A stretch of 64,000 nt of DNA. Source: Scytonema millei VB511283. Lineage in GTDB: Bacteria > Cyanobacteriota > Cyanobacteriia > Cyanobacteriales > Chroococcidiopsidaceae. The translations under genes and the position numbers were made by a program. Shown piece by piece: positions 1 through 64,000 of this stretch. Every line of letters starts with the position of its first letter. The first letter of the stretch is position 1. The stretch is from assembly GCF_000817735.3 (NCBI RefSeq), contig NZ_JTJC03000002.1:752242-816241 (forward strand), given 5' to 3'. The notes below the pieces were generated by a model, which saw only the letters and a list, made by a program, of their open reading frames with translations, did no database searches and was not told the origin of the DNA.

Positions 1-1262
1 TCTCGCAACATCGTCCGAGCCAAGGCACGATTGTAATATGCTCTAGAATTATCCGGTTCGAGCCGAACAACGCGATCGAAATCGTCAAACGTTCCCTGAC
101 CGTCTCCCATACTGCGGCGAATCGCACCGCGACTGTGATAGGCTTGAGCATCGTTAGGAACGAGAGTGATGTAGCGATCGAAATTTGACAGCGCTCCCTG
201 CTTGTTGCCCCGATTATAAAGAATCACTGCTCTTTGGTAATAAGCATTGGCATAGTTGGGGTCAAAATTCAGCGCTTGGTCGTAGTCTGCTAGCGCCCCC
301 TGCTTGTCTCCTTGGTCGTAACGCGCGTTTCCCCGTTGATAGTAAGCGTCGGCGTAGTTAGGGTTGCGGGCGATCGCTTGAGTGTAGTTAGCAATTGCTC
401 TCGATCGATCGCCGCGATCGCGTTCTACCGATCCTTTAGCGAAAAAGTCTGAGGCAGATTTGGGATTTTCTAACCTTTGAGCTGGTTTATCCGTACTGGG
501 GGCAGTATCCACTGCGACTGCTGGAGCTTGAGGGATCTGCGATCGCATTGCCAAAAACGTATTAATCGGAATTGCCCCATTAAAGCCAGTTTTCATATTC
601 ACCGCCATCGTCGCGTCGCTCCCCTGCTGCTTCACGTCTACGCGATCGCTACCTCCCAACCCGTGAATCCCAACGACTCGACCATCAATATCAAAGACAG
701 GACCACCGCTCATTCCACCTTTTGTCACTGAGTTATAACGCAGTGTATAGCCTTCTGGCGCACTGCTGGGGCGACTGGTCACGAATCCAGGCGAAAAGAC
801 AAAATCGCGGTCTGCACCAAATTTTCGATCTAAAGCAGGGAAGCCCATGACAAAAATTTCTGCTCCTACAGGCACGTTAGACGGCGCTAGCTTGGCAACG
901 GGGTATACAGCCGCACTACTAAATGTCACCAATGCCAAATCGGGTTCATTCGGGCTTTTTTGCAATTTTTCCGTACTCACAACTGCATAACTCTGACCGT
1001 CATGAGTACGAATCGTATGCGGTGCAGGCATTAAAGCAACATGATTGCACGTCAGGACAGTGTAAGTATTGCCCTGTCGTTGAATAATCACTCCAGAACC
1101 GCCATCTTTAACTCCCATCGGAGGATTGACCTGCACCGTCATGGGACTGCCAATTTTGACAATTTCTTGCGGAGATAGAGCCACCGCTAAATTATGGCTC
1201 GTTACCAGCACCGCTAAAGTTACCGTTCCGGTCAAAAGAGGATAAGTAAAGTTTGTTTTCAT
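1..1262 (-). CDS. Exported trypsin-like serine protease with TPR repeats (partial)
   Basis: Reading from the ATG at 1262 gives 420 codons that run off the left edge, so the C-terminus is missing. Residues 1-30 form a signal peptide ending near VALS. A chymotrypsin-fold protease domain follows, with a visible triad of His74 (TCNHV), Asp108 (PDLAL) and Ser185 (GGMSGGP). From about residue 265 onward there are tandem tetratricopeptide repeats (motif A-Y-Y-x-R-G/A). The family is common in cyanobacteria as periplasmic or secreted S1 proteases whose TPRs bind partners; the substrate is unknown. It is followed on the same strand by more exported proteins, and a second triad protease lies just upstream (1368-2186). 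Confidence 0.88.
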   Translation of the reverse strand, partial: MKTNFTYPLLTGTVTLAVLVTSHNLAVALSPQEIVKIGSPMTVQVNPPMGVKDGGSGVIIQRQGNTYTVLTCNHVALMPAPHTIRTHDGQSYAVVSTEKLQKSPNEPDLALVTFSSAAVYPVAKLAPSNVPVGAEIFVMGFPALDRKFGADRDFVFSPGFVTSRPSSAPEGYTLRYNSVTKGGMSGGPVFDIDGRVVGIHGLGGSDRVDVKQQGSDATMAVNMKTGFNGAIPINTFLAMRSQIPQAPAVAVDTAPSTDKPAQRLENPKSASDFFAKGSVERDRGDRSRAIANYTQAIARNPNYADAYYQRGNARYDQGDKQGALADYDQALNFDPNYANAYYQRAVILYNRGNKQGALSNFDRYITLVPNDAQAYHSRGAIRRSMGDGQGTFDDFDRVVRLEPDNSRAYYNRALARTMLR

Positions 1263-1265
1263 AAA

Positions 1266-1369
1266 TCAGTTATCAGTTATCAGTTATCAGTTATCAGGGA
1301 GCAGGGAGTAGTGACCAGTGACCAGTTAATTCTCTACTTACGACTTACGACTTACGACTTACGACTTCT
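1266..1369. repeat. Short tandem heptamer repeats (STRR)
   Basis: About four and a half copies of TCAGTTA at 1266-1297 are followed by GTGACCA units and about four copies of CTTACGA at 1337-1369. The array fills the gap between two protease genes. The same heptamer classes recur throughout the window. Confidence 0.9.
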
Positions 1370-2186
1370 ACTTCAGTGCTTGCCAAAAAGCCGTGGCGGG
1401 GATTGCCCAGCTCAATGCTTCCATTTGTTGGTACATTTGCTCGGATGGTGCAGAGCCATCGGTAAATGTAAATGCACTAATACCTTGCGGCGGATATTTC
1501 AAGCGACCGTTGATTCCAATTAGTTGTCCTTTGCGGTTTAAAACTGGTCCACCACTCATCCCTGGATCGATCTCGTTGGTATAACCCAGTTGATATCCTT
1601 CCTGTAGAGATTTTTCTGGCAGCATTGCCACTTCACCATCCGTCACTCGTAAGGCTTTAATACCCCAAGTCCGAGTGTCCTCGACTGCATCCGCACTCGT
1701 CCATTGCCAATTAGGAAATCCAGCAGCATAGATGGAATCGCCGACAGCTACAGCTTTGGTATCGGCGATCGCCACAACTTGATACGCTGTTTTGCTGGTA
1801 AACTCTACCAAGGCTAAATCCGAGCCAGACAATACAGGCGATCGCAACCGCTTGCCTACGTGCTTTTGTCCGTCTGCGGTTAGAATCGTGAAGCGCTCGT
1901 CCTCACCCTCACCCACAATGTGAGCGCAGGTCAATATGGTGTATGTTTCTCCTCTGTGCCGCACGATCGCGCCCGATCCTGTAGCATCTGCGGCAAAAAT
2001 CCGTACGGTCACTTGTCTGGCAACTACTGGCACTGCGATCGCTACGGCGGGTTCTGCACTTGTAACCTGACTCATCAGCATCGGCTGAGACTGCGATCGC
2101 GCTAAGGCTTGCCCACACTTATTCAGTATAGAAACATACACCAAAATTATAGTTATCAGTGTACTTACCAAGACTTTAACAATCAA
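1368..2186 (-). CDS. Exported trypsin-like serine protease
   Basis: A 272-residue protein with an N-terminal hydrophobic segment (residues 3-20) that acts as signal peptide or anchor. A single S1-type protease domain carries His89 (LTCAHIV), Asp123 (SDLALVEF) and Ser211 (PGMSGGP), so the triad is complete. It resembles the protease domain of the partial gene at 1-1262 but has no TPRs. The longest frame begins at TTG (2186), with GGGG five bases upstream; no ATG lies early enough to keep the signal segment. Its last codons reach the CTTACGA array at 1337-1369. Substrate unknown; a periplasmic quality-control or processing role is only inferred. Confidence 0.85.
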   Translation of the reverse strand: MIVKVLVSTLITIILVYVSILNKCGQALARSQSQPMLMSQVTSAEPAVAIAVPVVARQVTVRIFAADATGSGAIVRHRGETYTILTCAHIVGEGEDERFTILTADGQKHVGKRLRSPVLSGSDLALVEFTSKTAYQVVAIADTKAVAVGDSIYAAGFPNWQWTSADAVEDTRTWGIKALRVTDGEVAMLPEKSLQEGYQLGYTNEIDPGMSGGPVLNRKGQLIGINGRLKYPPQGISAFTFTDGSAPSEQMYQQMEALSWAIPATAFWQALK

Positions 2187-2220
2187 TTTGCCCCTTACCT
2201 CTCACCTCTTACCTCTCTCA

Positions 2221-2250
2221 CCAACTACCAACTACCAACTACCAACTACT
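2221..2250. repeat. CCAACTA tandem repeat
   Basis: Four copies of CCAACTA lie between the protease and the COP23-like gene, overlapping the 3' end of the latter: its last codons (GSSW) are read from the edge of the array. Confidence 0.85.
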
Positions 2251-2901
2251 ACCATTTGTCGGAACGTTAGGTTGCTGTGGAGATGCTTCGCTTGCGCCAC
2301 CTGCTGATTCGTAACCAGCTGAAAAAGCCTCCTCTACTGCTGCTTCCATATCAATAGCGCCAGTAGATGTAGTCTCACCTTCACCGCTAGCACTCTCGCG
2401 AATTGCCGAATAGTCGGCACGCTGACCGAAACGCAGCAAATTGGCTAAAGCGGCACCAGGGTTTTTAGCATTTTCTGGAGAGAGGGTAAATAGCGTATTG
2501 CTTGTATCGCAGCTAGCGCCAGAATTGACATAACAGATAACCGTCTCATTTTTAATGATTCCGGTCGTCAGTAGTAAATTACTTAGTCTTCCACCATTAG
2601 CAGCAACTGCTTTAGTCAATTTCTGGGAAACTAGCTGACAGCGTTCTTGAGGTGTATATTCTGCACTGACTTGTCTCTGCCAGGTAATCATGGGAGCAGA
2701 GCGTTGATTTCCCCTAGCTGCAACCGTAGCAAAGCCATTACCAGAACGGACGCAGACAAAAGTGGTTGCCTGATTGGAGGGGTTTTGTGGGGTTGCTTGA
2801 CTACGACTAGTATTCTGCGCCCCTACTCGATCCTGAAATCCTATGACACTAGCACATGTCACGCTAGTTACTAAAACAAAGATTGGAAATTTAAATTTCA
2901 T
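2239..2901 (-). CDS. COP23-domain exported protein
   Basis: A 220-residue protein with a signal peptide (residues 1-28, cleavage near VGAQ). The body has the COP23 pattern: a TFVCV strand, a W-x-R core (MITWQR), the stretch ERCQLVSQKL, and a conserved VICYVN...C pair (Cys residues in VICYV and GASCDT). COP23 was described as a membrane-associated protein with circadian oscillation in unicellular cyanobacteria; its biochemical role is not known. The C-terminal tail (about 170-220) is low-complexity and rich in E, A, S and G. It sits downstream of the kinase and in line with the two exported proteases, possibly as a secretome group. Confidence 0.75.
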   Translation of the reverse strand: MKFKFPIFVLVTSVTCASVIGFQDRVGAQNTSRSQATPQNPSNQATTFVCVRSGNGFATVAARGNQRSAPMITWQRQVSAEYTPQERCQLVSQKLTKAVAANGGRLSNLLLTTGIIKNETVICYVNSGASCDTSNTLFTLSPENAKNPGAALANLLRFGQRADYSAIRESASGEGETTSTGAIDMEAAVEEAFSAGYESAGGASEASPQQPNVPTNGSSW

Positions 2902-2919
2902 AAGAAACTTTTTTAATTA

Positions 2920-2997
2920 TCAGTTGTCAGTTATCAGTTGAAAGCGGTGCGTGGTGTGTGAAATACTTACGACTTACGACTTACGACTTACGACTTA
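2920..2997. repeat. STRR arrays in a 313-bp gene-free gap
   Basis: The gap 2902-3214 holds TCAGTTA-type units (2920-2940) and about four CTTACGA units (2965-2997). The AT-rich remainder (3000-3180) probably contains the promoter of the COP23-like gene; I see no gene or clear operator there. Confidence 0.8.
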
Positions 2998-3214
2998 TGG
3001 CTTTCCATACACTACTCACTCTCTATACAAACTGACATCTTAAATTTTCGTGAAATGTCTCGAAGAATTTATTCAATTTTTCTTAACTTACATAGAAAAT
3101 AGTACCTTTTTTCTAACCGTTCACAGAGGATTTAAGGATTTTTTCGGTTAATTTTTGTGATTTATTATACTGCAATTGTACAAGTGATTTGAGGGCTGTG
3201 GCGCGATCGCTTGC

Positions 3215-4651
3215 TTACCACGGTTCTAGCGGTTGTGGTGATGCGGGTGGCGTTGAAGGTGTTTGAGTGGGAGGCTTGTGTTGAGGCAGCAAAAAATATA
3301 AGTAGAAAATGCCAGCTACAAGTCCCACTCCTGCTACTCCTAACACAAAGCCCGCACTAGATAATAACCATAAGTTTCTTCTGGTTCTTTGTATTTCGCG
3401 GCTATCTTGCTGGATAGGAGGGTTTTGCAATTGAGTTTGACTTAACTGTGGCGATCGACTTAAGTTGGTTGGATTCGCGTTGCTGGGATTCAAGTTTATG
3501 GCATCGGTGTGATGAGTTGGTGGCGTATACTGCTTGGGTTGATGTTGGTGCAGATCGAAAATGCGCGTTTGAGGAGTCTGAGTTTGATTAGATGCGGGGG
3601 AAGTAACTGACGGTGGTATAGGCTTGCTCTCATCTGTAGCTGAGGTTGGCGAATTTGGGGCGATCGCCTCCTTAGTGGGTTGAAAATGGATAAAACCAGC
3701 AGTATACCCCAAAGAAGTTGGTAGCACGGATTGTAGTGCCGCGCTTAATTCCCCCACCGAGCCAAAGCGTTGCTCTGGTTGCTTGTTTAAACAGCGCATG
3801 ACAATTGCTTCTAGCTCGACCGACAAGTGTTCGCATTTAGGTTGCGATCGCAATGATTGAGGCATTTGGGAAGTATGGGCAATTCCCCATGACACGCCAC
3901 TCGTTTTGCGGGCTTCAGTTCCGAAGCCAAATGGATCGGAACCACTCAGCATCTCATAGAGAATCATCCCCAAACTGTAAATATCTGCCCGTCCATCGAT
4001 ATTTTTCTCTATTTGTAACTGTTCCGGTGCAGCGTAGCGGAACGTACCCAAAAACGTACTGGTCAGATTAGTTAACTCTAGTGCTTCATCGCGGATTTTA
4101 GCTATCCCGAAATCGAGAATTTTAACTAACTCCCCCAAAGCGGTTGGAATCAGAAAAATATTATCGGGTTTGAGGTCGCGGTGAACGATTTGGATCGGAT
4201 CGCTCGTGGTGACAACTCCCTCGCGCCGAATCCTAACACCTTGGTGAGCAAGTTGCAGCCCCGCACAGACTTGACAGGCAATTTCAATCGTTCGTTCTAC
4301 AGGCAATCGTGTCTCTCGCCGTAGGAGTTGACCTAGTGTTTCGCCAACGAGGTATTCCATGACGTAAAAAGGATATCCCTCTTCCGTCACGCCGTAGTCA
4401 CTAATATCGACAATATGGTCGCTTTTGAGGGCAGCACAAAGCATCGCCTCGCGCTCAAAACGTTTATGCAATGGAATCGAGACAGCGAGCGTGTCTCTCA
4501 GTAATTTCAGCGCTACCTCCTGTCCCAGCCGCGTATCCATAGCTAGATAAACGTTACCCATACCACCCGCACCGATGCGCTGTTCTAGATAATAGCGTCG
4601 GCAATCGCCAATAAAACGACCGATCCAGGGATCTGAGCTTGAAGTGTTCAT
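3215..4651 (-). CDS. Serine/threonine protein kinase with C-terminal membrane anchor
   Basis: A Hanks-type kinase domain spans about residues 20-300: a glycine loop GAGGMGNV, Lys50 in VALKLL, the catalytic loop HRDLKPDN (Asp160) and DFG (Asp181). A Pro/Thr/Gln-rich linker (about 320-420) leads to one transmembrane helix near residues 430-455 and a Pro-rich tail. The topology fits a membrane-anchored eukaryotic-type kinase with its catalytic domain in the cytoplasm. The ATG at 4651 is used; a TTG lies one codon upstream. Cyanobacterial Spk-type kinases regulate stress and motility, but the substrate here cannot be told from sequence. Confidence 0.9.
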   Translation of the reverse strand: MNTSSSDPWIGRFIGDCRRYYLEQRIGAGGMGNVYLAMDTRLGQEVALKLLRDTLAVSIPLHKRFEREAMLCAALKSDHIVDISDYGVTEEGYPFYVMEYLVGETLGQLLRRETRLPVERTIEIACQVCAGLQLAHQGVRIRREGVVTTSDPIQIVHRDLKPDNIFLIPTALGELVKILDFGIAKIRDEALELTNLTSTFLGTFRYAAPEQLQIEKNIDGRADIYSLGMILYEMLSGSDPFGFGTEARKTSGVSWGIAHTSQMPQSLRSQPKCEHLSVELEAIVMRCLNKQPEQRFGSVGELSAALQSVLPTSLGYTAGFIHFQPTKEAIAPNSPTSATDESKPIPPSVTSPASNQTQTPQTRIFDLHQHQPKQYTPPTHHTDAINLNPSNANPTNLSRSPQLSQTQLQNPPIQQDSREIQRTRRNLWLLSSAGFVLGVAGVGLVAGIFYLYFLLPQHKPPTQTPSTPPASPQPLEPW

Positions 4652-4675
4652 CAAGAAGGTGGTACGTGGTGCGTA

Positions 4676-4733
<58 letters not shown>

Positions 4734-4757
4734 AGTTGCTCCGCGACTCTCCCTTTC

Positions 4758-5822
4758 CTATGCTACATATTTATGCTGTAACTCTTGCTGCAACTGACTG
4801 GGAGAAAATGCCCCATGCTCGGTAATAATTGCTGTAATCAAATGAGCGGGAGTTACGTCAAAAGCTGGGTTGTAAAATTCCACGCCTGCTGGAGTCAAGA
4901 TAGTATTGTCAATCTGATAGACTTCAACCGGATCGCGTTCCTCAATCGGAATTTCTCGACCAGTTGCGATCGCAAAATCAATTGTTGCTACGGGTGCAGC
5001 AACATAGAAAGGAACGTCATGTGCCTTAGCTACCAGTGCTAAGCTGTACGTGCCGATTTTATTTGCTGTATCGCCATTAGCGGCAATGCGGTCAGCGCCC
5101 ACCACAACGGCGTGAATCATACCTTGCTGCATACAGTGGGCAGCCATACTATCTGTAATTACCGTAACGGGTATCCCTTCTTGGACGCATTCCCAAGCAG
5201 TTAGTTTTGCCCCCTGAAGACGAGGGCGAGTTTCATCGGCATAGAGGCGCGATAACCTACCACAAGACCAAGCAGAACGCACAACACCCAAAGCCGTACC
5301 GTAACCTGCGGTTGCTAAGGCTCCAGCATTGCAATGAGTTAAGAGATTGAGTTGGGCGGGAGTTTTTGGCAAGAGTTCCAGACCGCGATCGCCAATTGCC
5401 TGACAAGTTTGTAAATCTTCGGCTTGAATTGTCTGTGCTGTAGTTAACAAAACTTGGCGAATTTCCTCAACCGTGCCGATCGTTTCGTAGGCAGTTTTTA
5501 ACATGCGGGCGATCGCCCAAAACAAATTTACCGCTGTCGGACGGGTTGTTCGCAACATCTGAGCCACTTGCTCTAGCTGCGACAAAAACTGCTCTCGATC
5601 TTGGGTTTCAATCTCTCGCGCCCCTAAGTACATACCGTAAGCAGCAGCGATCCCGATTGCTGGTGCGCCTCGGACAATCATCGTTTTGATTGCCTGTGCC
5701 ATATCTTCACAGCGATGAATTTCCACAAAGGCATACTCGGCTGGCAAGTGCGTTTGGTCGATGAGTAAAACCGAGCCTTCGTACCAAATTACAGGGTAGA
5801 CGTGGGTAGGACTGGAGATCAT
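4758..5822 (-). CDS. mtnA: S-methyl-5-thioribose-1-phosphate isomerase
   Basis: A 354-residue protein of the eIF2B-like aldose-ketose isomerase family. It converts methylthioribose 1-phosphate to methylthioribulose 1-phosphate in the methionine salvage pathway. Visible signatures are [15 protein letters not shown] near the N-terminus, the catalytic-cysteine region [12 protein letters not shown], and [20 protein letters not shown], which holds the catalytic Asp. Length and order match the family closely, which separates it from eIF2B subunits. No other salvage gene is adjacent. The gene stands alone between STRR-rich spacers on the same strand as the kinase and dxs. Confidence 0.95.
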
Positions 5823-5935
5823 AGGGAGTTAGAGAAATTGGGTGTGGGTTCTGGGTACAAGGAGGACAAGGGAGAGAAGAGAGCTGAGGAAGCGCAAGGT
5901 TGCTGAGGGAGCTGAGGGAGCAAAACAATTCAAAA

Positions 5936-6021
5936 TTCTTACACCCTACACCCTACACCCTACACCCCACACCCTTCTTTATTTACTCACTACACCCCAC
6001 ACCCTACACCCTACACCCTTT
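5936..6021. repeat. ACACCCT tandem repeat
   Basis: Many copies of ACACCCT or ACACCCC heptamers lie between mtnA and dxs, interrupted once. The reading frame across this stretch only translates the repeat and is not a gene. Confidence 0.9.
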
Positions 6022-6057
6022 CTTCATGACTCACTAACAACTTAACCAATATAAAAA

Positions 6058-6077
6058 AGGTGGGCGATCGCCCACCT
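6058..6077 (-). terminator. Intrinsic terminator of dxs
   Basis: A perfect 20-base palindrome centred on the HIP1 octamer (AGGTGGGCGA and its complement) follows the dxs stop. On the minus strand it runs straight into six T residues, the classic intrinsic terminator layout. Confidence 0.8.
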
Positions 6078-6089
6078 CAAAATCAAAAA

Positions 6090-8000
6090 TTACGAACCTA
6101 CAGAAGATAGCTGCTGGCTAAAGAAGGCTTGACGCACGGTTTCAGCAATTTGCGGACTGGTCAAACCCAAATCGGCTTTCGATTCATTTGGTTCGGCGTG
6201 ATCTACCAAAGTATCTGGGATGCCAATTCGCTTGACAGGAACGACAACATTTGCGTCGAGTAAAGCTTCGGCTACCGCAGAACCAAACCCACCCATCAGA
6301 CAGCCTTCTTCTAAAGTCACGACGCGCCCGATTTGCTGCGCTAGAGGTAGAATTAGCTCTGTATCTAGGGGTTTGGCGAAACGAGCGTTAATTACTGTTG
6401 CTTCAATGCCGTGTTCGCGCAAAATTTCTGCGACTTGCATTGCAGGATGAACCATCGCACCAAAACCAATTAGCAACAGATCGTCCCCATGTCGGAGGAT
6501 TTCCCCTTTACCAATTGGCAAGGATTCCCAACCTTCTTCCATGAGGGGAACGCCGTAACCATTACCGCGTGGATAGCGCATGGCGATCGGTCCATCCGTG
6601 TAGTTAACTCCAGTAACGACCATTTGCTGTAACTCGGCTTCGTCTTTGGGAGCCATCAAAACCATGTTGGGCAAGCAGCGCAGGTAGGCAATATCGTACA
6701 TACCTTGGTGTGTTGGACCGTCAGACCCTACAATTCCCGCTCTGTCCATACAGAAAAAGACGGGTAAGTTTTGGATGCAGACATCGTGGACTATCTGATC
6801 GTAGGCACGTTGCAAGAAAGTTGAATAGATTGCCACCACGGGACGCATTCCCTCGCAAGCTAAGCCAGCGCCTAGAGTAACGGCGTGTTGTTCGGCAATC
6901 CCAACATCGATATATTGCTTGGGTAGCTTGCTGGCAAGTTTATCCAGTCCCGTTCCTGTTGCCATTGCTGCCGTAATCCCAATAATTTTAGGGTTATTTT
7001 CGGCTAGTTTGACCAAAGTATGAGCAAAAACCTTAGAGTAGCCCGGGGGTTTGGGCTTGCTGGAGGGAATGGCTTTACCCGTTGCCAAGTCAAAGGGAGA
7101 CTGGGCGTGATATCCTACTTGGTCTTTTTCGGCAATCTCGTAACCTTTCCCTTTAACTGTCGCCACGTGGACGAGTACTGGTCCTTGGATGTGATGCGCT
7201 TGCTCGAAAGTCGCAATCAATTCTGTCAAATTATGACCGTCTACTGGTCCGAGATAGGTGAATCCGAGTTCTTCGATAATTGCTCCAACTTTTGACACGG
7301 CTAGCCGCTTCATACCACCCTTAAGCCGATGCAGTTCGGGGGTGAGAGATTCGCCAACAAAGGGAATGTGTTTAACTTGTTCTTCTAAATTATCGGCAAG
7401 AAACTGTACTGGTGCAGAAAGACGCATTTTATTTAAGTAACGAGAGATTGCACCAACATTCGGTGAAATTGACATCTCGTTATCGTTCAATATCACGAGT
7501 AAATTTGTCTTAGGCAAGTGTCCGGCGTGGTTAATTGCTTCGAGTGCCATACCACCTGTCAGCGCGCCATCACCAATAATTGCTGCGACTTTAAATTTAT
7601 CCCCCTTAAGATCTCGTGCCAGTGCCATTCCCAGTGCAGCAGAAATACTCGTAGAGGCGTGACCCGCGCCAAAATGGTCGAATTTGCTCTCACAGCGCTT
7701 GAGATAGCCAGCGACTCCATCTTTCTGCCGGAGAGTGTGAAACTCACTGTATCGACCAGTAATCAGCTTGTGCGGATATGCTTGATGTCCGACATCCCAA
7801 ATCACCTTGTCGCGATCGAGGTCTAATGTTTGATATAGTGCTAGGGTCAATTCCACCACGCCTAGCCCTGGTCCCAGGTGTCCGCCACTAGCGGCGATCG
7901 TTTGCAAGTGTTTTTCGCGAATTTGACGAGCAATCTGTTGTAATTGACGAATCGACAAACCGTGCAACTGATTAGGATGGGTGATTTCACTCAGGTGCAT
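6090..8000 (-). CDS. dxs: 1-deoxy-D-xylulose-5-phosphate synthase
   Basis: A 636-residue thiamine-diphosphate enzyme that condenses pyruvate and glyceraldehyde 3-phosphate. This is the entry step of the MEP isoprenoid pathway, feeding carotenoids, phytol and quinones. The N-terminal domain has [14 protein letters not shown], the ThDP/Mg site [13 protein letters not shown] and NDNEMSI. The middle pyrimidine-binding domain has [10 protein letters not shown], and the C-terminal transketolase domain ends near residue 620. Length is typical. The ATG at 8000 opens the family's usual MHLSEITHP start. It is transcribed away from the exported protease gene at 8359, sharing a 358-bp divergent promoter region. 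Confidence 0.97.
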
Positions 8001-8358
8001 ATTGGGTGTTCCCTCTGCGTTGCGTCTTGTGCTTCACCGCTCGACTGTTGCCAACTGTCTTGGGTGGAGTCGTAGAGGTGAAGTATGTATTCCTTCCTCA
8101 ATGTAAAAGATTTCGGGTGCAATGCATATTGGTAAATATTTTGTGTTCAGATATTTACTGCGATCGCCCTCTCTGCTATACCTTAAATTCACATCCTACA
8201 GGTTATACCCGAGTTTTAGTCATTAAATTGACATAAAAAGTTGTTGCCTTACCAAGACTTTAACTCTACTGTGAAGATTGGGTAAATAGCTAGTAAACGG
8301 TAGGAAATATGTCATCTACCTTATGTATTAGCTTTCATCCACAAATTAAGGATTATGG
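8001..8358. other. Divergent intergenic region between dxs and an exported protease
   Basis: This 358-bp gap must hold promoters for both divergent genes. It is AT-rich from about 8100. No STRR array, palindrome or convincing small gene is visible; the open frame at 8006-8236 lacks family resemblance and a ribosome site. Confidence 0.6.
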
Positions 8359-9264
8359 ATGAAGGTACTCTTTATGAGTAAAAATCTTAATTGCTTAAAG
8401 TTTTTGACGAAAAACCGTAGGTTAACTGCAAGTATCTTGTCGCTTGGCAGTTGTTTGGGAGCGATCGCAACCACACTCCAATCTGCAAAAGCAAGTATTA
8501 TTGGGCAAGATGACCGCGTTTTGCCTGCGTATGAGTGGTTGACAGTAGCGCCTCGTAAAGCAGTGGGGCAGTTAGAAACTCAGAGAGCAGATGGGCAATG
8601 GGGACTTTGTACTTTCACCGTTGTCGGTCGTAATATTGGCTTGACAAATAGCCATTGCGTGAGGGATGAACAAGGCAGGATACCATTACAAGCCAAAGCT
8701 TATGTGATACGCTATGGCACGACTCAATTAGCCGTAGCAAATGTTGATGCTTATTGGACAGGGCTAAAAGTTGCTCCTAAAAACGTAGAAGAATGGAAAC
8801 GAGATTGGGCAATTATCCGATTTACCACAAATTTAGGAGATGCCACAGGTTGGTATGGTAATGTCGAGTGGAATCCAAACGATATTAGCAAAGCAGGAGA
8901 CACTGTTGTCGGTCAGCCCACAAATTACATCGGTTATCCTACTGATTGGCCCACAGATCCAGCTTTGAAAGCCTATCAAGGATACTTACCAGCCTTGCAG
9001 GGTGGCTGTAATATTTTGAATAAAGATCCACAGTTAGAAATCCTCTTACATGACTGTGACATCATGAAAGGAACCTCTGGTTCGTCTCTATTCTCTGCGG
9101 TTTCAGAAACAGACTTTCGGACTATGGCTTTGAATAACGGTTTCTTGACATTTCCTGACGGCACATCAATTAGTACGGCAGTACCTCTAGAGCGGTTTAT
9201 GCCAGCTATTCTCAAACTGAGAGCCACAGGAGCAACTAACGACACCGCAGTCCCCGTTCCATAG
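8359..9264 (+). CDS. Exported trypsin-like serine protease
   Basis: A 301-residue protein with a signal peptide of about 45 residues (hydrophobic core SILSLGSCLGAIATTL). The protease fold shows His99 (TNSHCV), Asp149 (KRDWAII) and Ser240 (MKGTSGSS), an S1/V8-like triad with GTSGSS replacing GDSGGP. AAGG lies seven bases before ATG 8359; an in-frame ATG at 8374 also has GAAGG upstream, so either start is possible. It is unlike the two proteases at the left end in its catalytic-serine motif. A small exported protein begins 19 bases downstream and may be co-transcribed. Confidence 0.82.
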   Translation: MKVLFMSKNLNCLKFLTKNRRLTASILSLGSCLGAIATTLQSAKASIIGQDDRVLPAYEWLTVAPRKAVGQLETQRADGQWGLCTFTVVGRNIGLTNSHCVRDEQGRIPLQAKAYVIRYGTTQLAVANVDAYWTGLKVAPKNVEEWKRDWAIIRFTTNLGDATGWYGNVEWNPNDISKAGDTVVGQPTNYIGYPTDWPTDPALKAYQGYLPALQGGCNILNKDPQLEILLHDCDIMKGTSGSSLFSAVSETDFRTMALNNGFLTFPDGTSISTAVPLERFMPAILKLRATGATNDTAVPVP

Positions 9265-9283
9265 GTTAACTCAATCGCCATCA

Positions 9284-9673
9284 ATGATAAACAAGCAAAA
9301 CCAATACTTACTATTATTAGGGTTAGTCACGACATCAATATCGGTCGCTGCAACCGCATTTATTTCAAGTGCTAGTGCTAACGAGCTACTCTGCTACCTT
9401 CAAACTCGGGATGGTAAACAAGTGGATCTTTCTCAAATATGTAACAAGAAGACATCTCCCACTCCCGCTAAACCTGAAACTCCGAATACAAGCCATCCTA
9501 CTACCACTCCTGGCAATTTACAAACAGCACCTAACCAGTCCAAAATTCCTGTTATCGATCCCAAAATGCCAGCCAAGGTTCCTCTCGTCCTCAAAGACAA
9601 ACCATCTGCATTGTGGAACTCCGTTCCCGATCTACCTTATCCTGCAATCGAAGGACGGACAATTCGGCGTTAA
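9284..9673 (+). CDS. Small exported protein with CY-x-LC motif
   Basis: A 129-residue protein of unknown function. Residues 1-33 form a signal peptide (cleavage near SASA). It is followed at once by a short module with two cysteines, CYLQTRDGKQVDLSQIC, then a Pro/Thr-rich linker (about 56-95) and a basic end. A module of the same design opens the mature part of the unrelated TPR protein at 19056-19529. It follows the exported protease by 19 bases, so the two may form an operon. The Cys pair could form a periplasmic disulphide; this is inference. Confidence 0.65.
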   Translation: MINKQNQYLLLLGLVTTSISVAATAFISSASANELLCYLQTRDGKQVDLSQICNKKTSPTPAKPETPNTSHPTTTPGNLQTAPNQSKIPVIDPKMPAKVPLVLKDKPSALWNSVPDLPYPAIEGRTIRR

Positions 9674-9726
9674 ATGAGTGGCTAGTGGCTAGTGGTTGGA
9701 CTCTTTTCTTGTCATCAATTCCACTA

Positions 9727-9754
9727 GTAGAGACGTTACATGTAACGTCTCTAC
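9727..9754. terminator. Perfect 28-base palindrome at a convergent junction
   Basis: The arm GTAGAGACGTTACA is followed immediately by its exact complement. It lies between the ends of the small exported protein (+) and cobS (-), and could terminate both. Closely related palindromes lie at 27527-27558 and 39291-39326. Confidence 0.7.
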
Positions 9755-9772
9755 ACTGATAACTGATAACTG

Positions 9773-10525
9773 TCAAAAAGCTGTCAACAAGCACAGAAAC
9801 AAAGCTTCTGTCCATTCTACGATCGCGCCGTAGGTATCTCCCGTATGACCACCTAACTTATAATTCAACCAAGCTCCAGTCAGAATAGCGATCGCGCTGC
9901 CACCTAATGCCATAGCAAGAGACGCTACAATGCGATCGCGATTTAGCAAGATTTGGACTCCACTCAGACCGAGTAATAATAACAATCCTGGCAATAAATC
10001 CCAATAAGACTGAATTGCCGCTTTGTGAAACGCTCCTTTACCTGTAGGTTTGAGATAAGGATAACAGGCGATCGCGACTTGTTGTCCCCATCGTCCCCAA
10101 CCACAAGCTGCCATCAATATTAAAGGGCGATAAGTATCGAGATCGGTTAAGGCTGATATTTTTAAGAGTAGGATAGCGCTCGCTACCATTGCTCCAAACG
10201 CACCTGTAACGCTATCTGCCATTACCTGCAAGCGCCTTTGCGGATCTTGTACTGCCAAGCCATCAGCTGTATCCATTGCTCCATCTAGGTGCAGTCCCCC
10301 AGTAACCGCAATCCAACTCACGACAACTACAGCACTGCGAGTCAGTATGGGTACGCCTAATAAAAATAAGCCTAGATCTATCAATCCCAGAATTCCACCA
10401 ACAATCAAACCTACCAGCGGGACAAAACGCGCCACGCGCTGAAAGTCTAATTTCAACTTAGGAATGGGCAGACAAGTATAAAATGCGATCGCTGCTAGAA
10501 AATCTAATCCAAGTTTTAATATCAC
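9773..10525 (-). CDS. cobS: Adenosylcobinamide-GDP ribazoletransferase (cobalamin synthase)
   Basis: A 250-residue polytopic membrane protein that joins adenosylcobinamide-GDP to alpha-ribazole (or its phosphate), the last assembly step of cobalamin or pseudocobalamin. The CobS signature is [15 protein letters not shown] (about residues 77-91), whose acidic residues bind Mg. Further family stretches are [17 protein letters not shown] and GHTGDTYGA near the C-terminus. Six or so hydrophobic helices are visible. Length is normal. No cobalamin riboswitch or other cob gene is adjacent. Confidence 0.93.
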
Positions 10526-10658
10526 AATTTACAAGTCTCCCTTTCTAAAGGGGATTGAGGGCGATATAGTCTATGTTCTCACCCTCATGCGATCGCGCTA
10601 CCAATTATAGATCGCTAGTAGCTAATTGCTCAGAACTACTCATAAGAATAACTGTTTG

Positions 10659-11033
10659 CTATTCTTCAATGCGGAGTAATTTGCGGTAAAAAGGTTTAGA
10701 AAAATCTGTACTGCGACTGCGTTGAAAATTGAGAATAACATCGATTAAATAATCGATATATTCCGAACTTTGCATCAGCAACTCGTAACTCAATTCGGCA
10801 TTACCATCAAATTGTAGCCGACACCGGATCAGGTCTGCTGGTAATGTGGAAATATTCCAAGTTGCTATAAAGGGAATACCATCCGCACCTTCAATTTTAC
10901 GCTGTCCTTCCATCACTCCTTTTTTGAACAAACTGATGGCAAGGGGTAAGATATTACGTTTATTGCCTTGAAAATAGGGAAGGTAAACTCTTAATTCTTG
11001 CTGGTTGGCGGGTTGAAGTTGTTGAATAGACAT
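10659..11033 (-). CDS. Conserved-looking hypothetical protein
   Basis: A 124-residue soluble protein without signal peptide or membrane segment. I do not recognise a domain. The composition is balanced and the codon use is like its neighbours, so it looks like a real gene. It begins MSIQQLQPANQQELRVYLPY and ends in a basic stretch FYRKLLRIEE. It lies between cobS and ftsH on the same strand, but wide gaps with STRR and hairpins separate it from both. Confidence 0.6.
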   Translation of the reverse strand: MSIQQLQPANQQELRVYLPYFQGNKRNILPLAISLFKKGVMEGQRKIEGADGIPFIATWNISTLPADLIRCRLQFDGNAELSYELLMQSSEYIDYLIDVILNFQRSRSTDFSKPFYRKLLRIEE

Positions 11034-11058
11034 AGGTATTTAAGGGATAATAGTTACT

Positions 11059-11117
11059 GGTAATTGGTAGTTGGTAGTTGGTAGTTGATAACTGATAACT
11101 GATAACTGAACTGACAA
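11059..11117. repeat. STRR arrays
   Basis: GGTAGTT units (11064-11090) run into TGATAAC units (11088-11110), upstream of the hypothetical gene on the minus strand. Confidence 0.85.
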
Positions 11118-11184
11118 CTGTTCGCTATTTTTCAGTATTCCCAGAAATTGCCCTATGACAACACTTACTCGCTGAAAGAAAAAA

Positions 11185-11236
11185 GGTGGGCATTGCCCAC
11201 CCTACTATTGAAATAAAAAGGTGGGCATTGCCCACC
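11185..11236 (-). terminator. Tandem duplicated intrinsic terminator of ftsH
   Basis: Two copies of the same hairpin (arms GGTGGGC and GCCCACC around ATT) stand at 11185-11201 and 11220-11236. On the minus strand each is followed by a run of T. They lie downstream of the ftsH stop. The arms are the same as in the dxs terminator. Confidence 0.8.
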
Positions 11237-11263
11237 CTCTGAGAATATGAGTGTCTTGAACAA

Positions 11264-13102
11264 TTATGCGATCGCAGCTGTTCTGACATCGTTATTTGCT
11301 AACAACTCTTGCAGTTCGTCTGCGTCTACGGTTTCTTTTTCTACTAGCATTTGGGCTAGTCGATCTAGAATGGCGCGGTTGTTAGTTAATACTGATTTTG
11401 CTCGTTTGTAAGCGGTATCAACTAGCTGATGCACTTCTTCGTCAATGACGGCGGCTGTCTCTTCTGAGAAATCGCGTTCGGCAACGATATCGCGCCCGAG
11501 GAACATATTACCTTGTTGACGACCCAAGGCAACGGGACCGAGGCGATCGCTCATACCAAAACGAGTGATCATTTGTCTGGCAACTCTGGCGACTTGTTGT
11601 AAGTCGTTGGATGCACCAGTGGTGACTTCTTCTTCACCAAAGATAATTTCTTCGGCAATCCGACCACCTAAAGCCACAGCCATTTGGTTTTCTAAATACG
11701 AACGGCTGTAAAGTCCGGTGTCCATCCGGTCTTCGCTAGGCGTGAACCAAGTCAAACCACCAGCGCGACCGCGAGGAATGATGCTAATTTTTTGTACGGG
11801 GTCGTAGTCTGGCATCAGCGCCCCTACTAAGGCGTGTCCGGCTTCGTGATAGGCTACGAGTTGCTTGCGCTTCTCGCTCATCACGCGGTCTTTCTTCTCG
11901 GGACCTGCCAAAACGCGATCGATCGCGTCGTTGACTTCATCCATCGAAATTTCGCTTAGGTTGCGTCTAGCAGCTAAAATTGCAGCTTCGTTCAACAGGT
12001 TCGATAGGTCTGCACCTGTAAAACCTGGCGTACGACGGGCAATTCTGTCTAGATCTACGTCTTTTGCCAAAGTCTTGCCACGGGCGTGAACTTTGAGGAT
12101 TTCCAAACGTCCGGCATAATCGGGTCGATCTACAACGACTTGGCGATCGAAACGACCAGGACGCAATAACGCTGCATCGAGTACGTCTGGGCGGTTAGTC
12201 GCAGCAATAATGATGATTCCAGTATTGCCTTCAAAACCATCCATTTCGGTGAGTAACTGGTTCAGGGTTTGCTCCCGTTCGTCGTTACCACCACCTAAAC
12301 CAGCACCCCGCTGCCGTCCGACAGCATCGATTTCATCGATAAATACGATACAAGGTGCGTTTGCCTTAGCTTGCTCGAATAGGTCGCGGACGCGAGACGC
12401 ACCCACACCAACGAACATTTCAACGAATTCAGAACCGGAAATTGAGAAGAAGGGAACGCCAGCCTCACCCGCTACAGCACGAGCCAGTAGGGTTTTACCC
12501 GTTCCTGGGGGTCCAACTAGCAATACACCTTTAGGAATTTTCGCCCCGACTGCGGTGAAGCGATCTGCATTTTTCAGGAAGTCCACAACTTCGTTCAATT
12601 CCAATTTGGCTTGATCGATTCCAGCCACATCGCCAAATGTTACCTGAGTTTGTGGCTCCATTTGTACCCTGGCTTTAGACTTGCCAAAGTTCATTGCTTG
12701 GCTACCAGGACCATTTTGGGCGCGGCGTAGTAAAAAGAATAAGCCAACTAAAAGCAAGACGGGGACAAATAAGCTGCTGAGGGCTTTGAACCAAAAACCT
12801 TCATCGGTTTGAGGTAGAACCGCAATATCAACTCCTCTCTCCGTCAAGATTGAAATTAATTCGGGGTCATCGGGTAAATTAACGATGACTTGGCTGCCAT
12901 CTTGAGGCTTGACAAGCGCCCTGGTGCGATCGGCACTAAGTCTGACCTGAGCAACTCTACCTTTTTCAACTGCTTGAATAAAATCGCTGTATCGCCATGT
13001 CTCTCGACTCTGAGGCTGTTTGTCAAAGAACGCTGTTCCCAGCGCAATGACCACAATTGCCAGTAATGCGTACAGCCCTGCGTTTCTCCACCGTTTATTC
13101 AC
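11264..13102 (-). CDS. ftsH: ATP-dependent zinc metalloprotease FtsH
   Basis: A 612-residue membrane AAA+ protease. Transmembrane helices lie near residues 9-25 and 108-126, with a small lumenal or periplasmic domain between. The AAA domain has Walker A GPPGTGKT, the pore motif [10 protein letters not shown], Walker B IVFIDEID and the [24 protein letters not shown]. The protease domain has the zinc motif HEAGH and the third ligand in the region after it. Cyanobacteria carry four FtsH paralogues with roles from PSII D1 repair to iron acclimation. The N-terminus ([15 protein letters not shown]) resembles the FtsH1/FtsH3 group, but which paralogue it is cannot be fixed here. Confidence 0.96.
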
Positions 13103-13200
13103 CGAGGGTTAGCCTCCTAAAGCTTACGGGCAAGGGCGTTTTTTTCTTATGTTAATTAATTTTAATCTACCTTAGAATCTTGCCACTTGTCAGGTATCAG

Positions 13201-13235
13201 AATGAGGAGCGAGGAGTGAGGAGCGAGGAGCGAGG
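13201..13235. repeat. GAGGAGC-type repeat
   Basis: Degenerate units of GAGGAGC or GAGGAGT lie in the 289-bp gap between the divergent ftsH and DMT transporter genes. The rest of the gap shows no gene. Confidence 0.7.
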
Positions 13236-13391
13236 GAAAAAATGTACTTTTTATCTCTCACTTTTACCTCTTTTCACGCACCGCACCACGCACCACTCTA
13301 TTCTTAGGGGTGATTTGTTGCGGCGGCTGATGTTGAATTATGGTGGATTGGGGTGACGCGATCGCACTTCGATCGACGATGTTGGTGAACG

Positions 13392-14249
13392 ATGAAAAAG
13401 ATTGGTTCTCAGCCTACTCTATCGCCTACAAGTTTGGTGCTGCTGTCGATCGCTTCGACTCAGTTAGGTTCGGCGATCGCGAAAACGTTGTTTAGTACGC
13501 TTAGTCCTGCTGCTGTAGTGCTGTTACGGGTGGGTTTTGCAGCGGTGGTGTTGTTGGTGCTATGGCGATCGCAAGTTAAGGGGATTCAGCGCCAGAACTA
13601 CGGGGTGCTGATTTTGTTTGGTTTGTCTTTGGGTTTGATGAATCTCTCATTTTATTTGGCAATCGAGCGGATTCCAATTGGCATTGCGGTGGCGCTGGAA
13701 TTTATCGGACCTTTGGGTGTGGCGATCGCCAATTCTCGGCGCTTGCTCGATCTGTTGTGGGTGTTGCTGGCTGGATGCGGTATCGTGTTGCTGGCTCCAA
13801 TTGGCGGTTTGACTGTCAATCTAACTGGAATTATTTTGGCGCTGACGGCGGGGGGATTTTGGGCGGCTTATATTCTCCTTTCTGCTAAAGTAGGGCGGGT
13901 TGTACCTGGAGGCGTGGGGCTGGCTTTGGCGATGGCAGTGGCGGCGATCGTCATGTTGCCAATGGGAATTGTTACGGGTGGCTCGGCGCTGTTAAATCCA
14001 CAAATGTTATTGATTGGGTTTGGGGTGGCGATTCTTTCTTCGGCGATTCCATACTCGTTTGAGTTAGAGGCGTTACGGTGGCTACCTGTAAGGGTGTTTG
14101 GCGTGTTGTTGAGTTTGGAGCCTGTGGCGGCGGCTGTCATTGGTTTTATTGTTTTGCGGGAAACTTTGGAGTTGCGGGCGATCGTGGCGATCGCTTTGGT
14201 GACAGTTGCGGCGGGTGGGGCTTCTCTTTATGGGAGTGGGAGAGGATAA
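13392..14249 (+). CDS. EamA/DMT-superfamily transporter (RhtA-like)
   Basis: A 285-residue inner-membrane protein with ten hydrophobic segments in two five-helix EamA repeats. Each repeat ends in a typical stretch: EFIGPLGVAIANSRRLLDL in the first, LEPVAAAVIGFIVLRETL in the second. The pattern is closest to the RhtA group that exports threonine, homoserine and related metabolites; substrate is an inference. Start ATG 13392 follows a weak ribosome site. It is transcribed away from ftsH and converges with the next gene. Confidence 0.85.
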   Translation: MKKIGSQPTLSPTSLVLLSIASTQLGSAIAKTLFSTLSPAAVVLLRVGFAAVVLLVLWRSQVKGIQRQNYGVLILFGLSLGLMNLSFYLAIERIPIGIAVALEFIGPLGVAIANSRRLLDLLWVLLAGCGIVLLAPIGGLTVNLTGIILALTAGGFWAAYILLSAKVGRVVPGGVGLALAMAVAAIVMLPMGIVTGGSALLNPQMLLIGFGVAILSSAIPYSFELEALRWLPVRVFGVLLSLEPVAAAVIGFIVLRETLELRAIVAIALVTVAAGGASLYGSGRG

Positions 14250-14293
14250 TGTCACGCAAAGACGCTAAGGCGCTAAGAGGAAGGCGCTGAGAG

Positions 14294-15151
14294 TTAGTCT
14301 GCAAACAATTTGCGTAGTTGCTCAAAGGCTGGATGATAGGGGTTGTAGTTTAGTTGATTCATTTTTTCTTGCCCTCGCTCCACTCTTTGAGAAGCCGCTA
14401 TCGCGTCTACGCTCCTGACTCCTCGCTCCTCAAATACGGTATGAATGGGAATGAGTTGCACGATGCTGTTGCTGTAGGCGATCGCTTCCATTGTTTTGAT
14501 TATTTCTGGTGTCCAAGGTTTTTCCATAACTGGTTGGTTTTGATTTTTGAGCCAGTCAATGAGTTGCGATCGCATGATTCCTGGTAAGATTCCTGTTTCT
14601 AGTGGGGGTGTCCACCAGCTACCGTCTTGCCATCCCCACAAATTACCCGTACTGGTTTCCAGCCAGTTATCGTTGGGATCGACGAAAATTGCTTCGCTGG
14701 CTGTCATGTGTTGGGCTTTTGTTCTGGCTAGCCACGCACCTAAGTAGTTACCTGTTTTGTGGGTGGGTAGGAAGCGATGAAATTCTTCTCCTGATACTAA
14801 GCTAGCTGCTACTCCATGTCTTTGCTTTTCTGTCAAGTCTGTTGGTAGCGATCGCCCAGTTATCCACTCTCTCCCGTCTGAAAAGATTGTGATTCTCAAT
14901 ACGGGAAAATCTTGCAGTAAGATTTCTGCGCCTTGTCGAACTTTCTGCCAGTCTGGTTCTTGCCAGTTTAAGAATTGAATACTGGAGCGGAGGCGATCGC
15001 CATGTCCTTTCCAGTTTGTTAAGGGGCGATCGAGTGACTGACAATAAACTCGCAGGGTAGTAAACACGGTTGCTCCGTACAATAACCCTGGATCGTCTAT
15101 TGCTAACTCGATGATATTTGTTTTGATTAAGTCGCCGTTATACCAAAAAAT
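14294..15151 (-). CDS. Class IV aminotransferase, aminodeoxychorismate lyase-like (probable ATT start)
   Basis: A PLP fold-type IV enzyme, probably 4-amino-4-deoxychorismate lyase (PabC) making p-aminobenzoate for folate; branched-chain or D-amino-acid aminotransferase are alternatives. The conserved C-terminal half shows EAIFVDPNDNWLETSTGNLWGW and TGILPGIMRSQLIDWL, which bind the cofactor phosphate. The first ordinary start, TTG at 15082, would cut off the family N-terminus. The same frame continues upstream as FWYNGDLIKTNIIELAIDDP, a typical start region, back to an ATT at 15151. GAGG lies eight bases before that ATT and a stop lies just upstream. There is no ATG or GTG, so ATT is the likely start, giving 285 residues. 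Confidence 0.82.
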   Translation of the reverse strand: MFWYNGDLIKTNIIELAIDDPGLLYGATVFTTLRVYCQSLDRPLTNWKGHGDRLRSSIQFLNWQEPDWQKVRQGAEILLQDFPVLRITIFSDGREWITGRSLPTDLTEKQRHGVAASLVSGEEFHRFLPTHKTGNYLGAWLARTKAQHMTASEAIFVDPNDNWLETSTGNLWGWQDGSWWTPPLETGILPGIMRSQLIDWLKNQNQPVMEKPWTPEIIKTMEAIAYSNSIVQLIPIHTVFEERGVRSVDAIAASQRVERGQEKMNQLNYNPYHPAFEQLRKLFAD

Positions 15152-15340
15152 TGCCGTTGCCTCAGTTTACTTGTCTTTAAGTTTTAATTTCTTTTTCAGT
15201 TAATTCATGCTTCCTTACAACCGAAAAGCAAACATTTTATGTATCGATTAGATTGTTAAGTTTTAAGCTATTTTTACAGTCAAAGCCTTGCATTTTTACA
15301 CCTTAATTCATATCATTTCACAAATTCAATTTATAAAACT

Positions 15341-15595
15341 ATGGATAGAGATAGACAAGAGGCATACTGGCGGGCAAACACGGCTTTAATTCGGAATCTA
15401 TTAATTGTTTGGGCGCTGGTATCGCTGGTGTTTAGCATCCTGTTAGCACAGCCATTGAATGCAATCCGACTTGGAAGCGTTCCTCTAGGCTTTTGGATGG
15501 CACAACAAGGCTCGATCTTAACTTTTGTCGTCTTGATTTTTATCTATGCCTTTCAAATGGACAAGCTCGATCGCAAATATGGGATTAGGAAGTGA
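15341..15595 (+). CDS. DUF4212 small subunit of a sodium/substrate symporter
   Basis: An 84-residue protein with two transmembrane helices (about 22-44 and 55-74). It has the DUF4212 features YWRANTALIRNLLIVW near the start and GFWMAQQGS between the helices, ending DKLDRKYG. In this family the small protein is encoded just before an SSS-type carrier and is thought to be its partner subunit. Here the carrier starts nine bases downstream, so the two are certainly co-transcribed. Confidence 0.9.
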   Translation: MDRDRQEAYWRANTALIRNLLIVWALVSLVFSILLAQPLNAIRLGSVPLGFWMAQQGSILTFVVLIFIYAFQMDKLDRKYGIRK

Positions 15596-15604
15596 GGGAA
15601 AATC

Positions 15605-17281
15605 ATGTCAGCAGAGCTTTGGACGATTATTTTAGTTGCCCTCTCTTTCCTACTGTATCTCTACATCGGATGGCGATCGCGCGTCAAAGATAGTTCCGGC
15701 TTTTACGTTGCTGGGCAAGATGTGCCTCAAATTGCAAATGGAGCTGCAACAGCGGCGGATTGGATGTCAGCAGCTTCTTTTATCTCGATGGCTGGGTTAA
15801 TTTCAACTCTGGGCTACGATGGCTCGATTTATCTAATGGGTTGGACTGGCGGTTACGTGCTGCTGGCGCTATTACTTGCCCCATATCTGCGCAAGTTTGG
15901 CAAGTATACCGTGCCGGATTTTGTCGGCGATCGCTATTATTCTAATGCAGCTAGGTTAGTCGCGGTAGTCGCCGCCTTATTTGTCTCTTTCACTTATGTT
16001 GCCGGACAAATGCGGGGTGTGGGAATTGTCTTCAGCCGCTTTCTACAAGTCGATATCAGCACGGGCGTGATTATCGGGATGGTGGTGGTGGCATTCTTCT
16101 CCGTCTTGGGCGGCATGAAAGGCATCACCTGGACGCAGGTAGCCCAGTATGGTGTATTAATTGTGGCTTATCTGATTCCAGCAGCGGCGATCGCTTATCT
16201 TTTGACTGGTAATCCGATCCCGCAACTGGCATTTACTTTTAGCGATATTGTCGGCAAACTGAATCAAATTCAGTTGGATTTGGGTTTTAAGGAGTACTCG
16301 CAACCATTTGCTAATCGCTCAATGTTGGATGTGCTGTTCACTACCCTCGCCTTGATGGTAGGAACGGCAGGATTACCCCACGTGATTGTCAGATTCTACA
16401 CGGTTCCCAACGTCAGAGCGGCGCGTTATTCGGCAGGTTGGGCGTTATTATTTATCGCCCTACTTTATACCAGCGCTCCCGCCTTGGCAACTTTCGCCCG
16501 TTACAACTTAATTAACACTTTGCACAACCAACCAATTACCGAAGTGCGACAGTTAGACTGGGCAAATAAATGGGAAAAAACCAAGTTATTGACCTTTGAC
16601 GACAAGAATAATGATGGACGAATTGAGTTAACGCCCGATAAAACTACGAGCGAAATCACGATTGACCCCGATATTATTGTCTTGTCTACCCCAGAAGTAG
16701 CTAAGTTAGCGCCTTGGGTGATTGGACTTGTCGCGGCGGGAGGGTTAGCAGCTGCTTTATCAACAGCTAGTGGTTTGCTGCTGGTAATTTCTAGTTCTGT
16801 CGCCCACGATATTTACTACCGCATCATCAATCCCAATGCTTCGGAAACCCAAAGGGTGTTTGTCGGTCGCATCATGGTGGGGTTAGCTGTGGTGCTGGCG
16901 GGATATTTTGGGATCAATCCGCCGGGATTTGTGGCGCAAGTGGTGGCTTTTGCCTTTGGTTTAGCCGCTGCTAGCTTTTTCCCCGCAATCGTTCTCGGTA
17001 TTTTTGACAAACGAACGAATCGAGAAGGTGCGATCGCTGGTATAGTAGTCGGTCTATTGTTCACCCTGTTCTACATCGTCGGGGTGAAATTCTACGGGAT
17101 GCAACCTTGGTTATTTGGGATTTCTCCCGAAGGGATCGGCACTGTCGGGATGATGATTAACTTCATCGTCACCCTTGTGGTTTCTCGCCTGACTCCACCA
17201 CCACCAATTGCCGTACAAGAAATGGTAGAAGATTTGCGCTCTCCTGCGGGCGCAGAGTTACCAGTTGAATCAGTCCACTAA
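15605..17281 (+). CDS. Sodium:solute symporter, large subunit (SSS family, DUF4212-associated)
   Basis: A 558-residue carrier with about 13 transmembrane helices, of the SSS family related to acetate permease ActP. SSS marks include GGMKGITWTQVAQY and the conserved STASGLLLVISSSVAHDIY region. A hydrophilic insert at about residues 320-370 carries a calcium-loop-like stretch (DKNNDGRIEL). Members paired with DUF4212 are thought to import organic acids or acetate with Na+, but the substrate here is unproven. The C-terminal tail (VQEMVEDLRSP) is cytoplasmic. A weak hairpin after the stop (17292-17325) may terminate the pair. Confidence 0.92.
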   Translation: MSAELWTIILVALSFLLYLYIGWRSRVKDSSGFYVAGQDVPQIANGAATAADWMSAASFISMAGLISTLGYDGSIYLMGWTGGYVLLALLLAPYLRKFGKYTVPDFVGDRYYSNAARLVAVVAALFVSFTYVAGQMRGVGIVFSRFLQVDISTGVIIGMVVVAFFSVLGGMKGITWTQVAQYGVLIVAYLIPAAAIAYLLTGNPIPQLAFTFSDIVGKLNQIQLDLGFKEYSQPFANRSMLDVLFTTLALMVGTAGLPHVIVRFYTVPNVRAARYSAGWALLFIALLYTSAPALATFARYNLINTLHNQPITEVRQLDWANKWEKTKLLTFDDKNNDGRIELTPDKTTSEITIDPDIIVLSTPEVAKLAPWVIGLVAAGGLAAALSTASGLLLVISSSVAHDIYYRIINPNASETQRVFVGRIMVGLAVVLAGYFGINPPGFVAQVVAFAFGLAAASFFPAIVLGIFDKRTNREGAIAGIVVGLLFTLFYIVGVKFYGMQPWLFGISPEGIGTVGMMINFIVTLVVSRLTPPPPIAVQEMVEDLRSPAGAELPVESVH

Positions 17282-17291
17282 TTATTCTATT

Positions 17292-17325
17292 GTAGGGGCG
17301 TACAGTTGTGCGCCTTTATAATTGT
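17292..17325. repeat. Diverged GTAGGGGCG palindromic repeat
   Basis: TGTAGGGGCG followed by a partial inverse (GTGCGCC) forms a wobble-containing hairpin between the convergent symporter and hypothetical genes. It is a diverged copy of the palindrome found inside cimA and thiO. Confidence 0.5.
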
Positions 17326-17342
17326 GCGTCTCTACCATGTTT

Positions 17343-17948
17343 TTATCCTAGCGTGAGGTAATCTAGCCGTTCAAAATCACTGCGCTCTAAATTCTCCAAT
17401 TCAGGACCCAGTAGCCGCAAATAACCTTGCTGATTTTCAACTCGACGAATAGCTGGGATATAAATATCTTGCTCAACCATAAAATCGTAGATAAATAAGT
17501 ATACGCTTCCCATGTCTTCACGTTGAAGCTGACGATTTTGAGATTGGAAGTAAAAAGAAATATCTTCTTCAAAGTCTAGCGTTTCTATAAAGTTGCCATT
17601 TTCATATAATTCATATCCAATATAGCCACCCGTATCGCTCACTCTATAGTAAACTGTGCGAGTTTGTAGCAAGTTAGAAAGAGTTTGAGCATCCTTTTTT
17701 TGAAGTGGAGTACGACCTGGTACAAAACCGAAGTTGTATATTGATGTCCAAGTCTGTTCTTTAAATTGAAATACAATAAAGCCTTGACCTGTAGTTACTA
17801 TTTCGCGATCGTACACGTCCTGTTCCCATCTGTCTGCTTGTCTTACTTGAACAAAGGCTGGTGCAACAGTTTCTATTGGAGCTTTAACGAAAACAAAAGT
17901 TTGATTTAAGTCAATAGATTCGATCCCTCTTTTCTGTTCTAGAGTCAT
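17343..17948 (-). CDS. Hypothetical protein beside a putative exported nuclease-like protein
   Basis: A 201-residue soluble protein with no signal peptide. I do not recognise a domain. Its middle (LSNLLQTRTVYYRVSDTGGYIGYELYENG, in two parts) is beta-rich with a conserved-looking aromatic pattern, and the last third is acidic. It lies 131 bases downstream of the exported PD-(D/E)xK-like gene on the same strand. Both are AT-richer than their neighbours. That arrangement would suit an immunity protein, but no sequence motif proves it. A widespread cyanobacterial protein of unknown role is equally possible. Confidence 0.6.
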   Translation of the reverse strand: MTLEQKRGIESIDLNQTFVFVKAPIETVAPAFVQVRQADRWEQDVYDREIVTTGQGFIVFQFKEQTWTSIYNFGFVPGRTPLQKKDAQTLSNLLQTRTVYYRVSDTGGYIGYELYENGNFIETLDFEEDISFYFQSQNRQLQREDMGSVYLFIYDFMVEQDIYIPAIRRVENQQGYLRLLGPELENLERSDFERLDYLTLG

Positions 17949-18079
17949 ATTTTTGTCTAATTAAAACAACGAAATGAAATTATTAATTTAAATGAATTCA
18001 ACTAAAGACATAGAGTAATGATAACACTAAACTCTATGCCTTTATTGAGGTATAACTCAGATAATCTCTAATCCAGTAA

Positions 18080-18817
18080 TTAATCTGGATCTGAATTTGG
18101 TGGATTGAGGAAAAGTCTTCCAGGCATTCCAGGACCTATGAATTCTGGAAAGGTGAGGCGGATAAGATATACTTCAGGATTTCTCAGCGAAGCTTGACCA
18201 AGCTGGAGGTTATTGAAACTACCTGGAATTTCACAGCCTATGGAGTGCCAGACACCTACACCTTTAAATGTAGCTTCTGCCACTGTTGCAGCACTAATTT
18301 GTCTAACATCTGCGGTAGTAAGAAAAATAATTGCTGGTATTCTTCCTGCTAATCCTGCATCGCTTCTGCGGAGAGCATCAAGGAAGCCAAGAATTTGGTA
18401 TTCGTCGTAACTTGGTGGTAACAAACCTCCACTTAATGCTTTAACCTCATAGAAAACACTGTCTTGATATTCTTCCGGTGGGAAAAGCGGAGGGTAAACC
18501 ATAAGTGAAAGCACCCCATCTGGTATTACATTCTTTAATTTACCACCCGTCTTAGCTTCCCTTTCTGGTGATGCAAATTTGCGCTTATTTTCTGGAATTG
18601 GAGTACCTGGTCTGATAGTAGCTAGTGCAAAGTTTTGAAAGGCTAGTGGAGCCTGCCCCACTGGTATACTTTGATTACCAGCAATTTCATCTAGTCGAGC
18701 TTTTGTTAGTGCTGTCTGAGAGGCATCAGCACAGAATTGAGCTTGTGCTTTGAAAGTTATGCCATTAATTGCAGTTGCGATACCGATAAATATAGCGAAC
18801 TTTTGTAAGTAATTCAT
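18080..18817 (-). CDS. Exported protein with a PD-(D/E)xK-like motif
   Basis: A 245-residue protein with a clear signal peptide (residues 1-26, cleavage after KAQA). The mature part has the spacing of a restriction-endonuclease-fold site: Pro99-Asp100 in NVIPDG, then Glu124-x-Lys126 in FYEVKAL, preceded by a charged helix with Glu residues and followed by a helix starting YDEYQILGFL. Next comes a hydrophobic strand, PAIIFLTTADVRQIS. This order (helix, PD, ExK, helix) is what PD-(D/E)xK nucleases show, so a secreted nuclease or toxin-like enzyme is a fair hypothesis. It is not a recognised family, and a non-catalytic use of the fold is possible. Confidence 0.6.
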   Translation of the reverse strand: MNYLQKFAIFIGIATAINGITFKAQAQFCADASQTALTKARLDEIAGNQSIPVGQAPLAFQNFALATIRPGTPIPENKRKFASPEREAKTGGKLKNVIPDGVLSLMVYPPLFPPEEYQDSVFYEVKALSGGLLPPSYDEYQILGFLDALRRSDAGLAGRIPAIIFLTTADVRQISAATVAEATFKGVGVWHSIGCEIPGSFNNLQLGQASLRNPEVYLIRLTFPEFIGPGMPGRLFLNPPNSDPD

Positions 18818-18872
18818 AGTTGCAGCTCACAGGCTGTTTAGAAACTATTTCGTAAATAACGCTATTTTTACA

Positions 18873-18915
18873 AACAAATCCAGCGAAATTTCACTGAAAT
18901 TTCGCTGGATTTGTT
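18873..18915. repeat. Perfect 20-bp inverted repeat with 3-base loop
   Basis: Arms at 18873-18892 and 18896-18915 are exact complements (core AATCCAGCGAAATTTC), separated by ACT. It stands in the divergent gap between the exported PD-(D/E)xK-like gene (-) and the TPR gene (+), so it is not placed as a normal terminator. It may be an operator, a cruciform-type repeat or a transcribed stem-loop. Confidence 0.85.
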
Positions 18916-19055
18916 GAATTTTGAAAAAAATTAAGTAGATTTACTACGAAGTTTAGATCGAATATTGTGCTTGTATATAAACTAGTAAAATTTATGAGTT
19001 TTACAATTTTTGAAAACTAAAAACCAAGAGAAGATAAATTAACACAATATAGATA

Positions 19056-19529
19056 ATGCTAAAACTAAGACATTTGATTTCCGGTTTTTCTTTTATTGCT
19101 ATATCAACTCTATCTCTTTTTCAGAATGTAGTGATAGCTCAGGATTATCCTGGTTGCTATATAATTAATTCATCGGGAAAAGTAGTTAACCTTGACCCAT
19201 TATGTAAGAAGCGTAACGAAGAGCAGAGATTAAGGATTGCCATGAAAGCTAACGAACTTTATCAACAAGGGCGCGAGCGAGGTAGAAACGGACAATACAA
19301 AGAAGCATTTGACGATTTTACTCAAGCCATTAATCTCAATCCTGACTTTGCAGAAGCTTATATTTACCGTAGTCATGCTAGAACTTTAACAGGAGATAAA
19401 CAGGGGGCAGTGACAGATTTCCAAAAAGCTATAGATATCTACAAAGCTAGAGGAAGAGCTGACATAGCTGATATGCTTCTAACCCCATTGCAGGCGCTAA
19501 AAAATGAAATTGAATGGGGTGACGAATAA
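19056..19529 (+). CDS. Exported TPR protein with CY-x-LC motif
   Basis: A 157-residue protein. Residues 1-29 are a signal peptide (cleavage near VIAQ). The mature part opens with the two-cysteine module CYIINSSGKVVNLDPLC, the same design as in the small exported protein at 9284. It continues into about two TPR units (AFDDFTQAINLNPDFAEAY and a following unit). It is probably a periplasmic adaptor; the partner is unknown. It is divergent from the PD-(D/E)xK-like gene across the large hairpin and converges with cimA, with only 14 bases between stops. Confidence 0.75.
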   Translation: MLKLRHLISGFSFIAISTLSLFQNVVIAQDYPGCYIINSSGKVVNLDPLCKKRNEEQRLRIAMKANELYQQGRERGRNGQYKEAFDDFTQAINLNPDFAEAYIYRSHARTLTGDKQGAVTDFQKAIDIYKARGRADIADMLLTPLQALKNEIEWGDE

Positions 19530-19543
19530 TCGCTAAAATTAGC

Positions 19544-21202
19544 CTAGCTAGAGGTACTGAGAACTGTTTCTGCCATCATATGCAACATCAAACCGTATTC
19601 CAATCCTTCTACAACTGCTTGATAAGAAGCTTCTAAAATATTAGGAGAAACACCAACGGTCGTCCAACGCTGATGACCGTTTTTTGATTCTACTAAGACG
19701 CGAGTTTTTGCTGCCGTACCGCTGTGTCCGTCTAAAATTCTGACTTTGTAATCGCTCAATTCAAACTGAGCAATTTGAGGATAAAAATTAACTAAAGCTT
19801 TTCTCAATGCCCTGTCTAATGCTGCTACAGGACCATTTCCCTCAGCGGCTTCGAGAATATCTTGACCGCTAACAGTTAGTTTAACAGTGGCGAGGGCATT
19901 AGTATTCGTTCGCCCTTCAACTAAATCGCAGTGAACTTGAAAACCTTTAATTTCAAAAAAATGCTGTCGCTTACCTAAAGCCTCGCGCATCAGGAGATCG
20001 AAACTAGCTTCTGCGGCTTCAAATTGATAACCTTCACTTTCTAATTCTTTCAGTCTTTGCAGAATTTGTCGCGCTGTCGGATTTTGTTTGTCTAATTCAA
20101 TGCCAAATGTACGGGCTTTAGCGACAACATTACTAATTCCCGCTTGATCTGAAATTACAATTCGGCGGCGGTTGCCAATTTGTTCTGGTTGAATGTGTTC
20201 GTAGGTGAGGGGATTGCGTTCTACAGCCGAGACATGAATGCCTCCCTTGTGGGCAAAAGCAGAACGCCCTACAAAAGGCGCGTGTTCGTCAGGGGCAAGG
20301 TTGACAACTTCGCTGACAAAACGACTGACTTCAGTTATTTGAGGCAGTTGCGCGTCAGCAAGGCATTTGTAGCCGAGTTTGAGCTGTAAGTTAGGAATGA
20401 GAGAACAGAGATTAGCATTACCGCAGCGTTCGCCGTAGCCGTTGATCGTTCCCTGCACCATCTTCGCCCCTTCCATCACAGCTGCGATCGCATTGGCGAC
20501 AGCTGTATCGGAATCGTTGTGGGTATGGATTCCTATTTGGGGAATCGGTAGGGGCGCACAGCTATGCGCCCCTACAGAAATAAATGCAGCTACGTTGCGG
20601 ACAATAGAACTAACTTCATGCGGGAGAGTCCCGCCGTTGGTGTCGCACAGGACAAGCCATTCTGCTCCAGAGGCGATCGCGGCTGCTAAAGTTTTTAAGG
20701 CATAATCGCGATTGTGTTTGTATCCATCAAACCAATGTTCGGCATCGTAAATGACTCGTCGCCCTTGACTGCGAAGGTAGGCAACACTATCGCGAATCAT
20801 CTCTAAATTTTCTTCCAGGCTGCATTTTAGCCCTTCTGTAACGTGGAGATCCCAAGATTTGCCAAAGATCGTTACCCAGCGAGTCCCAGCGGCCAAAATC
20901 GCTTGCAGGAGCGAATCTTCCGCCGCACTAACATGAGGGCGACGGGTAGAACAAAAAGCAACGACTTCAGCTTGTTTGAGGGGTTCTTCCTTCAGCTGCC
21001 AGAAAAATTGTACATCTCTAGGATTTGCTCCAGGCCATCCACCTTCGATAAAAGGAACACCCAATTGGTCTAGCTGGCGGGCAATGCGTAATTTATCTTC
21101 TAAGGATACAGACAAGCCTTCACGCTGCGTGCCGTCACGCAGGGTTGTATCGTAAATCCAGATTTGGTTCGGGTTGGAGGTAGAAGGTAATGCTTCGGTC
21201 AT
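19544..21202 (-). CDS. cimA: (R)-citramalate synthase
   Basis: A 552-residue member of the LeuA/HMGL family. It condenses acetyl-CoA with pyruvate to citramalate, the threonine-independent route to 2-oxobutyrate and isoleucine known in cyanobacteria. The TIM barrel has IYDTTLRDGTQREGLSVS at the start, the metal-site HTHNDSDTAVANA and GERCGNANL. A C-terminal LeuA dimer or regulatory domain spans about 420-540. The N-terminal pattern and the EGGWPGANPRD segment favour CimA over LeuA. In the barrel, the residues VGAHSCAPLP come from a palindromic repeat inserted in frame at 20548-20575. ilvD, another gene of the pathway, lies nearby. Confidence 0.93.
   Translation of the reverse strand: MTEALPSTSNPNQIWIYDTTLRDGTQREGLSVSLEDKLRIARQLDQLGVPFIEGGWPGANPRDVQFFWQLKEEPLKQAEVVAFCSTRRPHVSAAEDSLLQAILAAGTRWVTIFGKSWDLHVTEGLKCSLEENLEMIRDSVAYLRSQGRRVIYDAEHWFDGYKHNRDYALKTLAAAIASGAEWLVLCDTNGGTLPHEVSSIVRNVAAFISVGAHSCAPLPIPQIGIHTHNDSDTAVANAIAAVMEGAKMVQGTINGYGERCGNANLCSLIPNLQLKLGYKCLADAQLPQITEVSRFVSEVVNLAPDEHAPFVGRSAFAHKGGIHVSAVERNPLTYEHIQPEQIGNRRRIVISDQAGISNVVAKARTFGIELDKQNPTARQILQRLKELESEGYQFEAAEASFDLLMREALGKRQHFFEIKGFQVHCDLVEGRTNTNALATVKLTVSGQDILEAAEGNGPVAALDRALRKALVNFYPQIAQFELSDYKVRILDGHSGTAAKTRVLVESKNGHQRWTTVGVSPNILEASYQAVVEGLEYGLMLHMMAETVLSTSS
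20548..20575. repeat. Palindromic repeat inserted in frame inside cimA
   Basis: An 11-bp inverted repeat (GTAGGGGCGCA with TGCGCCCCTAC around CAGCTA). On the cimA strand it encodes roughly VGAHSCAP. A near-identical element sits in frame inside thiO-thiG at 22155-22184. Confidence 0.85.
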
Positions 21203-21269
21203 AGGGAAAAAACAAACACAGGAAAGCTCGAACTCTAGAAAGCGATATTCTGATTTTAGGTAGAACTAG

Positions 21270-21677
21270 ATGGCGAAGTCGCTAACTAACATGAAGATGG
21301 TAAAGGTAATCGCTCAAGGGAAAACAATTGAATGCGATCGCGGTGCTGATTTACGACAAGTCTTGCTTAAGCATGACATTGACTTGTATAACGGCGGCGC
21401 TAAAGTTATTAATTGTCACGGTATTGGCAGTTGCGGTACTTGTGCGGTGTTAGTTGAAGGCGAAGTTTCCAAACCAAATTGGCAGGACAAAACCCGTCGC
21501 TCCCTTCCTCCCCATTCTCCCACGCGCAACTTAAGGTTAGCTTGCCAAACAAAAGTTTTAGGTGATGTAAAGGTAACAAAATTTGACGGTTTTTGGGGAC
21601 AAGGTAGGGAAATTGTGTGGAATTCGGAATTTAAACTTTCCTCTGATGCAAGTGCTAGGATGAGCGAATATAGCTAG
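21270..21677 (+). CDS. 2Fe-2S ferredoxin-like protein
   Basis: A 135-residue protein with a plant-type 2Fe-2S fold. The cluster motif is Cys-x5-Cys-x2-Cys in INCHGIGSCGTCAV, with the fourth Cys in RLACQTK, so all four ligands are present. An in-frame ATG at 21291 is an alternative start. The C-terminal 35 residues are an extension with an unclear role. It is an electron carrier; its partner enzyme is unknown. Its TAG stop lies inside the first stem of the TPP riboswitch that follows, so transcription from this gene would read into the thiamine leader. Confidence 0.85.
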   Translation: MAKSLTNMKMVKVIAQGKTIECDRGADLRQVLLKHDIDLYNGGAKVINCHGIGSCGTCAVLVEGEVSKPNWQDKTRRSLPPHSPTRNLRLACQTKVLGDVKVTKFDGFWGQGREIVWNSEFKLSSDASARMSEYS

Positions 21678-21748
21678 GGGTGTCTGGGAAACCAGGCTGA
21701 GATAGTCCCTTAGAACCTGAGACTGGGTAATACCAGCGGAGGGAAGCT
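21672..21748 (+). promoter_or_regulatory. TPP riboswitch (THI box)
   Basis: The conserved TPP-aptamer segments occur in order: AGGGGTGTCT, GGCTGAGAT, ACCTGA and CTGGGTAATACCAGCGGAGGG in part, closed by AGCT/AGCT arms at 21672-21675 and 21745-21748. It stands 110 bases before the thiO-thiG start, so the thiazole gene is expected to be shut down when thiamine pyrophosphate is plentiful. The expression platform between 21749 and 21858 was not resolved. Confidence 0.93.
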
Positions 21749-21858
21749 GTTTATGGAAAGAACTCAAAATGCATACATAATGGCTGGCAAAGCGCTGCTG
21801 GTGACAGCGATCGCTCAATTTCTCGCCTCTTGCCTAACTCACAAATGACAAATGACAA

Positions 21859-23961
21859 ATGACAAATGACATTTTAATTATTGGTGGCGGGGTCGTTGGT
21901 TTGGCGATCGCCGTTGAGTTAAGATTGCGCGGTGCATCTGTCACGTTACTTTGCCGCGATTTTCATGCTGCGGCAAGTCATGCAGCGGCGGGAATGCTAG
22001 CACCTCAAGCCGAACAAATCCCGCCAGGGGCAATGTTAGATCTGTGCTGGCGATCGCGATCGCTCTACCCCGAATGGACGCGCAAGCTAGAAGAAATTAG
22101 CGGGAAACCAACGGGTTACTGGGCTTGCGGCATTCTCGCGCCTGTGTATGAAGATGTAGGAGCGCACGGCTGTGCGCCCCTACAAGAAAATAATTCTTCC
22201 CCCGCTTACTATCTCGATAAAGAAGCAATCCACCTCTACCAACCAGGATTGAGCGAAGCAGTTGAGGGCGGTTGGTGGTATCCCGAAGATGCTCAAGTTG
22301 ATAATCGGGCTTTGACATTGGCTTTATGGTCGGCAGCAGAATCTTTAGGCGTAGATTTGCACGATGGGATTGCTGTTGAAGGCATTTTACAGCATCAAGG
22401 ACGAGTCATTGGCGTTCAGACTTCGAGTGGCAACTTCCCAGCCGATCGTTATATTCTGGCATCTGGTGCTTGGTCGTCAGAGTTGTTACCCTTGCCCGTG
22501 CGTCCGAAAAAAGGGCAAATGTTATCGGTACAAATACCAGATAGCGATCGCGCTGATGCGACTCTCCAACGGGTTTTATATGCCCCAGATGTTTACATTG
22601 TGCCGCGCCGCGAATCTCGTTCCGAGACGCTACGCGAACGCCGGATTATTATCGGTGCTACCAGCGAAGATGTAGGATTTACCCCTTACAATACTCCAGC
22701 GGGAATTCAAGCTTTACTGCAACGCGCAATCCGCATCTATCCTCAATTACAAGATTATCCGATTCGCGAATTTTGGTGGGGTTTTCGTCCTACTACTCCT
22801 GATGAACTACCCATCTTAGGAAATAGCCCCTGCTCGAATCTTACCTTAGCCACTGGTCACTATCGCAACGGCATTCTCCTCGCACCCATCACTGCCAAGT
22901 TAATTGCTGACTTAGTTTGGGAACAAAAGTCGGAGCCTTTGTTAGATAGTTTTAGTTATTTGCGATTTATGAGAGGGAGCAGGGAGCGCTTCGGTGCAGG
23001 GAGCAGGGGGAAGAGAGCAGAGGAGACTAAGAGACTAGGAGCAGAGGAACAGGAGAGCAACAACTGTCAACTGTCAACTAAGAACCAACTACCAATTACC
23101 AATTACCAATTACCAATTACCAACAATTCACAAATGCAAACTTTAGACCTACCACAGCAACAATCCCTCGATCGCCCTTTAGTTATTGCCGATCGCACTT
23201 TTTCTTCCCGCTTGATGACTGGTACTGGTAAGTATCGTAATGTAGAAGAAATGCAGCAAAGTGTGGTTGCTAGCGGTTGTCAAATTGTCACCGTTGCCGT
23301 GCGACGAGTGCAAACGAAAGCACCAGGACATGAAAATTTAGCCGAGGCTTTGGATTGGACAAAGCTGTGGATGTTACCTAATACGGCTGGCTGTCAGACG
23401 GCGGAAGAAGCAATTCGCGTTGCTCGTTTGGGGCGCGAAATGGCGAAGGTTTTAGGACAAGAAGATAACAATTTTGTCAAGTTAGAAGTGATTCCCGATC
23501 CAAAATATTTGCTGCCCGATCCAATCGGGACTTTACAAGCAGCAGAACAATTGGTAAAGGAAGGTTTCGCTGTATTACCTTACATCAATGCCGATCCAAT
23601 GTTGGCGAAACGGTTGGAGGAAGTCGGCTGCGTGACTGTGATGCCTTTGGCTTCTCCAATTGGTTCTGGACAAGGATTGAAAACAACCGCAAATATTCAA
23701 ATCATCATTGAAAATTCTGGCGTACCAGTGGTGGTAGATGCGGGAATTGGCACGCCTAGCGAAGCCGCGCAAGCAATGGAGTTAGGGGCAGATGCTTTAC
23801 TGATTAACACGGCGATCGCCCAAGCTAAGAACCCCCCTGCGATGGCACGCGGCATGAAATTAGCCACCGAAGCCGGACGACTCGCTTACCTCGCCGGACG
23901 GATACCTATTAAAGATTACGCGATCGCCAGTTCTCCCCTGAGCGGCACTGTTACTAGCTAA
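21859..23961 (+). CDS. thiO-thiG: Bifunctional glycine oxidase / thiazole synthase (ThiO-ThiG fusion)
   Basis: A 700-residue fusion. The N-terminal half (about 1-372) is an FAD-dependent glycine oxidase: dinucleotide motif [20 protein letters not shown] and [14 protein letters not shown] near its end. It makes the glycine imine used by ThiG. The C-terminal half (about 430-700) is ThiG, with [10 protein letters not shown], the catalytic lysine region VKLEVIPD and [12 protein letters not shown]. ThiO-ThiG fusions are known in cyanobacteria. The linker (about 373-430) is built of STRR DNA, and two more repeats add residues inside ThiO. The start ATG is one of four ATGs in a tandem ATGACAA array and the only one in frame. 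No thiS is adjacent. Confidence 0.95.
22155..22184. repeat. Palindromic repeat inserted in frame inside thiO
   Basis: TGTAGGAGCGCA and TGTGCGCCCCTACA flank a short centre. The element encodes [10 protein letters not shown], and the downstream cimA insert encodes almost the same peptide, because both are copies of one repeat. Confidence 0.85.
22610..22645. repeat. GAGACGCTACGCGAACG repeat inside thiO
   Basis: A segment reading ATCTCGTTCCGAGACGCTAC and onward encodes [12 protein letters not shown]. Its wording (GAGACGCTACGCGAACG) is a dispersed repeat type seen in other cyanobacterial genomes, and the charged peptide looks out of place between two ordinary strands of the oxidase. Confidence 0.55.
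22972..23128. repeat. STRR-derived linker of thiO-thiG
   Basis: GGGAGCA-type units, then CAACTGT and four copies of CAATTAC, are read in frame as a hydrophilic linker ([17 protein letters not shown], then ITNYQLP repeats) joining the two enzyme domains. Confidence 0.9.
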
Positions 23962-23990
23962 AGCGGTAGTTTCCCCAATTCCCGATTCCC

Positions 23991-24020
23991 GTACGGGCGA
24001 GTTTGGAAACCCGCCCCTAC
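23991..24020 (+). terminator. Hairpin after thiO-thiG
   Basis: GGGCGAGTTT and AAACCCGCCC form a stem (one mismatch) just after the stop. It is a member of the GGGGCGGGTTT repeat family; terminator function is plausible but there is no T-run directly after it. Confidence 0.5.
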
Positions 24021-24117
24021 GACTCCCGCATATGTAAATTTTCTTAACCAAAGTAAGAGAGTATTTCTACTATTTTTTGTTACAGTTAAGCAAAGAAAAG
24101 TAGAAAGGATTTGATTC

Positions 24118-24297
24118 ATGCCCTATACCACCGAAGAAGGCGGTCGTTTAAATAACTTTGCTGTAGAGCCGAAGGTTTACACCGCAGAACCACCAAGCAA
24201 CGCTCAGAAGCGTAACTACATTATTGGTGGTGTTGCAGGTGCAGTTTTGGTTGCAGCTTTAGTCTTTGTTGCAGTAGCTGTCTCCGGTGCCAGTTAA
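24118..24297 (+). CDS. psb34: Photosystem II assembly protein Psb34
   Basis: A 59-residue single-helix membrane protein. It starts MPYTTEEGGRLNNFAVEPKV and has one transmembrane helix at about residues 33-55. This matches the cyanobacterial Ssl1498 family, now named Psb34, which binds a late photosystem II assembly intermediate and competes with Hlip-type proteins at CP47. The ATG is preceded by AAAGGA eight bases upstream. It stands alone, about 155 bases after thiO-thiG, with its own leader; a single-gene transcript is likely. Confidence 0.93.
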   Translation: MPYTTEEGGRLNNFAVEPKVYTAEPPSNAQKRNYIIGGVAGAVLVAALVFVAVAVSGAS

Positions 24298-24807
24298 TAT
24301 CGAGAGTTTTTTGAAAATTCAACCACTGATTTTCGCCAAATACCCGAGAAGCGCGATCGCACCTACAATACGAGGTGAAAGAGCTAAGCAGTCAGGATGT
24401 ATTTGGGCGAAATTTTTATTTTTTGAATTGAAGCTTGCTTATCTTTATTGGCGCTTAACTGTCAACTGTTAACCGTCAACAACCAACAGTATTTACGACT
24501 TATTGACAGATACTCAAAAGACTATAGTGCGATCGCTACTTTTTTACCACCAGTCAGTCAACAATCGCGATCGATGTGAATCTTAAGATTAAGACTTTTT
24601 ACTATCTCGTATCGATTCACTGTCCTTGTCGAGAGGAAGAAATTTAACTAAATTTCCGCTCTCGACATTATTATTATGTATCTTTGCTGTAAATGTCAGT
24701 ATCTATCTGCGGCATGATTAAATCGTAAGAAGTTGCGTTACCAAGTCCAATCTTTTTTTGCGACAATACAAAGTCTCCCCCTACGATCGCATCCTCAAGG
24801 ATAGAAC
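24298..24807. other. 510-bp gene-free region between psb34 and ilvD
   Basis: Contains short CAACTGT-like units near 24460-24485, two HIP1-type sites and the strong hairpin at 24627-24667. No credible coding frame is seen. It probably holds the psb34 terminator and the ilvD promoter and leader. Confidence 0.6.
24627..24667 (+). repeat. Two-part hairpin in the ilvD leader
   Basis: Outer arms TGTCGAGAG and CTCTCGACA enclose an inner AAATTT/AAATTT stem with an AACT loop and a small internal loop. It lies 140 bases before ilvD and is followed by an AT-rich stretch. It could end a short transcript (terminator or small RNA) or act in the leader. Confidence 0.7.
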
Positions 24808-26493
24808 ATGTCGGACAACCTCAGAAGTCAAGTCGTTACCCAAGGCGTACAGCGATCGCCTAACCGTGCTATGTTACGGGCTGTCGGTTTTGGCGATGCA
24901 GATTTTAGCAAACCCATCGTTGGTATTTCCAACAGTTACAGCACGATTACCCCTTGTAACATGGGGATTAACGATCTTGCCAAACGTGCCGAAGCAGGAG
25001 TGCGTAACTCTGGGGGAATGCCGCAAATGTTCGGTACAATTACCATCAGCGATGGTATTTCGATGGGAACGGAAGGGATGAAATATTCCCTCGTATCGCG
25101 GGAAGTGATTGCCGATTCAATTGAAACTGTCTGTAACGGACAGAGTATGGATGGAGTCTTAGCGATCGGCGGCTGTGATAAGAACATGCCAGGGGCGATG
25201 ATTGCTATGGCGCGGATGAATATTCCCGCGATTTTCGTCTATGGTGGAACAATTAAACCAGGACACTACAATGGCAAAGATCTAACAGTCGTCAGTGTGT
25301 TTGAAGCCGTGGGACAATACAGTGCTGGCAAAATTGACGAAACAGAATTAATCGAAGTCGAACGCCTTGCTTGTCCTGGGGCTGGTTCCTGTGGTGGAAT
25401 GTACACGGCAAATACAATGTCTTCTGCGTTTGAAGCAATGGGGATGAGCTTGCCCTATTCTTCCACAATGGCAGCGGAGGATGCAGAAAAAGCCGAAAGT
25501 ACGGAAAAATCAGCTTTTGTTTTAGTTGAAGCGATTCGCAATCAACTTTTACCCCGTCAAATTCTGACTCGTCAGGCGTTTGAAAATGCGATCGCGACGA
25601 TCATGGCTGTGGGTGGTTCGACTAATGCTGTTTTACACCTACTGGCGATCGCCTATGCAATTGGAGTAGAACTCACTCTAGATGACTTTGAAACTATCCG
25701 CGCCCGCGTTCCAGTCCTATGCGATCTCAAACCGAGTGGTAGATATGTAGCAACAGACTTGCACAAAGTCGGCGGAATTCCTCAAGTGATGAAAATGTTG
25801 CTCGTACATGGTTTATTGCATGGCGATGCGCTGACAATTACAGGACAAACCATTGCTGAAGTTTTAGCCGATGTCCCCGATACTCCACCTGCTAACCAAG
25901 ATGTGATTCGTCCTTGGGAAAATCCCCTTTACGCCGAAGGACATTTAGCCATCCTGAAAGGAAACCTAGCAACGGAAGGTTCGGTAGCGAAAATTACGGG
26001 GGTCAAGACACCGAAAATTTCGGGTCCAGCGCGGGTATTTGAATCTGAGGAAGCCTGTCTAGCGGCAATTTTGGCAAATCAAATCAAAGCTGGAGATATC
26101 ATCGTCGTGCGCTACGAAGGACCCAAAGGAGGTCCTGGGATGCGAGAAATGCTAGCCCCCACTTCAGCAATTATTGGCGCTGGTTTGGGAGACTCGGTAG
26201 GATTAATTACTGACGGGCGTTTCTCAGGTGGAACATACGGTATGGTTGTCGGTCACGTTGCCCCAGAAGCCGCTGTAGGAGGTGCGATCGCCCTGGTACA
26301 AGAAGGGGATACTATCACCATTGATGCTCGTTCCCGTGCCTTACACCTGCACGTATCGGATGAAGAATTAGCTCAACGTCGTGCTAGTTGGAAACCCCGC
26401 CCGCCACGGTATACTACAGGCGTGTTAGCTAAATATGCCAAGTTGGTATCTTCTAGCAGTCTTGGTGCGGTGACGGATCTAGGTCTGGGTTGA
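24808..26493 (+). CDS. ilvD: Dihydroxy-acid dehydratase
   Basis: A 561-residue iron-sulphur enzyme that dehydrates 2,3-dihydroxy acids to 2-oxo acids, the third step shared by isoleucine and valine/leucine synthesis. Signatures are [16 protein letters not shown] and [19 protein letters not shown] (cluster cysteines), and [12 protein letters not shown]. The C-terminal beta-barrel domain has [16 protein letters not shown] and [14 protein letters not shown]. Length is standard for the short bacterial type. Its pathway partner cimA lies 3.6 kb away on the other strand. A C6/G6 hairpin follows the stop. Confidence 0.97.
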
Positions 26494-26518
26494 GCGAACG
26501 TGACTCGATCCCCCCTAG

Positions 26519-26537
26519 CCCCCCTTCAAAAGGGGGG
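26519..26537 (+). terminator. C6/G6 hairpin after ilvD
   Basis: CCCCCCTT and AAGGGGGG form a tight stem just past the ilvD stop. The same element type follows glcD at 32129-32147. It lacks a clear T-run, so it may be a repeat that acts as a terminator. Confidence 0.55.
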
Positions 26538-26587
26538 AATAGTCTTGTTGGTACTAATGCGACCGCAAAATTAGCGATCGGGTAATT

Positions 26588-26617
26588 CCGACTTACGACT
26601 TACGACTTACGACTTAC
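26588..26617. repeat. CTTACGA tandem repeat
   Basis: Four copies of the CTTACGA heptamer lie 10 bases before the ABC permease start and occupy the place of its ribosome site. Confidence 0.85.
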
Positions 26618-26627
26618 AATCAGTTCC

Positions 26628-27524
26628 ATGCAAAAATCCGTTCCCGCCAACTGGACGTTAATTCAACAGCGCCTTACGCCATATTTATTCTTACTACCAG
26701 CACTACTCGTTCTAGGGCTGACAGTCTTTTATCCTGCCCTGCAAGCATTTTACTTGAGTTTTACCCGTTACGAATACGACTTAACCCAAGCACCTGAATG
26801 GGTTGGTTTCGCCAACTTTCAGCGTTTGTGGCAGGATAAAGTTTTTTGGCAAACTTTGGGAAATACAATATTGTATTTAGCGATCGCCGTGCCGATTTTG
26901 GTTGCAATTCCTTTAGTTTTGGCAATTTTAGTTAACCAGAAACTACGAGGAATGCACTGGTTTCGCGCTGCCTATTATACGCCTGTGATTATTTCTATGG
27001 TCGTAGCAGGGATTGCTTGGCGATGGTTATATGCTCAGAATGGCTTGCTGAATCAATTATTGAAACAAACTGGAATTTTAACCAGTGGTCTACCCTGGCT
27101 GACTAGTCCCAGATTCGCCCTTTTTAGCGTCATCGCAGTCACAGTGTGGAAAGGACTAGGGTACTACATGGTCATTTATTTAGCTGGGTTACAATCGATT
27201 CCAGCAGAATTATACGAAGCCGCTGCGATCGACGGTTCCGATGGCGCGCGAAAACACTGGGATGTTACAGTGCCATTAATGCGACCTTACTTAATGCTAG
27301 TAGCCGTCATTTCTGCTATTTCCGCCACCAAGGTATTTGAAGAAATCTACATCATGACCAAAGGCGGACCCCGCAACAGTTCTAAAACTATTGTTTATTA
27401 CCTTTACGAGCAAGCTTTTGGCAGTAGTTTAGACATTAGTTATGCCTGTACGATCGGTTTGGCAATGTTTTTAATTATCTTGGTCTTGTCAATTTTGAAT
27501 CTGAAGCTGTCACCGAAGAATTAG
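26628..27524 (+). CDS. Sugar ABC transporter permease (MalF/UgpA type), orphan
   Basis: A 298-residue inner-membrane permease with six transmembrane helices. The EAA loop that docks the ATPase is seen as ELYEAAAIDGSDGARKHWDVTVPLMRP, the form typical of carbohydrate uptake (CUT1) systems. Its usual partners (second permease, binding protein, ATPase) are not adjacent, so it must work with subunits encoded elsewhere. Cyanobacterial systems of this kind import glucosylglycerol, trehalose or other sugars; the substrate is not visible here. No Shine-Dalgarno is evident because the STRR reaches almost to the ATG. It converges on an SGLT-like symporter. Confidence 0.88.
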   Translation: MQKSVPANWTLIQQRLTPYLFLLPALLVLGLTVFYPALQAFYLSFTRYEYDLTQAPEWVGFANFQRLWQDKVFWQTLGNTILYLAIAVPILVAIPLVLAILVNQKLRGMHWFRAAYYTPVIISMVVAGIAWRWLYAQNGLLNQLLKQTGILTSGLPWLTSPRFALFSVIAVTVWKGLGYYMVIYLAGLQSIPAELYEAAAIDGSDGARKHWDVTVPLMRPYLMLVAVISAISATKVFEEIYIMTKGGPRNSSKTIVYYLYEQAFGSSLDISYACTIGLAMFLIILVLSILNLKLSPKN

Positions 27525-27526
27525 TA

Positions 27527-27558
27527 GTGTAGAGACGTGACATGCCACGTCTCTACAC
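27527..27558. terminator. Palindrome at a convergent junction
   Basis: Arms GTGTAGAGACGTG and CACGTCTCTACAC enclose six bases. On the plus strand the stem runs into TTTCTTTT. It lies between the stops of the ABC permease (+) and the SGLT-like gene (-). It belongs to the same family as 9727-9754 and 39291-39326. Confidence 0.75.
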
Positions 27559-27573
27559 TTTCTTTTCTCACCA

Positions 27574-29181
27574 TTAACTAACGACAAGGGGACTAAAAAC
27601 AACCCAAAATACCAAGACGATCGCGGCAAGGATAAAACTCGATCTAACATTGAGATTGTGCGATCGATGCGAACCAGCAAACTTCTCCAACTCTGCATCT
27701 GAGTGCTGGAAGATTTCTAGTTGTCTCTGGTTCGGTGCAGCACTGGTTAAACTGACAAGTACCAAAATGGCAATAGAAATGACAAACAGCAGAATCGCGA
27801 AGTGTAAGAAGTTAATCGTGGCATAGGCTACCAAAGGTCGCCAAGTTATCCAACCTGCTTTTACGGCGATTTCGGCGATAAATCGAATCGCACCCAAAAT
27901 AAAACCAGTAATTAAGGTATTGAAAGCCGCCCTACCAGTAGCGCGTTTCCACAATATCCCCATCAAGAAGACAGCTGCAATCGGTGGCGAAACGTAGGCT
28001 TGTACTGACTGGAGATAGACATAAAGCTGATTGCTCATCAACCCGATAAAGGGGAGCCATAGCAAACCAGTCACTACCAGTAGAATAGTCGAAATTTGTC
28101 CGGCTCGCACTAACTCGCGATCGCTTGCCTCTGGTTTCCATTTTTGGTAGAAGTCCATCACGACTAGCGTGGAACTACTATTAAAGACGCTGGAAAGAGA
28201 ACTCATCAACGCCGCCAGCAACCCAGCTACCACTAATCCTTTAATTCCAGGCGGGAGGAGATTATTCACCATCGTGGCATATATCCGGTCTGGTTCCACG
28301 TCGGGAAACAGAATTCTCCCGGCGATACCTGGTAAAACGAGGATGAATACGGGTAGGAGTTTTAAAAATCCGGCAAAAATTGTCGATCGCCTGGCAACTT
28401 CAATATTAGGTGCGGCAAGGGTGCGTTGGACGATCATTTGGTCTGTACACCAATACCATAAACCTAAGATGGGTGCGCCGAATAAAATTCCCGTCCAAGG
28501 AAAATCGGGATGGTTGATGTCTTTCCACAAACTAAAGAAGTTGGGATCGACTTTTTGATACAAAGCACCAAAACCACCCACATCAATAATCGCCGTCGCA
28601 GTCAGGAAAATTCCCCCAGCAATCAAAACAAATGCTTGGAAGAAATCAGTGTAAATGACTGCCCTTAAACCGCCAAAAATTGTATACGCACCCGTGGCTA
28701 CAATTAAGGCGATCGCGCCTAGCCAAATATTCCAGCCTAAAATTGTTTGCAGAACGATCGCCCCTGCATAAACTGCTACGCTAATTTTTGTAAAGACATA
28801 AGCAATTAATGAAATTGCGGATAGATAGGTGCGGCACTGACGATTAAACCGCCTTTCTAAAAACTCCGGCATCGTAAATACACCAGTGCGGAGATAGAAC
28901 GGCACAAATAGCCAGCCTAATAGCAACAGCATAAAACAGGCAATCCATTCAAATTGCCCTACTGCTAAACCAGAACTAGCACCGCTACCCGCTAATCCAA
29001 TGAAGTGTTCGGCAGAAATATTGCTAGCAAATAAACTCGCACCAATTGCTGCCCAACCAATACTTCCACCGCCCAAAAAATATGATTTGCTAGTCGCTAA
29101 ACTTTTCTGACTCGACCAATAACCAATCGCCGCTACACCTACAAAGTAAGCAACGAGAAACACGATATCTATAGCAGCCAC
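27574..29181 (-). CDS. Sodium/sugar symporter (SGLT-like, SSS family)
   Basis: A 535-residue carrier with about 14 transmembrane helices. The SSS core shows GYWSSQKSLATSKSYFLGGG, FASNISAEHFIGLAGSGA and the FGGLRAVIYTDFFQAFVLI segment typical of SGLT1/vSGLT-type sodium-sugar symporters. It is clearly distinct from the ActP-like symporter at 15605. The likely job is Na+-driven uptake of glucose or a related sugar or inositol. It lies convergent to a sugar ABC permease, which hints at sugar handling but does not prove a shared substrate. Confidence 0.88.
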   Translation of the reverse strand: MAAIDIVFLVAYFVGVAAIGYWSSQKSLATSKSYFLGGGSIGWAAIGASLFASNISAEHFIGLAGSGASSGLAVGQFEWIACFMLLLLGWLFVPFYLRTGVFTMPEFLERRFNRQCRTYLSAISLIAYVFTKISVAVYAGAIVLQTILGWNIWLGAIALIVATGAYTIFGGLRAVIYTDFFQAFVLIAGGIFLTATAIIDVGGFGALYQKVDPNFFSLWKDINHPDFPWTGILFGAPILGLWYWCTDQMIVQRTLAAPNIEVARRSTIFAGFLKLLPVFILVLPGIAGRILFPDVEPDRIYATMVNNLLPPGIKGLVVAGLLAALMSSLSSVFNSSSTLVVMDFYQKWKPEASDRELVRAGQISTILLVVTGLLWLPFIGLMSNQLYVYLQSVQAYVSPPIAAVFLMGILWKRATGRAAFNTLITGFILGAIRFIAEIAVKAGWITWRPLVAYATINFLHFAILLFVISIAILVLVSLTSAAPNQRQLEIFQHSDAELEKFAGSHRSHNLNVRSSFILAAIVLVFWVVFSPLVVS

Positions 29182-29665
29182 CGTCTTCTCCTACAATTTT
29201 TAATTTTTTTAGCTAAACGTTGAACGAAAAGTTTTGTGAAGAAAAATTAAGAAGTAGGGGCGGGAATGCTCCGAGCGCCTACTTCCTGGTTTTCTCGTAG
29301 TTTGTCGATCCCTAGCTGCAAAAAGCTGTAATTTTCAGTGAAAACTAAATTTTGTTTAATTGTTATCAGTCGTGGGTTAGATATTTTCTTAATACCTAAA
29401 AACTCCTAATAATTAATCGTAGAAATAATTTGTGCTTTCTAGCAAATTAATTTAGAATTTGTAACCAATTTCTTGAACTTTTCTTAAGTCAATCCAAACT
29501 CATCCGTAAGATATATGACTATAGCTAGATGCTCGGTGATATTCTTAATTTATGAAGATGTAATGCTGCTAAAAAACAGCTATTGTTGAGCCTAAAGGTT
29601 TTCTCTTTAGACCAAATAAAAGCAGAGTAAAATTTTTTGTAAAAAATAAAGTGAGTGGCGAACGG
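29182..29665. other. Upstream region of the porin gene
   Basis: A 469-bp AT-rich gap between the divergent symporter and porin. There is no STRR array except a diverged GTAGGGGCG half-repeat at 29256-29285. I looked for a Fur-type box and saw no convincing one. It probably holds the porin promoter and a long 5' leader. Confidence 0.5.
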
Positions 29666-31258
29666 ATGAACAAAAAATTGCCGCACGCTAGATTGTTTCT
29701 GGCTGTGAATTTAGTAGCGGCTTTAGTAGGAATGAGTGCGGAAACTACCTTAGCATTGCCGCTAGAAAATAATATGGCTCAAGTTACGTCAGTCTCTCAA
29801 CTATCTGACGTGCAACCGACAGATTGGGCATTTCAAGCGTTGCAATCTTTGGTAGAAAGATATGGTTGCATTGCGGGATATCCCGATGGAACGTATCGAG
29901 GAAATCGTGCTTTGACCCGCTATGAATTTGCCGCAGGATTGAATGCTTGTTTAGATCGAGTCAACGAACTAATCGCTACAGCTAGTGCAGATGTAGTGAC
30001 GAAAGAAGACTTAGCAACATTACAACGATTGCAAACAGAATTTGGTACAGAACTGGCAACTTTGCGCGGTCGAGTTGATAGTTTAGAAGCACAAACAGCA
30101 GAATTAGAAGCCAATCAATTTTCGACGACGACAAAACTTAATGTCAGTTTAATTACAGCAATTACAGATACATTTGGCGATCGCATAGCCGGAAATGAGG
30201 ACGATTCTAATACGATATTCGGCTATCGTTCGCGGATGAATTTCGAGACGAGTTTTACCGGACGAGATTTACTGCGGACTCGTTTGGAATTTGGTAACTT
30301 TGGCGATATGGAAGACGTGTCGGGTACGAACATGACACGGCTTAACTTCGATACAAACACCGATAACGATGTAACTGTACCGCACCTGTTATACCGCTTT
30401 CCCGTGGGTTCCAACCTCACCTTTACTGTAGGTCCCGCCGGAGTCGGTTACACCGATATTACCGATACCCTGACCCCTCCTAGCATTGCTGATGACAGCA
30501 GAGGTATTCCCTCTCTGTTTGGCGAGTACAGTCCCCTGTATCGTCGTGGTGGTGGTGGTGCGGCGGTGAATTGGGAGATTGCCGAGAGTTTAACTTTGAC
30601 TCTAGGATATTTGGCTGGTAGTCCCAGCGATCCTGGCGATGGTGCTGGTTTATTTAACGGTACGTATCACGCCTTAGCACAACTTGCTGTTGATGGCGAT
30701 TGGGGTGCGGCTGGAATTGCTTACTCGCGCAGTTATAACCCTGCGGGAGTAGTGGATCTCACTGGTAGTACGGGTAGTTTGCTAGCTAGCGAACCATTTG
30801 GAGACGATATTGCGACATCCGCAGACATCTTTGCTTTTCAAGGTTTTTATCGCTTTTCACCCAAGTTTCAACTACATGGTTGGGTAGGTTACATTAGTGC
30901 GAGTGCTAATGGTTCGGGTTTGAGTGCGATCGCCGATGGTAGCGGGGGTACGATTACTAGTACTGTTGAAGATGGGGATAGTGCGGATCTCTGGTATGGT
31001 GCAGTAGGTTTAACTTTCCCAGATGTGGGGGGTGAAGGTAATCTACCAGGAATTTTGGTTGGCTTGCCTCCTAGAGTTACAGATAGCGACGTGCGCGATG
31101 AAGACGATACTTCCTATCACGTTGAGGCTTTTTACCGTTTTCAAGTTAACGATTACATTTCTGTGACTCCTGGTTTTTGGGTAGTTTTTAATCCTGAAAA
31201 TAACAGTGACAATAGCAATCAATATGTTGGGGTGATTCGGACGAGTTTCAATTTTTAA
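29666..31258 (+). CDS. Iron-uptake-type outer-membrane porin (SLH + OprB)
   Basis: A 530-residue outer-membrane protein. The signal peptide (from the ATG at 29666, ending near TLALP) is followed by an SLH domain (PTDWAFQALQSLVERYGCIAGY and GTYRGNRALTRYEFAAGL) that binds cell-wall pyruvylated polymer. A coiled-coil (LQRLQTEFGTELATLRGRVDSLEAQ) spans the periplasm. The C-terminal 370 residues form an OprB-like 16-strand barrel ending in VIRTSFNF, with the terminal Phe needed for assembly. Such SLH-porins dominate cyanobacterial outer membranes and some carry iron. A GTG five codons upstream is an alternative start. Confidence 0.9.
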   Translation: MNKKLPHARLFLAVNLVAALVGMSAETTLALPLENNMAQVTSVSQLSDVQPTDWAFQALQSLVERYGCIAGYPDGTYRGNRALTRYEFAAGLNACLDRVNELIATASADVVTKEDLATLQRLQTEFGTELATLRGRVDSLEAQTAELEANQFSTTTKLNVSLITAITDTFGDRIAGNEDDSNTIFGYRSRMNFETSFTGRDLLRTRLEFGNFGDMEDVSGTNMTRLNFDTNTDNDVTVPHLLYRFPVGSNLTFTVGPAGVGYTDITDTLTPPSIADDSRGIPSLFGEYSPLYRRGGGGAAVNWEIAESLTLTLGYLAGSPSDPGDGAGLFNGTYHALAQLAVDGDWGAAGIAYSRSYNPAGVVDLTGSTGSLLASEPFGDDIATSADIFAFQGFYRFSPKFQLHGWVGYISASANGSGLSAIADGSGGTITSTVEDGDSADLWYGAVGLTFPDVGGEGNLPGILVGLPPRVTDSDVRDEDDTSYHVEAFYRFQVNDYISVTPGFWVVFNPENNSDNSNQYVGVIRTSFNF

Positions 31259-31270
31259 GATCCATATTAT

Positions 31271-31333
31271 TGTAGGGGCGGGTTTATTGAGGAATTCCTG
31301 TAGGTATGAAGATCTCTAGTAAAACCCGCCCTT
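31271..31333. repeat. GGGGCGGGTTT inverted-repeat element
   Basis: TGTAGGGGCGGGTTT and AAAACCCGCCC bracket about 35 bases, forming a stem-loop after the porin stop. Related elements stand at 23991, 55290 and 61279. Confidence 0.7.
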
Positions 31334-31409
31334 TGGATATGATGATGTTTTGCACTGCATAAATTAGTACAATGAATAAACACATTGCACCAAGAGAGTT
31401 TGGGTATCT

Positions 31410-31640
31410 ATGACACTTGAACAACTTGAAGCCGAAGTTCTTGCACTTCCAAAAGATTCTCAAATAATGTTACTAGCCCGACTACTTGAGCATTTGGGAC
31501 AAACCAGTGACATTGACACAGAGGTTGCAAACATTTGGATTGAGGAGGCTGAAAAGCGCGATTTAGCCATGAATGCAGAGCAAATTGTTGGTATTCCTGC
31601 TGAAGAAGTTTTTCAACGAATTCGAGCGTCTTTGCAATGA
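31410..31640 (+). CDS. Addiction-module antitoxin-type protein
   Basis: A 76-residue acidic protein of the putative addiction-module component family (TIGR02574/PF09720 type). It shows the family pattern EVLALPKDSQIMLLARLLEHL, the stretch IDTEVANIWIEEAEKRD and the ending IPAEEVFQRIRASL. It is expected to bind and neutralise the toxin encoded next; its stop overlaps the toxin start by four bases (ATGA). The pair has its own promoter region and a strong terminator. Confidence 0.88.
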   Translation: MTLEQLEAEVLALPKDSQIMLLARLLEHLGQTSDIDTEVANIWIEEAEKRDLAMNAEQIVGIPAEEVFQRIRASLQ

Positions 31641-31933
31641 CAAATGCCGTATTTCATCCGTTGGCAGAGCAAGAAGTAATTGACGCAGCAGCCTACTATG
31701 AAGAACAGAGTAAAGGTCTTGGACTATCGTATTTATCAGAAGTAGAACATGCAATCAATTTTCTCATACGCTATCTCGAAGCAGGATCGGTAGTTCGAGG
31801 TTCTATTCGTCGGTTAATTTTACCAAAGTTTCCTTATTCACTCTTGTACCGTATACTTGCCGAGAATCGAATTCGGATTTTAGCTGTAGCACATCATAAA
31901 CGTAAGCCGCAGTACTGGAATAGTCGAGAGTAG
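31637..31933 (+). CDS. ParE/RelE-type toxin
   Basis: A 98-residue basic protein of the RelE/ParE superfamily. It has FHPLAEQEVIDAAAYYEEQSKGLG at the start, the typical strand RRLILPKFPYSLLYRI and an ending VAHHKRKPQYW, as in ParE-like toxins partnered with the short acidic antitoxin family. It overlaps the antitoxin by ATGA, so the two are translationally coupled. Whether it attacks gyrase or mRNA cannot be told from sequence. Confidence 0.88.
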   Translation: MTNAVFHPLAEQEVIDAAAYYEEQSKGLGLSYLSEVEHAINFLIRYLEAGSVVRGSIRRLILPKFPYSLLYRILAENRIRILAVAHHKRKPQYWNSRE

Positions 31934-31980
31934 CTACGTTTTAAAGTATCTCAATCAGAAGTCAAAGCGATCGCGCCTAT

Positions 31981-32022
31981 ACGCAAAGATACTAAGAGTT
32001 AACTTGGTGTCTTTGCGTTTTT
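31981..32022 (+). terminator. Strong intrinsic terminator of the toxin-antitoxin operon
   Basis: The arm ACGCAAAGATACTAAG pairs with CTTGGTGTCTTTGCGT over 16 pairs (two G-U) around AGTTAA and is followed by five T residues. Confidence 0.88.
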
Positions 32023-32128
32023 GCATATTAATTGTTAGTAGCTATTTGCCTTATGGGAATACTGAGTGAGGATGCGATCGCATTACTTCTCTTAATGTCC
32101 AAACTAATATTATTCCACTCACTCATAG

Positions 32129-32147
32129 CCCCCCTTTTTAAGGGGGG
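32129..32147 (-). terminator. C6/G6 hairpin after glcD
   Basis: CCCCCCTT and AAGGGGGG form a perfect stem 20 bases past the glcD stop. It is the same element as at 26519-26537. Confidence 0.55.
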
Positions 32148-32166
32148 TTGGGGGGATCTCGCGGAT

Positions 32167-33639
32167 CTAAAATCTCTCAACCCCAGCAAACTCTTTAATA
32201 TCAGTCATCTTAGCTGCTTCCCCACAAGTGCGCGGAGTCGGAAAGATCTTACCAGGATTAGCTAAACCTTTTGGGTTAATCGCCTCCCTAACATATTGCA
32301 TCGTTTCCAAATCTGCCTCGGTAAACATATCGGGCATAAAACATTTCTTATCTGCACCAATACCGTGTTCGCCGGAAATACTACCACCAACTTTAACGCA
32401 GAGTTTCAGGATCTCTCCGCCTAATTCTTCGACTTGGTGCAAAGCCCCTGGTACGGAATTATCATACAAAATTAACGGGTGAAGATTACCATCACCCGCA
32501 TGAAATACGTTCGCAATCCGATAACCATATTGCTGACTTAAATTTTCAATTTCTTGTAAAACGAATGGTAATTGAGTACGCGGAATCACCCCATCTTGGA
32601 CGTAGTAATCAGGGCTGAGATGTCCGGCAGCGGCAAATGCTGCTTTGCGTCCTTTCCACAACTTGAGGCGCGTTTCAGAATCGCTGGCTGTGGTAATTCC
32701 CCTCGCCCCATTTTTCAAACAAATATCGCTAATCAGCTGTTTAGTTTCTGCAACTTCTACAGCTATGCCGTCAATTTCTACTAACAAGATTGCCGTGGCA
32801 TCTCTGGGATAACAACCCGTGGCAACCACATCTTCTACAGCATTAATGCTGAGGTTATCCATCATTTCCATCCCAGCTGGAATAATTCCCGCACTGATGA
32901 TGTCTGAAACCGCCGCCCCTGCTGCCTCTACGCTGGTAAAATCGGCAAGCAGAACGCAAATTGATTCGGCTGATTTGAGAATCCGTAGCGTAATTTCGGT
33001 AGCAATTCCCAACGTTCCCTCGGAACCGACAAATACGCCTGTAAGATCGTAACCGGGCATTTCTGGTACTTGTCCGCCCAAATCGACAATCGAACCATCG
33101 GGGGTGACGACTTTTAAACCTAAAACGTGGTTGGTAGTGACACCGTATTTAAGACAATGTACTCCACCAGAATTCTCGGCAACATTCCCGCCCACCGAAC
33201 AGATAATCTGACTGGAAGGATCGGGGGCGTAGTAAAATCCATCACCGCTAACTGCTTGCGTCACCCAGTTGTTAATCACACCTGGCTGTACCACAACTTG
33301 CTGATTTTCCAAATCTATGCTGAGGACTTGCCGCATCATTGAGGTGACGATTAACACGCAGTCTTCTATCGGTAATGCCCCACCAGATAAACCAGTACCG
33401 GAACCACGGGCAATGAAAGGAATATTATGGCGATCGCAAATCTTTACAACTTCCGCTACTTGTTCTGTCGTTCTTGGCAACACGACAACTGCGGGACGCT
33501 GGCGATAACTCGTTAACCCATCGCACTCATAAGTGATCAATTCCTCTCGACGCTGTACCACACCATTTTTGCCTAACACTGCTTCAAATTTTTTAATAAT
33601 TGTCTTCCAGTCACGCTGCTGCTTATCTTGGATTAGCAT
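32167..33639 (-). CDS. glcD: FAD-linked glycolate oxidase/dehydrogenase subunit GlcD
   Basis: A 490-residue flavoprotein of the VAO/PCMH family that oxidises glycolate (or D-lactate) to glyoxylate (or pyruvate). In cyanobacteria GlcD1-type enzymes remove photorespiratory glycolate. The FAD domain has PFIARGSGTGLSGGALP and CSVGGNVAENSGGVHCLKYG; the cap domain ends with SGEHGIG and NPKGLANPGKIF. ATG 33639 is preferred over a TTG five codons upstream. No glcE or glcF is adjacent, as usual in cyanobacteria. Confidence 0.93.
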   Translation of the reverse strand: MLIQDKQQRDWKTIIKKFEAVLGKNGVVQRREELITYECDGLTSYRQRPAVVVLPRTTEQVAEVVKICDRHNIPFIARGSGTGLSGGALPIEDCVLIVTSMMRQVLSIDLENQQVVVQPGVINNWVTQAVSGDGFYYAPDPSSQIICSVGGNVAENSGGVHCLKYGVTTNHVLGLKVVTPDGSIVDLGGQVPEMPGYDLTGVFVGSEGTLGIATEITLRILKSAESICVLLADFTSVEAAGAAVSDIISAGIIPAGMEMMDNLSINAVEDVVATGCYPRDATAILLVEIDGIAVEVAETKQLISDICLKNGARGITTASDSETRLKLWKGRKAAFAAAGHLSPDYYVQDGVIPRTQLPFVLQEIENLSQQYGYRIANVFHAGDGNLHPLILYDNSVPGALHQVEELGGEILKLCVKVGGSISGEHGIGADKKCFMPDMFTEADLETMQYVREAINPKGLANPGKIFPTPRTCGEAAKMTDIKEFAGVERF

Positions 33640-34185
33640 AGGGAATTCTCGCAAATTAAATTTATTTTTAAAACTGCTGGATACTGCAACTTAAAGATTG
33701 AAACTTCAGTGATGGCGGATAAAAAGTATCGTAGTGTTACTTAATTTGGATTGACTCCCTGCGATCGCCCTCTCCCATATTGTTACAGAAACTACAACCC
33801 ATAAAATTATCTGAATTCATCTTTGTTACAATTTTTTTTGTAACTTCGACTACTTTTCTATTCTCACTTGTCGAGAGCTTATTGACAAGCCAAGCCGAAG
33901 TCAAAAGTTAAAAGTCAAAAGTCAAAAGTCAAAAGTCAGAATTAGTTCTACGGTTAAACCCGCCCGTACAGAAGTCATATATATGGGTAGTTCCACAGTT
34001 TGTAGATAGCCAAATATCATTTCATCGTTAAATTCAACAATATTGATAGGTGAATCAGAGATAAATTTTATTGGGAAGTTACGCAATTTATAATTATCTG
34101 TACAGAAGATATCCGCGCGGATTTATGAAATGTCTTGCACCGAATGTGATAATATGTCCGGCTGAATGTTTCATCCAAAGATTGT
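33640..34185. other. Gene-free region upstream of glcD
   Basis: Part of an 820-bp region between glcD and smc. It contains AAAAGTC heptamer repeats at 33901-33938, a short CTTGTC...GACAAG stem near 33869-33893 and a half GGGCGGGTTT element at 33956-33975. The remainder is AT-rich with no supported gene. Confidence 0.6.
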
Positions 34186-34359
34186 ATGTCTTGGTGCTAC
34201 AAATACCTCACATTCTTGCTGTTAGCGATCGCCTTGTTGCCTTTGAATGCGAGCGCAGTATCATCCAGAGATATGACAACTAATGCCTCTGCAACCAAAA
34301 ATCTAAAATCCAAAATAGTAGCGAACGCCCTGATTTTGGTAAATATTTTCAACAAGTAG
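34186..34359 (+). CDS. Possible small exported peptide or gene remnant
   Basis: A 57-codon frame whose first half is a convincing signal peptide (YLTFLLLAIALLPLNASA). The second half is short, uncharacteristic and partly encoded by AAAATCTAAAATCC repeat-like DNA. It could be a real small exported protein or the 5' remnant of a larger gene broken by repeat insertion. There is no good ribosome site. Confidence 0.3.
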   Translation: MSWCYKYLTFLLLAIALLPLNASAVSSRDMTTNASATKNLKSKIVANALILVNIFNK

Positions 34360-34476
34360 GGGTCTAGGGTACATTTTTGCTGTAAGACCTGAAGCAATTG
34401 AATAATCTATGCTAACCTGTTGGGCATCCTGTCTTTGATACACTTGTTCCTCACACTCCTTCACTGACCAGCCTAC

Positions 34477-37400
34477 ATGGTTCATGTCAAGCGCGTAGAA
34501 CTCACGAACTTCAAATCCTTTGGTGGCACGACTAAAATTCCTTTGCTGCCAGGATTTACTGTTGTCTCAGGTCCCAACGGTTCCGGTAAATCTAATATTC
34601 TCGATGCTCTCCTGTTTTGCCTCGGTCTAGCAAGTTCTAGAGGGATGCGGGCGGAACGCCTACCCGATCTCGTCAACCACGACAAAGCCACACGGGGAAA
34701 ATCGGCAGTAGAAACGATTGTGACGGTGACTTTTGATTTAGAGGGAGCAGGGAGCAGGGAGCAGGAAGCAGAGGGAATAGAGGTTAATGGGAATGGACAT
34801 TATGTTGAGGATTTAGAAGACAAGGGGGACAAGGAAGACAAGGGAGACGAGGAAGATACATCCCTCACTCCTCACTCCTCACTCCTCACCCCTAATGAAT
34901 TGACGATTACGCGCCGCTTACGAGTGACTCAGCAGGGTTCGTATACGTCAACTTATTACATTAATGGTTCTACCTGTACTCAAACTGAGTTGCACGAACA
35001 ACTGAGTCAGATCCGCATTTATCCTGAAGGCTACAATGTCGTGCTGCAAGGGGACGTGACGAGTATCATTTCCATGCACTCGCGAGAACGACGAGAGATT
35101 ATTGACGAACTGGCGGGGGTAGCAAATTACGATCGCAAAATTATTCAGGCAAAAGAAACTTTAAATGAAGTTAAAGACAGGGAAGACCGCTATCGCATCG
35201 TTGAAACTGAATTAATTACGCAACGCGATCGCCTGTCTCACGATCGCATCCAAGCTGAGAAATATCAAAAGCTGAGAATAGAATACCAGCAAAAGCAGCA
35301 GTGGGAAATTGTTTTAGTCTGGCGATCGCTACAACAGCAACAAGAAAAGTTGGTGGCGGAAATTCAAACGGGCGATCGTACGCTAACTGAATTAACAACT
35401 CAACTTACTACCCTCAACACCCAAATTCAACAGGTAACGGCAGAATTAGACGCACTCAACGCACGGGTGAAGACTCTGGGGGAGGAAGAACTCTTATCTC
35501 TGCAATCAACTCTAGCCACCCAGGAAGCCGAACGGCGACAGCTACAAAATCGCCAAAGAGACTTGACAAATGCTTATGAAAATGCTGGGAATGCCTACAC
35601 GCAACAACAGTTAGAAATTCAACAACACCAAAATTCTCTGGTGCGGTTGCAACAGCAGCAACAGGAAATCGTTGCTCAACTCTCTACCCTGCGTCAACAA
35701 CGGGATGAGGCGCAACAAACCTTAGAACAAAGTCGTACAGAAGCTAGTGCAGTCGCCGATGCTTCCGATGCTTGGGTGCAACAACAAGCCGCTTTAAGCC
35801 GCCAAGTTGAATCTCTGCTGCAAACTGTAGAACCCCAGCGTACCGAACAAGCGCAATTAAAAGAGCGATCGGATCAATTAGAAAGGCAAATTCAAGAGCA
35901 AAGTCAGTTAATTCAAACTTTAGAGCCAGAGCTGGCGACAAAGCAAGCGCAGTTAACTGAATTAGAAACTCAATTATCAAGCCAAATCGAGCAAATTCAA
36001 TCTTTAGCCCAATCTTTAGCTGCGGCTGAAGCCGAGTTACAAATTCAACAGCAAACTCAAAATCGCCTACTCCAAGAACAAAGAGATAAACAGCGTCAGT
36101 TGGATAAGTTGGAGGCGCAGTCTCAAGCCTTGCAGGAAACTCAAGGGACTTTTGCCACAAAAATTTTGCTGCAATCAGGTTTAAGCGGGATTTGTGGTTT
36201 GGTAGCCCAACTCGGTAAAGTCGAACCTCGGTATCAACTGGCTTTAGAAATTGCGGCTGGGGCGCGGTTGGGACAATTGGTAGTAGAGGATGATGGCGTA
36301 GCGGCTTCGGGGATTGAGATCCTGAAGCAAAAACGAGGCGGAAGGGTAACGTTTTTACCCCTAAATAAAATTCAAGCCCCGCGATTTTCCCCAGCTTCGG
36401 GGATGCGCTATGCCAATGGTTATATCGACTATGCGATTAATTTAATTGAATGCGATCGCCGCTATCAAGATATTTTTGGTTATGTTTTCGGTAGTACGGT
36501 TGTTTTTGCGGATTTGCAATCGGCGCGTTCTCATTTAGGGCAATATCGGATCGTCACCTTAGCAGGAGAATTGTTAGAAACCAGTGGGGCGATGACTGGG
36601 GGTAGTATCAGCCAGCAAAATTCCAGTTTGCATTTCGGTACGAGCGATGCTACTGAATCGCAGGAAGTTATAGAGTTAAGAAATCGCTTGCAGGAAATCG
36701 ATCGCATTTTAGCTCGGTGTGGTGAATCGATTGGTAATTTAGCAGCTAAAACTAAAAATCTATCTCAAGAGTTAACAGAAGCGAAGACCAAACAAAGAGA
36801 AAATAATCTCCTGAAGGATCAATTACAAAAAGAAATTCGCAAGCTAATTCAACAAGTGGAAACTGGGCAATCGCAACTGGCTCAGAACACAAAACAACTA
36901 TCTACGGTACAAGCTAGATTAGAAACTTTAGAACGAGATTTACCCGTTCAAGAAGAACAATTACAACAACTACGTCAAGCTTTAGTGGAGTTGGAACAAG
37001 CTCAAACTAACAGTCAGTGGCAGCAAATTCAAGCCACAATTAGACAGCAAGAACAGGAATTACAAACTAGAATCGAGATAGTTCGTAACGCCGAACAGCA
37101 ATTGAAAGATATAGAAAATCAAACTCAAAGATTGCACGAGAAAATTCAAGAATGCGAAGTGCGATCGCGAGACTACCAACAGCAGCAACAAGAAAATCAA
37201 GCACAGCAAGCTGCTGTCAAGGCTCAATTGCAGGAAATTAGCGAACATTTAAAACAGATCCATACATCCTTGAAAGAAATCGAACAGCGGATGACGGCGG
37301 AAAGACAAGAACGCGATCGCGCCGAACAAAAGCTGCGGGAACTGCATTTAAACCAACAACAGGTAGAATGGCAACAGCAGAAGTTGCAAGAAACGCAAAC

Positions 37401-38136
37401 ATCGCGGCGGGAAGAATTAGTTAATTTACAAGCGCAAATTCAAACCCAAGCCGCAGAAATGCCCGATCCCTTGCCAGAAGTACCGGTAATGGTAGATCTA
37501 GAACAATTGCAGAAAGAATTGCGATCGCTTGTCAAGCGCATGGAAGCGATGGAACCTGTCAATATGTTGGCGTTAGAAGAATACGAACGTACCAACGCTC
37601 GATTAGAAGAATTGAGTCAAAAATTATTGACATTAGAAGCCGAACGCACTGAACTGTTATTGCGGATTGAAAACTTTACCACTCTGCGTCAAAGAGCGTT
37701 TCAAGAAGCCTTTGATGCGGTGAATGAAAACTTTCAAACTATTTTCGCCACTCTATCGGATGGGGATGGATTTCTGCAACTCGATAACCCCGAAGATCCA
37801 TTCACCAGCGGACTTAATTTAGTTGCACATCCCAAAGGTAAACCCGTGCAGCGTCTCGCTTCCATGTCAGGGGGAGAAAAATCTCTCACGGCGCTGAGTT
37901 TTATCTTTGCCTTACAACGCTATCGTCCATCACCTTTTTACGCCTTTGATGAGGTAGATATGTTCCTAGACGGGGCAAATGTGGAACGATTAGCTAGAAT
38001 GATCGAACAACAGGCTAAACAAGCACAGTTTATTGTCGTGAGTCTGCGCCGACCCATGATAGAATCAGCCGAACGTACAATAGGAGTGACCCAAGCGCGA
38101 GGAGCTTATACGCAAGTTTTAGGCATAAAATTGTAA
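34477..38136 (+). CDS. smc: Chromosome segregation protein SMC
   Basis: A 1219-residue SMC ATPase that organises and separates chromosomes. Walker A is GPNGSGKSN (about residues 31-39), two long Gln-rich coiled coils flank the hinge (about 560-700, with SGICGLVAQLGKVEPRYQLA), and the C-terminal head has the signature MSGGEKSLTALSF and Walker B FYAFDEVDMFLD. A loop of the N-terminal head (about 88-140) is expanded by STRR DNA with acidic repeats (DKGDKEDKGDEED). The core is intact, so the insert is presumably tolerated on the surface. scpA and scpB are not adjacent. Confidence 0.96.
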   Translation: MVHVKRVELTNFKSFGGTTKIPLLPGFTVVSGPNGSGKSNILDALLFCLGLASSRGMRAERLPDLVNHDKATRGKSAVETIVTVTFDLEGAGSREQEAEGIEVNGNGHYVEDLEDKGDKEDKGDEEDTSLTPHSSLLTPNELTITRRLRVTQQGSYTSTYYINGSTCTQTELHEQLSQIRIYPEGYNVVLQGDVTSIISMHSRERREIIDELAGVANYDRKIIQAKETLNEVKDREDRYRIVETELITQRDRLSHDRIQAEKYQKLRIEYQQKQQWEIVLVWRSLQQQQEKLVAEIQTGDRTLTELTTQLTTLNTQIQQVTAELDALNARVKTLGEEELLSLQSTLATQEAERRQLQNRQRDLTNAYENAGNAYTQQQLEIQQHQNSLVRLQQQQQEIVAQLSTLRQQRDEAQQTLEQSRTEASAVADASDAWVQQQAALSRQVESLLQTVEPQRTEQAQLKERSDQLERQIQEQSQLIQTLEPELATKQAQLTELETQLSSQIEQIQSLAQSLAAAEAELQIQQQTQNRLLQEQRDKQRQLDKLEAQSQALQETQGTFATKILLQSGLSGICGLVAQLGKVEPRYQLALEIAAGARLGQLVVEDDGVAASGIEILKQKRGGRVTFLPLNKIQAPRFSPASGMRYANGYIDYAINLIECDRRYQDIFGYVFGSTVVFADLQSARSHLGQYRIVTLAGELLETSGAMTGGSISQQNSSLHFGTSDATESQEVIELRNRLQEIDRILARCGESIGNLAAKTKNLSQELTEAKTKQRENNLLKDQLQKEIRKLIQQVETGQSQLAQNTKQLSTVQARLETLERDLPVQEEQLQQLRQALVELEQAQTNSQWQQIQATIRQQEQELQTRIEIVRNAEQQLKDIENQTQRLHEKIQECEVRSRDYQQQQQENQAQQAAVKAQLQEISEHLKQIHTSLKEIEQRMTAERQERDRAEQKLRELHLNQQQVEWQQQKLQETQTSRREELVNLQAQIQTQAAEMPDPLPEVPVMVDLEQLQKELRSLVKRMEAMEPVNMLALEEYERTNARLEELSQKLLTLEAERTELLLRIENFTTLRQRAFQEAFDAVNENFQTIFATLSDGDGFLQLDNPEDPFTSGLNLVAHPKGKPVQRLASMSGGEKSLTALSFIFALQRYRPSPFYAFDEVDMFLDGANVERLARMIEQQAKQAQFIVVSLRRPMIESAERTIGVTQARGAYTQVLGIKL
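34741..34895. repeat. STRR insert inside the smc head domain
   Basis: GGGAGCA units, a GACAAGG/GAAGACA-type acidic stretch and CTCACTC units are read in frame between two conserved head-domain strands (VTVTFDLEG and NELTITRRLRV). Confidence 0.88.
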
Positions 38137-38235
38137 CCCTCAGACAACTTTGGTTGAGGATTCCATCATAATAGTATCGATCGTTAGAAAGTATTAACCG
38201 TTAACCCTGATTCGAGATCGGGACTCCGCAAAGCA

Positions 38236-39243
38236 ATGACCTCTGAAAACACTATTAAACGCTCCGACATCTTAAACACAAAGGTGATCGCGGATGACAA
38301 CGCCAAAGTATTAGGGGTTGTCAGCCAACTATGGGTAGATATCGATCGCAGGGAGGTTGTAGCTCTTGGTTTGCGAGACAACCTGATCGCCTTTGCTAGC
38401 GTACCGCGTTATATGTACCTGAGCAGCATCAGCAAAATCGGCGATGTAATTTTGGTGGAGAACGAAGACGCGATCGAAGATATCGATGTAGAAATTTACA
38501 GCAACTTAGTTAATTGTGAAGTCATTACAGAAACAGGTCAACCCTTGGGGCGAGTGCGTGGCTTTACATTTAACGCTCAAACAGGCAAAATCCATTCTTT
38601 AATTATCGCTTCGTTGGGTTTACCCCAGATCCCCGACCAGGTAATTAGTACTTATGAATTGCCAATTGAAGAAGTTGTCAGCAGTGGACCCAATCGGCTA
38701 ATTGTATTTGAAGGCGCTGAAGAAAGAATTAATCGTTTGAGTGTTGGAGTGCTAGAACGGCTTGGTATTGGTAAAGCACCTTGGGAGAAAGAAGAAGACG
38801 AGTACTATACTCCCACAGCAGTGCGACCGGAAAACCAGCTGGGAAGTGGCGTACCGTTGCAAGCACCAAAAGCCCAACCTCTACGGACAACTCAACCTGC
38901 GGTACAGGAAGCTTGGGACGAGGATGAATACGAGTATGAAACAGTCCAGCCTCGGATCGAACAGCAGCCATTACGCCGCCAGCAGTACGAACCCAACAGA
39001 TACGATCGCGATTTAGAGGAAGAGGAAAACTGGAGTGAAGCGTCGGGAAGCGATCGCTATACGCCTGCGCCTCCACCCCGTTACCCCGAACCCCAGCCGT
39101 TTGAACCGAAGTCATACACAGCACCGAAAGATTTAGATGACGATCTCGATGGCGATGCTTGGGGAGAAGATGAGGAACCGCAGCCTTTGAATATTCCCAA
39201 GAAAATCAAGCAGCCAGAATACGAAGAAGAAGGCGGCTATTAG
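38236..39243 (+). CDS. PRC-barrel domain protein with disordered acidic tail
   Basis: A 335-residue protein with two PRC-barrel domains (about 5-80 and 85-165), marked by VLGVVSQLWVDIDRREVVALGL and LGRVRGFTFNAQTGKIHSLII. The second half (about 180-335) is low-complexity, rich in P, E, Q and Y, and probably disordered. PRC barrels occur in photosynthetic reaction-centre H subunits and the RNA-processing protein RimM; this cyanobacterial double-barrel type is likely a membrane-peripheral adaptor, but its role is unknown. It starts 99 bases after smc and may be co-transcribed with it. Confidence 0.85.
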   Translation: MTSENTIKRSDILNTKVIADDNAKVLGVVSQLWVDIDRREVVALGLRDNLIAFASVPRYMYLSSISKIGDVILVENEDAIEDIDVEIYSNLVNCEVITETGQPLGRVRGFTFNAQTGKIHSLIIASLGLPQIPDQVISTYELPIEEVVSSGPNRLIVFEGAEERINRLSVGVLERLGIGKAPWEKEEDEYYTPTAVRPENQLGSGVPLQAPKAQPLRTTQPAVQEAWDEDEYEYETVQPRIEQQPLRRQQYEPNRYDRDLEEEENWSEASGSDRYTPAPPPRYPEPQPFEPKSYTAPKDLDDDLDGDAWGEDEEPQPLNIPKKIKQPEYEEEGGY

Positions 39244-39290
39244 GAAAGTCAAAAGTTAAAAGTTAAAAGTCAAAATGTAATTCATCATCT

Positions 39291-39326
39291 AAATGTAGAG
39301 GCGTTACATGTAACGCCTCTACATTT
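39291..39326. terminator. Perfect 36-base palindrome at a convergent junction
   Basis: The arm AAATGTAGAGGCGTTACA is followed directly by its complement. On the plus strand a T-run follows; on the minus strand the arm is flanked by A/T-rich DNA. It lies between the stops of the PRC-barrel gene (+) and the sensor kinase (-). Confidence 0.8.
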
Positions 39327-39336
39327 TTTATGCCAT

Positions 39337-40626
39337 TTACGCCTGAGCATCTAGCGGTAGCAATACGCGAAAGCTGCTACCAGCACCTAATCTACTGCTA
39401 ACTTTTATTTCACCTTTATGCTGTTGGACGATCGCTTGAGCGATCGCTAGCCCTAAGCCTAAGCCATCTTTTTCAGATTTAGCAGTATCGGCTCGCCAAA
39501 AGCGCTGGAAAATGAGTGGTAGCGAATCCGGTGGAATACCAATTCCCGTATCTTCGATCCGAATCACGGCAAATCGTTGCTCTCGTTCCAAAAATAGCGC
39601 TACTCTTCCCCCTTCTGTGGTGTATTTGAGAGCGTTATCTAGAAGGTTAGAAAATAGGCGGCTGAGTTTATGGCTGTCGCCTTTCACGACTATACCAGTA
39701 CGTAAATGCGGGGTGAACTGAATTTGCTTGTTTTGAGCTTGTGGTTCAAAGCGCTCAACTAAATCTTGCAGTAACTCTTCTAAAGGAATTGATGCAAAGT
39801 TAAAATCGCGATCGAGGCGATCGCTATCAATATTAGCTCTGGATAGAAATAGTAAATCTTCTACTAAATGAATGATTTGCTCGTTGGCGCGATCGATAAT
39901 TGCTAACTTTCTCACCTGAGCCGGACTTAACTCTTCTGGACTATTACGTAATAAATCTACTGTAGTACCAATCGCGGTTAGGGGATTGCGTAGTTCGTGC
40001 GCTACATCTCCGGTAAAGTGTTTTAATCGCCTTAAGTTACGTTGCATTGGTTGAAGAGTGAGCCAAGTTAAACCAATCCCGCTAATGCTACTTAATAGTA
40101 ATACTGTGACTCCTCCCACAATCAGACCTGAGCGTAGTTGCTCTAACTTCCACAGCAAATCTTGAGTAGACTCGCTAGCGCGAATATATCCTTCTAAGCG
40201 TAAGGTAGTTTTATCTCGATCTTCGGTATAAACAGCAATAGAAAAAGTCCGAACTTGTCCTTGTTGCTGTAGGATTGGAAACCCCTCTTGTAAACCATCA
40301 GCTAAGGCTTGCGACAATGACGAATTAGCAAAAAATTTTCCCTCTTTTGCTAAGAGCTTACCTTTAGGATTAAACCATTCGAGGCTTTGATTGTGGCGAA
40401 ATAACTCTTGCCAAGGAAGTTCATCATCTAATCTTTGAATTCCTCGACTTTTGATAATTCGCAAACTAGGAATAGCAGCTTCAGCCAAAATTTCTAAGCG
40501 ATCGTTTAATTGTTGTTCTAGACTACGGCTAAAAAAGATATAAATAGCTGTACTAGACGCGCCAAATATAGCAGACATTACTAATAAATAAGTTAGTAAA
40601 AATAACCAGCGTAATGATTGAAACAT
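39337..40626 (-). CDS. Sensor histidine kinase (RppB-like)
   Basis: A 429-residue membrane kinase. Two transmembrane helices (about 8-31 and 166-190) frame a periplasmic sensor of about 130 residues. The HisKA box has His210 in DVAHELRNPLTAI. The ATPase domain has LFSNLLDNALKYT (N box), IEDTGIGIPP (G1) and GLGLGLAIAQAI (G2). The sensor resembles RppB of the cyanobacterial RppA/RppB redox or nickel-responsive pair. Its likely partner regulator lies 4.6 kb away (45233), beyond the carbonic anhydrase, PcxA and bestrophin genes. A closely related paralogue is at 57091-58383. Confidence 0.92.
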   Translation of the reverse strand: MFQSLRWLFLLTYLLVMSAIFGASSTAIYIFFSRSLEQQLNDRLEILAEAAIPSLRIIKSRGIQRLDDELPWQELFRHNQSLEWFNPKGKLLAKEGKFFANSSLSQALADGLQEGFPILQQQGQVRTFSIAVYTEDRDKTTLRLEGYIRASESTQDLLWKLEQLRSGLIVGGVTVLLLSSISGIGLTWLTLQPMQRNLRRLKHFTGDVAHELRNPLTAIGTTVDLLRNSPEELSPAQVRKLAIIDRANEQIIHLVEDLLFLSRANIDSDRLDRDFNFASIPLEELLQDLVERFEPQAQNKQIQFTPHLRTGIVVKGDSHKLSRLFSNLLDNALKYTTEGGRVALFLEREQRFAVIRIEDTGIGIPPDSLPLIFQRFWRADTAKSEKDGLGLGLAIAQAIVQQHKGEIKVSSRLGAGSSFRVLLPLDAQA

Positions 40627-41251
40627 TGAATATTTACACTGCTCTCAACTCAATTGAATATCGCTCTCAAGTTTCTGAAAAATGAGATGCGATACGCTTC
40701 AGTTCAACTCGAATCGTACATGAGAATAGTGCAAAAAAAGTAATAAAGTAGCGACTTCAATCTTAAATTACAATCGTGAACTTAACATGAAGATTGCATG
40801 AGAAAACTCTCATGTTTTGAGAGCAAGGCTTCATATTGGTCATTGGTCATTGGTCATTTGTAAGTTCTTCCCTACTCCCTACTCCCTACTCCCTACTCCC
40901 TAATAACTGGTCATTGGTCATTGGTGAGTAACTTACGACTTACGACTTACGACTTACGACTTACTAAGGTCATTGATAGTTCTTCAAATGAACTATGGCG
41001 TAAACGAGAAGGTGAGATGTCAGAACGCTGAGGTACTTGCCTTGGTTCAAATGTCGTGTCTGTAAAGTATACAGGACGAGAAGAACTCAACTAGCGAGAT
41101 TCTCTGCTTGGCGAGATAGAGCGCTATTTCACCGATTCTCAACTTTGTCTCAACTTTGTCACTTTTTTATTCCAGGTTTATTACATTTATTGGTTTAACT
41201 TATGACATGCATAAGCAAATTCCTAAGTCAAACCACGAAAGAGGTAATCCC
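40627..41251. repeat. 625-bp divergent region with several STRR arrays
   Basis: Between the kinase (-) and the carbonic anhydrase (+) lie TTGGTCA units (40838-40860), CTACTCC units (40868-40903) and CTTACGA units (40932-40963). The stretch 40980-41250 shows no array or credible gene and should hold promoters for both directions. The open frame from 41156 into the carbonic anhydrase lacks a ribosome site. Confidence 0.8.
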
Positions 41252-41935
41252 ATGAGCAACATCTTCTCTATCAAAAGCGATCGCATCCAGCAGTCTGCTA
41301 ACGTTCACGCTAATGTGCTGGCATCCTTCAATCAAGAGCAAAGTTCGCCAAAAATTGACTTTAGCGCTTACATTCATCCCTTAGCTGCGGTAATTGGTAA
41401 CGTTTATCTCGGCAAGCGAGTCATGGTAGCTCCCGCAGCATCAGTACGAGGCGATGAAGGACAACCAATCTGGGTAGGAGATGATGTCAACGTACAAGAT
41501 TGCGTAGTGCTTCATGCTTTAGAAACTCACGTTAATGGCGAAATGGTGCAAGAGGCTGTAGTAGAAGTTGAAGGTAACTTCTATGGAGTATACATCAGCG
41601 ATCGCGTTTCTCTGGCGCATCAATGTCAAGTCCACGGTCCAGCCAGCATTGGTACTGATACTTTTGTCGGAATGCAATCTTTAGTATTTCGAGCCACAGT
41701 CGGCAATAACTGCGTTATCGAACCCAAAGCTTTAGTCATGGGAGTTAATATCGCCGATGGCAGATACGTCCCCGCAGGTTCTCTGATTACGACACAAGAA
41801 GCTGCTGACGATTTACCTTTAATTACCAACGAATATCCCCTCAGATTCCTCAATCAAGCTGTGGTTCACGTCAACACGCAGCTAGCCACTGGTTATCAAG
41901 GCATTGGTACTGACGAGCAATTGAAAGCAGCATAA
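41252..41935 (+). CDS. Gamma-class carbonic anhydrase, CcmM-like (stand-alone)
   Basis: A 227-residue left-handed beta-helix protein. It matches the N-terminal carbonic-anhydrase domain of the carboxysome protein CcmM: IHPLAAVIGNVYLG, ASVRGDEGQPIWVGDDVNVQD, the metal histidines in VVLHALETH and SLAHQCQVHGP, and the C-terminal VVHVNTQLATGYQG. The RubisCO small-subunit-like repeats of full CcmM are absent. GAGG stands seven bases before ATG 41252; the upstream in-frame extension has no support. It could interconvert CO2 and bicarbonate, either free in the cytoplasm or docked to carboxysomes. The downstream neighbours PcxA and bestrophin fit an inorganic-carbon role. Confidence 0.92.
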   Translation: MSNIFSIKSDRIQQSANVHANVLASFNQEQSSPKIDFSAYIHPLAAVIGNVYLGKRVMVAPAASVRGDEGQPIWVGDDVNVQDCVVLHALETHVNGEMVQEAVVEVEGNFYGVYISDRVSLAHQCQVHGPASIGTDTFVGMQSLVFRATVGNNCVIEPKALVMGVNIADGRYVPAGSLITTQEAADDLPLITNEYPLRFLNQAVVHVNTQLATGYQGIGTDEQLKAA

Positions 41936-41937
41936 TT

Positions 41938-42012
<75 letters not shown>

Positions 42013-42036
42013 CATTACTACCCAGAGAAATTCACC

Positions 42037-42288
42037 ATGACACCCAAACTGAAATTAGTTACCACCAACGGTCAAACAGCATCGCGTCAACCACTGTCTA
42101 TGGCTGTTGGCATTCCCAATCAAAAACATATTCCTGCTGGAGCAATAATTACTAACCAGTCGGATGTCGAGAATTTACCTGCTGTGACTCAGAGTCACCG
42201 CTATCAAAATAGCTACCGTCAAATTAATTCCTGTCAAAACAACTTCTGTCAAAAGAACAAACACCCTTTGTTGAAACTTGTTGCCTAG
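42037..42288 (+). CDS. Short CcmM-like fragment (83 residues)
   Basis: Residues about 22-50 (AVGIPNQKHIPAGAIITNQ then DVENLPAVT) match the last helix turns of the carbonic-anhydrase domain (MGVNIADGRYVPAGSLITTQ in the neighbour). The rest of the beta-helix is missing, and the tail is a Cys/Asn/Gln-rich stretch (RYQNSYRQINSCQNNFCQK). It may be a remnant of a duplicated carbonic anhydrase gene or a small protein that pairs with the enzyme. The upstream CAGAGAAATTCACC offers a weak ribosome site. It is on the same strand and close to its neighbours. Confidence 0.6.
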   Translation: MTPKLKLVTTNGQTASRQPLSMAVGIPNQKHIPAGAIITNQSDVENLPAVTQSHRYQNSYRQINSCQNNFCQKNKHPLLKLVA

Positions 42289-42321
42289 TTACCCTGCAAG
42301 TATGGAGAGGAGGACTGAGGG

Positions 42322-42684
42322 ATGAGTATGCACTGTCCCGAACAGTTACGATCCTTGACGAGTAGCATACTGATGACATTACTACGCAACCAAGACATCG
42401 TTTGCCCCACGGTCACATTTATTACACGAGTTCCCATCCCAGCCGTACTCATTGGCATCCAAAAGCAGTGGTCGATCGCCTATAAAAAAGTTTCAGGTAA
42501 CAGCGATCGCCTCACGCAGAATTTAGTCCAAAATGCACTCCAAATACCCCAGTTGCAGCATGACTTCTACCTTCTTCAACAAATCCACAGACCCCCTTTC
42601 TCAACTCAAAGGAAAAATCTTTGGTACGCCAGAGCGATCGCTAGAACAAGCTTATCAAGCCGCGCTGAGCATAAAATCGATTGA
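42322..42684 (+). CDS. Uncertain ORF with strong ribosome site, overlapping pcxA
   Basis: A 120-codon frame preceded by GGAGAGGAGGA, the strongest ribosome site in this cluster. The sequence matches nothing I know. The first 75 codons precede pcxA and look protein-like (helical, no repeats). The last 40 overlap the conserved N-terminus of pcxA in another frame. It may be a real small gene, or its ribosome site may serve a leader that couples translation to pcxA, which itself has no visible ribosome site. Confidence 0.4.
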   Translation: MSMHCPEQLRSLTSSILMTLLRNQDIVCPTVTFITRVPIPAVLIGIQKQWSIAYKKVSGNSDRLTQNLVQNALQIPQLQHDFYLLQQIHRPPFSTQRKNLWYARAIARTSLSSRAEHKID

Positions 42685-43882
42685 AGACCGATATTTTCAT
42701 GGTGGTAAAGTAACTGTATCAACCGCTAACGATGCTCAAATTCCTACTAGCGTGCAATCTGAGTTTGAGAAGCATTTAAGTATACTCAAACAGCAAATGA
42801 AGGAGTTTAATACGAGCAGTTCTACGCAGGGAAATTTGGGACAAGACCACCTGATGCGACTCTTTTTTACCGAAGGAACTCTGACGAAATACACTCTCGA
42901 ACCTCAATCATCGGCGGCGTTAGTACCCTTTTCAACTAATCTACCAACCAATAGTTCATCTCAGCTACCCACTCCACCAATTCAAGTCATTGAGGTGAAA
43001 CAAGCGATCGCCCCAGAAAAAACAAGAGCGAGGCAACTTCACCGCAAGAATTCTAGAAATTCAGCTCCAGAAAATGCCGAACCGCAAGTCAAAGCTGGAG
43101 TTCTACCGCGTTCTCTTGAGCGCACAATTAATAAAATCAAGAACGAGCTTGACCCAAATGCAGAAGCAGAAGTTGTCAAATCATTTCGGCGATCGCAAAA
43201 AAAGACTGTCGTTGCCATTAGGTTACTGGCATTGTTGATTTTGATTCCTTTAATAACTCAGCAAGTGTCCAAACTTTATTTGGTGCAACCAATTGTCGAT
43301 CGCGTGCGAGACGAAGCAGTTACGCCAGTCTTCTTAAACTCTGAAATGAAAGAAGAGGCGCTCAAAGAACTGCAAACCTTTGAAGAAGAACTCAAGCTAG
43401 AACGTTTGATGGGTGCAGCACCTGCCCTAACTTCAGAAGCAATTGAAGAGAAAGTCAAAGATAAAGCAACTGAAATTTCTCAGGAATTTCGTCATCGTAG
43501 CAATAACGCTGTTAGTAATGTTTTTGCTGATATCATCGCTGTTTTATCTTTTGCTTTAGTGTTACTATGGCGACGTAAAGATATTATGATGCTCAAGTCA
43601 TTCATGGATAATATTGTGACTGGCTTGAGTGATAGTGCTAAGGCTTTTTCAATTATTCTGATTACCGATATCTTTGTCGGGTTTCACTCTCCTCATGGTT
43701 GGGAAGTTTTGTTAGAAGGGCTATCTAGTCATTTAGGAATTGCAGCAAATCGCGGTGTAATCTTTCTATTTATCGCCACAGTTCCGGTCATTCTCGCCAC
43801 AATTTTTAAGTATTGGGTTTTCCGTTCCCTCAGCCGGATGTCACCATCAACGGTAGCGACTTTGAAAGAGATGAACGATTAA
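42560..43882 (+). CDS. pcxA: Proton extrusion protein PcxA (CemA/CotA family)
   Basis: A 440-residue membrane protein. The N-terminal part (TPERSLEQAYQAALSIKSIE) and the C-terminal CemA domain match PcxA: four transmembrane helices (near TVVAIRLLALLILIPLI, VFADIIAVLSFALVLLW, AFSIILITDIFVGFHS and GVIFLFIATVPVILATIF) and the signature GFHSPHGWEVLLEG. PcxA drives light-dependent proton release at the plasma membrane and is tied to CO2 and Na+-dependent inorganic-carbon uptake; its chloroplast counterpart is CemA. The start is either 42560 or the ATG nine codons upstream. It lies 48 bases before the bestrophin gene and after the carbonic anhydrase. Confidence 0.92.
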   Translation: MTSTFFNKSTDPLSQLKGKIFGTPERSLEQAYQAALSIKSIEDRYFHGGKVTVSTANDAQIPTSVQSEFEKHLSILKQQMKEFNTSSSTQGNLGQDHLMRLFFTEGTLTKYTLEPQSSAALVPFSTNLPTNSSSQLPTPPIQVIEVKQAIAPEKTRARQLHRKNSRNSAPENAEPQVKAGVLPRSLERTINKIKNELDPNAEAEVVKSFRRSQKKTVVAIRLLALLILIPLITQQVSKLYLVQPIVDRVRDEAVTPVFLNSEMKEEALKELQTFEEELKLERLMGAAPALTSEAIEEKVKDKATEISQEFRHRSNNAVSNVFADIIAVLSFALVLLWRRKDIMMLKSFMDNIVTGLSDSAKAFSIILITDIFVGFHSPHGWEVLLEGLSSHLGIAANRGVIFLFIATVPVILATIFKYWVFRSLSRMSPSTVATLKEMND

Positions 43883-43930
43883 ATTTGTGTCATTGCTGCT
43901 AGAAAATGCTCGTAGAATGAGGTTGAGTTG

Positions 43931-45022
43931 ATGATTTTTCCCATCAGTAAAAAAGCTCGCAGTCGCCAAAATCGATCGCCAAAAGTTTCTGTTTCCGGCA
44001 AGCGATCGCAGTCATATCACCGTAAATTAGTCGCATCGCGATCGTTTCGCGAAAAGTTCCAAATTTATACCGGAGAACAATTACACTGGTTGCAAGTTAC
44101 TCAGCGACTTTTATTCTCTATCATTCATGGAATTCTGCCTTGGGCGATCGCGTGTGGAAGCTACGGCTTACTAATTTCTGTACTGGATCATTATGGAAAG
44201 CTGCCTGCTTTCTTTGGTGACAGTAAAATCATTCAAAATGTCGTTATTAGTTTTAACGTCATTCTCAGCCTACTACTGGTGTTTCGCACCAACACAGCTC
44301 ACGAACGCTTTTGGGAAGGACGCAAACTATGGGGTTCAATGGTAAATACTACGCGCAACTTAGCGCGAGGAATTTCGATTACAATTGAACAACGAGAACC
44401 GCAGGAGCGAGACGAAAAAAGTGCTGCTGTCTATCTAGTTGCTGCCTTTGCTGTGGCGATGAAAATCCATCTACGGCGAGAACCAATGAATTCAGAATTG
44501 GAGCCGATGATGCCACCGTTGCAATATCATCAACTGCAAAATGTCAATCACGCTCCCTTAGAAATTGCTTATTGGATTGGAGATTATTTGCAACATCAAT
44601 TCGAGCGCCAACGCCTAAACATTTTTCAGCTGACATCCTTGCACGAACTATTAGATGATATGGTAGACATCTTAGGTGGCTGCGAACGCATTCTAAAAAC
44701 CCCCGTTCCCTTGGTATATACCGTTACTCTCAATGCTTTGCTGTGGATTTATTTCCTGCTTTTACCTTTTCAGCTAGTTGGTGGTATCAAGTGGTGGACA
44801 GCACCGATCCTTGCCTTTATGAGTTTTCTCTACTTAGGTATCAATGAAGTAGGGGCAGAAATTGAAGAACCTTTCGGTCGCGATGCCAATGACTTGCCCT
44901 TAGATGCAATCTGCGCCACAATTGTTCGTAACCTCGAACATATCATCCAATTTGCCCCCTGCGCCCGCGTGCTGCGCCCTGCTAGTGGTAACGTTCTCGA
45001 TTTACCCCGAAAAACTGCTTGA
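43931..45022 (+). CDS. Bestrophin-family anion channel
   Basis: A 363-residue membrane protein of the bestrophin (UPF0187) family, with about four hydrophobic helices. Conserved points include FRTNTAHERFWEGRKLWG (the bestrophin core), YTVTLNALLWIYFLLLPFQLVG and EIEEPFGRDANDLPLD near the end, with the acidic EEPFG-DxNDLP segment typical of the family. Members conduct Cl- or HCO3-; in algae they are part of the carbon-concentrating system. The ATG at 43931 follows GAGG by eight bases; a TTG one codon upstream is less likely. The arrangement after carbonic anhydrase and PcxA suggests bicarbonate or counter-ion flow, which is inference. Confidence 0.9.
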   Translation: MIFPISKKARSRQNRSPKVSVSGKRSQSYHRKLVASRSFREKFQIYTGEQLHWLQVTQRLLFSIIHGILPWAIACGSYGLLISVLDHYGKLPAFFGDSKIIQNVVISFNVILSLLLVFRTNTAHERFWEGRKLWGSMVNTTRNLARGISITIEQREPQERDEKSAAVYLVAAFAVAMKIHLRREPMNSELEPMMPPLQYHQLQNVNHAPLEIAYWIGDYLQHQFERQRLNIFQLTSLHELLDDMVDILGGCERILKTPVPLVYTVTLNALLWIYFLLLPFQLVGGIKWWTAPILAFMSFLYLGINEVGAEIEEPFGRDANDLPLDAICATIVRNLEHIIQFAPCARVLRPASGNVLDLPRKTA

Positions 45023-45232
45023 ATCGTGCCGATATCTAACATTTTGTCTTTCAGTGTAAGTTTTTGACAATTAAGTTCAGTTTTCATTACCTCTGGTCGC
45101 AGCAATTACCTGTACCATGAACTAGTCCGAGAATTAGTCTGAGCAAAGAATTAGTTCGAGCGATCGCCATCTAACAACCTTCTGAGAAGTAGGTTCACCC
45201 TTGCTAACCTGTTTTTGGAATGACATACCATC

Positions 45233-45910
45233 ATGAGATTGTTACTAGTCGAAGACGATAAACTCATCAATCAGTTACTTGCAGAAGCACTCAGCAACCA
45301 ACATTACGTCGTTGATGTTGCCGCTGATGGTCACGCTGGTTGGGATTTTGTCAAGTCTTTTGATTACGACTTAGTTCTGATTGATGTCATGCTGCCTAAA
45401 ATGGATGGCATTAGCCTTTGTCGCCAGCTGCGGACTCAAGGCTACCAAATGCCAGTCTTAATGTTAACAGCCAGAGATGCAACCGAAGATCGCGTCAATG
45501 GACTTGATGCGGGTGCAGATGACTACGTGATTAAACCATACAAACTGCAAGAATTATCGGCACGTATCCGCGCTTTATTACGCCGAGGTGGTTCGTCCCT
45601 ACCGCCAGCAATGAAATGTGGCAATTTATCTTTGGATGTAAACACGCGGGAAGTGACTTATAAGGGTTGTCCTCTCAGACTGACTCCAAAAGAGTATCGC
45701 TTACTAGAACTCTTCATGCGAAGTGGCTCTAAGGTTCTCAGTCGTAGTGCAATTTTAGAAAATCTTTGGTCTTTCGACGAACCACCGGATGAAGATGCAG
45801 TCAAAGCTTTAGTCAAACGTTTGCGTCAAAAGCTCAAATTAGCAGGTTCGCCAGGAGATCCGATTGAAACCGCTTACGGTGTAGGTTATCGCCTCAAGCA
45901 AGACCCGTAA
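45233..45910 (+). CDS. OmpR-family response regulator (RppA-like)
   Basis: A 225-residue regulator. The receiver domain (1-115) has the acidic pair ED/D near residues 7-9, phospho-acceptor Asp51 in LVLIDVMLPK and Lys in YVIKPY. The winged-helix DNA-binding domain (about 125-222) has LTPKEYRLLELFMRSG and VKALVKRLRQKLK. It resembles RppA of the RppA/RppB pair. It is 210 bases after the bestrophin gene on the same strand, whereas the likely sensor kinase is at the other end of the module (39337) and a divergent paralogue at 57091. It may control the carbonic anhydrase-PcxA-bestrophin genes. Confidence 0.93.
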   Translation: MRLLLVEDDKLINQLLAEALSNQHYVVDVAADGHAGWDFVKSFDYDLVLIDVMLPKMDGISLCRQLRTQGYQMPVLMLTARDATEDRVNGLDAGADDYVIKPYKLQELSARIRALLRRGGSSLPPAMKCGNLSLDVNTREVTYKGCPLRLTPKEYRLLELFMRSGSKVLSRSAILENLWSFDEPPDEDAVKALVKRLRQKLKLAGSPGDPIETAYGVGYRLKQDP

Positions 45911-45917
45911 GAAGAAG

Positions 45918-46144
45918 GCGTAAGTCGTAAGTCAGCAGCGATGGTGGTTGGTAGTTGGTTGACGGTAAACGCTGCACTACACTCCGTGAAGACGGTTGAC
46001 GGTTGACGGTTGACGGTAAACGCTTCGCTACACTACCCCTTCGGGGAAGCAAGCTACGTGAAGACGGTTGACGGTTGACAGTTGACGGTTAACCGATCGC
46101 TGATAACTGACAACTGGTCACTGATAACTGATAACTGATAACTG
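45918..46144. repeat. Large STRR and dispersed-repeat block
   Basis: CGTAAGT, GGTTGAC and TGATAAC unit arrays alternate with two copies of an element of the type GGTAAACGCT...TACACT...GTGAAGACGG (about 45967-46000 and 46014-46066). An inverted copy lies at 59191-59233. The 301-bp gap holds no gene. Confidence 0.85.
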
Positions 46145-46292
46145 TTACATTTGTCCCGGCTTTGTCACCTTTTGTGGTTTATTTTATACACCAAGGTGCT
46201 AACGGCAGAAATTGAATGTCTTAAATGTATCCTCAACGCAGGGTAGTCAACAAATCCCAAGAGTTAAGAAAAACAGATTGCAGGAACAGGCA

Positions 46293-47510
46293 ATGAATAA
46301 CAGCATTCTTGAAAAATCAGTTGATGCCCTGCTAACTCGAAGAAGTGATGCCCCATTCATTCGAGATTTTACCCCCTCAAAGCAGGTTGAATTGTTTGAA
46401 ACCTTGAAGCAGTTGCGGTTTAACGGGCAACTGATTCTGACAAACTCCTGCGGTAGAAAATGGATTCTGCACGTTCACCGAGGTTTGATTATCTACGCGA
46501 CTGGTGGAGAACATCCAGTCAGGCGATGGAGACGGAATCTCGCCACACACTTACCTCAAATAGCGAGCGATCGCTTGCTATCAAACGAATCGTGGGAGAA
46601 TCAATTAGCCACAACTTCGATTGAAGGTTCTAGCGTCTGTTGGCAGTATCAGTTATTGACTTCATGGCTCGAACGGCAGCAGATAACTCCAGAACAAATG
46701 GCAAGAATTGCATGGTCGGTCATTATTGAAGTTTTGTTTGATGTGACTCAAGCAGTACAGGTTGCCTACGAACTCAAGCCGAGTAGCAGCAAGCTGACTC
46801 CCGTAGTTGCGATCGATGCCGCTCAAGCGATCGCCGAAGTCGAACGATTGTGGCAAGCTTGGCAAGCAAACAGACTCAATTATTCTCCCAACAGCGCTCC
46901 AGTTATTAAACAATCGGCAGAATTGCAACACGGCATCTCTGCTCCAGCTTATCAAGCCTTGAGCCAACTACTAGACGGACAACATACACTACGGGATATT
47001 GCCACTCAGATGCAGCGAGATGTCAACTCGGCACTGCGTTCTCTCCTGCCATATATTCAGTCAGGATTTGTGGAGTTGATTAATATTCCCGATCTTGCCG
47101 CTCCGGTTCTCTCATCACCTACACCTCATGAGACTCAAGCACCGTTGATTGCTTGTGTAGATGACAGTTCTTGGGTATGCCACATCATGGAAAAAGTGAT
47201 GACAACAGCTAACTATCGATTTGTTGGCGTAAATGATGCACTGCGGGCGATCGGAGTTTTGCTAGCCATCAAACCAGATCTAATCTTTCTCGATTTGATG
47301 ATGCCAAATATTAACGGATACGAACTTTGCAGCCGTCTGCGTCAGCTTTCTTGCTTCCAGCACACGCCAATTGTCATCCTCACTGGCAACGACGGCATTA
47401 TCGATCGCGTCAGAGCTAAAATTGTCGGTTCCTCAGATTTTCTGGGCAAACCCATCGATCCCGATCGAGTTCTAGGCGCAATTCACAAACATCTCAAACA
47501 TAGTGCATGA
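46293..47510 (+). CDS. PatA/PixG-like response regulator (PATAN + receiver)
   Basis: A 405-residue protein. A PATAN (DUF4388) domain spans about 25-265, and begins FETLKQLRFNGQLILTNSCG with a later winged-helix-like segment (QALSQLLDGQHTLRDIATQM). A C-terminal receiver (about 285-405) has Asp in DLIFLDLMMPN and Lys in SDFLGKPID. PixG/TaxP1 proteins open the phototaxis pix operons. The ATG at 46293 is chosen because AGGA stands seven bases upstream; a TTG start 27 codons earlier has no such site. It is the first gene of the pix-like cluster. Confidence 0.9.
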   Translation: MNNSILEKSVDALLTRRSDAPFIRDFTPSKQVELFETLKQLRFNGQLILTNSCGRKWILHVHRGLIIYATGGEHPVRRWRRNLATHLPQIASDRLLSNESWENQLATTSIEGSSVCWQYQLLTSWLERQQITPEQMARIAWSVIIEVLFDVTQAVQVAYELKPSSSKLTPVVAIDAAQAIAEVERLWQAWQANRLNYSPNSAPVIKQSAELQHGISAPAYQALSQLLDGQHTLRDIATQMQRDVNSALRSLLPYIQSGFVELINIPDLAAPVLSSPTPHETQAPLIACVDDSSWVCHIMEKVMTTANYRFVGVNDALRAIGVLLAIKPDLIFLDLMMPNINGYELCSRLRQLSCFQHTPIVILTGNDGIIDRVRAKIVGSSDFLGKPIDPDRVLGAIHKHLKHSA

Positions 47511-47511
47511 A

Positions 47512-47590
47512 CAGTTATCAGTTATCAGTTATCAGGGAGCGCACGAGTAGTTAACCGTCAACTGTCAACTGTCAACTGTCAACCGTTAAC
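47512..47590. repeat. TCAGTTA and CAACTGT arrays
   Basis: Three TCAGTTA units and then CAACTGT units occupy the gap between the pixG-like and Mo-nitrogenase-like genes. Confidence 0.85.
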
Positions 47591-47623
47591 CAACAACCAA
47601 AAAATGCTTCTGTGAGGTTTTCC

Positions 47624-47914
47624 ATGAATACCAGAGCAAACACTAACAAAATTTGGCAAAGTTTAATACAGCCAACTCAACAAAGACTGGAATCTATTGA
47701 AATTCGTCGCCCGAAAACAGCTCGATTTGTCTGTCGTGTGATTCCAGCAAGTTGTCCCTTCGAGCGAGACATTCGATTTTTCGATCGCAGTCTGCTGCAC
47801 GTTCCACCCTTATGTAAGCTCAATCCTTTCTACGAGCAGTTGGTGTTGTTGCGAATGAAGAGTTTAACTTATCTGGCGCAAGCATGTAGCCAGGGAATGA
47901 AAAACTGTTGCTGA
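47624..47914 (+). CDS. Mo-dependent nitrogenase C-terminal-like protein
   Basis: A 96-residue protein with the domain named Mo-dependent nitrogenase C-terminus. The run VIPASCPFERDIRFFDRSLLHVPPLCKLNPFYEQLVLLRMKSLTYL (in parts) is its whole signature, with conserved Cys in CPFER and PPLCKL. The domain occurs in many cyanobacteria, including non-fixers, as small stand-alone proteins of unknown role; the name does not imply nitrogenase here. ATG 47624 follows GAGG by six bases; the GTG at 47612 is too close to that site. It is placed inside a phototaxis-type cluster between the pixG- and pixH-like genes. Confidence 0.85.
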   Translation: MNTRANTNKIWQSLIQPTQQRLESIEIRRPKTARFVCRVIPASCPFERDIRFFDRSLLHVPPLCKLNPFYEQLVLLRMKSLTYLAQACSQGMKNCC

Positions 47915-48025
47915 GTTTAGGGACAGGGAGCAGGGAGCAGGAAGCACAGAGCAGTTACTAATCGCTAGTCGCTCGTTGCGAATCGCTAACCGCTAATCGC
48001 TAATTGCCAATCTTTGGTGAATTCT

Positions 48026-48418
48026 ATGGATATTGCCCTCGTTGTAGAAGATTGTTTGACCGAGCGGGAAGCGATCGCCAGCTATTTGCAACAAGGCGGG
48101 ATCAGCGTCTTGGCTGCTAAGAGTGGGGAAGAAGCCCTGGAAAAAATGAGTGACTGCAAGCCTGACATCATTATTTTAGATGTTGTCTTGCCAGGTCGGA
48201 GTGGATTTGAACTCTGCCGTGCTTTAAAAGCTAACCCATCCACCAAAAACACCCCCGTTATCCTCTGTTCGAGAAAAGGGACTGACATGGATAAATTCTG
48301 GGGTTTAAAGCAAGGAGCAGACGCTTACTTACCAAAGCCTGTAGCGCCAGAGGAATTTATTCGCACTGTGAAGCAACTGCTATTAGTTTCACACGGTGAA
48401 ACAACTCTCATGGTTTGA
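48026..48418 (+). CDS. CheY-like response regulator (PixH type)
   Basis: A 130-residue single receiver domain. Acidic residues near position 8 (VVEDC), Asp in IIILDVVLPG and Lys in YLPKPV are present, so it can be phosphorylated. PixH is the soluble CheY of phototaxis systems, taking phosphate from PixL (CheA). ATG 48026 follows GGTG by six bases; the longer frame begins at an unsupported TTG. It is followed 25 bases later by the cheW. Confidence 0.92.
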   Translation: MDIALVVEDCLTEREAIASYLQQGGISVLAAKSGEEALEKMSDCKPDIIILDVVLPGRSGFELCRALKANPSTKNTPVILCSRKGTDMDKFWGLKQGADAYLPKPVAPEEFIRTVKQLLLVSHGETTLMV

Positions 48419-48443
48419 ACCTAACGTGTGAGGCGAGACAATT

Positions 48444-49019
48444 ATGGTATCCAAGTCACCAAAGTTAGACTCCCAGGAGGCATCACCAGAAAGAGTAACT
48501 TTCACCGATGCTGACGAGCAATTTCTCCGCTTTTACCTCGAACCAGACACAGCAGCCTTGCTTCCCGTGACTCAGTTGCTAGAAATCTTGAAGCTATCTG
48601 CGGAACAGATCGTCCCGATCCCGCACATGCCAAGTTGGGTTATGGGAGTTTACAACTGGCGGGGTGAAATTCTCTGGATGGTCGATTTAGCTGAATTAGT
48701 CGGACTGACTGCTGGCGATCGCTACCAAACCAGCAACGTTCCAACTTATACAGCAGTTGTCTTGCAAGCTAACCTCTGCGATCGCCTACCCGCACCGACA
48801 GCAGAAACCCAAACAATCGGTTTAGTCATAGAGCAAATTGACGACATCGAATGGTGCAATCCAGACACAATCCAACCGCCGCCATTTACTGCTGTTTCCA
48901 CTCCTTTCGCTCCCTTCGTGCGCGGATATAAGTTAAGCGGCGATAGCGAAATGACAGCAATTTTATCGGTCAAAGCGATCGCGGCTGCTGTCAGTTATCA
49001 GTTGTCAGTTAACAGTTAA
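48444..49019 (+). CDS. CheW-like adaptor (PixI type) with repeat-encoded end
   Basis: A 191-residue CheW-domain protein (about 20-180). The barrel core reads VTQLLEILKLSAEQIVPIPHMPSWVMGVYNWRGEILWMVDLAEL (in parts), the typical CheW/PixI pattern. CheW links the methyl-accepting receptor to the CheA kinase. The last residues (VSYQLSVNS) and the stop codon are read from TCAGTTA repeat DNA, so the original C-terminus has been replaced or capped by STRR. Position between PixH- and PixJ-like genes fits PixI. Confidence 0.92.
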   Translation: MVSKSPKLDSQEASPERVTFTDADEQFLRFYLEPDTAALLPVTQLLEILKLSAEQIVPIPHMPSWVMGVYNWRGEILWMVDLAELVGLTAGDRYQTSNVPTYTAVVLQANLCDRLPAPTAETQTIGLVIEQIDDIEWCNPDTIQPPPFTAVSTPFAPFVRGYKLSGDSEMTAILSVKAIAAAVSYQLSVNS

Positions 49020-49125
49020 CAGTTGTCAGTGGGAATTAGGAACGCGGTAGTTGGTGGTTGGTAGTTGGTGGTTGATAGTTGATGGTTAATAGTTTTGAAT
49101 TTTGAATTTTGAATTTTGAATTCTC
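49000..49125. repeat. STRR block overlapping the end of cheW
   Basis: TCAGTTA/ACAGTTA units overlap the cheW stop; GGTAGTT and ATTTTGA units follow up to the receptor gene. Confidence 0.88.
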
Positions 49126-49161
49126 CCCAGCTCTCTTCTCTACAGCCATGAGGTAAATTTC

Positions 49162-52005
49162 ATGTCGCAGTCAACTCTCAAGTTCGATCCGCCAAACCCC
49201 GATCGCGATCGCATCTCGCCTCAGTGGGAGCGAGTTTCGGCAGTAGCGCCGGATTCAACTGCAATGCCGAGCCAATCGCCATCAATACAGAAAAACGTAC
49301 CTTGGCAATCTTCACTATCTAGGGGTCTGCGTTTCTGGAAAGGTTTGAGTTTGCAACATAAAGCCACAATTTTGGCGATCGCGATCGGTGCTATTCCAGT
49401 GGCAACTGTTGGCGGCGTTGCCTATACCATAGCCAATAATTCTCTAGAGCAGCAAATTATTGCCGAGCAGGAAAACCGCACGCTTGATGTTCGGCGCGGC
49501 ATTGGCATGGCAACGCAGCAAATCATCGATGATGCAGAGACAATTAGTAATTCTCCCATATTGGCAAATTCTAAGCTGAGGGCAGTGGCGACTGAAGGGC
49601 AGAAAGTTGCGCTGTTAGATAGCTTTGTTGAGGCACGTAGCGGTAGATATGACAGTATCGTCGCGTTCGACCTCAAAGGAAATTTAATCTTTCAATCTAA
49701 GTCAACACAGCCGTTTAAGCGTACGGAAAACTATAGCGATCGCGAATATTTTCGACGGGCGATCGCGACTGGAACTCCCGCAGTGAACAATCCTAAAGTT
49801 GCGCCTACCTCCGGCAAAATTAGTTTAGAAGTTGCAGCTCCAATTAAAGATATAGAAACAAATAAGCTCGTAGGAGTTGTTCGCTTGCGGATGCCGTTGA
49901 CTCATCTGAATGAAACCTTTGAGTATATCGAAGCACAAGGATGGGAATACAAGCTGATCGGCGCTGACGGAAATGTGTTTGCGGCTGATGAAATTGGGCT
50001 AGTTGGACATTACATGGGAGAAGATTTTCGCGATCTGCCGCAGTTGCGTGCCAAGGTTTTAGCCCTTGCCTCTACAGATCGACCCAAACATGAAGACAAG
50101 TTAATTTCAACTCAAGTCGCGTGGGACAAAAACGATGGTGAGAATGCACTGATGAGCTTCACGCCGATCGGGAAATTGGATGGACTGCCAGAACCAGGTT
50201 GGGGATTGGTGGTTTCTCGTCCGGTCGATCGCGCCTTTGCACCTTTACTAGAACTACGCCGAGTTCTCTGGTTGGGAACTGGAGTAGCCGCCCTATCGAT
50301 CGCCGCGATCGCCGCAGTCTTAGCTAAGCGAGCGACTCGCCCAATTCTAAATGCTGCTAGGGCTGTAGCTCAAATTGGTTTAGGCAAGTTAGAGACTCGC
50401 TTGGCAGTTCGTGGCACGGCTGAAATAGCTGTTTTAGAAACTAGCATCAACAGCATGGCGAAGCAGTTAGAGGAACTCGTGCAGCTCAAAGCAGCAGAAG
50501 CTCGGCGATCGCAATTGCTCAAAGATATTACCGTGAAGATTGGTAGCGTTATCGACTGCCCAGCTATTCTCAACACTGCTGTAGCCGAGACCCGCAGCGC
50601 TTTGCTAACCGACCGCGCGATTGTCTACTGGTTTGATGGCGATCGCAATGGTAACGTCGTTGTCGAAGCAGCCAGCGCGGGTATAACTCGCATACTGGGT
50701 AAAAATATCGAAAACTATGCCTTAGAGCAATACGCACAGTACCAAAAAGGACAAGTCGAGGTAATTTCTCATATACGATCGGCAGATACGAGCGATGAGT
50801 ACTGGCAACGACTGACAGCACTTGCCGTCAAATCCAGTCTAGCCGCACCAATTTTGCTCGGCGATCGCTGTGTGGGTTTACTTGTCGTCCATCAGTGTAA
50901 CGTTCCGCGTCACTGGCAGAAAGTAGAGGTTGATTTCTTTGCCCAGATTGCGACTCAAATAGGACTAGCGCTAGAGCGTGCCGATCTCTTAGAACAACAG
51001 AAAAATGCCAAAGAACAGTTGCAAAGACGAGCGTTGGATTTGCTGATTGAAGTCGATCCAATTAGTCAGGGCGACCTGACGATCCGTGCCAGAGTCACAG
51101 AAGATGAAATCGGTACGATCGCTGACTCCTATAATTCTACAGTCGAAAGCTTGCAAGAAATTGCCGTACAGGCACAAATAGCCGCCGATCGAGTCGATGC
51201 AGCAATTAACAGTAACGAGCCGTTAATTCAAGCCCTCTCGCAAGGAGCTTGGCAGCAATCAACAGAAATTGTCACTGCTTTGGAACGGATTCAAGCGATG
51301 GCTGATTCTGCCCATACTGTTGCCGATAACGCCAAACGCGCAGAGGTAGACGTGCGCCAAGCGATGGAGATCGTCGCATCTGGCGACATGGCGATGGATC
51401 GAGCCGTGGATGGAATGCTGACAATTCGGGGAACCGTTGCCGAAACCGTCAAGAAGATCAAATGTTTGGGAGAGTCATCGCAAAAGATTTATAAAGTGGT
51501 AAATTTGATCGCTCACTTTGCCGAGCGGACTAGCTTGCTCGCCATGAATGCTTCCATTGAAGCAGCGCGAGCTGGAGAAGAAGGACGCGGCTTTGCGGCT
51601 GTTGCCGATGAAGTGCGATCGCTAGCCCGACAATCAGCCAAAGCAACGGCAGAAATTGAAAAGCTCGTCTCGGGAATTCAACGGGAAACCAATGAAGTTG
51701 CTACAGCAATGGCAATCGGCACGGAACAGGTAGCGGTTGGGACTCAACTCGTCAACGATACCCGCCAGAGTTTAAACCACATTACCACCGCTAGCGATCG
51801 CATTCATCAACTCGTAGGAGCAATTGCCCAAGCTGCGATCGAGCAATCTCAAGACTCAGAAGCAGCCACGACAACCATTGCCACAGTCGCCGCGATCGCC
51901 GAAACTACATCCCTAACTGCAACCGAAGTCTCCGCTTCCTTCCAACAATTATCAACCGTAGCGCGATCGCTCCAAGCTAGCGTCGGACAATTCAAAGTGG
52001 AATGA
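49162..52005 (+). CDS. Methyl-accepting receptor (PixJ-like) with dCache, HAMP, GAF and signalling domains
   Basis: A 947-residue receptor. A transmembrane helix at about 71-92 precedes a large extracellular dCache-like sensor (about 95-365) and a second helix (about 374-394). Next come HAMP (about 395-445), a GAF domain (about 460-620), a second HAMP-like linker and the MCP signalling domain (about 740-947) with VADEVRSLARQSAKATAEIE. The GAF resembles bilin-binding PixJ GAFs (LVVHQCNVPRHWQKVEVDFF) but has no Cys where the chromophore is attached (TALAVKSSLAAPI region). A small-molecule or unattached-ligand sensor is therefore likely. The ATG follows GAGG by eight bases. Confidence 0.92.
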   Translation: MSQSTLKFDPPNPDRDRISPQWERVSAVAPDSTAMPSQSPSIQKNVPWQSSLSRGLRFWKGLSLQHKATILAIAIGAIPVATVGGVAYTIANNSLEQQIIAEQENRTLDVRRGIGMATQQIIDDAETISNSPILANSKLRAVATEGQKVALLDSFVEARSGRYDSIVAFDLKGNLIFQSKSTQPFKRTENYSDREYFRRAIATGTPAVNNPKVAPTSGKISLEVAAPIKDIETNKLVGVVRLRMPLTHLNETFEYIEAQGWEYKLIGADGNVFAADEIGLVGHYMGEDFRDLPQLRAKVLALASTDRPKHEDKLISTQVAWDKNDGENALMSFTPIGKLDGLPEPGWGLVVSRPVDRAFAPLLELRRVLWLGTGVAALSIAAIAAVLAKRATRPILNAARAVAQIGLGKLETRLAVRGTAEIAVLETSINSMAKQLEELVQLKAAEARRSQLLKDITVKIGSVIDCPAILNTAVAETRSALLTDRAIVYWFDGDRNGNVVVEAASAGITRILGKNIENYALEQYAQYQKGQVEVISHIRSADTSDEYWQRLTALAVKSSLAAPILLGDRCVGLLVVHQCNVPRHWQKVEVDFFAQIATQIGLALERADLLEQQKNAKEQLQRRALDLLIEVDPISQGDLTIRARVTEDEIGTIADSYNSTVESLQEIAVQAQIAADRVDAAINSNEPLIQALSQGAWQQSTEIVTALERIQAMADSAHTVADNAKRAEVDVRQAMEIVASGDMAMDRAVDGMLTIRGTVAETVKKIKCLGESSQKIYKVVNLIAHFAERTSLLAMNASIEAARAGEEGRGFAAVADEVRSLARQSAKATAEIEKLVSGIQRETNEVATAMAIGTEQVAVGTQLVNDTRQSLNHITTASDRIHQLVGAIAQAAIEQSQDSEAATTTIATVAAIAETTSLTATEVSASFQQLSTVARSLQASVGQFKVE

Positions 52006-52092
52006 ATCAGTTATCAGTTATCAGTTGTCAGTTATCAGCGAGAAAGGCAAAAGGTTTCTGACTTACGACTTACGACTTACGACTTACGACTT
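52005..52092. repeat. TCAGTTA and CTTACGA arrays
   Basis: STRR arrays fill the gap between the receptor and cheA genes and reach nearly to the cheA start. Confidence 0.88.
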
Positions 52093-52103
52093 TTTTCCCA
52101 GTC

Positions 52104-55100
52104 ATGCTAATTACTCCCGACATTCGCGACCAAGCTTACCGTCTGTTTATTGAAGAAGTGCCAGAGCTGTTACAGGAGATCGAAGCAGGCTTGCTCAGTC
52201 TGAAGCAAGAGCGCACGAACGAACGCATTCACGATCTGATGCGTGCAGCTCACTCTCTTAAAGGTGGTGCAGCTTGCTTGGATTTAGAGCCAATTAAAAT
52301 TATTGCCCACCGTTTAGAAGATGTTTTTCGGGCTTTGTATAACCGCTCCGTAGCAGTAGATTCAGAGTTAGAAGGTTTATTACTGCAAGCTTACGATTGT
52401 CTGCGCGTCCCCCTACTGCAACAAATTACTATCGGCAGCATTGACTGCGTGGCAACATTAGCAGTAGCCGAACCCATATTTAATCAAATAGAAGAACGTT
52501 TGGGAGATGCTTTAGCTCAGATCGATCGCTACATACCCATGTCCTCAGAACTCGGGGTCGATCTGGTAGCATCAATCTTTGAAACAGATGTCGTGCAAGG
52601 ACTGGAACGATTGGCGGCTGTGGTCGCCAACCCTCAAGATTTCGAGGTAGCTGGAGAATTACGAGCGCAGGCGGAAGTCTTTGCTGGATTTGCCGAGCTA
52701 TTAAATCTGCCAGGATTCGGGGCGATCGCCCAAACAGCCTTAACTGCACTAGACACCTATCCCAAGCGCGCCAGAGAAATTATTCAAGTCGCCTTAGCTG
52801 ATTTTCACAATAGCAGAACCGCCGTACTAGCAGGCGATCGCACGACTGGAGGAAATCCGTCTGCTGCCCTTTGTGCCTTAACAGAAAAGAGTGTCGATTT
52901 GGCTCCTAGCCCAGAACCACAATTCTCGCCTTTACTAGACGAGCTGTTATTTGGCGACGAGACAGTACCAATAGAAGCAGTGGCGATCGACCCTGGGATC
53001 GTTTTCGTCACTGAAACTGAAAATGATTCCAATGACGCGATCGAATCAGAAGCTCATTCCCTAACTATCTCCCCTGCGGCAAATTTATCGCCGATTCAGT
53101 CCTTATCCCACTCGACTGAAATTTCTCAAAGCAACATAGAGGGCGATCGCCCTAAAGTAGGAAGTATCAATTCTTACACTGAGGAACCACAAATAGCAAC
53201 TGCCGTTTCTACGCGGGTAGAACTAAGCCGATTAGAGCGGATGCACAAGTTATTGGGTGAATTAGTCGTCAATCGCAACTCCATTGCGCTGCAAACCGAG
53301 CAAACCCAAAACTCAGCTCAAGAGTTGCTCCGCCGTTTTGCTTACTTTCAAGAACTGATCGGTCAGCTAGAGAGGAGAACTGAGGCTGACGAGGGAGCAG
53401 GGAGCAGGGAGCAGAGGAGCAGAGGAGCAGGGGAGAACCAACTACCAACTACCAACTACCAACTACCACTTACAACTGACTTCGATCCTCTAGAAATGGA
53501 TCGCTATGGAGCGGTTCACCCTCTATTACAAAGAATTCTAGAAGAAATTGTCCAATTGGAAGAGGCTGTAGAGGATATTGCTTTATTTGCCGAGCAATCG
53601 AGCCAAATATTAGAGCGGAAACAACAAGTTTTCTCCCAACTCCAAGATGAATTAATGCGAGCGCGAATGCTCCCTTTGGGTGAAGTTCTCAAGCGTTTCT
53701 CTCGGATGCTGCGGGATATGTCTCATACCTATTCCAAGCCTGTCAATTTGAAGCTGAGAGGGACAGAGGTACAGGTAGAAAAGGCAATTTTGGAAAAGCT
53801 CTACGACCCGCTGTTACATTTACTCCGCAATGCCTTTGCTCATGGCATTGAATCGCCTGAGATCCGCCGACAGCAAGGTAAGCCGGAAAACGGAGAAATT
53901 CTAATTTGTGCTTATTACAAAGGCAATCAAACAATTATTGAAGTTAGAGATGACGGTCGGGGTCTAAACCTGGGGCAAATTCGCAGCCGGATTGTAGAGT
54001 TGGGTTGGTTATCGCCAATCGAAGCAGCCAGTGCTTCTAAAGAGCAGTTACTAGAATTTATCTTCGAGCCAGGATTTTCTACCACTCACCACGTTAGCGA
54101 ACTTTCCGGTCGTGGCATGGGTTTGGATGTTGTCCGTTCCCAACTGCGATCGCTGCGCGGTTCTGTAAGCGTCAGTTCCTTCCCTGGTGAGGGTACGACT
54201 TTTACTTTACGCTTGCCTCTCACGTTGACGATCGCGAATTTGGTTGTTTGCTCTACGGGGAAAACTACTGTAGCATTGCCATCTGACAGCATTGAAAATA
54301 TCGTCACTACGCCAAGCGATCGCATCAACCGCACGGGGACTCAGCAGCTATTGCGCTGGAGAGAACACATCATACCGATCCATCGGTTGGCAGACCTTTT
54401 AGAATACAACCGTCCAATGTTAGAAGTTGCTAAGTTAGACGTTGCTAATAGCCAATCTCTAATTACAACTACGATGGAAGAAAAGGAGTTGCCAATGCTT
54501 CTACTACGTTGGGAGGGCGAATTATTGGCGCTAGAAGTCGATTGCTTGTTGGCAGAACAAGAACTAGCAATTAAACCTTTTGGATCGCTCGTTTCGCCTC
54601 CCAATTATACCTATGGCTGCACTCTACTAGGAAACGGTAGTTTAGTTCCTGTAATTAATGGATCCAGCCTTTTAGAATATGTCATAGAACGGCAACAAAG
54701 TACAGTTCAAGCAACTGAAAATCAATCAAAAGATAAAGAACAAAACATCAATATTTTGTGGCGCGATCGAACAGCAATTGTTCATAAAACCGAAAGTCAT
54801 ACAATTTTAGTTGTAGACGACTCAACTACGATGCGCCAAACACTGACACTATCGTTGCAAAAGGCTGGCTATCGGGTTTTATCAGCACGGGATGGATTAG
54901 AAGCACTAGAAAAATTACAGCAATCTCCCACGGTACAATTAGTACTTTGCGATATTGAAATGCCGAATATGAACGGCTTTGAATTTCTCTGTCAGTGGCG
55001 ACAAGAGCCGCAATTTGCCAAAATTCCCGTGGCTATGCTGACATCACGCAGTAACGACAAACATCGCCGTTTAGCAACTCAATTGGGTGCTAGCGCCTAC

Positions 55101-55199
55101 TTCACCAAACCGTATATAGAACTTGAGTTTTTGCAAGCCCTCAAGAATATTTTCGAGCAGAACGTAGAAGAACAAACGACTTTGCAGCATATTGCCTAG
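52104..55199 (+). CDS. Hybrid CheA histidine kinase (PixL-like)
   Basis: A 1031-residue hybrid kinase. An Hpt domain has His50 in AAHSLKGGA. A dimerisation segment (VELSRLERMHKLLGELVVNRN) leads to the ATPase domain with LLHLLRNAFAHGIE, EVRDDGRGLNL and SGRGMGLDVV. A CheW domain follows, and a receiver near the C-terminus has its Asp in LVLCDIEMPN and Lys in YFTKPY. This is the PixL layout of phototaxis systems. A loop in the kinase region carries STRR DNA (52392-53473 region; see repeat), giving GAGSREQRSRGAGEN. It closes the pix-like cluster and shares the strand with all its partners. Confidence 0.94.
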   Translation: MLITPDIRDQAYRLFIEEVPELLQEIEAGLLSLKQERTNERIHDLMRAAHSLKGGAACLDLEPIKIIAHRLEDVFRALYNRSVAVDSELEGLLLQAYDCLRVPLLQQITIGSIDCVATLAVAEPIFNQIEERLGDALAQIDRYIPMSSELGVDLVASIFETDVVQGLERLAAVVANPQDFEVAGELRAQAEVFAGFAELLNLPGFGAIAQTALTALDTYPKRAREIIQVALADFHNSRTAVLAGDRTTGGNPSAALCALTEKSVDLAPSPEPQFSPLLDELLFGDETVPIEAVAIDPGIVFVTETENDSNDAIESEAHSLTISPAANLSPIQSLSHSTEISQSNIEGDRPKVGSINSYTEEPQIATAVSTRVELSRLERMHKLLGELVVNRNSIALQTEQTQNSAQELLRRFAYFQELIGQLERRTEADEGAGSREQRSRGAGENQLPTTNYQLPLTTDFDPLEMDRYGAVHPLLQRILEEIVQLEEAVEDIALFAEQSSQILERKQQVFSQLQDELMRARMLPLGEVLKRFSRMLRDMSHTYSKPVNLKLRGTEVQVEKAILEKLYDPLLHLLRNAFAHGIESPEIRRQQGKPENGEILICAYYKGNQTIIEVRDDGRGLNLGQIRSRIVELGWLSPIEAASASKEQLLEFIFEPGFSTTHHVSELSGRGMGLDVVRSQLRSLRGSVSVSSFPGEGTTFTLRLPLTLTIANLVVCSTGKTTVALPSDSIENIVTTPSDRINRTGTQQLLRWREHIIPIHRLADLLEYNRPMLEVAKLDVANSQSLITTTMEEKELPMLLLRWEGELLALEVDCLLAEQELAIKPFGSLVSPPNYTYGCTLLGNGSLVPVINGSSLLEYVIERQQSTVQATENQSKDKEQNINILWRDRTAIVHKTESHTILVVDDSTTMRQTLTLSLQKAGYRVLSARDGLEALEKLQQSPTVQLVLCDIEMPNMNGFEFLCQWRQEPQFAKIPVAMLTSRSNDKHRRLATQLGASAYFTKPYIELEFLQALKNIFEQNVEEQTTLQHIA
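53392..53473. repeat. STRR insert inside cheA
   Basis: GGGAGCA units followed by four CCAACTA units are read in frame (GAGSREQRSRGAGENQLP and TTNYQLPLTT) in a loop between the dimerisation helices and the ATPase domain of the kinase. Confidence 0.9.
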
Positions 55200-55393
55200 T
55201 CAGTGACCAGTGACCAGTTATCAGTTGTCAGTGAATAGGAGTCAGGAATAATTTTGACTTTTGACTTTTGACTTTTGACTTTTGATACCTGTACGGGCGG
55301 GTTTACCAATTGTCTTTGACTTTAACCAGTATTTCTGGTGAACCCGCCCCTACAATTTTTGACTTTTGACTTTTGACTTTTGACTTTTGACTT
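55200..55393. repeat. STRR block with GGGCGGGTTT inverted repeat
   Basis: TTTGACT units (two arrays, 55250-55283 and 55360-55391) flank a stem formed by TACGGGCGGGTTTACC and GGTGAACCCGCCCCTA (about 55290-55354). The gap holds no gene. Confidence 0.85.
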
Positions 55394-55430
55394 ATTCCCT
55401 GTATTTCATTTTTTTAGGTAGGTCTAATCT

Positions 55431-55655
55431 ATGCAGATCGCATATTTAATTTTTTGGACTATGAGCTTCGGTTTTACTTGGATTGGTTGCAAAACAACTG
55501 AGGAAATTCATCGACTTGCTATTTGCTTAGCTGGCTCAATTCTACTCATTTGGGGATTTGCGATCGCCCCTGAATCAATGCATTGGCTAGTTGAGATTCT
55601 TTCGATAAGTCTGTGCGGATTTTTATCGATAATGGAAAGACAAATTCCTAGTTAA
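55431..55655 (+). CDS. Small two-helix membrane protein
   Basis: A 74-residue protein with two or three hydrophobic helices (about 3-20, 29-46 and 50-68). I do not recognise a family. It lies 43 bases before clpX on the same strand, so it may be co-transcribed with it. Length and hydrophobicity make a real gene plausible; the ATG follows GGTAGGTC weakly. Confidence 0.5.
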
Positions 55656-55698
55656 AACATTTCAGTTAATACATTTTAGCCCCAAGGAAAAAGTAAAT

Positions 55699-56961
55699 AT
55701 GCCTGACTACACTTCATTATTAAGATGTTCGTTTTGCGGCAAACCTCATACTCAAGTCGATAAGTTGATTTCTGGTGCGGGCGTTAACATTTGTAGTGAA
55801 TGCATCGAACAGTGTCAGGAAGTATTGGATACTTCTCCACCTCAACCTAGTACCCCAAAAACTACGACTAATTCTAACAACTACCACATCCCCAAACCAA
55901 GGGAAATAAAACAGTATTTGGACAACCATGTTATCGGTCAGGAACAGGCGAAGAAAGTTCTTTCAGTAGCAGTTTACAATCACTATAAGCGTTTGTCCAG
56001 CAATCGCAATGATGTGGCATTGCAAAAGTCAAATATTCTTTTGGTTGGACCAACGGGAAGCGGTAAAACACTCCTAGCTCAAACTCTAGCGCATGTTATA
56101 GACGTACCGTTTGCTGTCGTGGATGCAACAACTTTTACCGAGGCGGGTTACGTCGGAGATGATGTAGAAAATATCTTACTGCGATTGTTGCAAGCGGCAG
56201 AAATGGATGCAGAAACAGCACAACAAGGAATTATTTACATTGATGAAATTGATAAAATTGCCCGCAAAAGTGAAAACCCCTCTATTACTCGCGATGTATC
56301 GGGCGAAGGAGTGCAGCAAGCACTGTTAAAAATATTAGAAGGTACGATCGCTAACGTACCACCACAAGGAGGACGCAAACATCCTTATCAAGACAGCATC
56401 CAAATTGATACAAAAAATATTCTGTTTATCTGCGGTGGCGCTTTTGTTGGGGTGGAGAAACAAGTCGAGCAACGGATGGGAAAAAAATCTATGGGGTTCG
56501 GGCGATCGCAAGAAAGATCTACAACAAAGCAAACAGATTATTTATTAAACCATCTGGAGCCGGAAGATTTAGTAAAATTCGGTCTGATTCCAGAACTAAT
56601 CGGACGTTTACCAGTCATTACAGTGCTGGAACCTTTAGGTGAAGAAGGACTGATAGCGATTTTAACCGAGCCGCAAAACGCGCTTTTGAAACAGTACCAA
56701 CAGCTACTACAAATGGATAACGTTCAACTTGAGTTTGAATTAGATGCTGTCCGCGCGATCGCTCAAGAAGCATATCGGCGTAAAACTGGTGCAAGAGCCT
56801 TGAGAGGAATTGTAGAAGAGCTAATGTTAGATATTATGTACGAACTGCCCTCTCGCCCAGACTTAGATCGCTGCACGATCTGTAAAGCAATGGTAGAAAA
56901 ACACTCTACTGCCGATCTTCTCATTCATCCTACAGCCTTCTTTCAACCAGAAACAGCTTAA
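55699..56961 (+). CDS. clpX: ATP-dependent Clp protease ATP-binding subunit ClpX
   Basis: A 420-residue AAA+ unfoldase. The N-terminal zinc domain has [10 protein letters not shown] and the second Cys pair ICSEC. The AAA core has Walker A GPTGSGKT, the pore motif GYVGDDVEN, Walker [12 protein letters not shown] and the conserved [22 protein letters not shown]. The RKH loop and C-terminal sensor 2 ([13 protein letters not shown]) are present, so the enzyme looks complete. The usual neighbours tig and clpP are absent, and the spacing from the zinc domain to the AAA core is slightly short; it may be a second ClpX paralogue of the genome rather than the clpP-linked copy. Confidence 0.93.
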
Positions 56962-57045
56962 TTGGTCATTGGTTAGTGACTAGTGGCTAGTGGCTAGTAG
57001 CTAAACTCTTTTCTAGTCACCAGTCACTACTCACTAGTCACGGAT
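56960..57045. repeat. STRR of the GGCTAGT and CACTACT type
   Basis: GTGGCTA and TCACTAC heptamer units lie between clpX and the second sensor kinase. Confidence 0.8.
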
Positions 57046-57090
57046 AACTGCCGCATCCTTTCTTGAAGCCTATGGCTTCTATCTTTAGGT

Positions 57091-58383
57091 ATGGTTCCTC
57101 AAACAAAGTTCAAATATTCCTATAAACGTATATTATTTGCTTACCTAGCAGCAACGGCAGCTATCTTAGGAGGGTTTTCCCTGACGACGTACAACTCAAT
57201 TGGTAATTCTCTGAAAAAACAATCGGACGATCGCCTCTATACTTTGGCACAAGCTGCAATTCCGAGTTTTGAGATAGTGAAATCTCAAAATCGGCAAAAC
57301 CTACATGAGTTTCCTTGGCGCAAACTTTTTGCTGCTAAAACCCAAAATTGGGAATGGTTCGACGCTGATGGTAAATTACTTTTGAGTCAAGGAAATCGCT
57401 TTCCTTCTCTTCCACTCTCCCGAAATGTCTTCCATTCTCGCTGGCAACCCATCGCGCCTATTTTCCAACAGCAGGGAGAATTACGGATTGCCACCATTGC
57501 TGTCTATGTCAGCGATCCGAAGCTAAAAACGCTACATCTAGAAGGATATATTCGGGTAAGCGAATCTACGCAGCCATTAGAATTGATTTTGACTCGGCTG
57601 CGACTATGGCTTGGCTGTCAGGGAATCGCTATTTTATTTATCTTTAGTATCAGTGGCATCCACCTCAGTCAATGGAACTCCCAGCCGCTACAACAAAGCT
57701 TTCGACAGCTCAAACAGACTGTTACAAATATCTCTCACCATCTCCGCCACCCGTTGACGCGAATTACCCTCGCGATCGCACTGCTAGCAGGAGAAGCAGA
57801 ATCAGCCATACCACTCGATCGGCAAAAACTAACTATCGTTGCTAGCGCTACTGACGAACTAGAGCATTTAGTGGAAGATTTACTGATTTTGACTCGGAGC
57901 GAGGTAGCAGTTTTACCAACTGAGTTAGAGACAGTAAATATTCGCTTAGAAGAACTGCTTTTACCTCTATTAGAACAGTTCGATGCCCGTGCTACGTCCC
58001 AAGGTATTGCTTTTCAAGCTCAATTGCTCCCTGGTTTATCTGTACGCGGAGATCCAATTCATTTGAGTCGTTTATTTTCAAATTTACTGGAGAACGCGAT
58101 CGCTTATACGGAAAAAGGAGGTAGTATTTCTCTCGCAGTACGCAAGTCTAAACGCAAAGCGATCGTTTCAGTGGAAGATACAGGCATTGGTATTCCACCA
58201 GAGCATCATGCTTCAATATTTCAGTGGTTTTGGCGCTCCGAACAAGCGCAACAACAGCAAAAGGGTTTGGGATTAGGTTTGGCAATTGCTCAAGCAATTG
58301 TGAAGCAGCACGGCGGGGAAATAGCCGTTAAAAGCCAGGTGAACGTTGGTAGTTGTTTTCAGGTGATTCTACCCTTATTTTAG
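57091..58383 (+). CDS. Sensor histidine kinase, paralogue of the RppB-like kinase, atypical H box
   Basis: A 430-residue membrane kinase, similar in order and sensor sequence to the one at 39337 (shared LAQAAIPSFEIVKS-like segment, EWFDADGKLL, and the EGYIRVSESTQ segment before the second helix). Helices lie at about 12-33 and 172-192. The phospho-acceptor is His216 in SHHLRHPLTRI. The two flanking residues are altered: Glu to His (217) and Asn to His (220), relative to HELRNPLT in the paralogue. The ATPase domain is intact (LFSNLLENAIAYT, VEDTGIGIPP, GLGLGLAIAQAI). It may have reduced or altered phosphatase or kinase activity. No response regulator is adjacent. Confidence 0.88.
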   Translation: MVPQTKFKYSYKRILFAYLAATAAILGGFSLTTYNSIGNSLKKQSDDRLYTLAQAAIPSFEIVKSQNRQNLHEFPWRKLFAAKTQNWEWFDADGKLLLSQGNRFPSLPLSRNVFHSRWQPIAPIFQQQGELRIATIAVYVSDPKLKTLHLEGYIRVSESTQPLELILTRLRLWLGCQGIAILFIFSISGIHLSQWNSQPLQQSFRQLKQTVTNISHHLRHPLTRITLAIALLAGEAESAIPLDRQKLTIVASATDELEHLVEDLLILTRSEVAVLPTELETVNIRLEELLLPLLEQFDARATSQGIAFQAQLLPGLSVRGDPIHLSRLFSNLLENAIAYTEKGGSISLAVRKSKRKAIVSVEDTGIGIPPEHHASIFQWFWRSEQAQQQQKGLGLGLAIAQAIVKQHGGEIAVKSQVNVGSCFQVILPLF

Positions 58384-58431
58384 TAATTAGTAAAAGGAAA
58401 CACAACATAAAATCTATTTACTAAAAACTTA

Positions 58432-59061
58432 TTAACAACTTCTCAAAGCATCGAGATCGGCAGCTACAATTTTCTCAAGATTGCGCGAGATTTTCTCAAT
58501 ATCCCAGTTCCACCAAGAAATTTCTAGTAATGCGTCTACAATGTCACTAGGGAAACGCTGCTTGATAATTTTGGCTGGATTACCTCCTACAATGGTGTAA
58601 GGCTTTACGTCACTAACAACTACAGATTTCGCAGCAATAATTGCTCCATCACCAATTTTAATCCCTGGCATAATGACGGATTCGTAACCAATCCAAACAT
58701 CATTACCAATTACAGTATCGCCTTTGTAGGGGAATTCATGTATTTGTGGCATTACCTTTTCCCATCCATTATTAAAAATTTGAAATGGATAAGTTGAAAA
58801 CCCAGACATTTTGTGATTGGCGCTATTCATAATAAATTTTATACCTTTAGCTAAGGCACAAAACTTGCCAATAATTAGTTTGTCAGTGCTAAAAGGATAG
58901 TGATACAGAACGTTGCGATCGAAGTTTTCTGAGTCTTCAGGATCGTCGTAATAAGTATAGTCACCAATAATAATATTGGGGTTAGAAACAGTATTTTTTA
59001 TAAAACAAATCTGTGGAAACCCTTCCATCGGATGCTTATTTTTTGGATCTGGTCCTAGCAA
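58432..59061 (-). CDS. Vat-type xenobiotic (streptogramin) acetyltransferase
   Basis: A 209-residue left-handed beta-helix acyltransferase. It has the XAT/Vat pattern: GFPQICFIKNTVSNPN, YTYYDDPEDSENF, NVLYHYPF, FIMNSANHKM and NDVWIGYESVIMPG. The catalytic His is in NHKMSG. Vat enzymes acetylate virginiamycin A-type antibiotics, but environmental homologues have unknown acceptors. The start is TTG at 59061, supported by GGAGG six bases upstream and by the family N-terminus LGPDPKNKHP. It faces away from the preceding kinase and shows normal codon use. Confidence 0.9.
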   Translation of the reverse strand: MLGPDPKNKHPMEGFPQICFIKNTVSNPNIIIGDYTYYDDPEDSENFDRNVLYHYPFSTDKLIIGKFCALAKGIKFIMNSANHKMSGFSTYPFQIFNNGWEKVMPQIHEFPYKGDTVIGNDVWIGYESVIMPGIKIGDGAIIAAKSVVVSDVKPYTIVGGNPAKIIKQRFPSDIVDALLEISWWNWDIEKISRNLEKIVAADLDALRSC

Positions 59062-59190
59062 AATAGCCTCCCAAATTAATTAAGAGTAGAAAACTTTCAT
59101 TTCCTACTCTCTTTTAACACAGTAATGGAAGCTACTCTAGCAATCCTATTTGAGTTGTAAAATTATCGTTATGGTGGTTGACAGTTGACA

Positions 59191-59233
59191 GTTAACCGTC
59201 TTCACGGAGTGTAGCGCAGCGTTTACCGTTAAC
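59191..59233. repeat. GTTAAC-bounded dispersed repeat
   Basis: A 43-base element with GTTAAC at both ends and the core CTTCACGGAGTGTAGCGCAG lies in the gap downstream of the metallothionein. It is an inverted copy of the elements at about 45967-46066. Confidence 0.7.
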
Positions 59234-59327
59234 AAGCAATATCCCAGATTTACAAATTATTTAGGATTGCTACAGATATGGAAAGCTGATAAAGTTCAAC
59301 ATCCAATTTTCAAAATCTCAAATCAGA

Positions 59328-59495
59328 TCAGCCGCAACCGCAACCAGTGTGACCGCAGCCACTGCTACCATCGGGATGACCGCTAGCACAGGCTTCACTA
59401 CAGTAAGCCTTGCCATCTTTTTGAATCGCGTCCTCTAGGGAAACAACGCACAAGCAATTGTCACAAGCACATTTCATTGAAGTTACTGTCGTCAT
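59328..59495 (-). CDS. smtA: Zinc-binding metallothionein (SmtA/BmtA type)
   Basis: A 55-residue protein with nine Cys and two His, the ligand set of bacterial Zn4Cys9His2 metallothioneins: CACDNCLC, YCSEAC, CGHTGCGCG. It binds and stores zinc and protects against zinc or cadmium excess. ATG 59495 follows AGGA by eight bases and yields the family start MTTVTSMKCAC; the frame continues ten codons further upstream but without support. An SmtB-type site lies 40 bases upstream. No smtB gene is adjacent in the window. Confidence 0.93.
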   Translation of the reverse strand: MTTVTSMKCACDNCLCVVSLEDAIQKDGKAYCSEACASGHPDGSSGCGHTGCGCG

Positions 59496-59534
59496 AGTCT
59501 TAATCCTATTCACCTCTCTCATCAAGATAACATA

Positions 59535-59548
59535 TGAACATACATTCA
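59535..59548. promoter_or_regulatory. Candidate SmtB/BmtR operator
   Basis: TGAA-N6-TTCA in ATATGAACATACATTCAGG matches the inverted-repeat core of ArsR/SmtB operators. It lies 40 bases upstream of the metallothionein start, where the promoter should be, so zinc-dependent derepression is expected. Confidence 0.65.
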
Positions 59549-59664
59549 GGCATTTTTTAAAAAAAGTTCACCTTGATTGTCGCCGAGAGAAGAACTGATT
59601 CCTTAAAATCGCACCGACGCAAACCAAGTTTAACTTTTGACTTTTGACTTTTGACTTTTGACTT

Positions 59665-60156
59665 TTATCGATAATTGGTAAACTGTAAAGCCACGGGATA
59701 ATCTTCTTGCTTCAAGCGTCCCATTACAGCTTGCAAGTCATCTTTAGATTTCGCCGATACCCTTACAGCATCACCTTGAATTGAAGCTTGCACTTTTTTA
59801 AACTCGTCACGGATCAATTTAGAAATTTGTTTGCTAATTTCTTGACTGATGCCCTTCTTGAGCTTAATTTCTTGCCGAACGCGATTCCCGCTAGCAGATT
59901 CCACTTTGCCGAAATCGAAAATTTTCTGCGATAATTGGCGCTTTGCGGCTTTTTCGCGCAGTATAGTATGAACGGATTCGAGTGTAAATTCGCTATCGGT
60001 GTTGACAGTAATCGTATCTTCACCTAACTCTATTGTCGTTTGAGTATCTTTAAGATCGTAACGGCTTTTGATGTCGCGGCTAGTCTGATCGACAGCATTA
60101 ACTAGTTCTTGGCGATCGAAGTCGCTGACAATATCGAAGGAAAAAGTAGAAGCCAT
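59665..60156 (-). CDS. YajQ-family nucleotide-binding protein
   Basis: A 163-residue protein of the YajQ family (UPF0234), with two tandem RRM-like domains. It has the start [24 protein letters not shown] and the core [17 protein letters not shown]. The second half has [24 protein letters not shown] and [13 protein letters not shown]. Family members bind cyclic di-GMP in some bacteria or act as RNA or protein chaperones. ATG 60156 gives the family N-terminus; the TTG two codons upstream is not used. Confidence 0.92.
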
Positions 60157-60177
60157 AAGCAATGAGGGGCTAGAGTA

Positions 60178-60238
60178 AGAAGTCGTAAGTCGTAAGTCGT
60201 AAGTCGTAAGTTACTACTCACTACTCACTACGTACTAT
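60178..60238. repeat. CGTAAGT and CACTACT arrays
   Basis: Four GTCGTAA units and CTCACTA units fill the gap between yajQ and the MAPEG gene; the MAPEG stop lies at its edge. Confidence 0.85.
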
Positions 60239-60654
60239 TCACCGATAACTTGTAAAATGCTGGTAATAAACAAGATACCAGAGCAAAGACTGCCGATCGC
60301 AAACATCAGCGATCGCGCTAAGGGGATATTCGCTATGTAGAATATCGAGTAAAACAATCGCACTACTACAAAAGCGATCGCCGCTCCCACAGCCAAGGTA
60401 GAATTAACTCCCGTAACATATGCCATCAATGCACCTGGCGCAAAAATGGTGAAATTCTCAAATGAATTTTGGTGCGCCCATGCTGCTCGTTGTGCGTAGG
60501 GTGGTAGCTTGTCAAACATAGCGCGAGGAGCTGCCATATCGTAGCCAGCTTGCACCCGCCCGTAACCGACAAGTAGAAACGGTAAATAAACCAGTACTGC
60601 TGCTATTGCAATACAGACGAGAAAAATTGCTGAAGTAGGGAGTTGTGAGTTCAT
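60235..60654 (-). CDS. MAPEG-family membrane protein
   Basis: A 139-residue membrane protein with four transmembrane helices. It has the MAPEG pattern RAAWAHQNSFENFTIFAPGALMAYVTG, plus ARSLMFAIGSLCSGILF. MAPEG proteins include glutathione transferases and leukotriene synthases; the bacterial branch is often annotated only by the fold. A role in glutathione-linked detoxification is plausible. It starts five bases after the stop of the SLOG-type gene upstream, so the two are co-transcribed. Confidence 0.88.
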   Translation of the reverse strand: MNSQLPTSAIFLVCIAIAAVLVYLPFLLVGYGRVQAGYDMAAPRAMFDKLPPYAQRAAWAHQNSFENFTIFAPGALMAYVTGVNSTLAVGAAIAFVVVRLFYSIFYIANIPLARSLMFAIGSLCSGILFITSILQVIGE

Positions 60655-60659
60655 CTCGA

Positions 60660-61172
60660 TCAGTCAAGGTAGAACAGCGTCACGATCTTCCTTTGATCTT
60701 CTGCCTCTTGGCAAGTTTGCAAAAGCGTGCGGCTATCGTGGAAGGCAAAGCAGATTAACTGTTGGCAACGAGAAACGATCTCTTGGTTGCATACAGCACT
60801 CGCTTCTGCCAAAGACATTTGGTCGTTTTTGGCGTTTTCTACTAAATGCATCACCTTTTCTAATTGCTGGCGCGATTCCAGGGGTTGACGGTCTAAACTT
60901 TGTGGCAGAATTACCGTCAACATATTCGCATCGGCACGCATCGCACCGCGAATAGCAGCTGAGTTCGTCCCCGTCGCACCGGAAGTTATAATCCGATTGC
61001 CCGACAGAACCAGAGCGTAGCTCATCATTTCGATCAAGTGCTGATGAGTCAGGGGGACGTGACGCGACCCCAGTAAAGCAATTCGTTTTGCGCCCGTTTG
61101 CTGAATCGTTGCCAACTCTTGGGCAAGGGTATCGACATCGGATACATTAATGGACTGGCTCTGCTCGATCAA
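60660..61172 (-). CDS. SLOG/DprA-like nucleotide-binding protein
   Basis: A 170-residue Rossmann-like protein related to the DprA/Smf (SLOG) domain: KRIALLGSRHVPLTHQHLI, then RIITSGATGTNSAAIRGAM, the SLOG nucleotide-binding loop. Many cyanobacteria carry this short form, which lacks the DNA-binding extension of full DprA; binding of a nucleotide or modified base is expected, with the task unknown. The only possible start in frame is TTG 61172; the upstream frame is closed by a stop and has no ATG or GTG. It is tightly coupled to the MAPEG gene downstream. Confidence 0.85.
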   Translation of the reverse strand: MIEQSQSINVSDVDTLAQELATIQQTGAKRIALLGSRHVPLTHQHLIEMMSYALVLSGNRIITSGATGTNSAAIRGAMRADANMLTVILPQSLDRQPLESRQQLEKVMHLVENAKNDQMSLAEASAVCNQEIVSRCQQLICFAFHDSRTLLQTCQEAEDQRKIVTLFYLD

Positions 61173-61208
61173 GGACGTAGGTTCGGATACACAACCTAGT
61201 TATTCTAG

Positions 61209-61375
61209 CAGAGAACAGTTATCAGTTATCAGTTATCAGTTATCAGTTATCAGTTATCAGTTATCAGTTATCAGTTGTCGTAGGGGCGGGTTTAGCAAGC
61301 AGCTTCACGGGCTTTAGCCATAATCTTCGTTCCAAACCCGCCCTTACAGTTGTCAGTTATCAGTTATCAGGGAAG
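61209..61375. repeat. Long TCAGTTA array with GGGCGGGTTT inverted repeat
   Basis: Nine TCAGTTA units (61209-61275) are followed by TGTAGGGGCGGGTTT and AAACCCGCCCTTACA bracketing about 45 bases (61277-61349), and then more TCAGTTA units. The 363-bp gap 61173-61535 also carries a dispersed GTAGGGGAAACGCC-type element near 61440-61510 and no gene. Confidence 0.9.
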
Positions 61376-61535
61376 AATAGTAGTTGGTAGTTGACAGTTA
61401 TCAGTGGTGAGTAGCAGGAGGTTTGTAAATTGCAAATTGCGTTCGTGTAGCTTGCTTTCCTGTAGGGGAAACGCCTTGGCGAAGACTAGGGGTAGTGTAG
61501 TAGGCGTAAGAGTGCGAATTGCGAATTGTCCCCTG

Positions 61536-62063
61536 CTATTTAAGTAATTGCATTGCTGTGTCAATCCAAGACAGCCAGTGAGTTTCGTAACTAATCCCAT
61601 TCAAGAGGGTGAGGTATTGAAACTTTTCGGCTTCGGATAGTGTTTGCGGATTGGTAAAGTACTTTTGCTCTATAGCTTTGTAGACTGCTAGCTTTTCCTG
61701 ATGCGCTTTTTGATGACGCTTCAACTCGATCGCGATCGCTTGGGGAGCGAGATCGCCTGCAAAAATTTTGACTAATAAATCGTCCTTAATCGGTGAAGGA
61801 TCGGCAGGTTCGGTCATCCAAGCCTTCAAATGTTGCTTGCCTAGTTCTGTGATCCGATAGAGCTTCTTGTCTGGTTTTCCTGTCTGAAGTACGGTTTCGG
61901 ATGCAATCCAGCCTTGTTGTTCTAATTTGGATAATTCTCGATAAATCTGCTGGTGGCTGGCTGCCCAGAAATATCCAACCGAGCCATCAAATTGTTGCGC
62001 TAGATCGTATCCGCTGAGAGAACGATCGAGCAGACATGCCAGGATCGCGTGTGCTAAAGCCAT
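61536..62063 (-). CDS. PadR-family transcriptional regulator
   Basis: A 175-residue winged-helix protein. The N-terminal DNA-binding part (about 1-85) has the PadR pattern LSGYDLAQQFDGSVGYFWAASHQQIYRELSKLEQQGWI with YRITELGKQHLKAWM. A C-terminal helical domain (about 90-175) would mediate dimerisation and ligand sensing. PadR regulators repress stress or phenolic-acid genes. It is divergent from the small gene at 62225 and a TATGCA-N6-TGCATA site lies just upstream of its own start, a probable shared operator. Confidence 0.93.
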   Translation of the reverse strand: MALAHAILACLLDRSLSGYDLAQQFDGSVGYFWAASHQQIYRELSKLEQQGWIASETVLQTGKPDKKLYRITELGKQHLKAWMTEPADPSPIKDDLLVKIFAGDLAPQAIAIELKRHQKAHQEKLAVYKAIEQKYFTNPQTLSEAEKFQYLTLLNGISYETHWLSWIDTAMQLLK

Positions 62064-62082
62064 AATATTTCTTTACTTGACT

Positions 62083-62100
62083 TATGCAAAAAAGTGCATA
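62083..62100. promoter_or_regulatory. Candidate PadR operator
   Basis: TATGCA and TGCATA separated by six A/G bases form a symmetric site 20 bases upstream of padR. A further TTGCATATT half-site lies at about 62122-62131. The site sits in the divergent gap with the small gene at 62225. Confidence 0.6.
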
Positions 62101-62153
62101 TCATATTAACATATTCAATTAATTGCATATTAAACGATCTGCAATGGCTGTAA

Positions 62154-62177
62154 AGACATTACACGTAACGTCTCTAC
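62154..62177. repeat. Diverged GTAGAGACGTTACA palindrome
   Basis: TAAAGACATTACACGTAACG and TCTCTA form a degenerate copy of the palindrome family found at the three convergent junctions, here in a divergent gap. Confidence 0.6.
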
Positions 62178-62224
62178 TGGTCAAAATGACTCGCTCGACC
62201 ACTAATCAATGAGGTGATTCTCGT

Positions 62225-62605
62225 ATGAGTTATTCAATCTATCAAGTTGAGTTACCAGAAAACCCGGAAGCGATCGCTTTTGTGAACGGTTTCTTGGCAC
62301 GCGATCGCGCAGGCTTGATTTGGATGTGGAAAAATCTCTTGTGGATTAAGAACGCGACGGCAGTAGCTGAAGGCTGCGTGCAAGTTAAAGCAGGGATTTG
62401 CGCTGCTAATGAAATCGTCATGGTAAGTTACTGGCGATCGCCGCAAAGCTTGCAAGCATTTTTTAGGGGGGAAATTCATCGCCAGATGATGCAATTTGTT
62501 GCCAAACATCCTGAGAGTTTATGTTTATATAACGAGACATATAAACCTACAGCAAGTGGTAAATACTCGCACGAACCGCAGGGAATGGCAACTATTTATA
62601 GCTAA
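62225..62605 (+). CDS. Small monooxygenase-like protein, divergent from padR
   Basis: A 126-residue soluble protein. The compact alpha-beta layout with several aromatic positions (FLARDRAGLIWMWKNLLWI, SYWRSPQSLQAFFRGEIHRQMM) resembles the DUF4188/ABM-type dimeric barrels. I am not certain of the family. GAGG lies ten bases before the ATG. Its divergent padR neighbour and the shared operator suggest it is induced by whatever PadR senses. No other gene follows on this strand; the next is convergent. Confidence 0.65.
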   Translation: MSYSIYQVELPENPEAIAFVNGFLARDRAGLIWMWKNLLWIKNATAVAEGCVQVKAGICAANEIVMVSYWRSPQSLQAFFRGEIHRQMMQFVAKHPESLCLYNETYKPTASGKYSHEPQGMATIYS

Positions 62606-62621
62606 TTTAGATCTAATAGAT

Positions 62622-63716
62622 CTAAGGCAAAGCGACAGCAGGGCTGAGATCGAGTTGGGATAATAAGCGATTGAAGTCAAAATGTTCTGCCATTAACTGA
62701 CGAATGCATTCAACTTTAAAAGGTTCGTGCAGGCGCACTTGTCCGAAGGTGCGATCGACGATCTCTACCGTAGTTAGCGTATCGAGATCGACTGAGAGGA
62801 TGGGAATTTCGAGTTCTTCTGCTTTACTAAGGATAAAAGTTGGTGCGGGAAGCTTACCAGTTAGAATGAGACATTGAGTGGAACTTTCCAAAGCCGCCAA
62901 TTGAATTTCAACGCGATCGCCTCCCGTGACGACAGCCATATTTCGCCGCTGTCCGAAATATCTCAAGGCTGAGTTGACATTCATAGCTCCAATTGCCAAA
63001 CTTTCCACCATCAGATCGAGGCGATCGGCACGGCAAAGGACATCTGCTTTTAACTGATTGACTAATTCCCTAACGCTGACACTTCTGAGTAAGCGGTTAC
63101 TAGGCAGCATTCCTAAAACTGGAATACTACGTTTTTCTAGATAAGGACTGACTTCTGCCGCTACAGTTTCCATCTGTTCGAGAGGAATATCATTTAGTAG
63201 CACGCCGATTAAGCGATCGCCCAAGCGCCGTCGCGCCGAAATTAAAGGTTCGACAGAAAACGCCGATTTATAGCGAGATACCAGGAGAATTGAGGCATTG
63301 ATAATTTCAGCTACTTGTAACATTCGCAGATCGAACAAACTGCCCTCTTCTAGGGTTCCCGGTCCTTCCAAGACTGTTAAATCGCCTGCCGGAAGTTGCA
63401 GATATTGCTTCAGGCGTTCGCGGTAGTCGGTGTTGTCTTCGCCTCGCAAGCGTTTGCCAATGGCATTTTCGTCCAAGGACAAGATTGTGGGAAAGACTCG
63501 CTGTGGTGGGAGTTTCAGCAGTTGGGTGACAAACTCAACATCAGCATCAGCGATCGCGGCTGTGGTATCTTCACCAAAACAGCTACCCAAAGGTTTACCA
63601 TAGGCAAGATCCAGCCCCATTTGTTGCAATCGATGAGATAGACCTAATACAGTGGCAGACTTACCACTGTAAGTCTCAGTTGAACCAATCAGCAAAAACT
63701 TAGCAGCCTTCGACAC
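62622..63716 (-). CDS. BioD-like P-loop / DRTGG-domain protein
   Basis: A 364-residue protein. The N-terminal P-loop domain has LLIGSTETYSGKSATVLGL with a Walker A-like TYSGKSA. It resembles dethiobiotin-synthetase or cobyrinate-synthase folds (AAA_26). A DRTGG domain follows (about 215-325), a regulatory module found next to phosphotransacetylase-like enzymes. The protein type is common in cyanobacteria with no proven role; links to acetate metabolism or cofactor amidation are only suggested by the fold. It starts at GTG 63716 with AGGAG four bases upstream. Confidence 0.85.
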   Translation of the reverse strand: MSKAAKFLLIGSTETYSGKSATVLGLSHRLQQMGLDLAYGKPLGSCFGEDTTAAIADADVEFVTQLLKLPPQRVFPTILSLDENAIGKRLRGEDNTDYRERLKQYLQLPAGDLTVLEGPGTLEEGSLFDLRMLQVAEIINASILLVSRYKSAFSVEPLISARRRLGDRLIGVLLNDIPLEQMETVAAEVSPYLEKRSIPVLGMLPSNRLLRSVSVRELVNQLKADVLCRADRLDLMVESLAIGAMNVNSALRYFGQRRNMAVVTGGDRVEIQLAALESSTQCLILTGKLPAPTFILSKAEELEIPILSVDLDTLTTVEIVDRTFGQVRLHEPFKVECIRQLMAEHFDFNRLLSQLDLSPAVALP

Positions 63717-63839
63717 CCACCCACTCCTAACCCCAGCCAGGGAAACAAATTAACTTTTATACTATTTTAATTAAGTAGAACTAAATGAAAGATGTATTTT
63801 TGCTAAAGCAATAAAAAGCGACAAGCGATCGCATTTGAC

Positions 63840-63962
63840 AGTGACTGGTGGCTAGTGGCTAGTGGCTAGTGACCAGTGACCAACTACCAACTACCAACTA
63901 CCAACTACCAACTACCAACTACCAACTACCAACTACCAACTACCAACTACCAACTACCAACA
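63840..63962. repeat. Long CCAACTA STRR array at the right edge
   Basis: GTGGCTA units (63847-63873) and GTGACCA lead into about eleven copies of CCAACTA (63880-63962), the longest single heptamer array in the window. Confidence 0.92.
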
Positions 63963-64000
63963 ACTCATAACCGATCCGATCGCGCTTTTGCGCCTCTATA

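What the first reader, a model, noticed from the sequence alone, without database searches (positions are those of the whole stretch)
39337..45910. Carbonic anhydrase, CcmM fragment, PcxA and bestrophin framed by a split two-component system
Four genes that act on CO2/bicarbonate, protons and anions lie together on one strand: a CcmM-type gamma carbonic anhydrase (41252), a short CcmM-like protein (42037), pcxA (42560) and a bestrophin (43931). An RppB-like sensor is divergent at the left (39337) and an RppA-like regulator follows at the right (45233). In Synechocystis RppA and RppB are adjacent; here the pair appears opened up around the set. Known family roles are carbonic anhydrase for HCO3-/CO2, PcxA for light-dependent proton release, and bestrophin for Cl-/HCO3- flow. 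Together they look like a regulated inorganic-carbon and pH module, which I have not seen described as a unit. That they form one system is inference.
Basis: partly seen in the sequence, partly recalled or inferred. Interest (0 to 1): 0.78.

Follow-up and report, generated by a model that had tools for sequence, protein, structure and literature searches.

The report
Conserved cyanobacterial carbonic anhydrase–proton–anion regulon
A group of cyanobacterial genes for a carbonic anhydrase, a proton-release protein and an anion channel stays linked to the same sensor-regulator pair and to the same short DNA repeat in several distant relatives, which suggests an undescribed, jointly controlled way of handling CO2, bicarbonate and pH.

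Summary
The carbonic anhydrase (CA) is not CcmM-like but a stand-alone Methanosarcina Cam-type gamma enzyme with all ten checked catalytic residues. The short gene resembles its C-terminus. PcxA and bestrophin are module-type paralogs; the genome has another PcxA and two more bestrophins. In 12 of 12 type-A loci outside this genus that hold both, kinase and regulator are neighbours, so here the pair really is opened around the set.

The unit is larger than reported: a PF06967 small protein (26 of 28 CA loci), a PATAN-CheY-CheW-MCP-CheA array, a ClpX paralog and a second kinase, window 39.3-58.4 kb. A tandem TTTGTC box precedes the CA in 17 of 17 type-A loci (0.10 expected by shuffles) and PATAN or PF06967 genes that head their own units (4 of 4; 6 of 8). 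None was found before 24 other PcxA/bestrophin genes or 14 PATAN genes away from the CA; most separate regulator-kinase-PcxA sets also lack it.

The active site is intact in 18 of 18 CAs with module neighbours and eroded in 8 of 10 that sit with the chemosensory genes alone. Role, channel ion and signal are untested.

The parts
39337..40626 (-). sensor histidine kinase HK1 (RppB-like)
   Evidence: HisKA+HATPase; RppB model 253.1 bits, below cut-off 400; in a starred 12-row clade (97; 96) made only of kinases from CA loci; the three Gloeocapsopsis-type kinases (L035, L036, L038) fall outside it
41144..41160 (+). tandem direct repeat TTTGTC-N5-TTTGTC, predicted operator, 108 bp before the CA start
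   Evidence: one of 6 exact N5 copies in the 5.97-Mb genome
41252..41935 (+). Cam-type gamma carbonic anhydrase, no signal peptide evident by eye, catalytic residues kept
42037..42288 (+). short protein resembling the Cam C-terminal segment
   Evidence: selection uneven
42533..43882 (+). PcxA/CemA paralog of the module clade
   Evidence: PF03040 308.5 bits; starred clade (99) apart from canonical PcxA
43928..45022 (+). bestrophin (PF25539) of the module clade
   Evidence: 280.5 bits; starred clade (99)
45233..45910 (+). OmpR-family response regulator (RppA-like)
   Evidence: orthologs next to the kinase in relatives
46150..46166 (+). second exact TTTGTC-N5-TTTGTC box, before the chemosensory genes
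   Evidence: conserved in G001 and G002
46212..47510 (+). PATAN-REC protein (DUF4388 + receiver); ATG 46293 is the likelier start
   Evidence: next to the CA in type-B loci; in G001 and G002 the match to this frame begins at residue 17 and spans a stop
47612..47914 (+). PF06967 small protein ('Mo-nitro_C')
   Evidence: 121.2 bits; in 26 of 28 CA loci
48014..48418 (+). CheY-like receiver
48444..49019 (+). CheW
49162..52005 (+). methyl-accepting protein (HAMP-GAF-MCP)
52104..55199 (+). CheA-REC hybrid kinase
55699..56961 (+). ClpX paralog
   Evidence: zf-C4_ClpX and AAA_2; in 6 of 28 CA loci
57091..58383 (+). second sensor kinase HK2, 46% identical to HK1
   Evidence: same place in G001 and G002; groups (94, not starred) with kinases of type-B genomes

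Best explanation
A two-component regulon in which related membrane kinases (two here) feed one OmpR-type regulator that binds tandem TTTGTC boxes and switches on together a cytosolic Cam-type carbonic anhydrase, a PcxA-type proton-extrusion protein, a bestrophin channel, a PF06967 protein and, here, a chemosensory array. Proposed mechanism: the anhydrase equilibrates CO2 with HCO3- and H+ in the cytosol; PcxA removes the protons in the light, pulling CO2 hydration forward; bestrophin lets Cl-/HCO3- move to balance charge or vent surplus bicarbonate. A free cytosolic anhydrase would leak away the bicarbonate pool of the CO2-concentrating mechanism (general knowledge), so tight switching makes sense: on when CO2 enters freely or the cytosol acidifies (rewetting, light onset, high CO2), off when the concentrating mechanism runs. 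Shown here: co-inheritance, a conserved box, conserved catalytic residues. Inferred: regulator-box binding, location, ion, direction, trigger.
For: Conserved linkage with changed gene order. Module PcxA and bestrophin fall in starred clades; the kinase clade is starred but misses three loci; the regulator group is weaker (82; wider set 96). Box upstream of the CA in 17 of 17 type-A loci, before separated PcxA in G500, before PATAN heading its own unit 4 of 4, before PF06967 heading its own unit 6 of 8; controls 0 of 24 and 0 of 14. Regulator ortholog at 64% identity or more in 16 of 18 CA-bearing genomes of the order against 4 of 73 CA-less relatives. Catalytic residues kept in 18 of 18 CAs with module neighbours. 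dN/dS 0.015-0.19 for CA, PcxA, bestrophin, HK1, regulator and PF06967. C. thermalis photosynthesis is strongly inhibited by EZ, read there as internal CA, and less by DIDS than Synechococcus (PMC10154277, section 23).
Against: No expression, binding or activity data. 11 of 28 CA loci have no bestrophin and 12 no PcxA in the held stretch, though 7 of the 8 f19 type-B genomes carry a module PcxA elsewhere. G006, G041, G066 and G079 have the regulator without the CA, and G041 and G066 also module-clade PcxA and bestrophin. The box is weak or absent before most type-B CAs and absent before most separate regulator-kinase-PcxA sets, and before the regulator and kinase of G006 and G066. Many loci are near copies, so counts are not independent. 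The best-scoring solved bestrophins (4wd7/4wd8) are recalled to be the Klebsiella cation-selective type.
Confidence: 0.6

Rival explanations
1. Thylakoid feed: bestrophin passes HCO3- into the thylakoid lumen and the anhydrase acts near that membrane, as proposed for BST1-3 (with CAH3, recalled) in Chlamydomonas; PcxA sets the proton balance.
For: BST1-3 are described as potential thylakoid bicarbonate transporters (passage of PMC10096703).
Against: The window CA starts MSNIFSIKSD, no signal peptide evident, so it is unlikely to be in the lumen; no location data.
Confidence: 0.15
2. Overflow or acid-stress valve: the set disposes of CO2/bicarbonate and acid under high CO2, darkness or fermentation rather than supporting carbon gain.
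For: Same genes; a free cytosolic CA is expected to harm the concentrating mechanism (general knowledge); the box and regulator imply conditional use.
Against: Nothing tested separates it from the favoured direction.
Confidence: 0.2
3. The regulator senses metal or redox, like its namesakes (recalled for RppA/NrsR), and CA, PcxA and bestrophin are incidental targets of such a stress response.
For: Best NCBIfam hits are RppA and RppB.
Against: Both below the equivalog cut-offs; no metal exporter is among the families that recur in 4 or more CA loci.
Confidence: 0.15
4. Plain synteny without function.
For: In the three same-genus genomes the order is identical.
Against: Order and strand differ between lineages while membership and box persist.
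Confidence: 0.03

Closest known systems
Cam, gamma carbonic anhydrase of Methanosarcina thermophila
   Same: closest solved relative; R59 D61 E62 Q75 D76 H81 E84 H117 H122 N202 kept (residue list and numbering recalled, mapped on the alignment)
   Different: F instead of W19, H instead of Y200, no signal peptide evident; clustered with PcxA and bestrophin; below the NF040597 cut-off
CcmM
   Same: gamma-CA domain
   Different: 227 aa with no RbcS-like part, 41% identity to the genome's own CcmM-like protein, 178.9 bits against 550
RppA/RppB of Synechocystis
   Same: nearest named regulator and kinase models
   Different: both below equivalog cut-offs; pair split in this genus; second kinase; different neighbours
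PcxA/PxcA (CotA, CemA)
   Same: full CemA domain
   Different: distinct clade beside a canonical copy; next to a bestrophin
Chlamydomonas BST1-3
   Same: bestrophins thought to move HCO3- in a carbon-concentrating setting (passage, PMC10096703)
   Different: eukaryotic; the partner CA (CAH3, recalled) is in the lumen; no PcxA or two-component control in the module
Cyanobacterial PATAN-CheY-CheW-MCP-CheA arrays
   Same: same gene types in one run
   Different: here preceded by the TTTGTC box and tied to the CA; related PATAN genes (up to 57% identity) are common without the CA and 14 checked upstreams lack the box

Membership tests
Cam-type gamma carbonic anhydrase | metal-binding and catalytic residues | tested here: met
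   all ten positions (residue list recalled)
Cam-type gamma carbonic anhydrase | NCBIfam NF040597 curated cut-off (380 bits) | tested here: not met
   300.1 bits; call it Cam-like rather than an equivalog
Cam-type gamma carbonic anhydrase | CA activity | not testable with these tools
   needs enzyme assay
CcmM | NF053794 cut-off and RbcS-like repeats | tested here: not met
   178.9 of 550 bits; 227 aa, hexapeptide/gamma-CA region only
RppA | NF041734 cut-off 250 bits | tested here: not met
   227.6
RppB | NF041735 cut-off 400 bits | tested here: not met
   253.1
PcxA/CemA | PF03040 | tested here: met
   308.5 bits
PcxA/CemA | NCBIfam PcxA cut-off (NF002703, 526 bits) | tested here: not met
   463.9; separate clade
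Bestrophin | PF25539 | tested here: met
   280.5 bits
Bestrophin | anion (Cl-/HCO3-) conductance | not testable with these tools
   needs electrophysiology
PF06967 | Pfam cut-off 27 bits | tested here: met
   121.2 bits
CO2-concentrating mechanism component | induction by low CO2 or carbon-uptake phenotype | not testable with these tools
   no expression data held

The most novel reading that the evidence does not exclude
The carbonic anhydrase is the carbon-sensing end of a chemosensory circuit. Cyanobacteria coupled a CO2/HCO3--binding gamma-CA to a PATAN-Che array and a shared kinase-regulator regulon; in lineages where PcxA and bestrophin lie elsewhere, the CA lost its active site and persists as a pseudoenzyme receptor or scaffold, while the complete form in the window both acts on and senses inorganic carbon.
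Probability: 0.15. Interest if true: 0.92.

Novelty: new variant of a known kind. Interest (0 to 1): 0.74.

Why it matters
The usual rule is that the cyanobacterial cytosol has no carbonic anhydrase activity (stated in an introduction passage of PMC10154277), because free CA would drain the bicarbonate pool. A regulated, apparently cytosolic CA with an intact active site, tied to proton export and a bestrophin, would be a switchable exception. It would also offer a testable prokaryotic partner system for bestrophin, give an RppA-like regulator a predicted operator and regulon, and might explain why Chroococcidiopsis thermalis appears to rely on internal CA and is less inhibited by DIDS than Synechococcus (PMC10154277, section 23).

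Tried and rejected
CcmM identity of the CA: rejected. Promoter/terminator scan 39.2-58.6 kb: 28 promoter-like against 28.9 expected, 8 terminator-like against 18.9; uninformative. Kinase model (pLDDT 76.4, pTM 0.41): the 50 PDB matches shown are mostly other histidine kinases and photoreceptors, and the sensor fold stays unknown. PF06967 model (pLDDT 72.7): no PDB match at E 0.001 or better. The short gene as a constrained functional subunit: undecided; dN/dS 0.11 to 0.90 by pair, and 2.5 for G001/G002 on one synonymous change, with an in-frame stop in G014. Four other exact N5 boxes in G000 (contigs C1, C7, C12, C13): the C1, C7 and C12 sites lie inside open frames, no module-like gene was recognised by eye beside any, and they were not pursued.

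Paper searches: bestrophin+cyanobacteria+carbonic anhydrase (33 papers, 25 listed); gamma carbonic anhydrase+cyanobacteria+Methanosarcina thermophila (8); PxcA+cyanobacteria (16, 15 listed); Mo-dependent nitrogenase+cyanobacteria (72, 25 listed); bestrophin+PcxA (1); Chroococcidiopsis+carbonic anhydrase (20); CahG (0); four of five proton-extrusion terms (10); RppA+RppB+Synechocystis (5); four of six mixed terms (49, 10 listed). No title or abstract start that I saw describes this set; only PMC10154277 and PMC10096703 were opened (passages, and one section of the former). A stand-alone cyanobacterial gamma-CA named CahG is a recalled lead that I could not check. The genus name Chroococcidiopsis for the window is recalled from chromosome size and kinship, not returned by a call.

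Full report
What is there. All genes of the finding were confirmed at the given coordinates. The carbonic anhydrase (CA, 41252-41935, 227 aa) is nearest to Methanosarcina Cam (E 3.8e-72) and far from CcmM (1e-38) among solved structures. It keeps R59, D61, E62, Q75, D76, H81, E84, H117, H122 and N202 of Cam (list and numbering recalled, mapped on the alignments). It begins MSNIFSIKSD; I judged by eye that there is no signal peptide. The same genome has a separate CcmM-like match (567-aa open frame, 41% identity) at G000:C3:614167.

The short gene (42037-42288) matches the C-terminal segment of the Cam family. tblastn finds counterparts downstream of the CA in 12 of 17 type-A loci (window included), a weak one in L045, none in L046, L049, L086 and L088, and one in type-B L087; the one in G014 (L036) has an in-frame stop. 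Selection on it is uneven (dN/dS 0.11 to 0.90 between close pairs, and 2.5 for G001/G002 on a single synonymous change), against 0.015-0.19 for the CA, PcxA, bestrophin, HK1, regulator and PF06967 genes in the three same-genus genomes.

Distribution. A CA this close is rare. Counting the window's own genome each time: 7 of 80 relatives (all other hits there are 47% identical at most), 2 of 386 phylum-wide genomes (E 1e-70) and 18 of 388 in the order (E 1e-60). The nearest non-cyanobacterial relatives are 14 loci (13 deltaproteobacterial or Syntrophales-type MAGs and one Spirochaetes MAG) at 55-63% identity; none of the other window proteins searched (11 queries from SMC to CheW) matched beside them, except the short protein on the CA itself.

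Neighbourhood. In 28 non-redundant cyanobacterial CA loci, including the window, a bestrophin lies in the held stretch in 17, a PcxA in 16, and a PATAN gene in 14 (one of these, L095, 4.7 kb off on the other strand). A PF06967 small protein is found in 26 (all but L049 and L095; the matches in L035, L091 and L097 are partial or diverged). PF06967 is common (79 of 80 relatives have it, mostly 1 to 5 copies, 9 to 13 in the window's genus), but at that density a random copy would seldom fall in a 20-kb stretch. Two layouts appear. Type A (17 loci): CA with PcxA (16), bestrophin (16) and the regulator and kinase (15; not seen in L042 and L088, on short contigs); L049 has only the regulator and kinase. 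Type B (10 loci): the CA directly before PATAN, PF06967, CheY, CheW, MCP and CheA, in four with a ClpX paralog; L092 ends early and L095 has an MCP gene but no PATAN next to it. Tolypothrix (L041) mixes them (CA, PF06967, bestrophin, then the Che genes). The window's genus has both halves in one run, 39.3-58.4 kb.

The split two-component pair. Regulator and kinase are neighbours in 12 of 12 type-A loci outside the genus that hold both (L035, L036, L038, L043-L049, L063, L086), with up to about 550 bp between frames; small genes in these gaps were not looked for. In the three same-genus genomes they flank CA-short-PcxA-bestrophin. The window kinase falls in a starred clade (97) with 11 other kinases of CA loci (two of them same-genus; 96). 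The three Gloeocapsopsis-type kinases lie outside that clade, near G006, in a wider starred set that also holds HK2 and G066. For the regulator the corresponding group has 82, within a starred 18-row set that includes CA-less G006, G041 and G066. The kinase is broken into two frames in L045 and lacks the N-terminal membrane part in L049, where the regulator match is also short.

Clades of the other members. The module PcxAs (15 rows) form a starred set (99) together with PcxAs of CA-less G041 and G066 and apart from the canonical copies. The module bestrophins (16 of 17) form a starred set (99) that also holds four bestrophins of G041 and G066; the one of L088 falls outside it.

Type-B genomes keep the other half elsewhere. 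In the eight f19 genomes of type B, regulator orthologs at 61-70% identity lie beside kinases (L195-L202, 8 of 8). Two kinases are seen in seven of the eight (L202 shows one). A module PcxA is there in seven (not seen in L198, near a contig end), and a bestrophin beside it in four (L195, L196, L200, L202). Those PcxAs join the module clade (99, 24 rows). G623, the ninth type-B genome, has only a 58% regulator. The window's second kinase (57091) groups with the type-B kinases (94, not starred) and the first with type-A kinases.

Co-occurrence. Regulator orthologs at 64% identity or more occur in 16 of 18 CA-bearing genomes of the order (7 of 7, 9 of 11) and in 4 of the 73 CA-less relatives (G006, G041, G066, G079). 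The 64% line was set after seeing the data, the match list was cut at weak hits, and only the best first-look candidates were scored. Within the window's family (19 genomes) all 7 CA-bearing genomes have a second, module-type PcxA; none of the 12 CA-less ones shows one by copy number and score, but only two of those 12 (G006, G015) were placed in the tree. Genomes are related, so these counts are not independent trials.

A candidate operator. Upstream regions showed tandem TTTGTC repeats with 11- or 22-base period. Scored as two TTTGTC hexamers 5 or 16 bases apart with at most one mismatch in twelve, within 350 bp of the CA: 17 of 17 type-A loci (12 exact) against 0.10 expected from dinucleotide shuffles; 2 of 11 type-B loci including L041, with two-mismatch forms in 7 more, whose chance rate was not measured. 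The motif was found on most of these same sequences, and several loci are near copies, so the shuffle figure overstates the surprise. The tests on other genes below were not used to find it. Over 27 loci (527 kb) 56 of 69 sites lie within 450 bp upstream of a module gene (overlapping and double-spacing sites counted apart).

Further tests. PATAN heading its own unit in CA genomes: 4 of 4 have a box (W, L032, L033 of one genus, and L041); PATAN directly behind the CA: 0 of 9. PF06967 gene heading its own unit: 6 of 8 (8 of 8 with two mismatches), though in L042 the box is shared with the divergent CA; PF06967 gene behind other module genes: 0 of 6. I assigned 'head' and 'behind' from gene order and strand. 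The separated PcxA of G500 has a box. Controls: 0 of 24 upstreams of other PcxA (15) and bestrophin (9) genes, some shorter than 350 bp because of the fetched stretch; 0 of 14 PATAN upstreams of CA-less genomes or other copies (about 1 kb each). Among CA-less genomes with module-type genes, G066's PcxA has a one-mismatch box about 450 bp upstream, while G041's PcxA-bestrophin pair and the regulators of G006 and G066 have none. In the window's genome the exact N5 pattern occurs 6 times (reversed control 3); two of these are at 41144 and 46150, and G001 (2 of 8) and G002 (2 of 6) keep both. Against the idea: the separate regulator-kinase-PcxA sets of type-B genomes mostly lack the box, apart from one site before the second kinase in L195 and L196.

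Catalytic fate. All ten Cam positions are kept in 18 of 18 CAs of type A plus L041, and in 14 of 14 non-cyanobacterial relatives. Of 10 type-B CAs only L087 and L089 keep all ten; eight are eroded, six of them losing at least one metal-ligand histidine (L092 and L097 align poorly in part). So the enzyme stays intact where its type-A neighbours remain beside it.

How it may work. Shown: co-inheritance, a shared box, conserved catalytic residues. [quoted passage not shown] the bestrophin passage seen concerns Chlamydomonas; the carboxysomal gamma-CA listed for cyanobacteria is CcmM, the word Methanosarcina does not occur, and no Cam-type enzyme appears in the passages seen. Inferred: the CA hydrates CO2 in the cytosol, PcxA exports the proton in the light, bestrophin balances anions or vents HCO3-, all switched by the regulator. 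PMC10154277 (section 23 read; passages) reports high EZ inhibition, low AZ inhibition and less DIDS inhibition than in Synechococcus for C. thermalis and infers an important internal CA; this fits but does not test the idea, and that the window belongs to this genus is my recall. The reverse direction (overflow or acid relief) and a thylakoid feed remain open.

Novelty. The families are known. The combination and its boxes were not seen in the paper searches listed under Tried and rejected. I rate it a new variant of a known kind: a putative inorganic-carbon/pH regulon built from known parts.

Noticed in passing
L178:1926 (Dulcicalothrix genome), L179:1751 (Calothrix PCC 7103 genome), L180:1983 (Cyanomargarita genome): Exact TTTGTC boxes also precede what look by eye like an FHA-type plus phytochrome-type gene pair, and another PATAN-like gene, so the regulon may reach light sensing.
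   Followed up: partly
L090-L097: Cam-type anhydrases before chemosensory genes have lost catalytic residues (8 of 10 type-B loci): apparent pseudoenzymes.
   Followed up: partly
window 55699-56961; L042:1974; L202:16340: A ClpX paralog recurs beside the module; its role is unknown.
   Followed up: no
L098 (G041): Module-type PcxA and bestrophin adjacent without the carbonic anhydrase and without the box.
   Followed up: partly
L099 and L121 (G002 contig C3, 371 kb): A further PcxA, two bestrophins and RppA/RppB-like pairs lie on one replicon.
   Followed up: no
   Followed up: no
window 40865-40965 and 41940-41972: Short tandem repeats (CTACTCC, CTTACGA, GGAATTC types) flank the carbonic anhydrase gene.
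   Followed up: no
window 20065: Exact 22-base-period TTTGTC pair outside the module.
   Followed up: no
L095 and L096 (G466): Two near-identical copies of an eroded anhydrase in one genome.
   Followed up: no
L045:6928-8095: The module kinase is split into two frames in Richelia sp. SL_2_1 (break or sequencing error).
   Followed up: no
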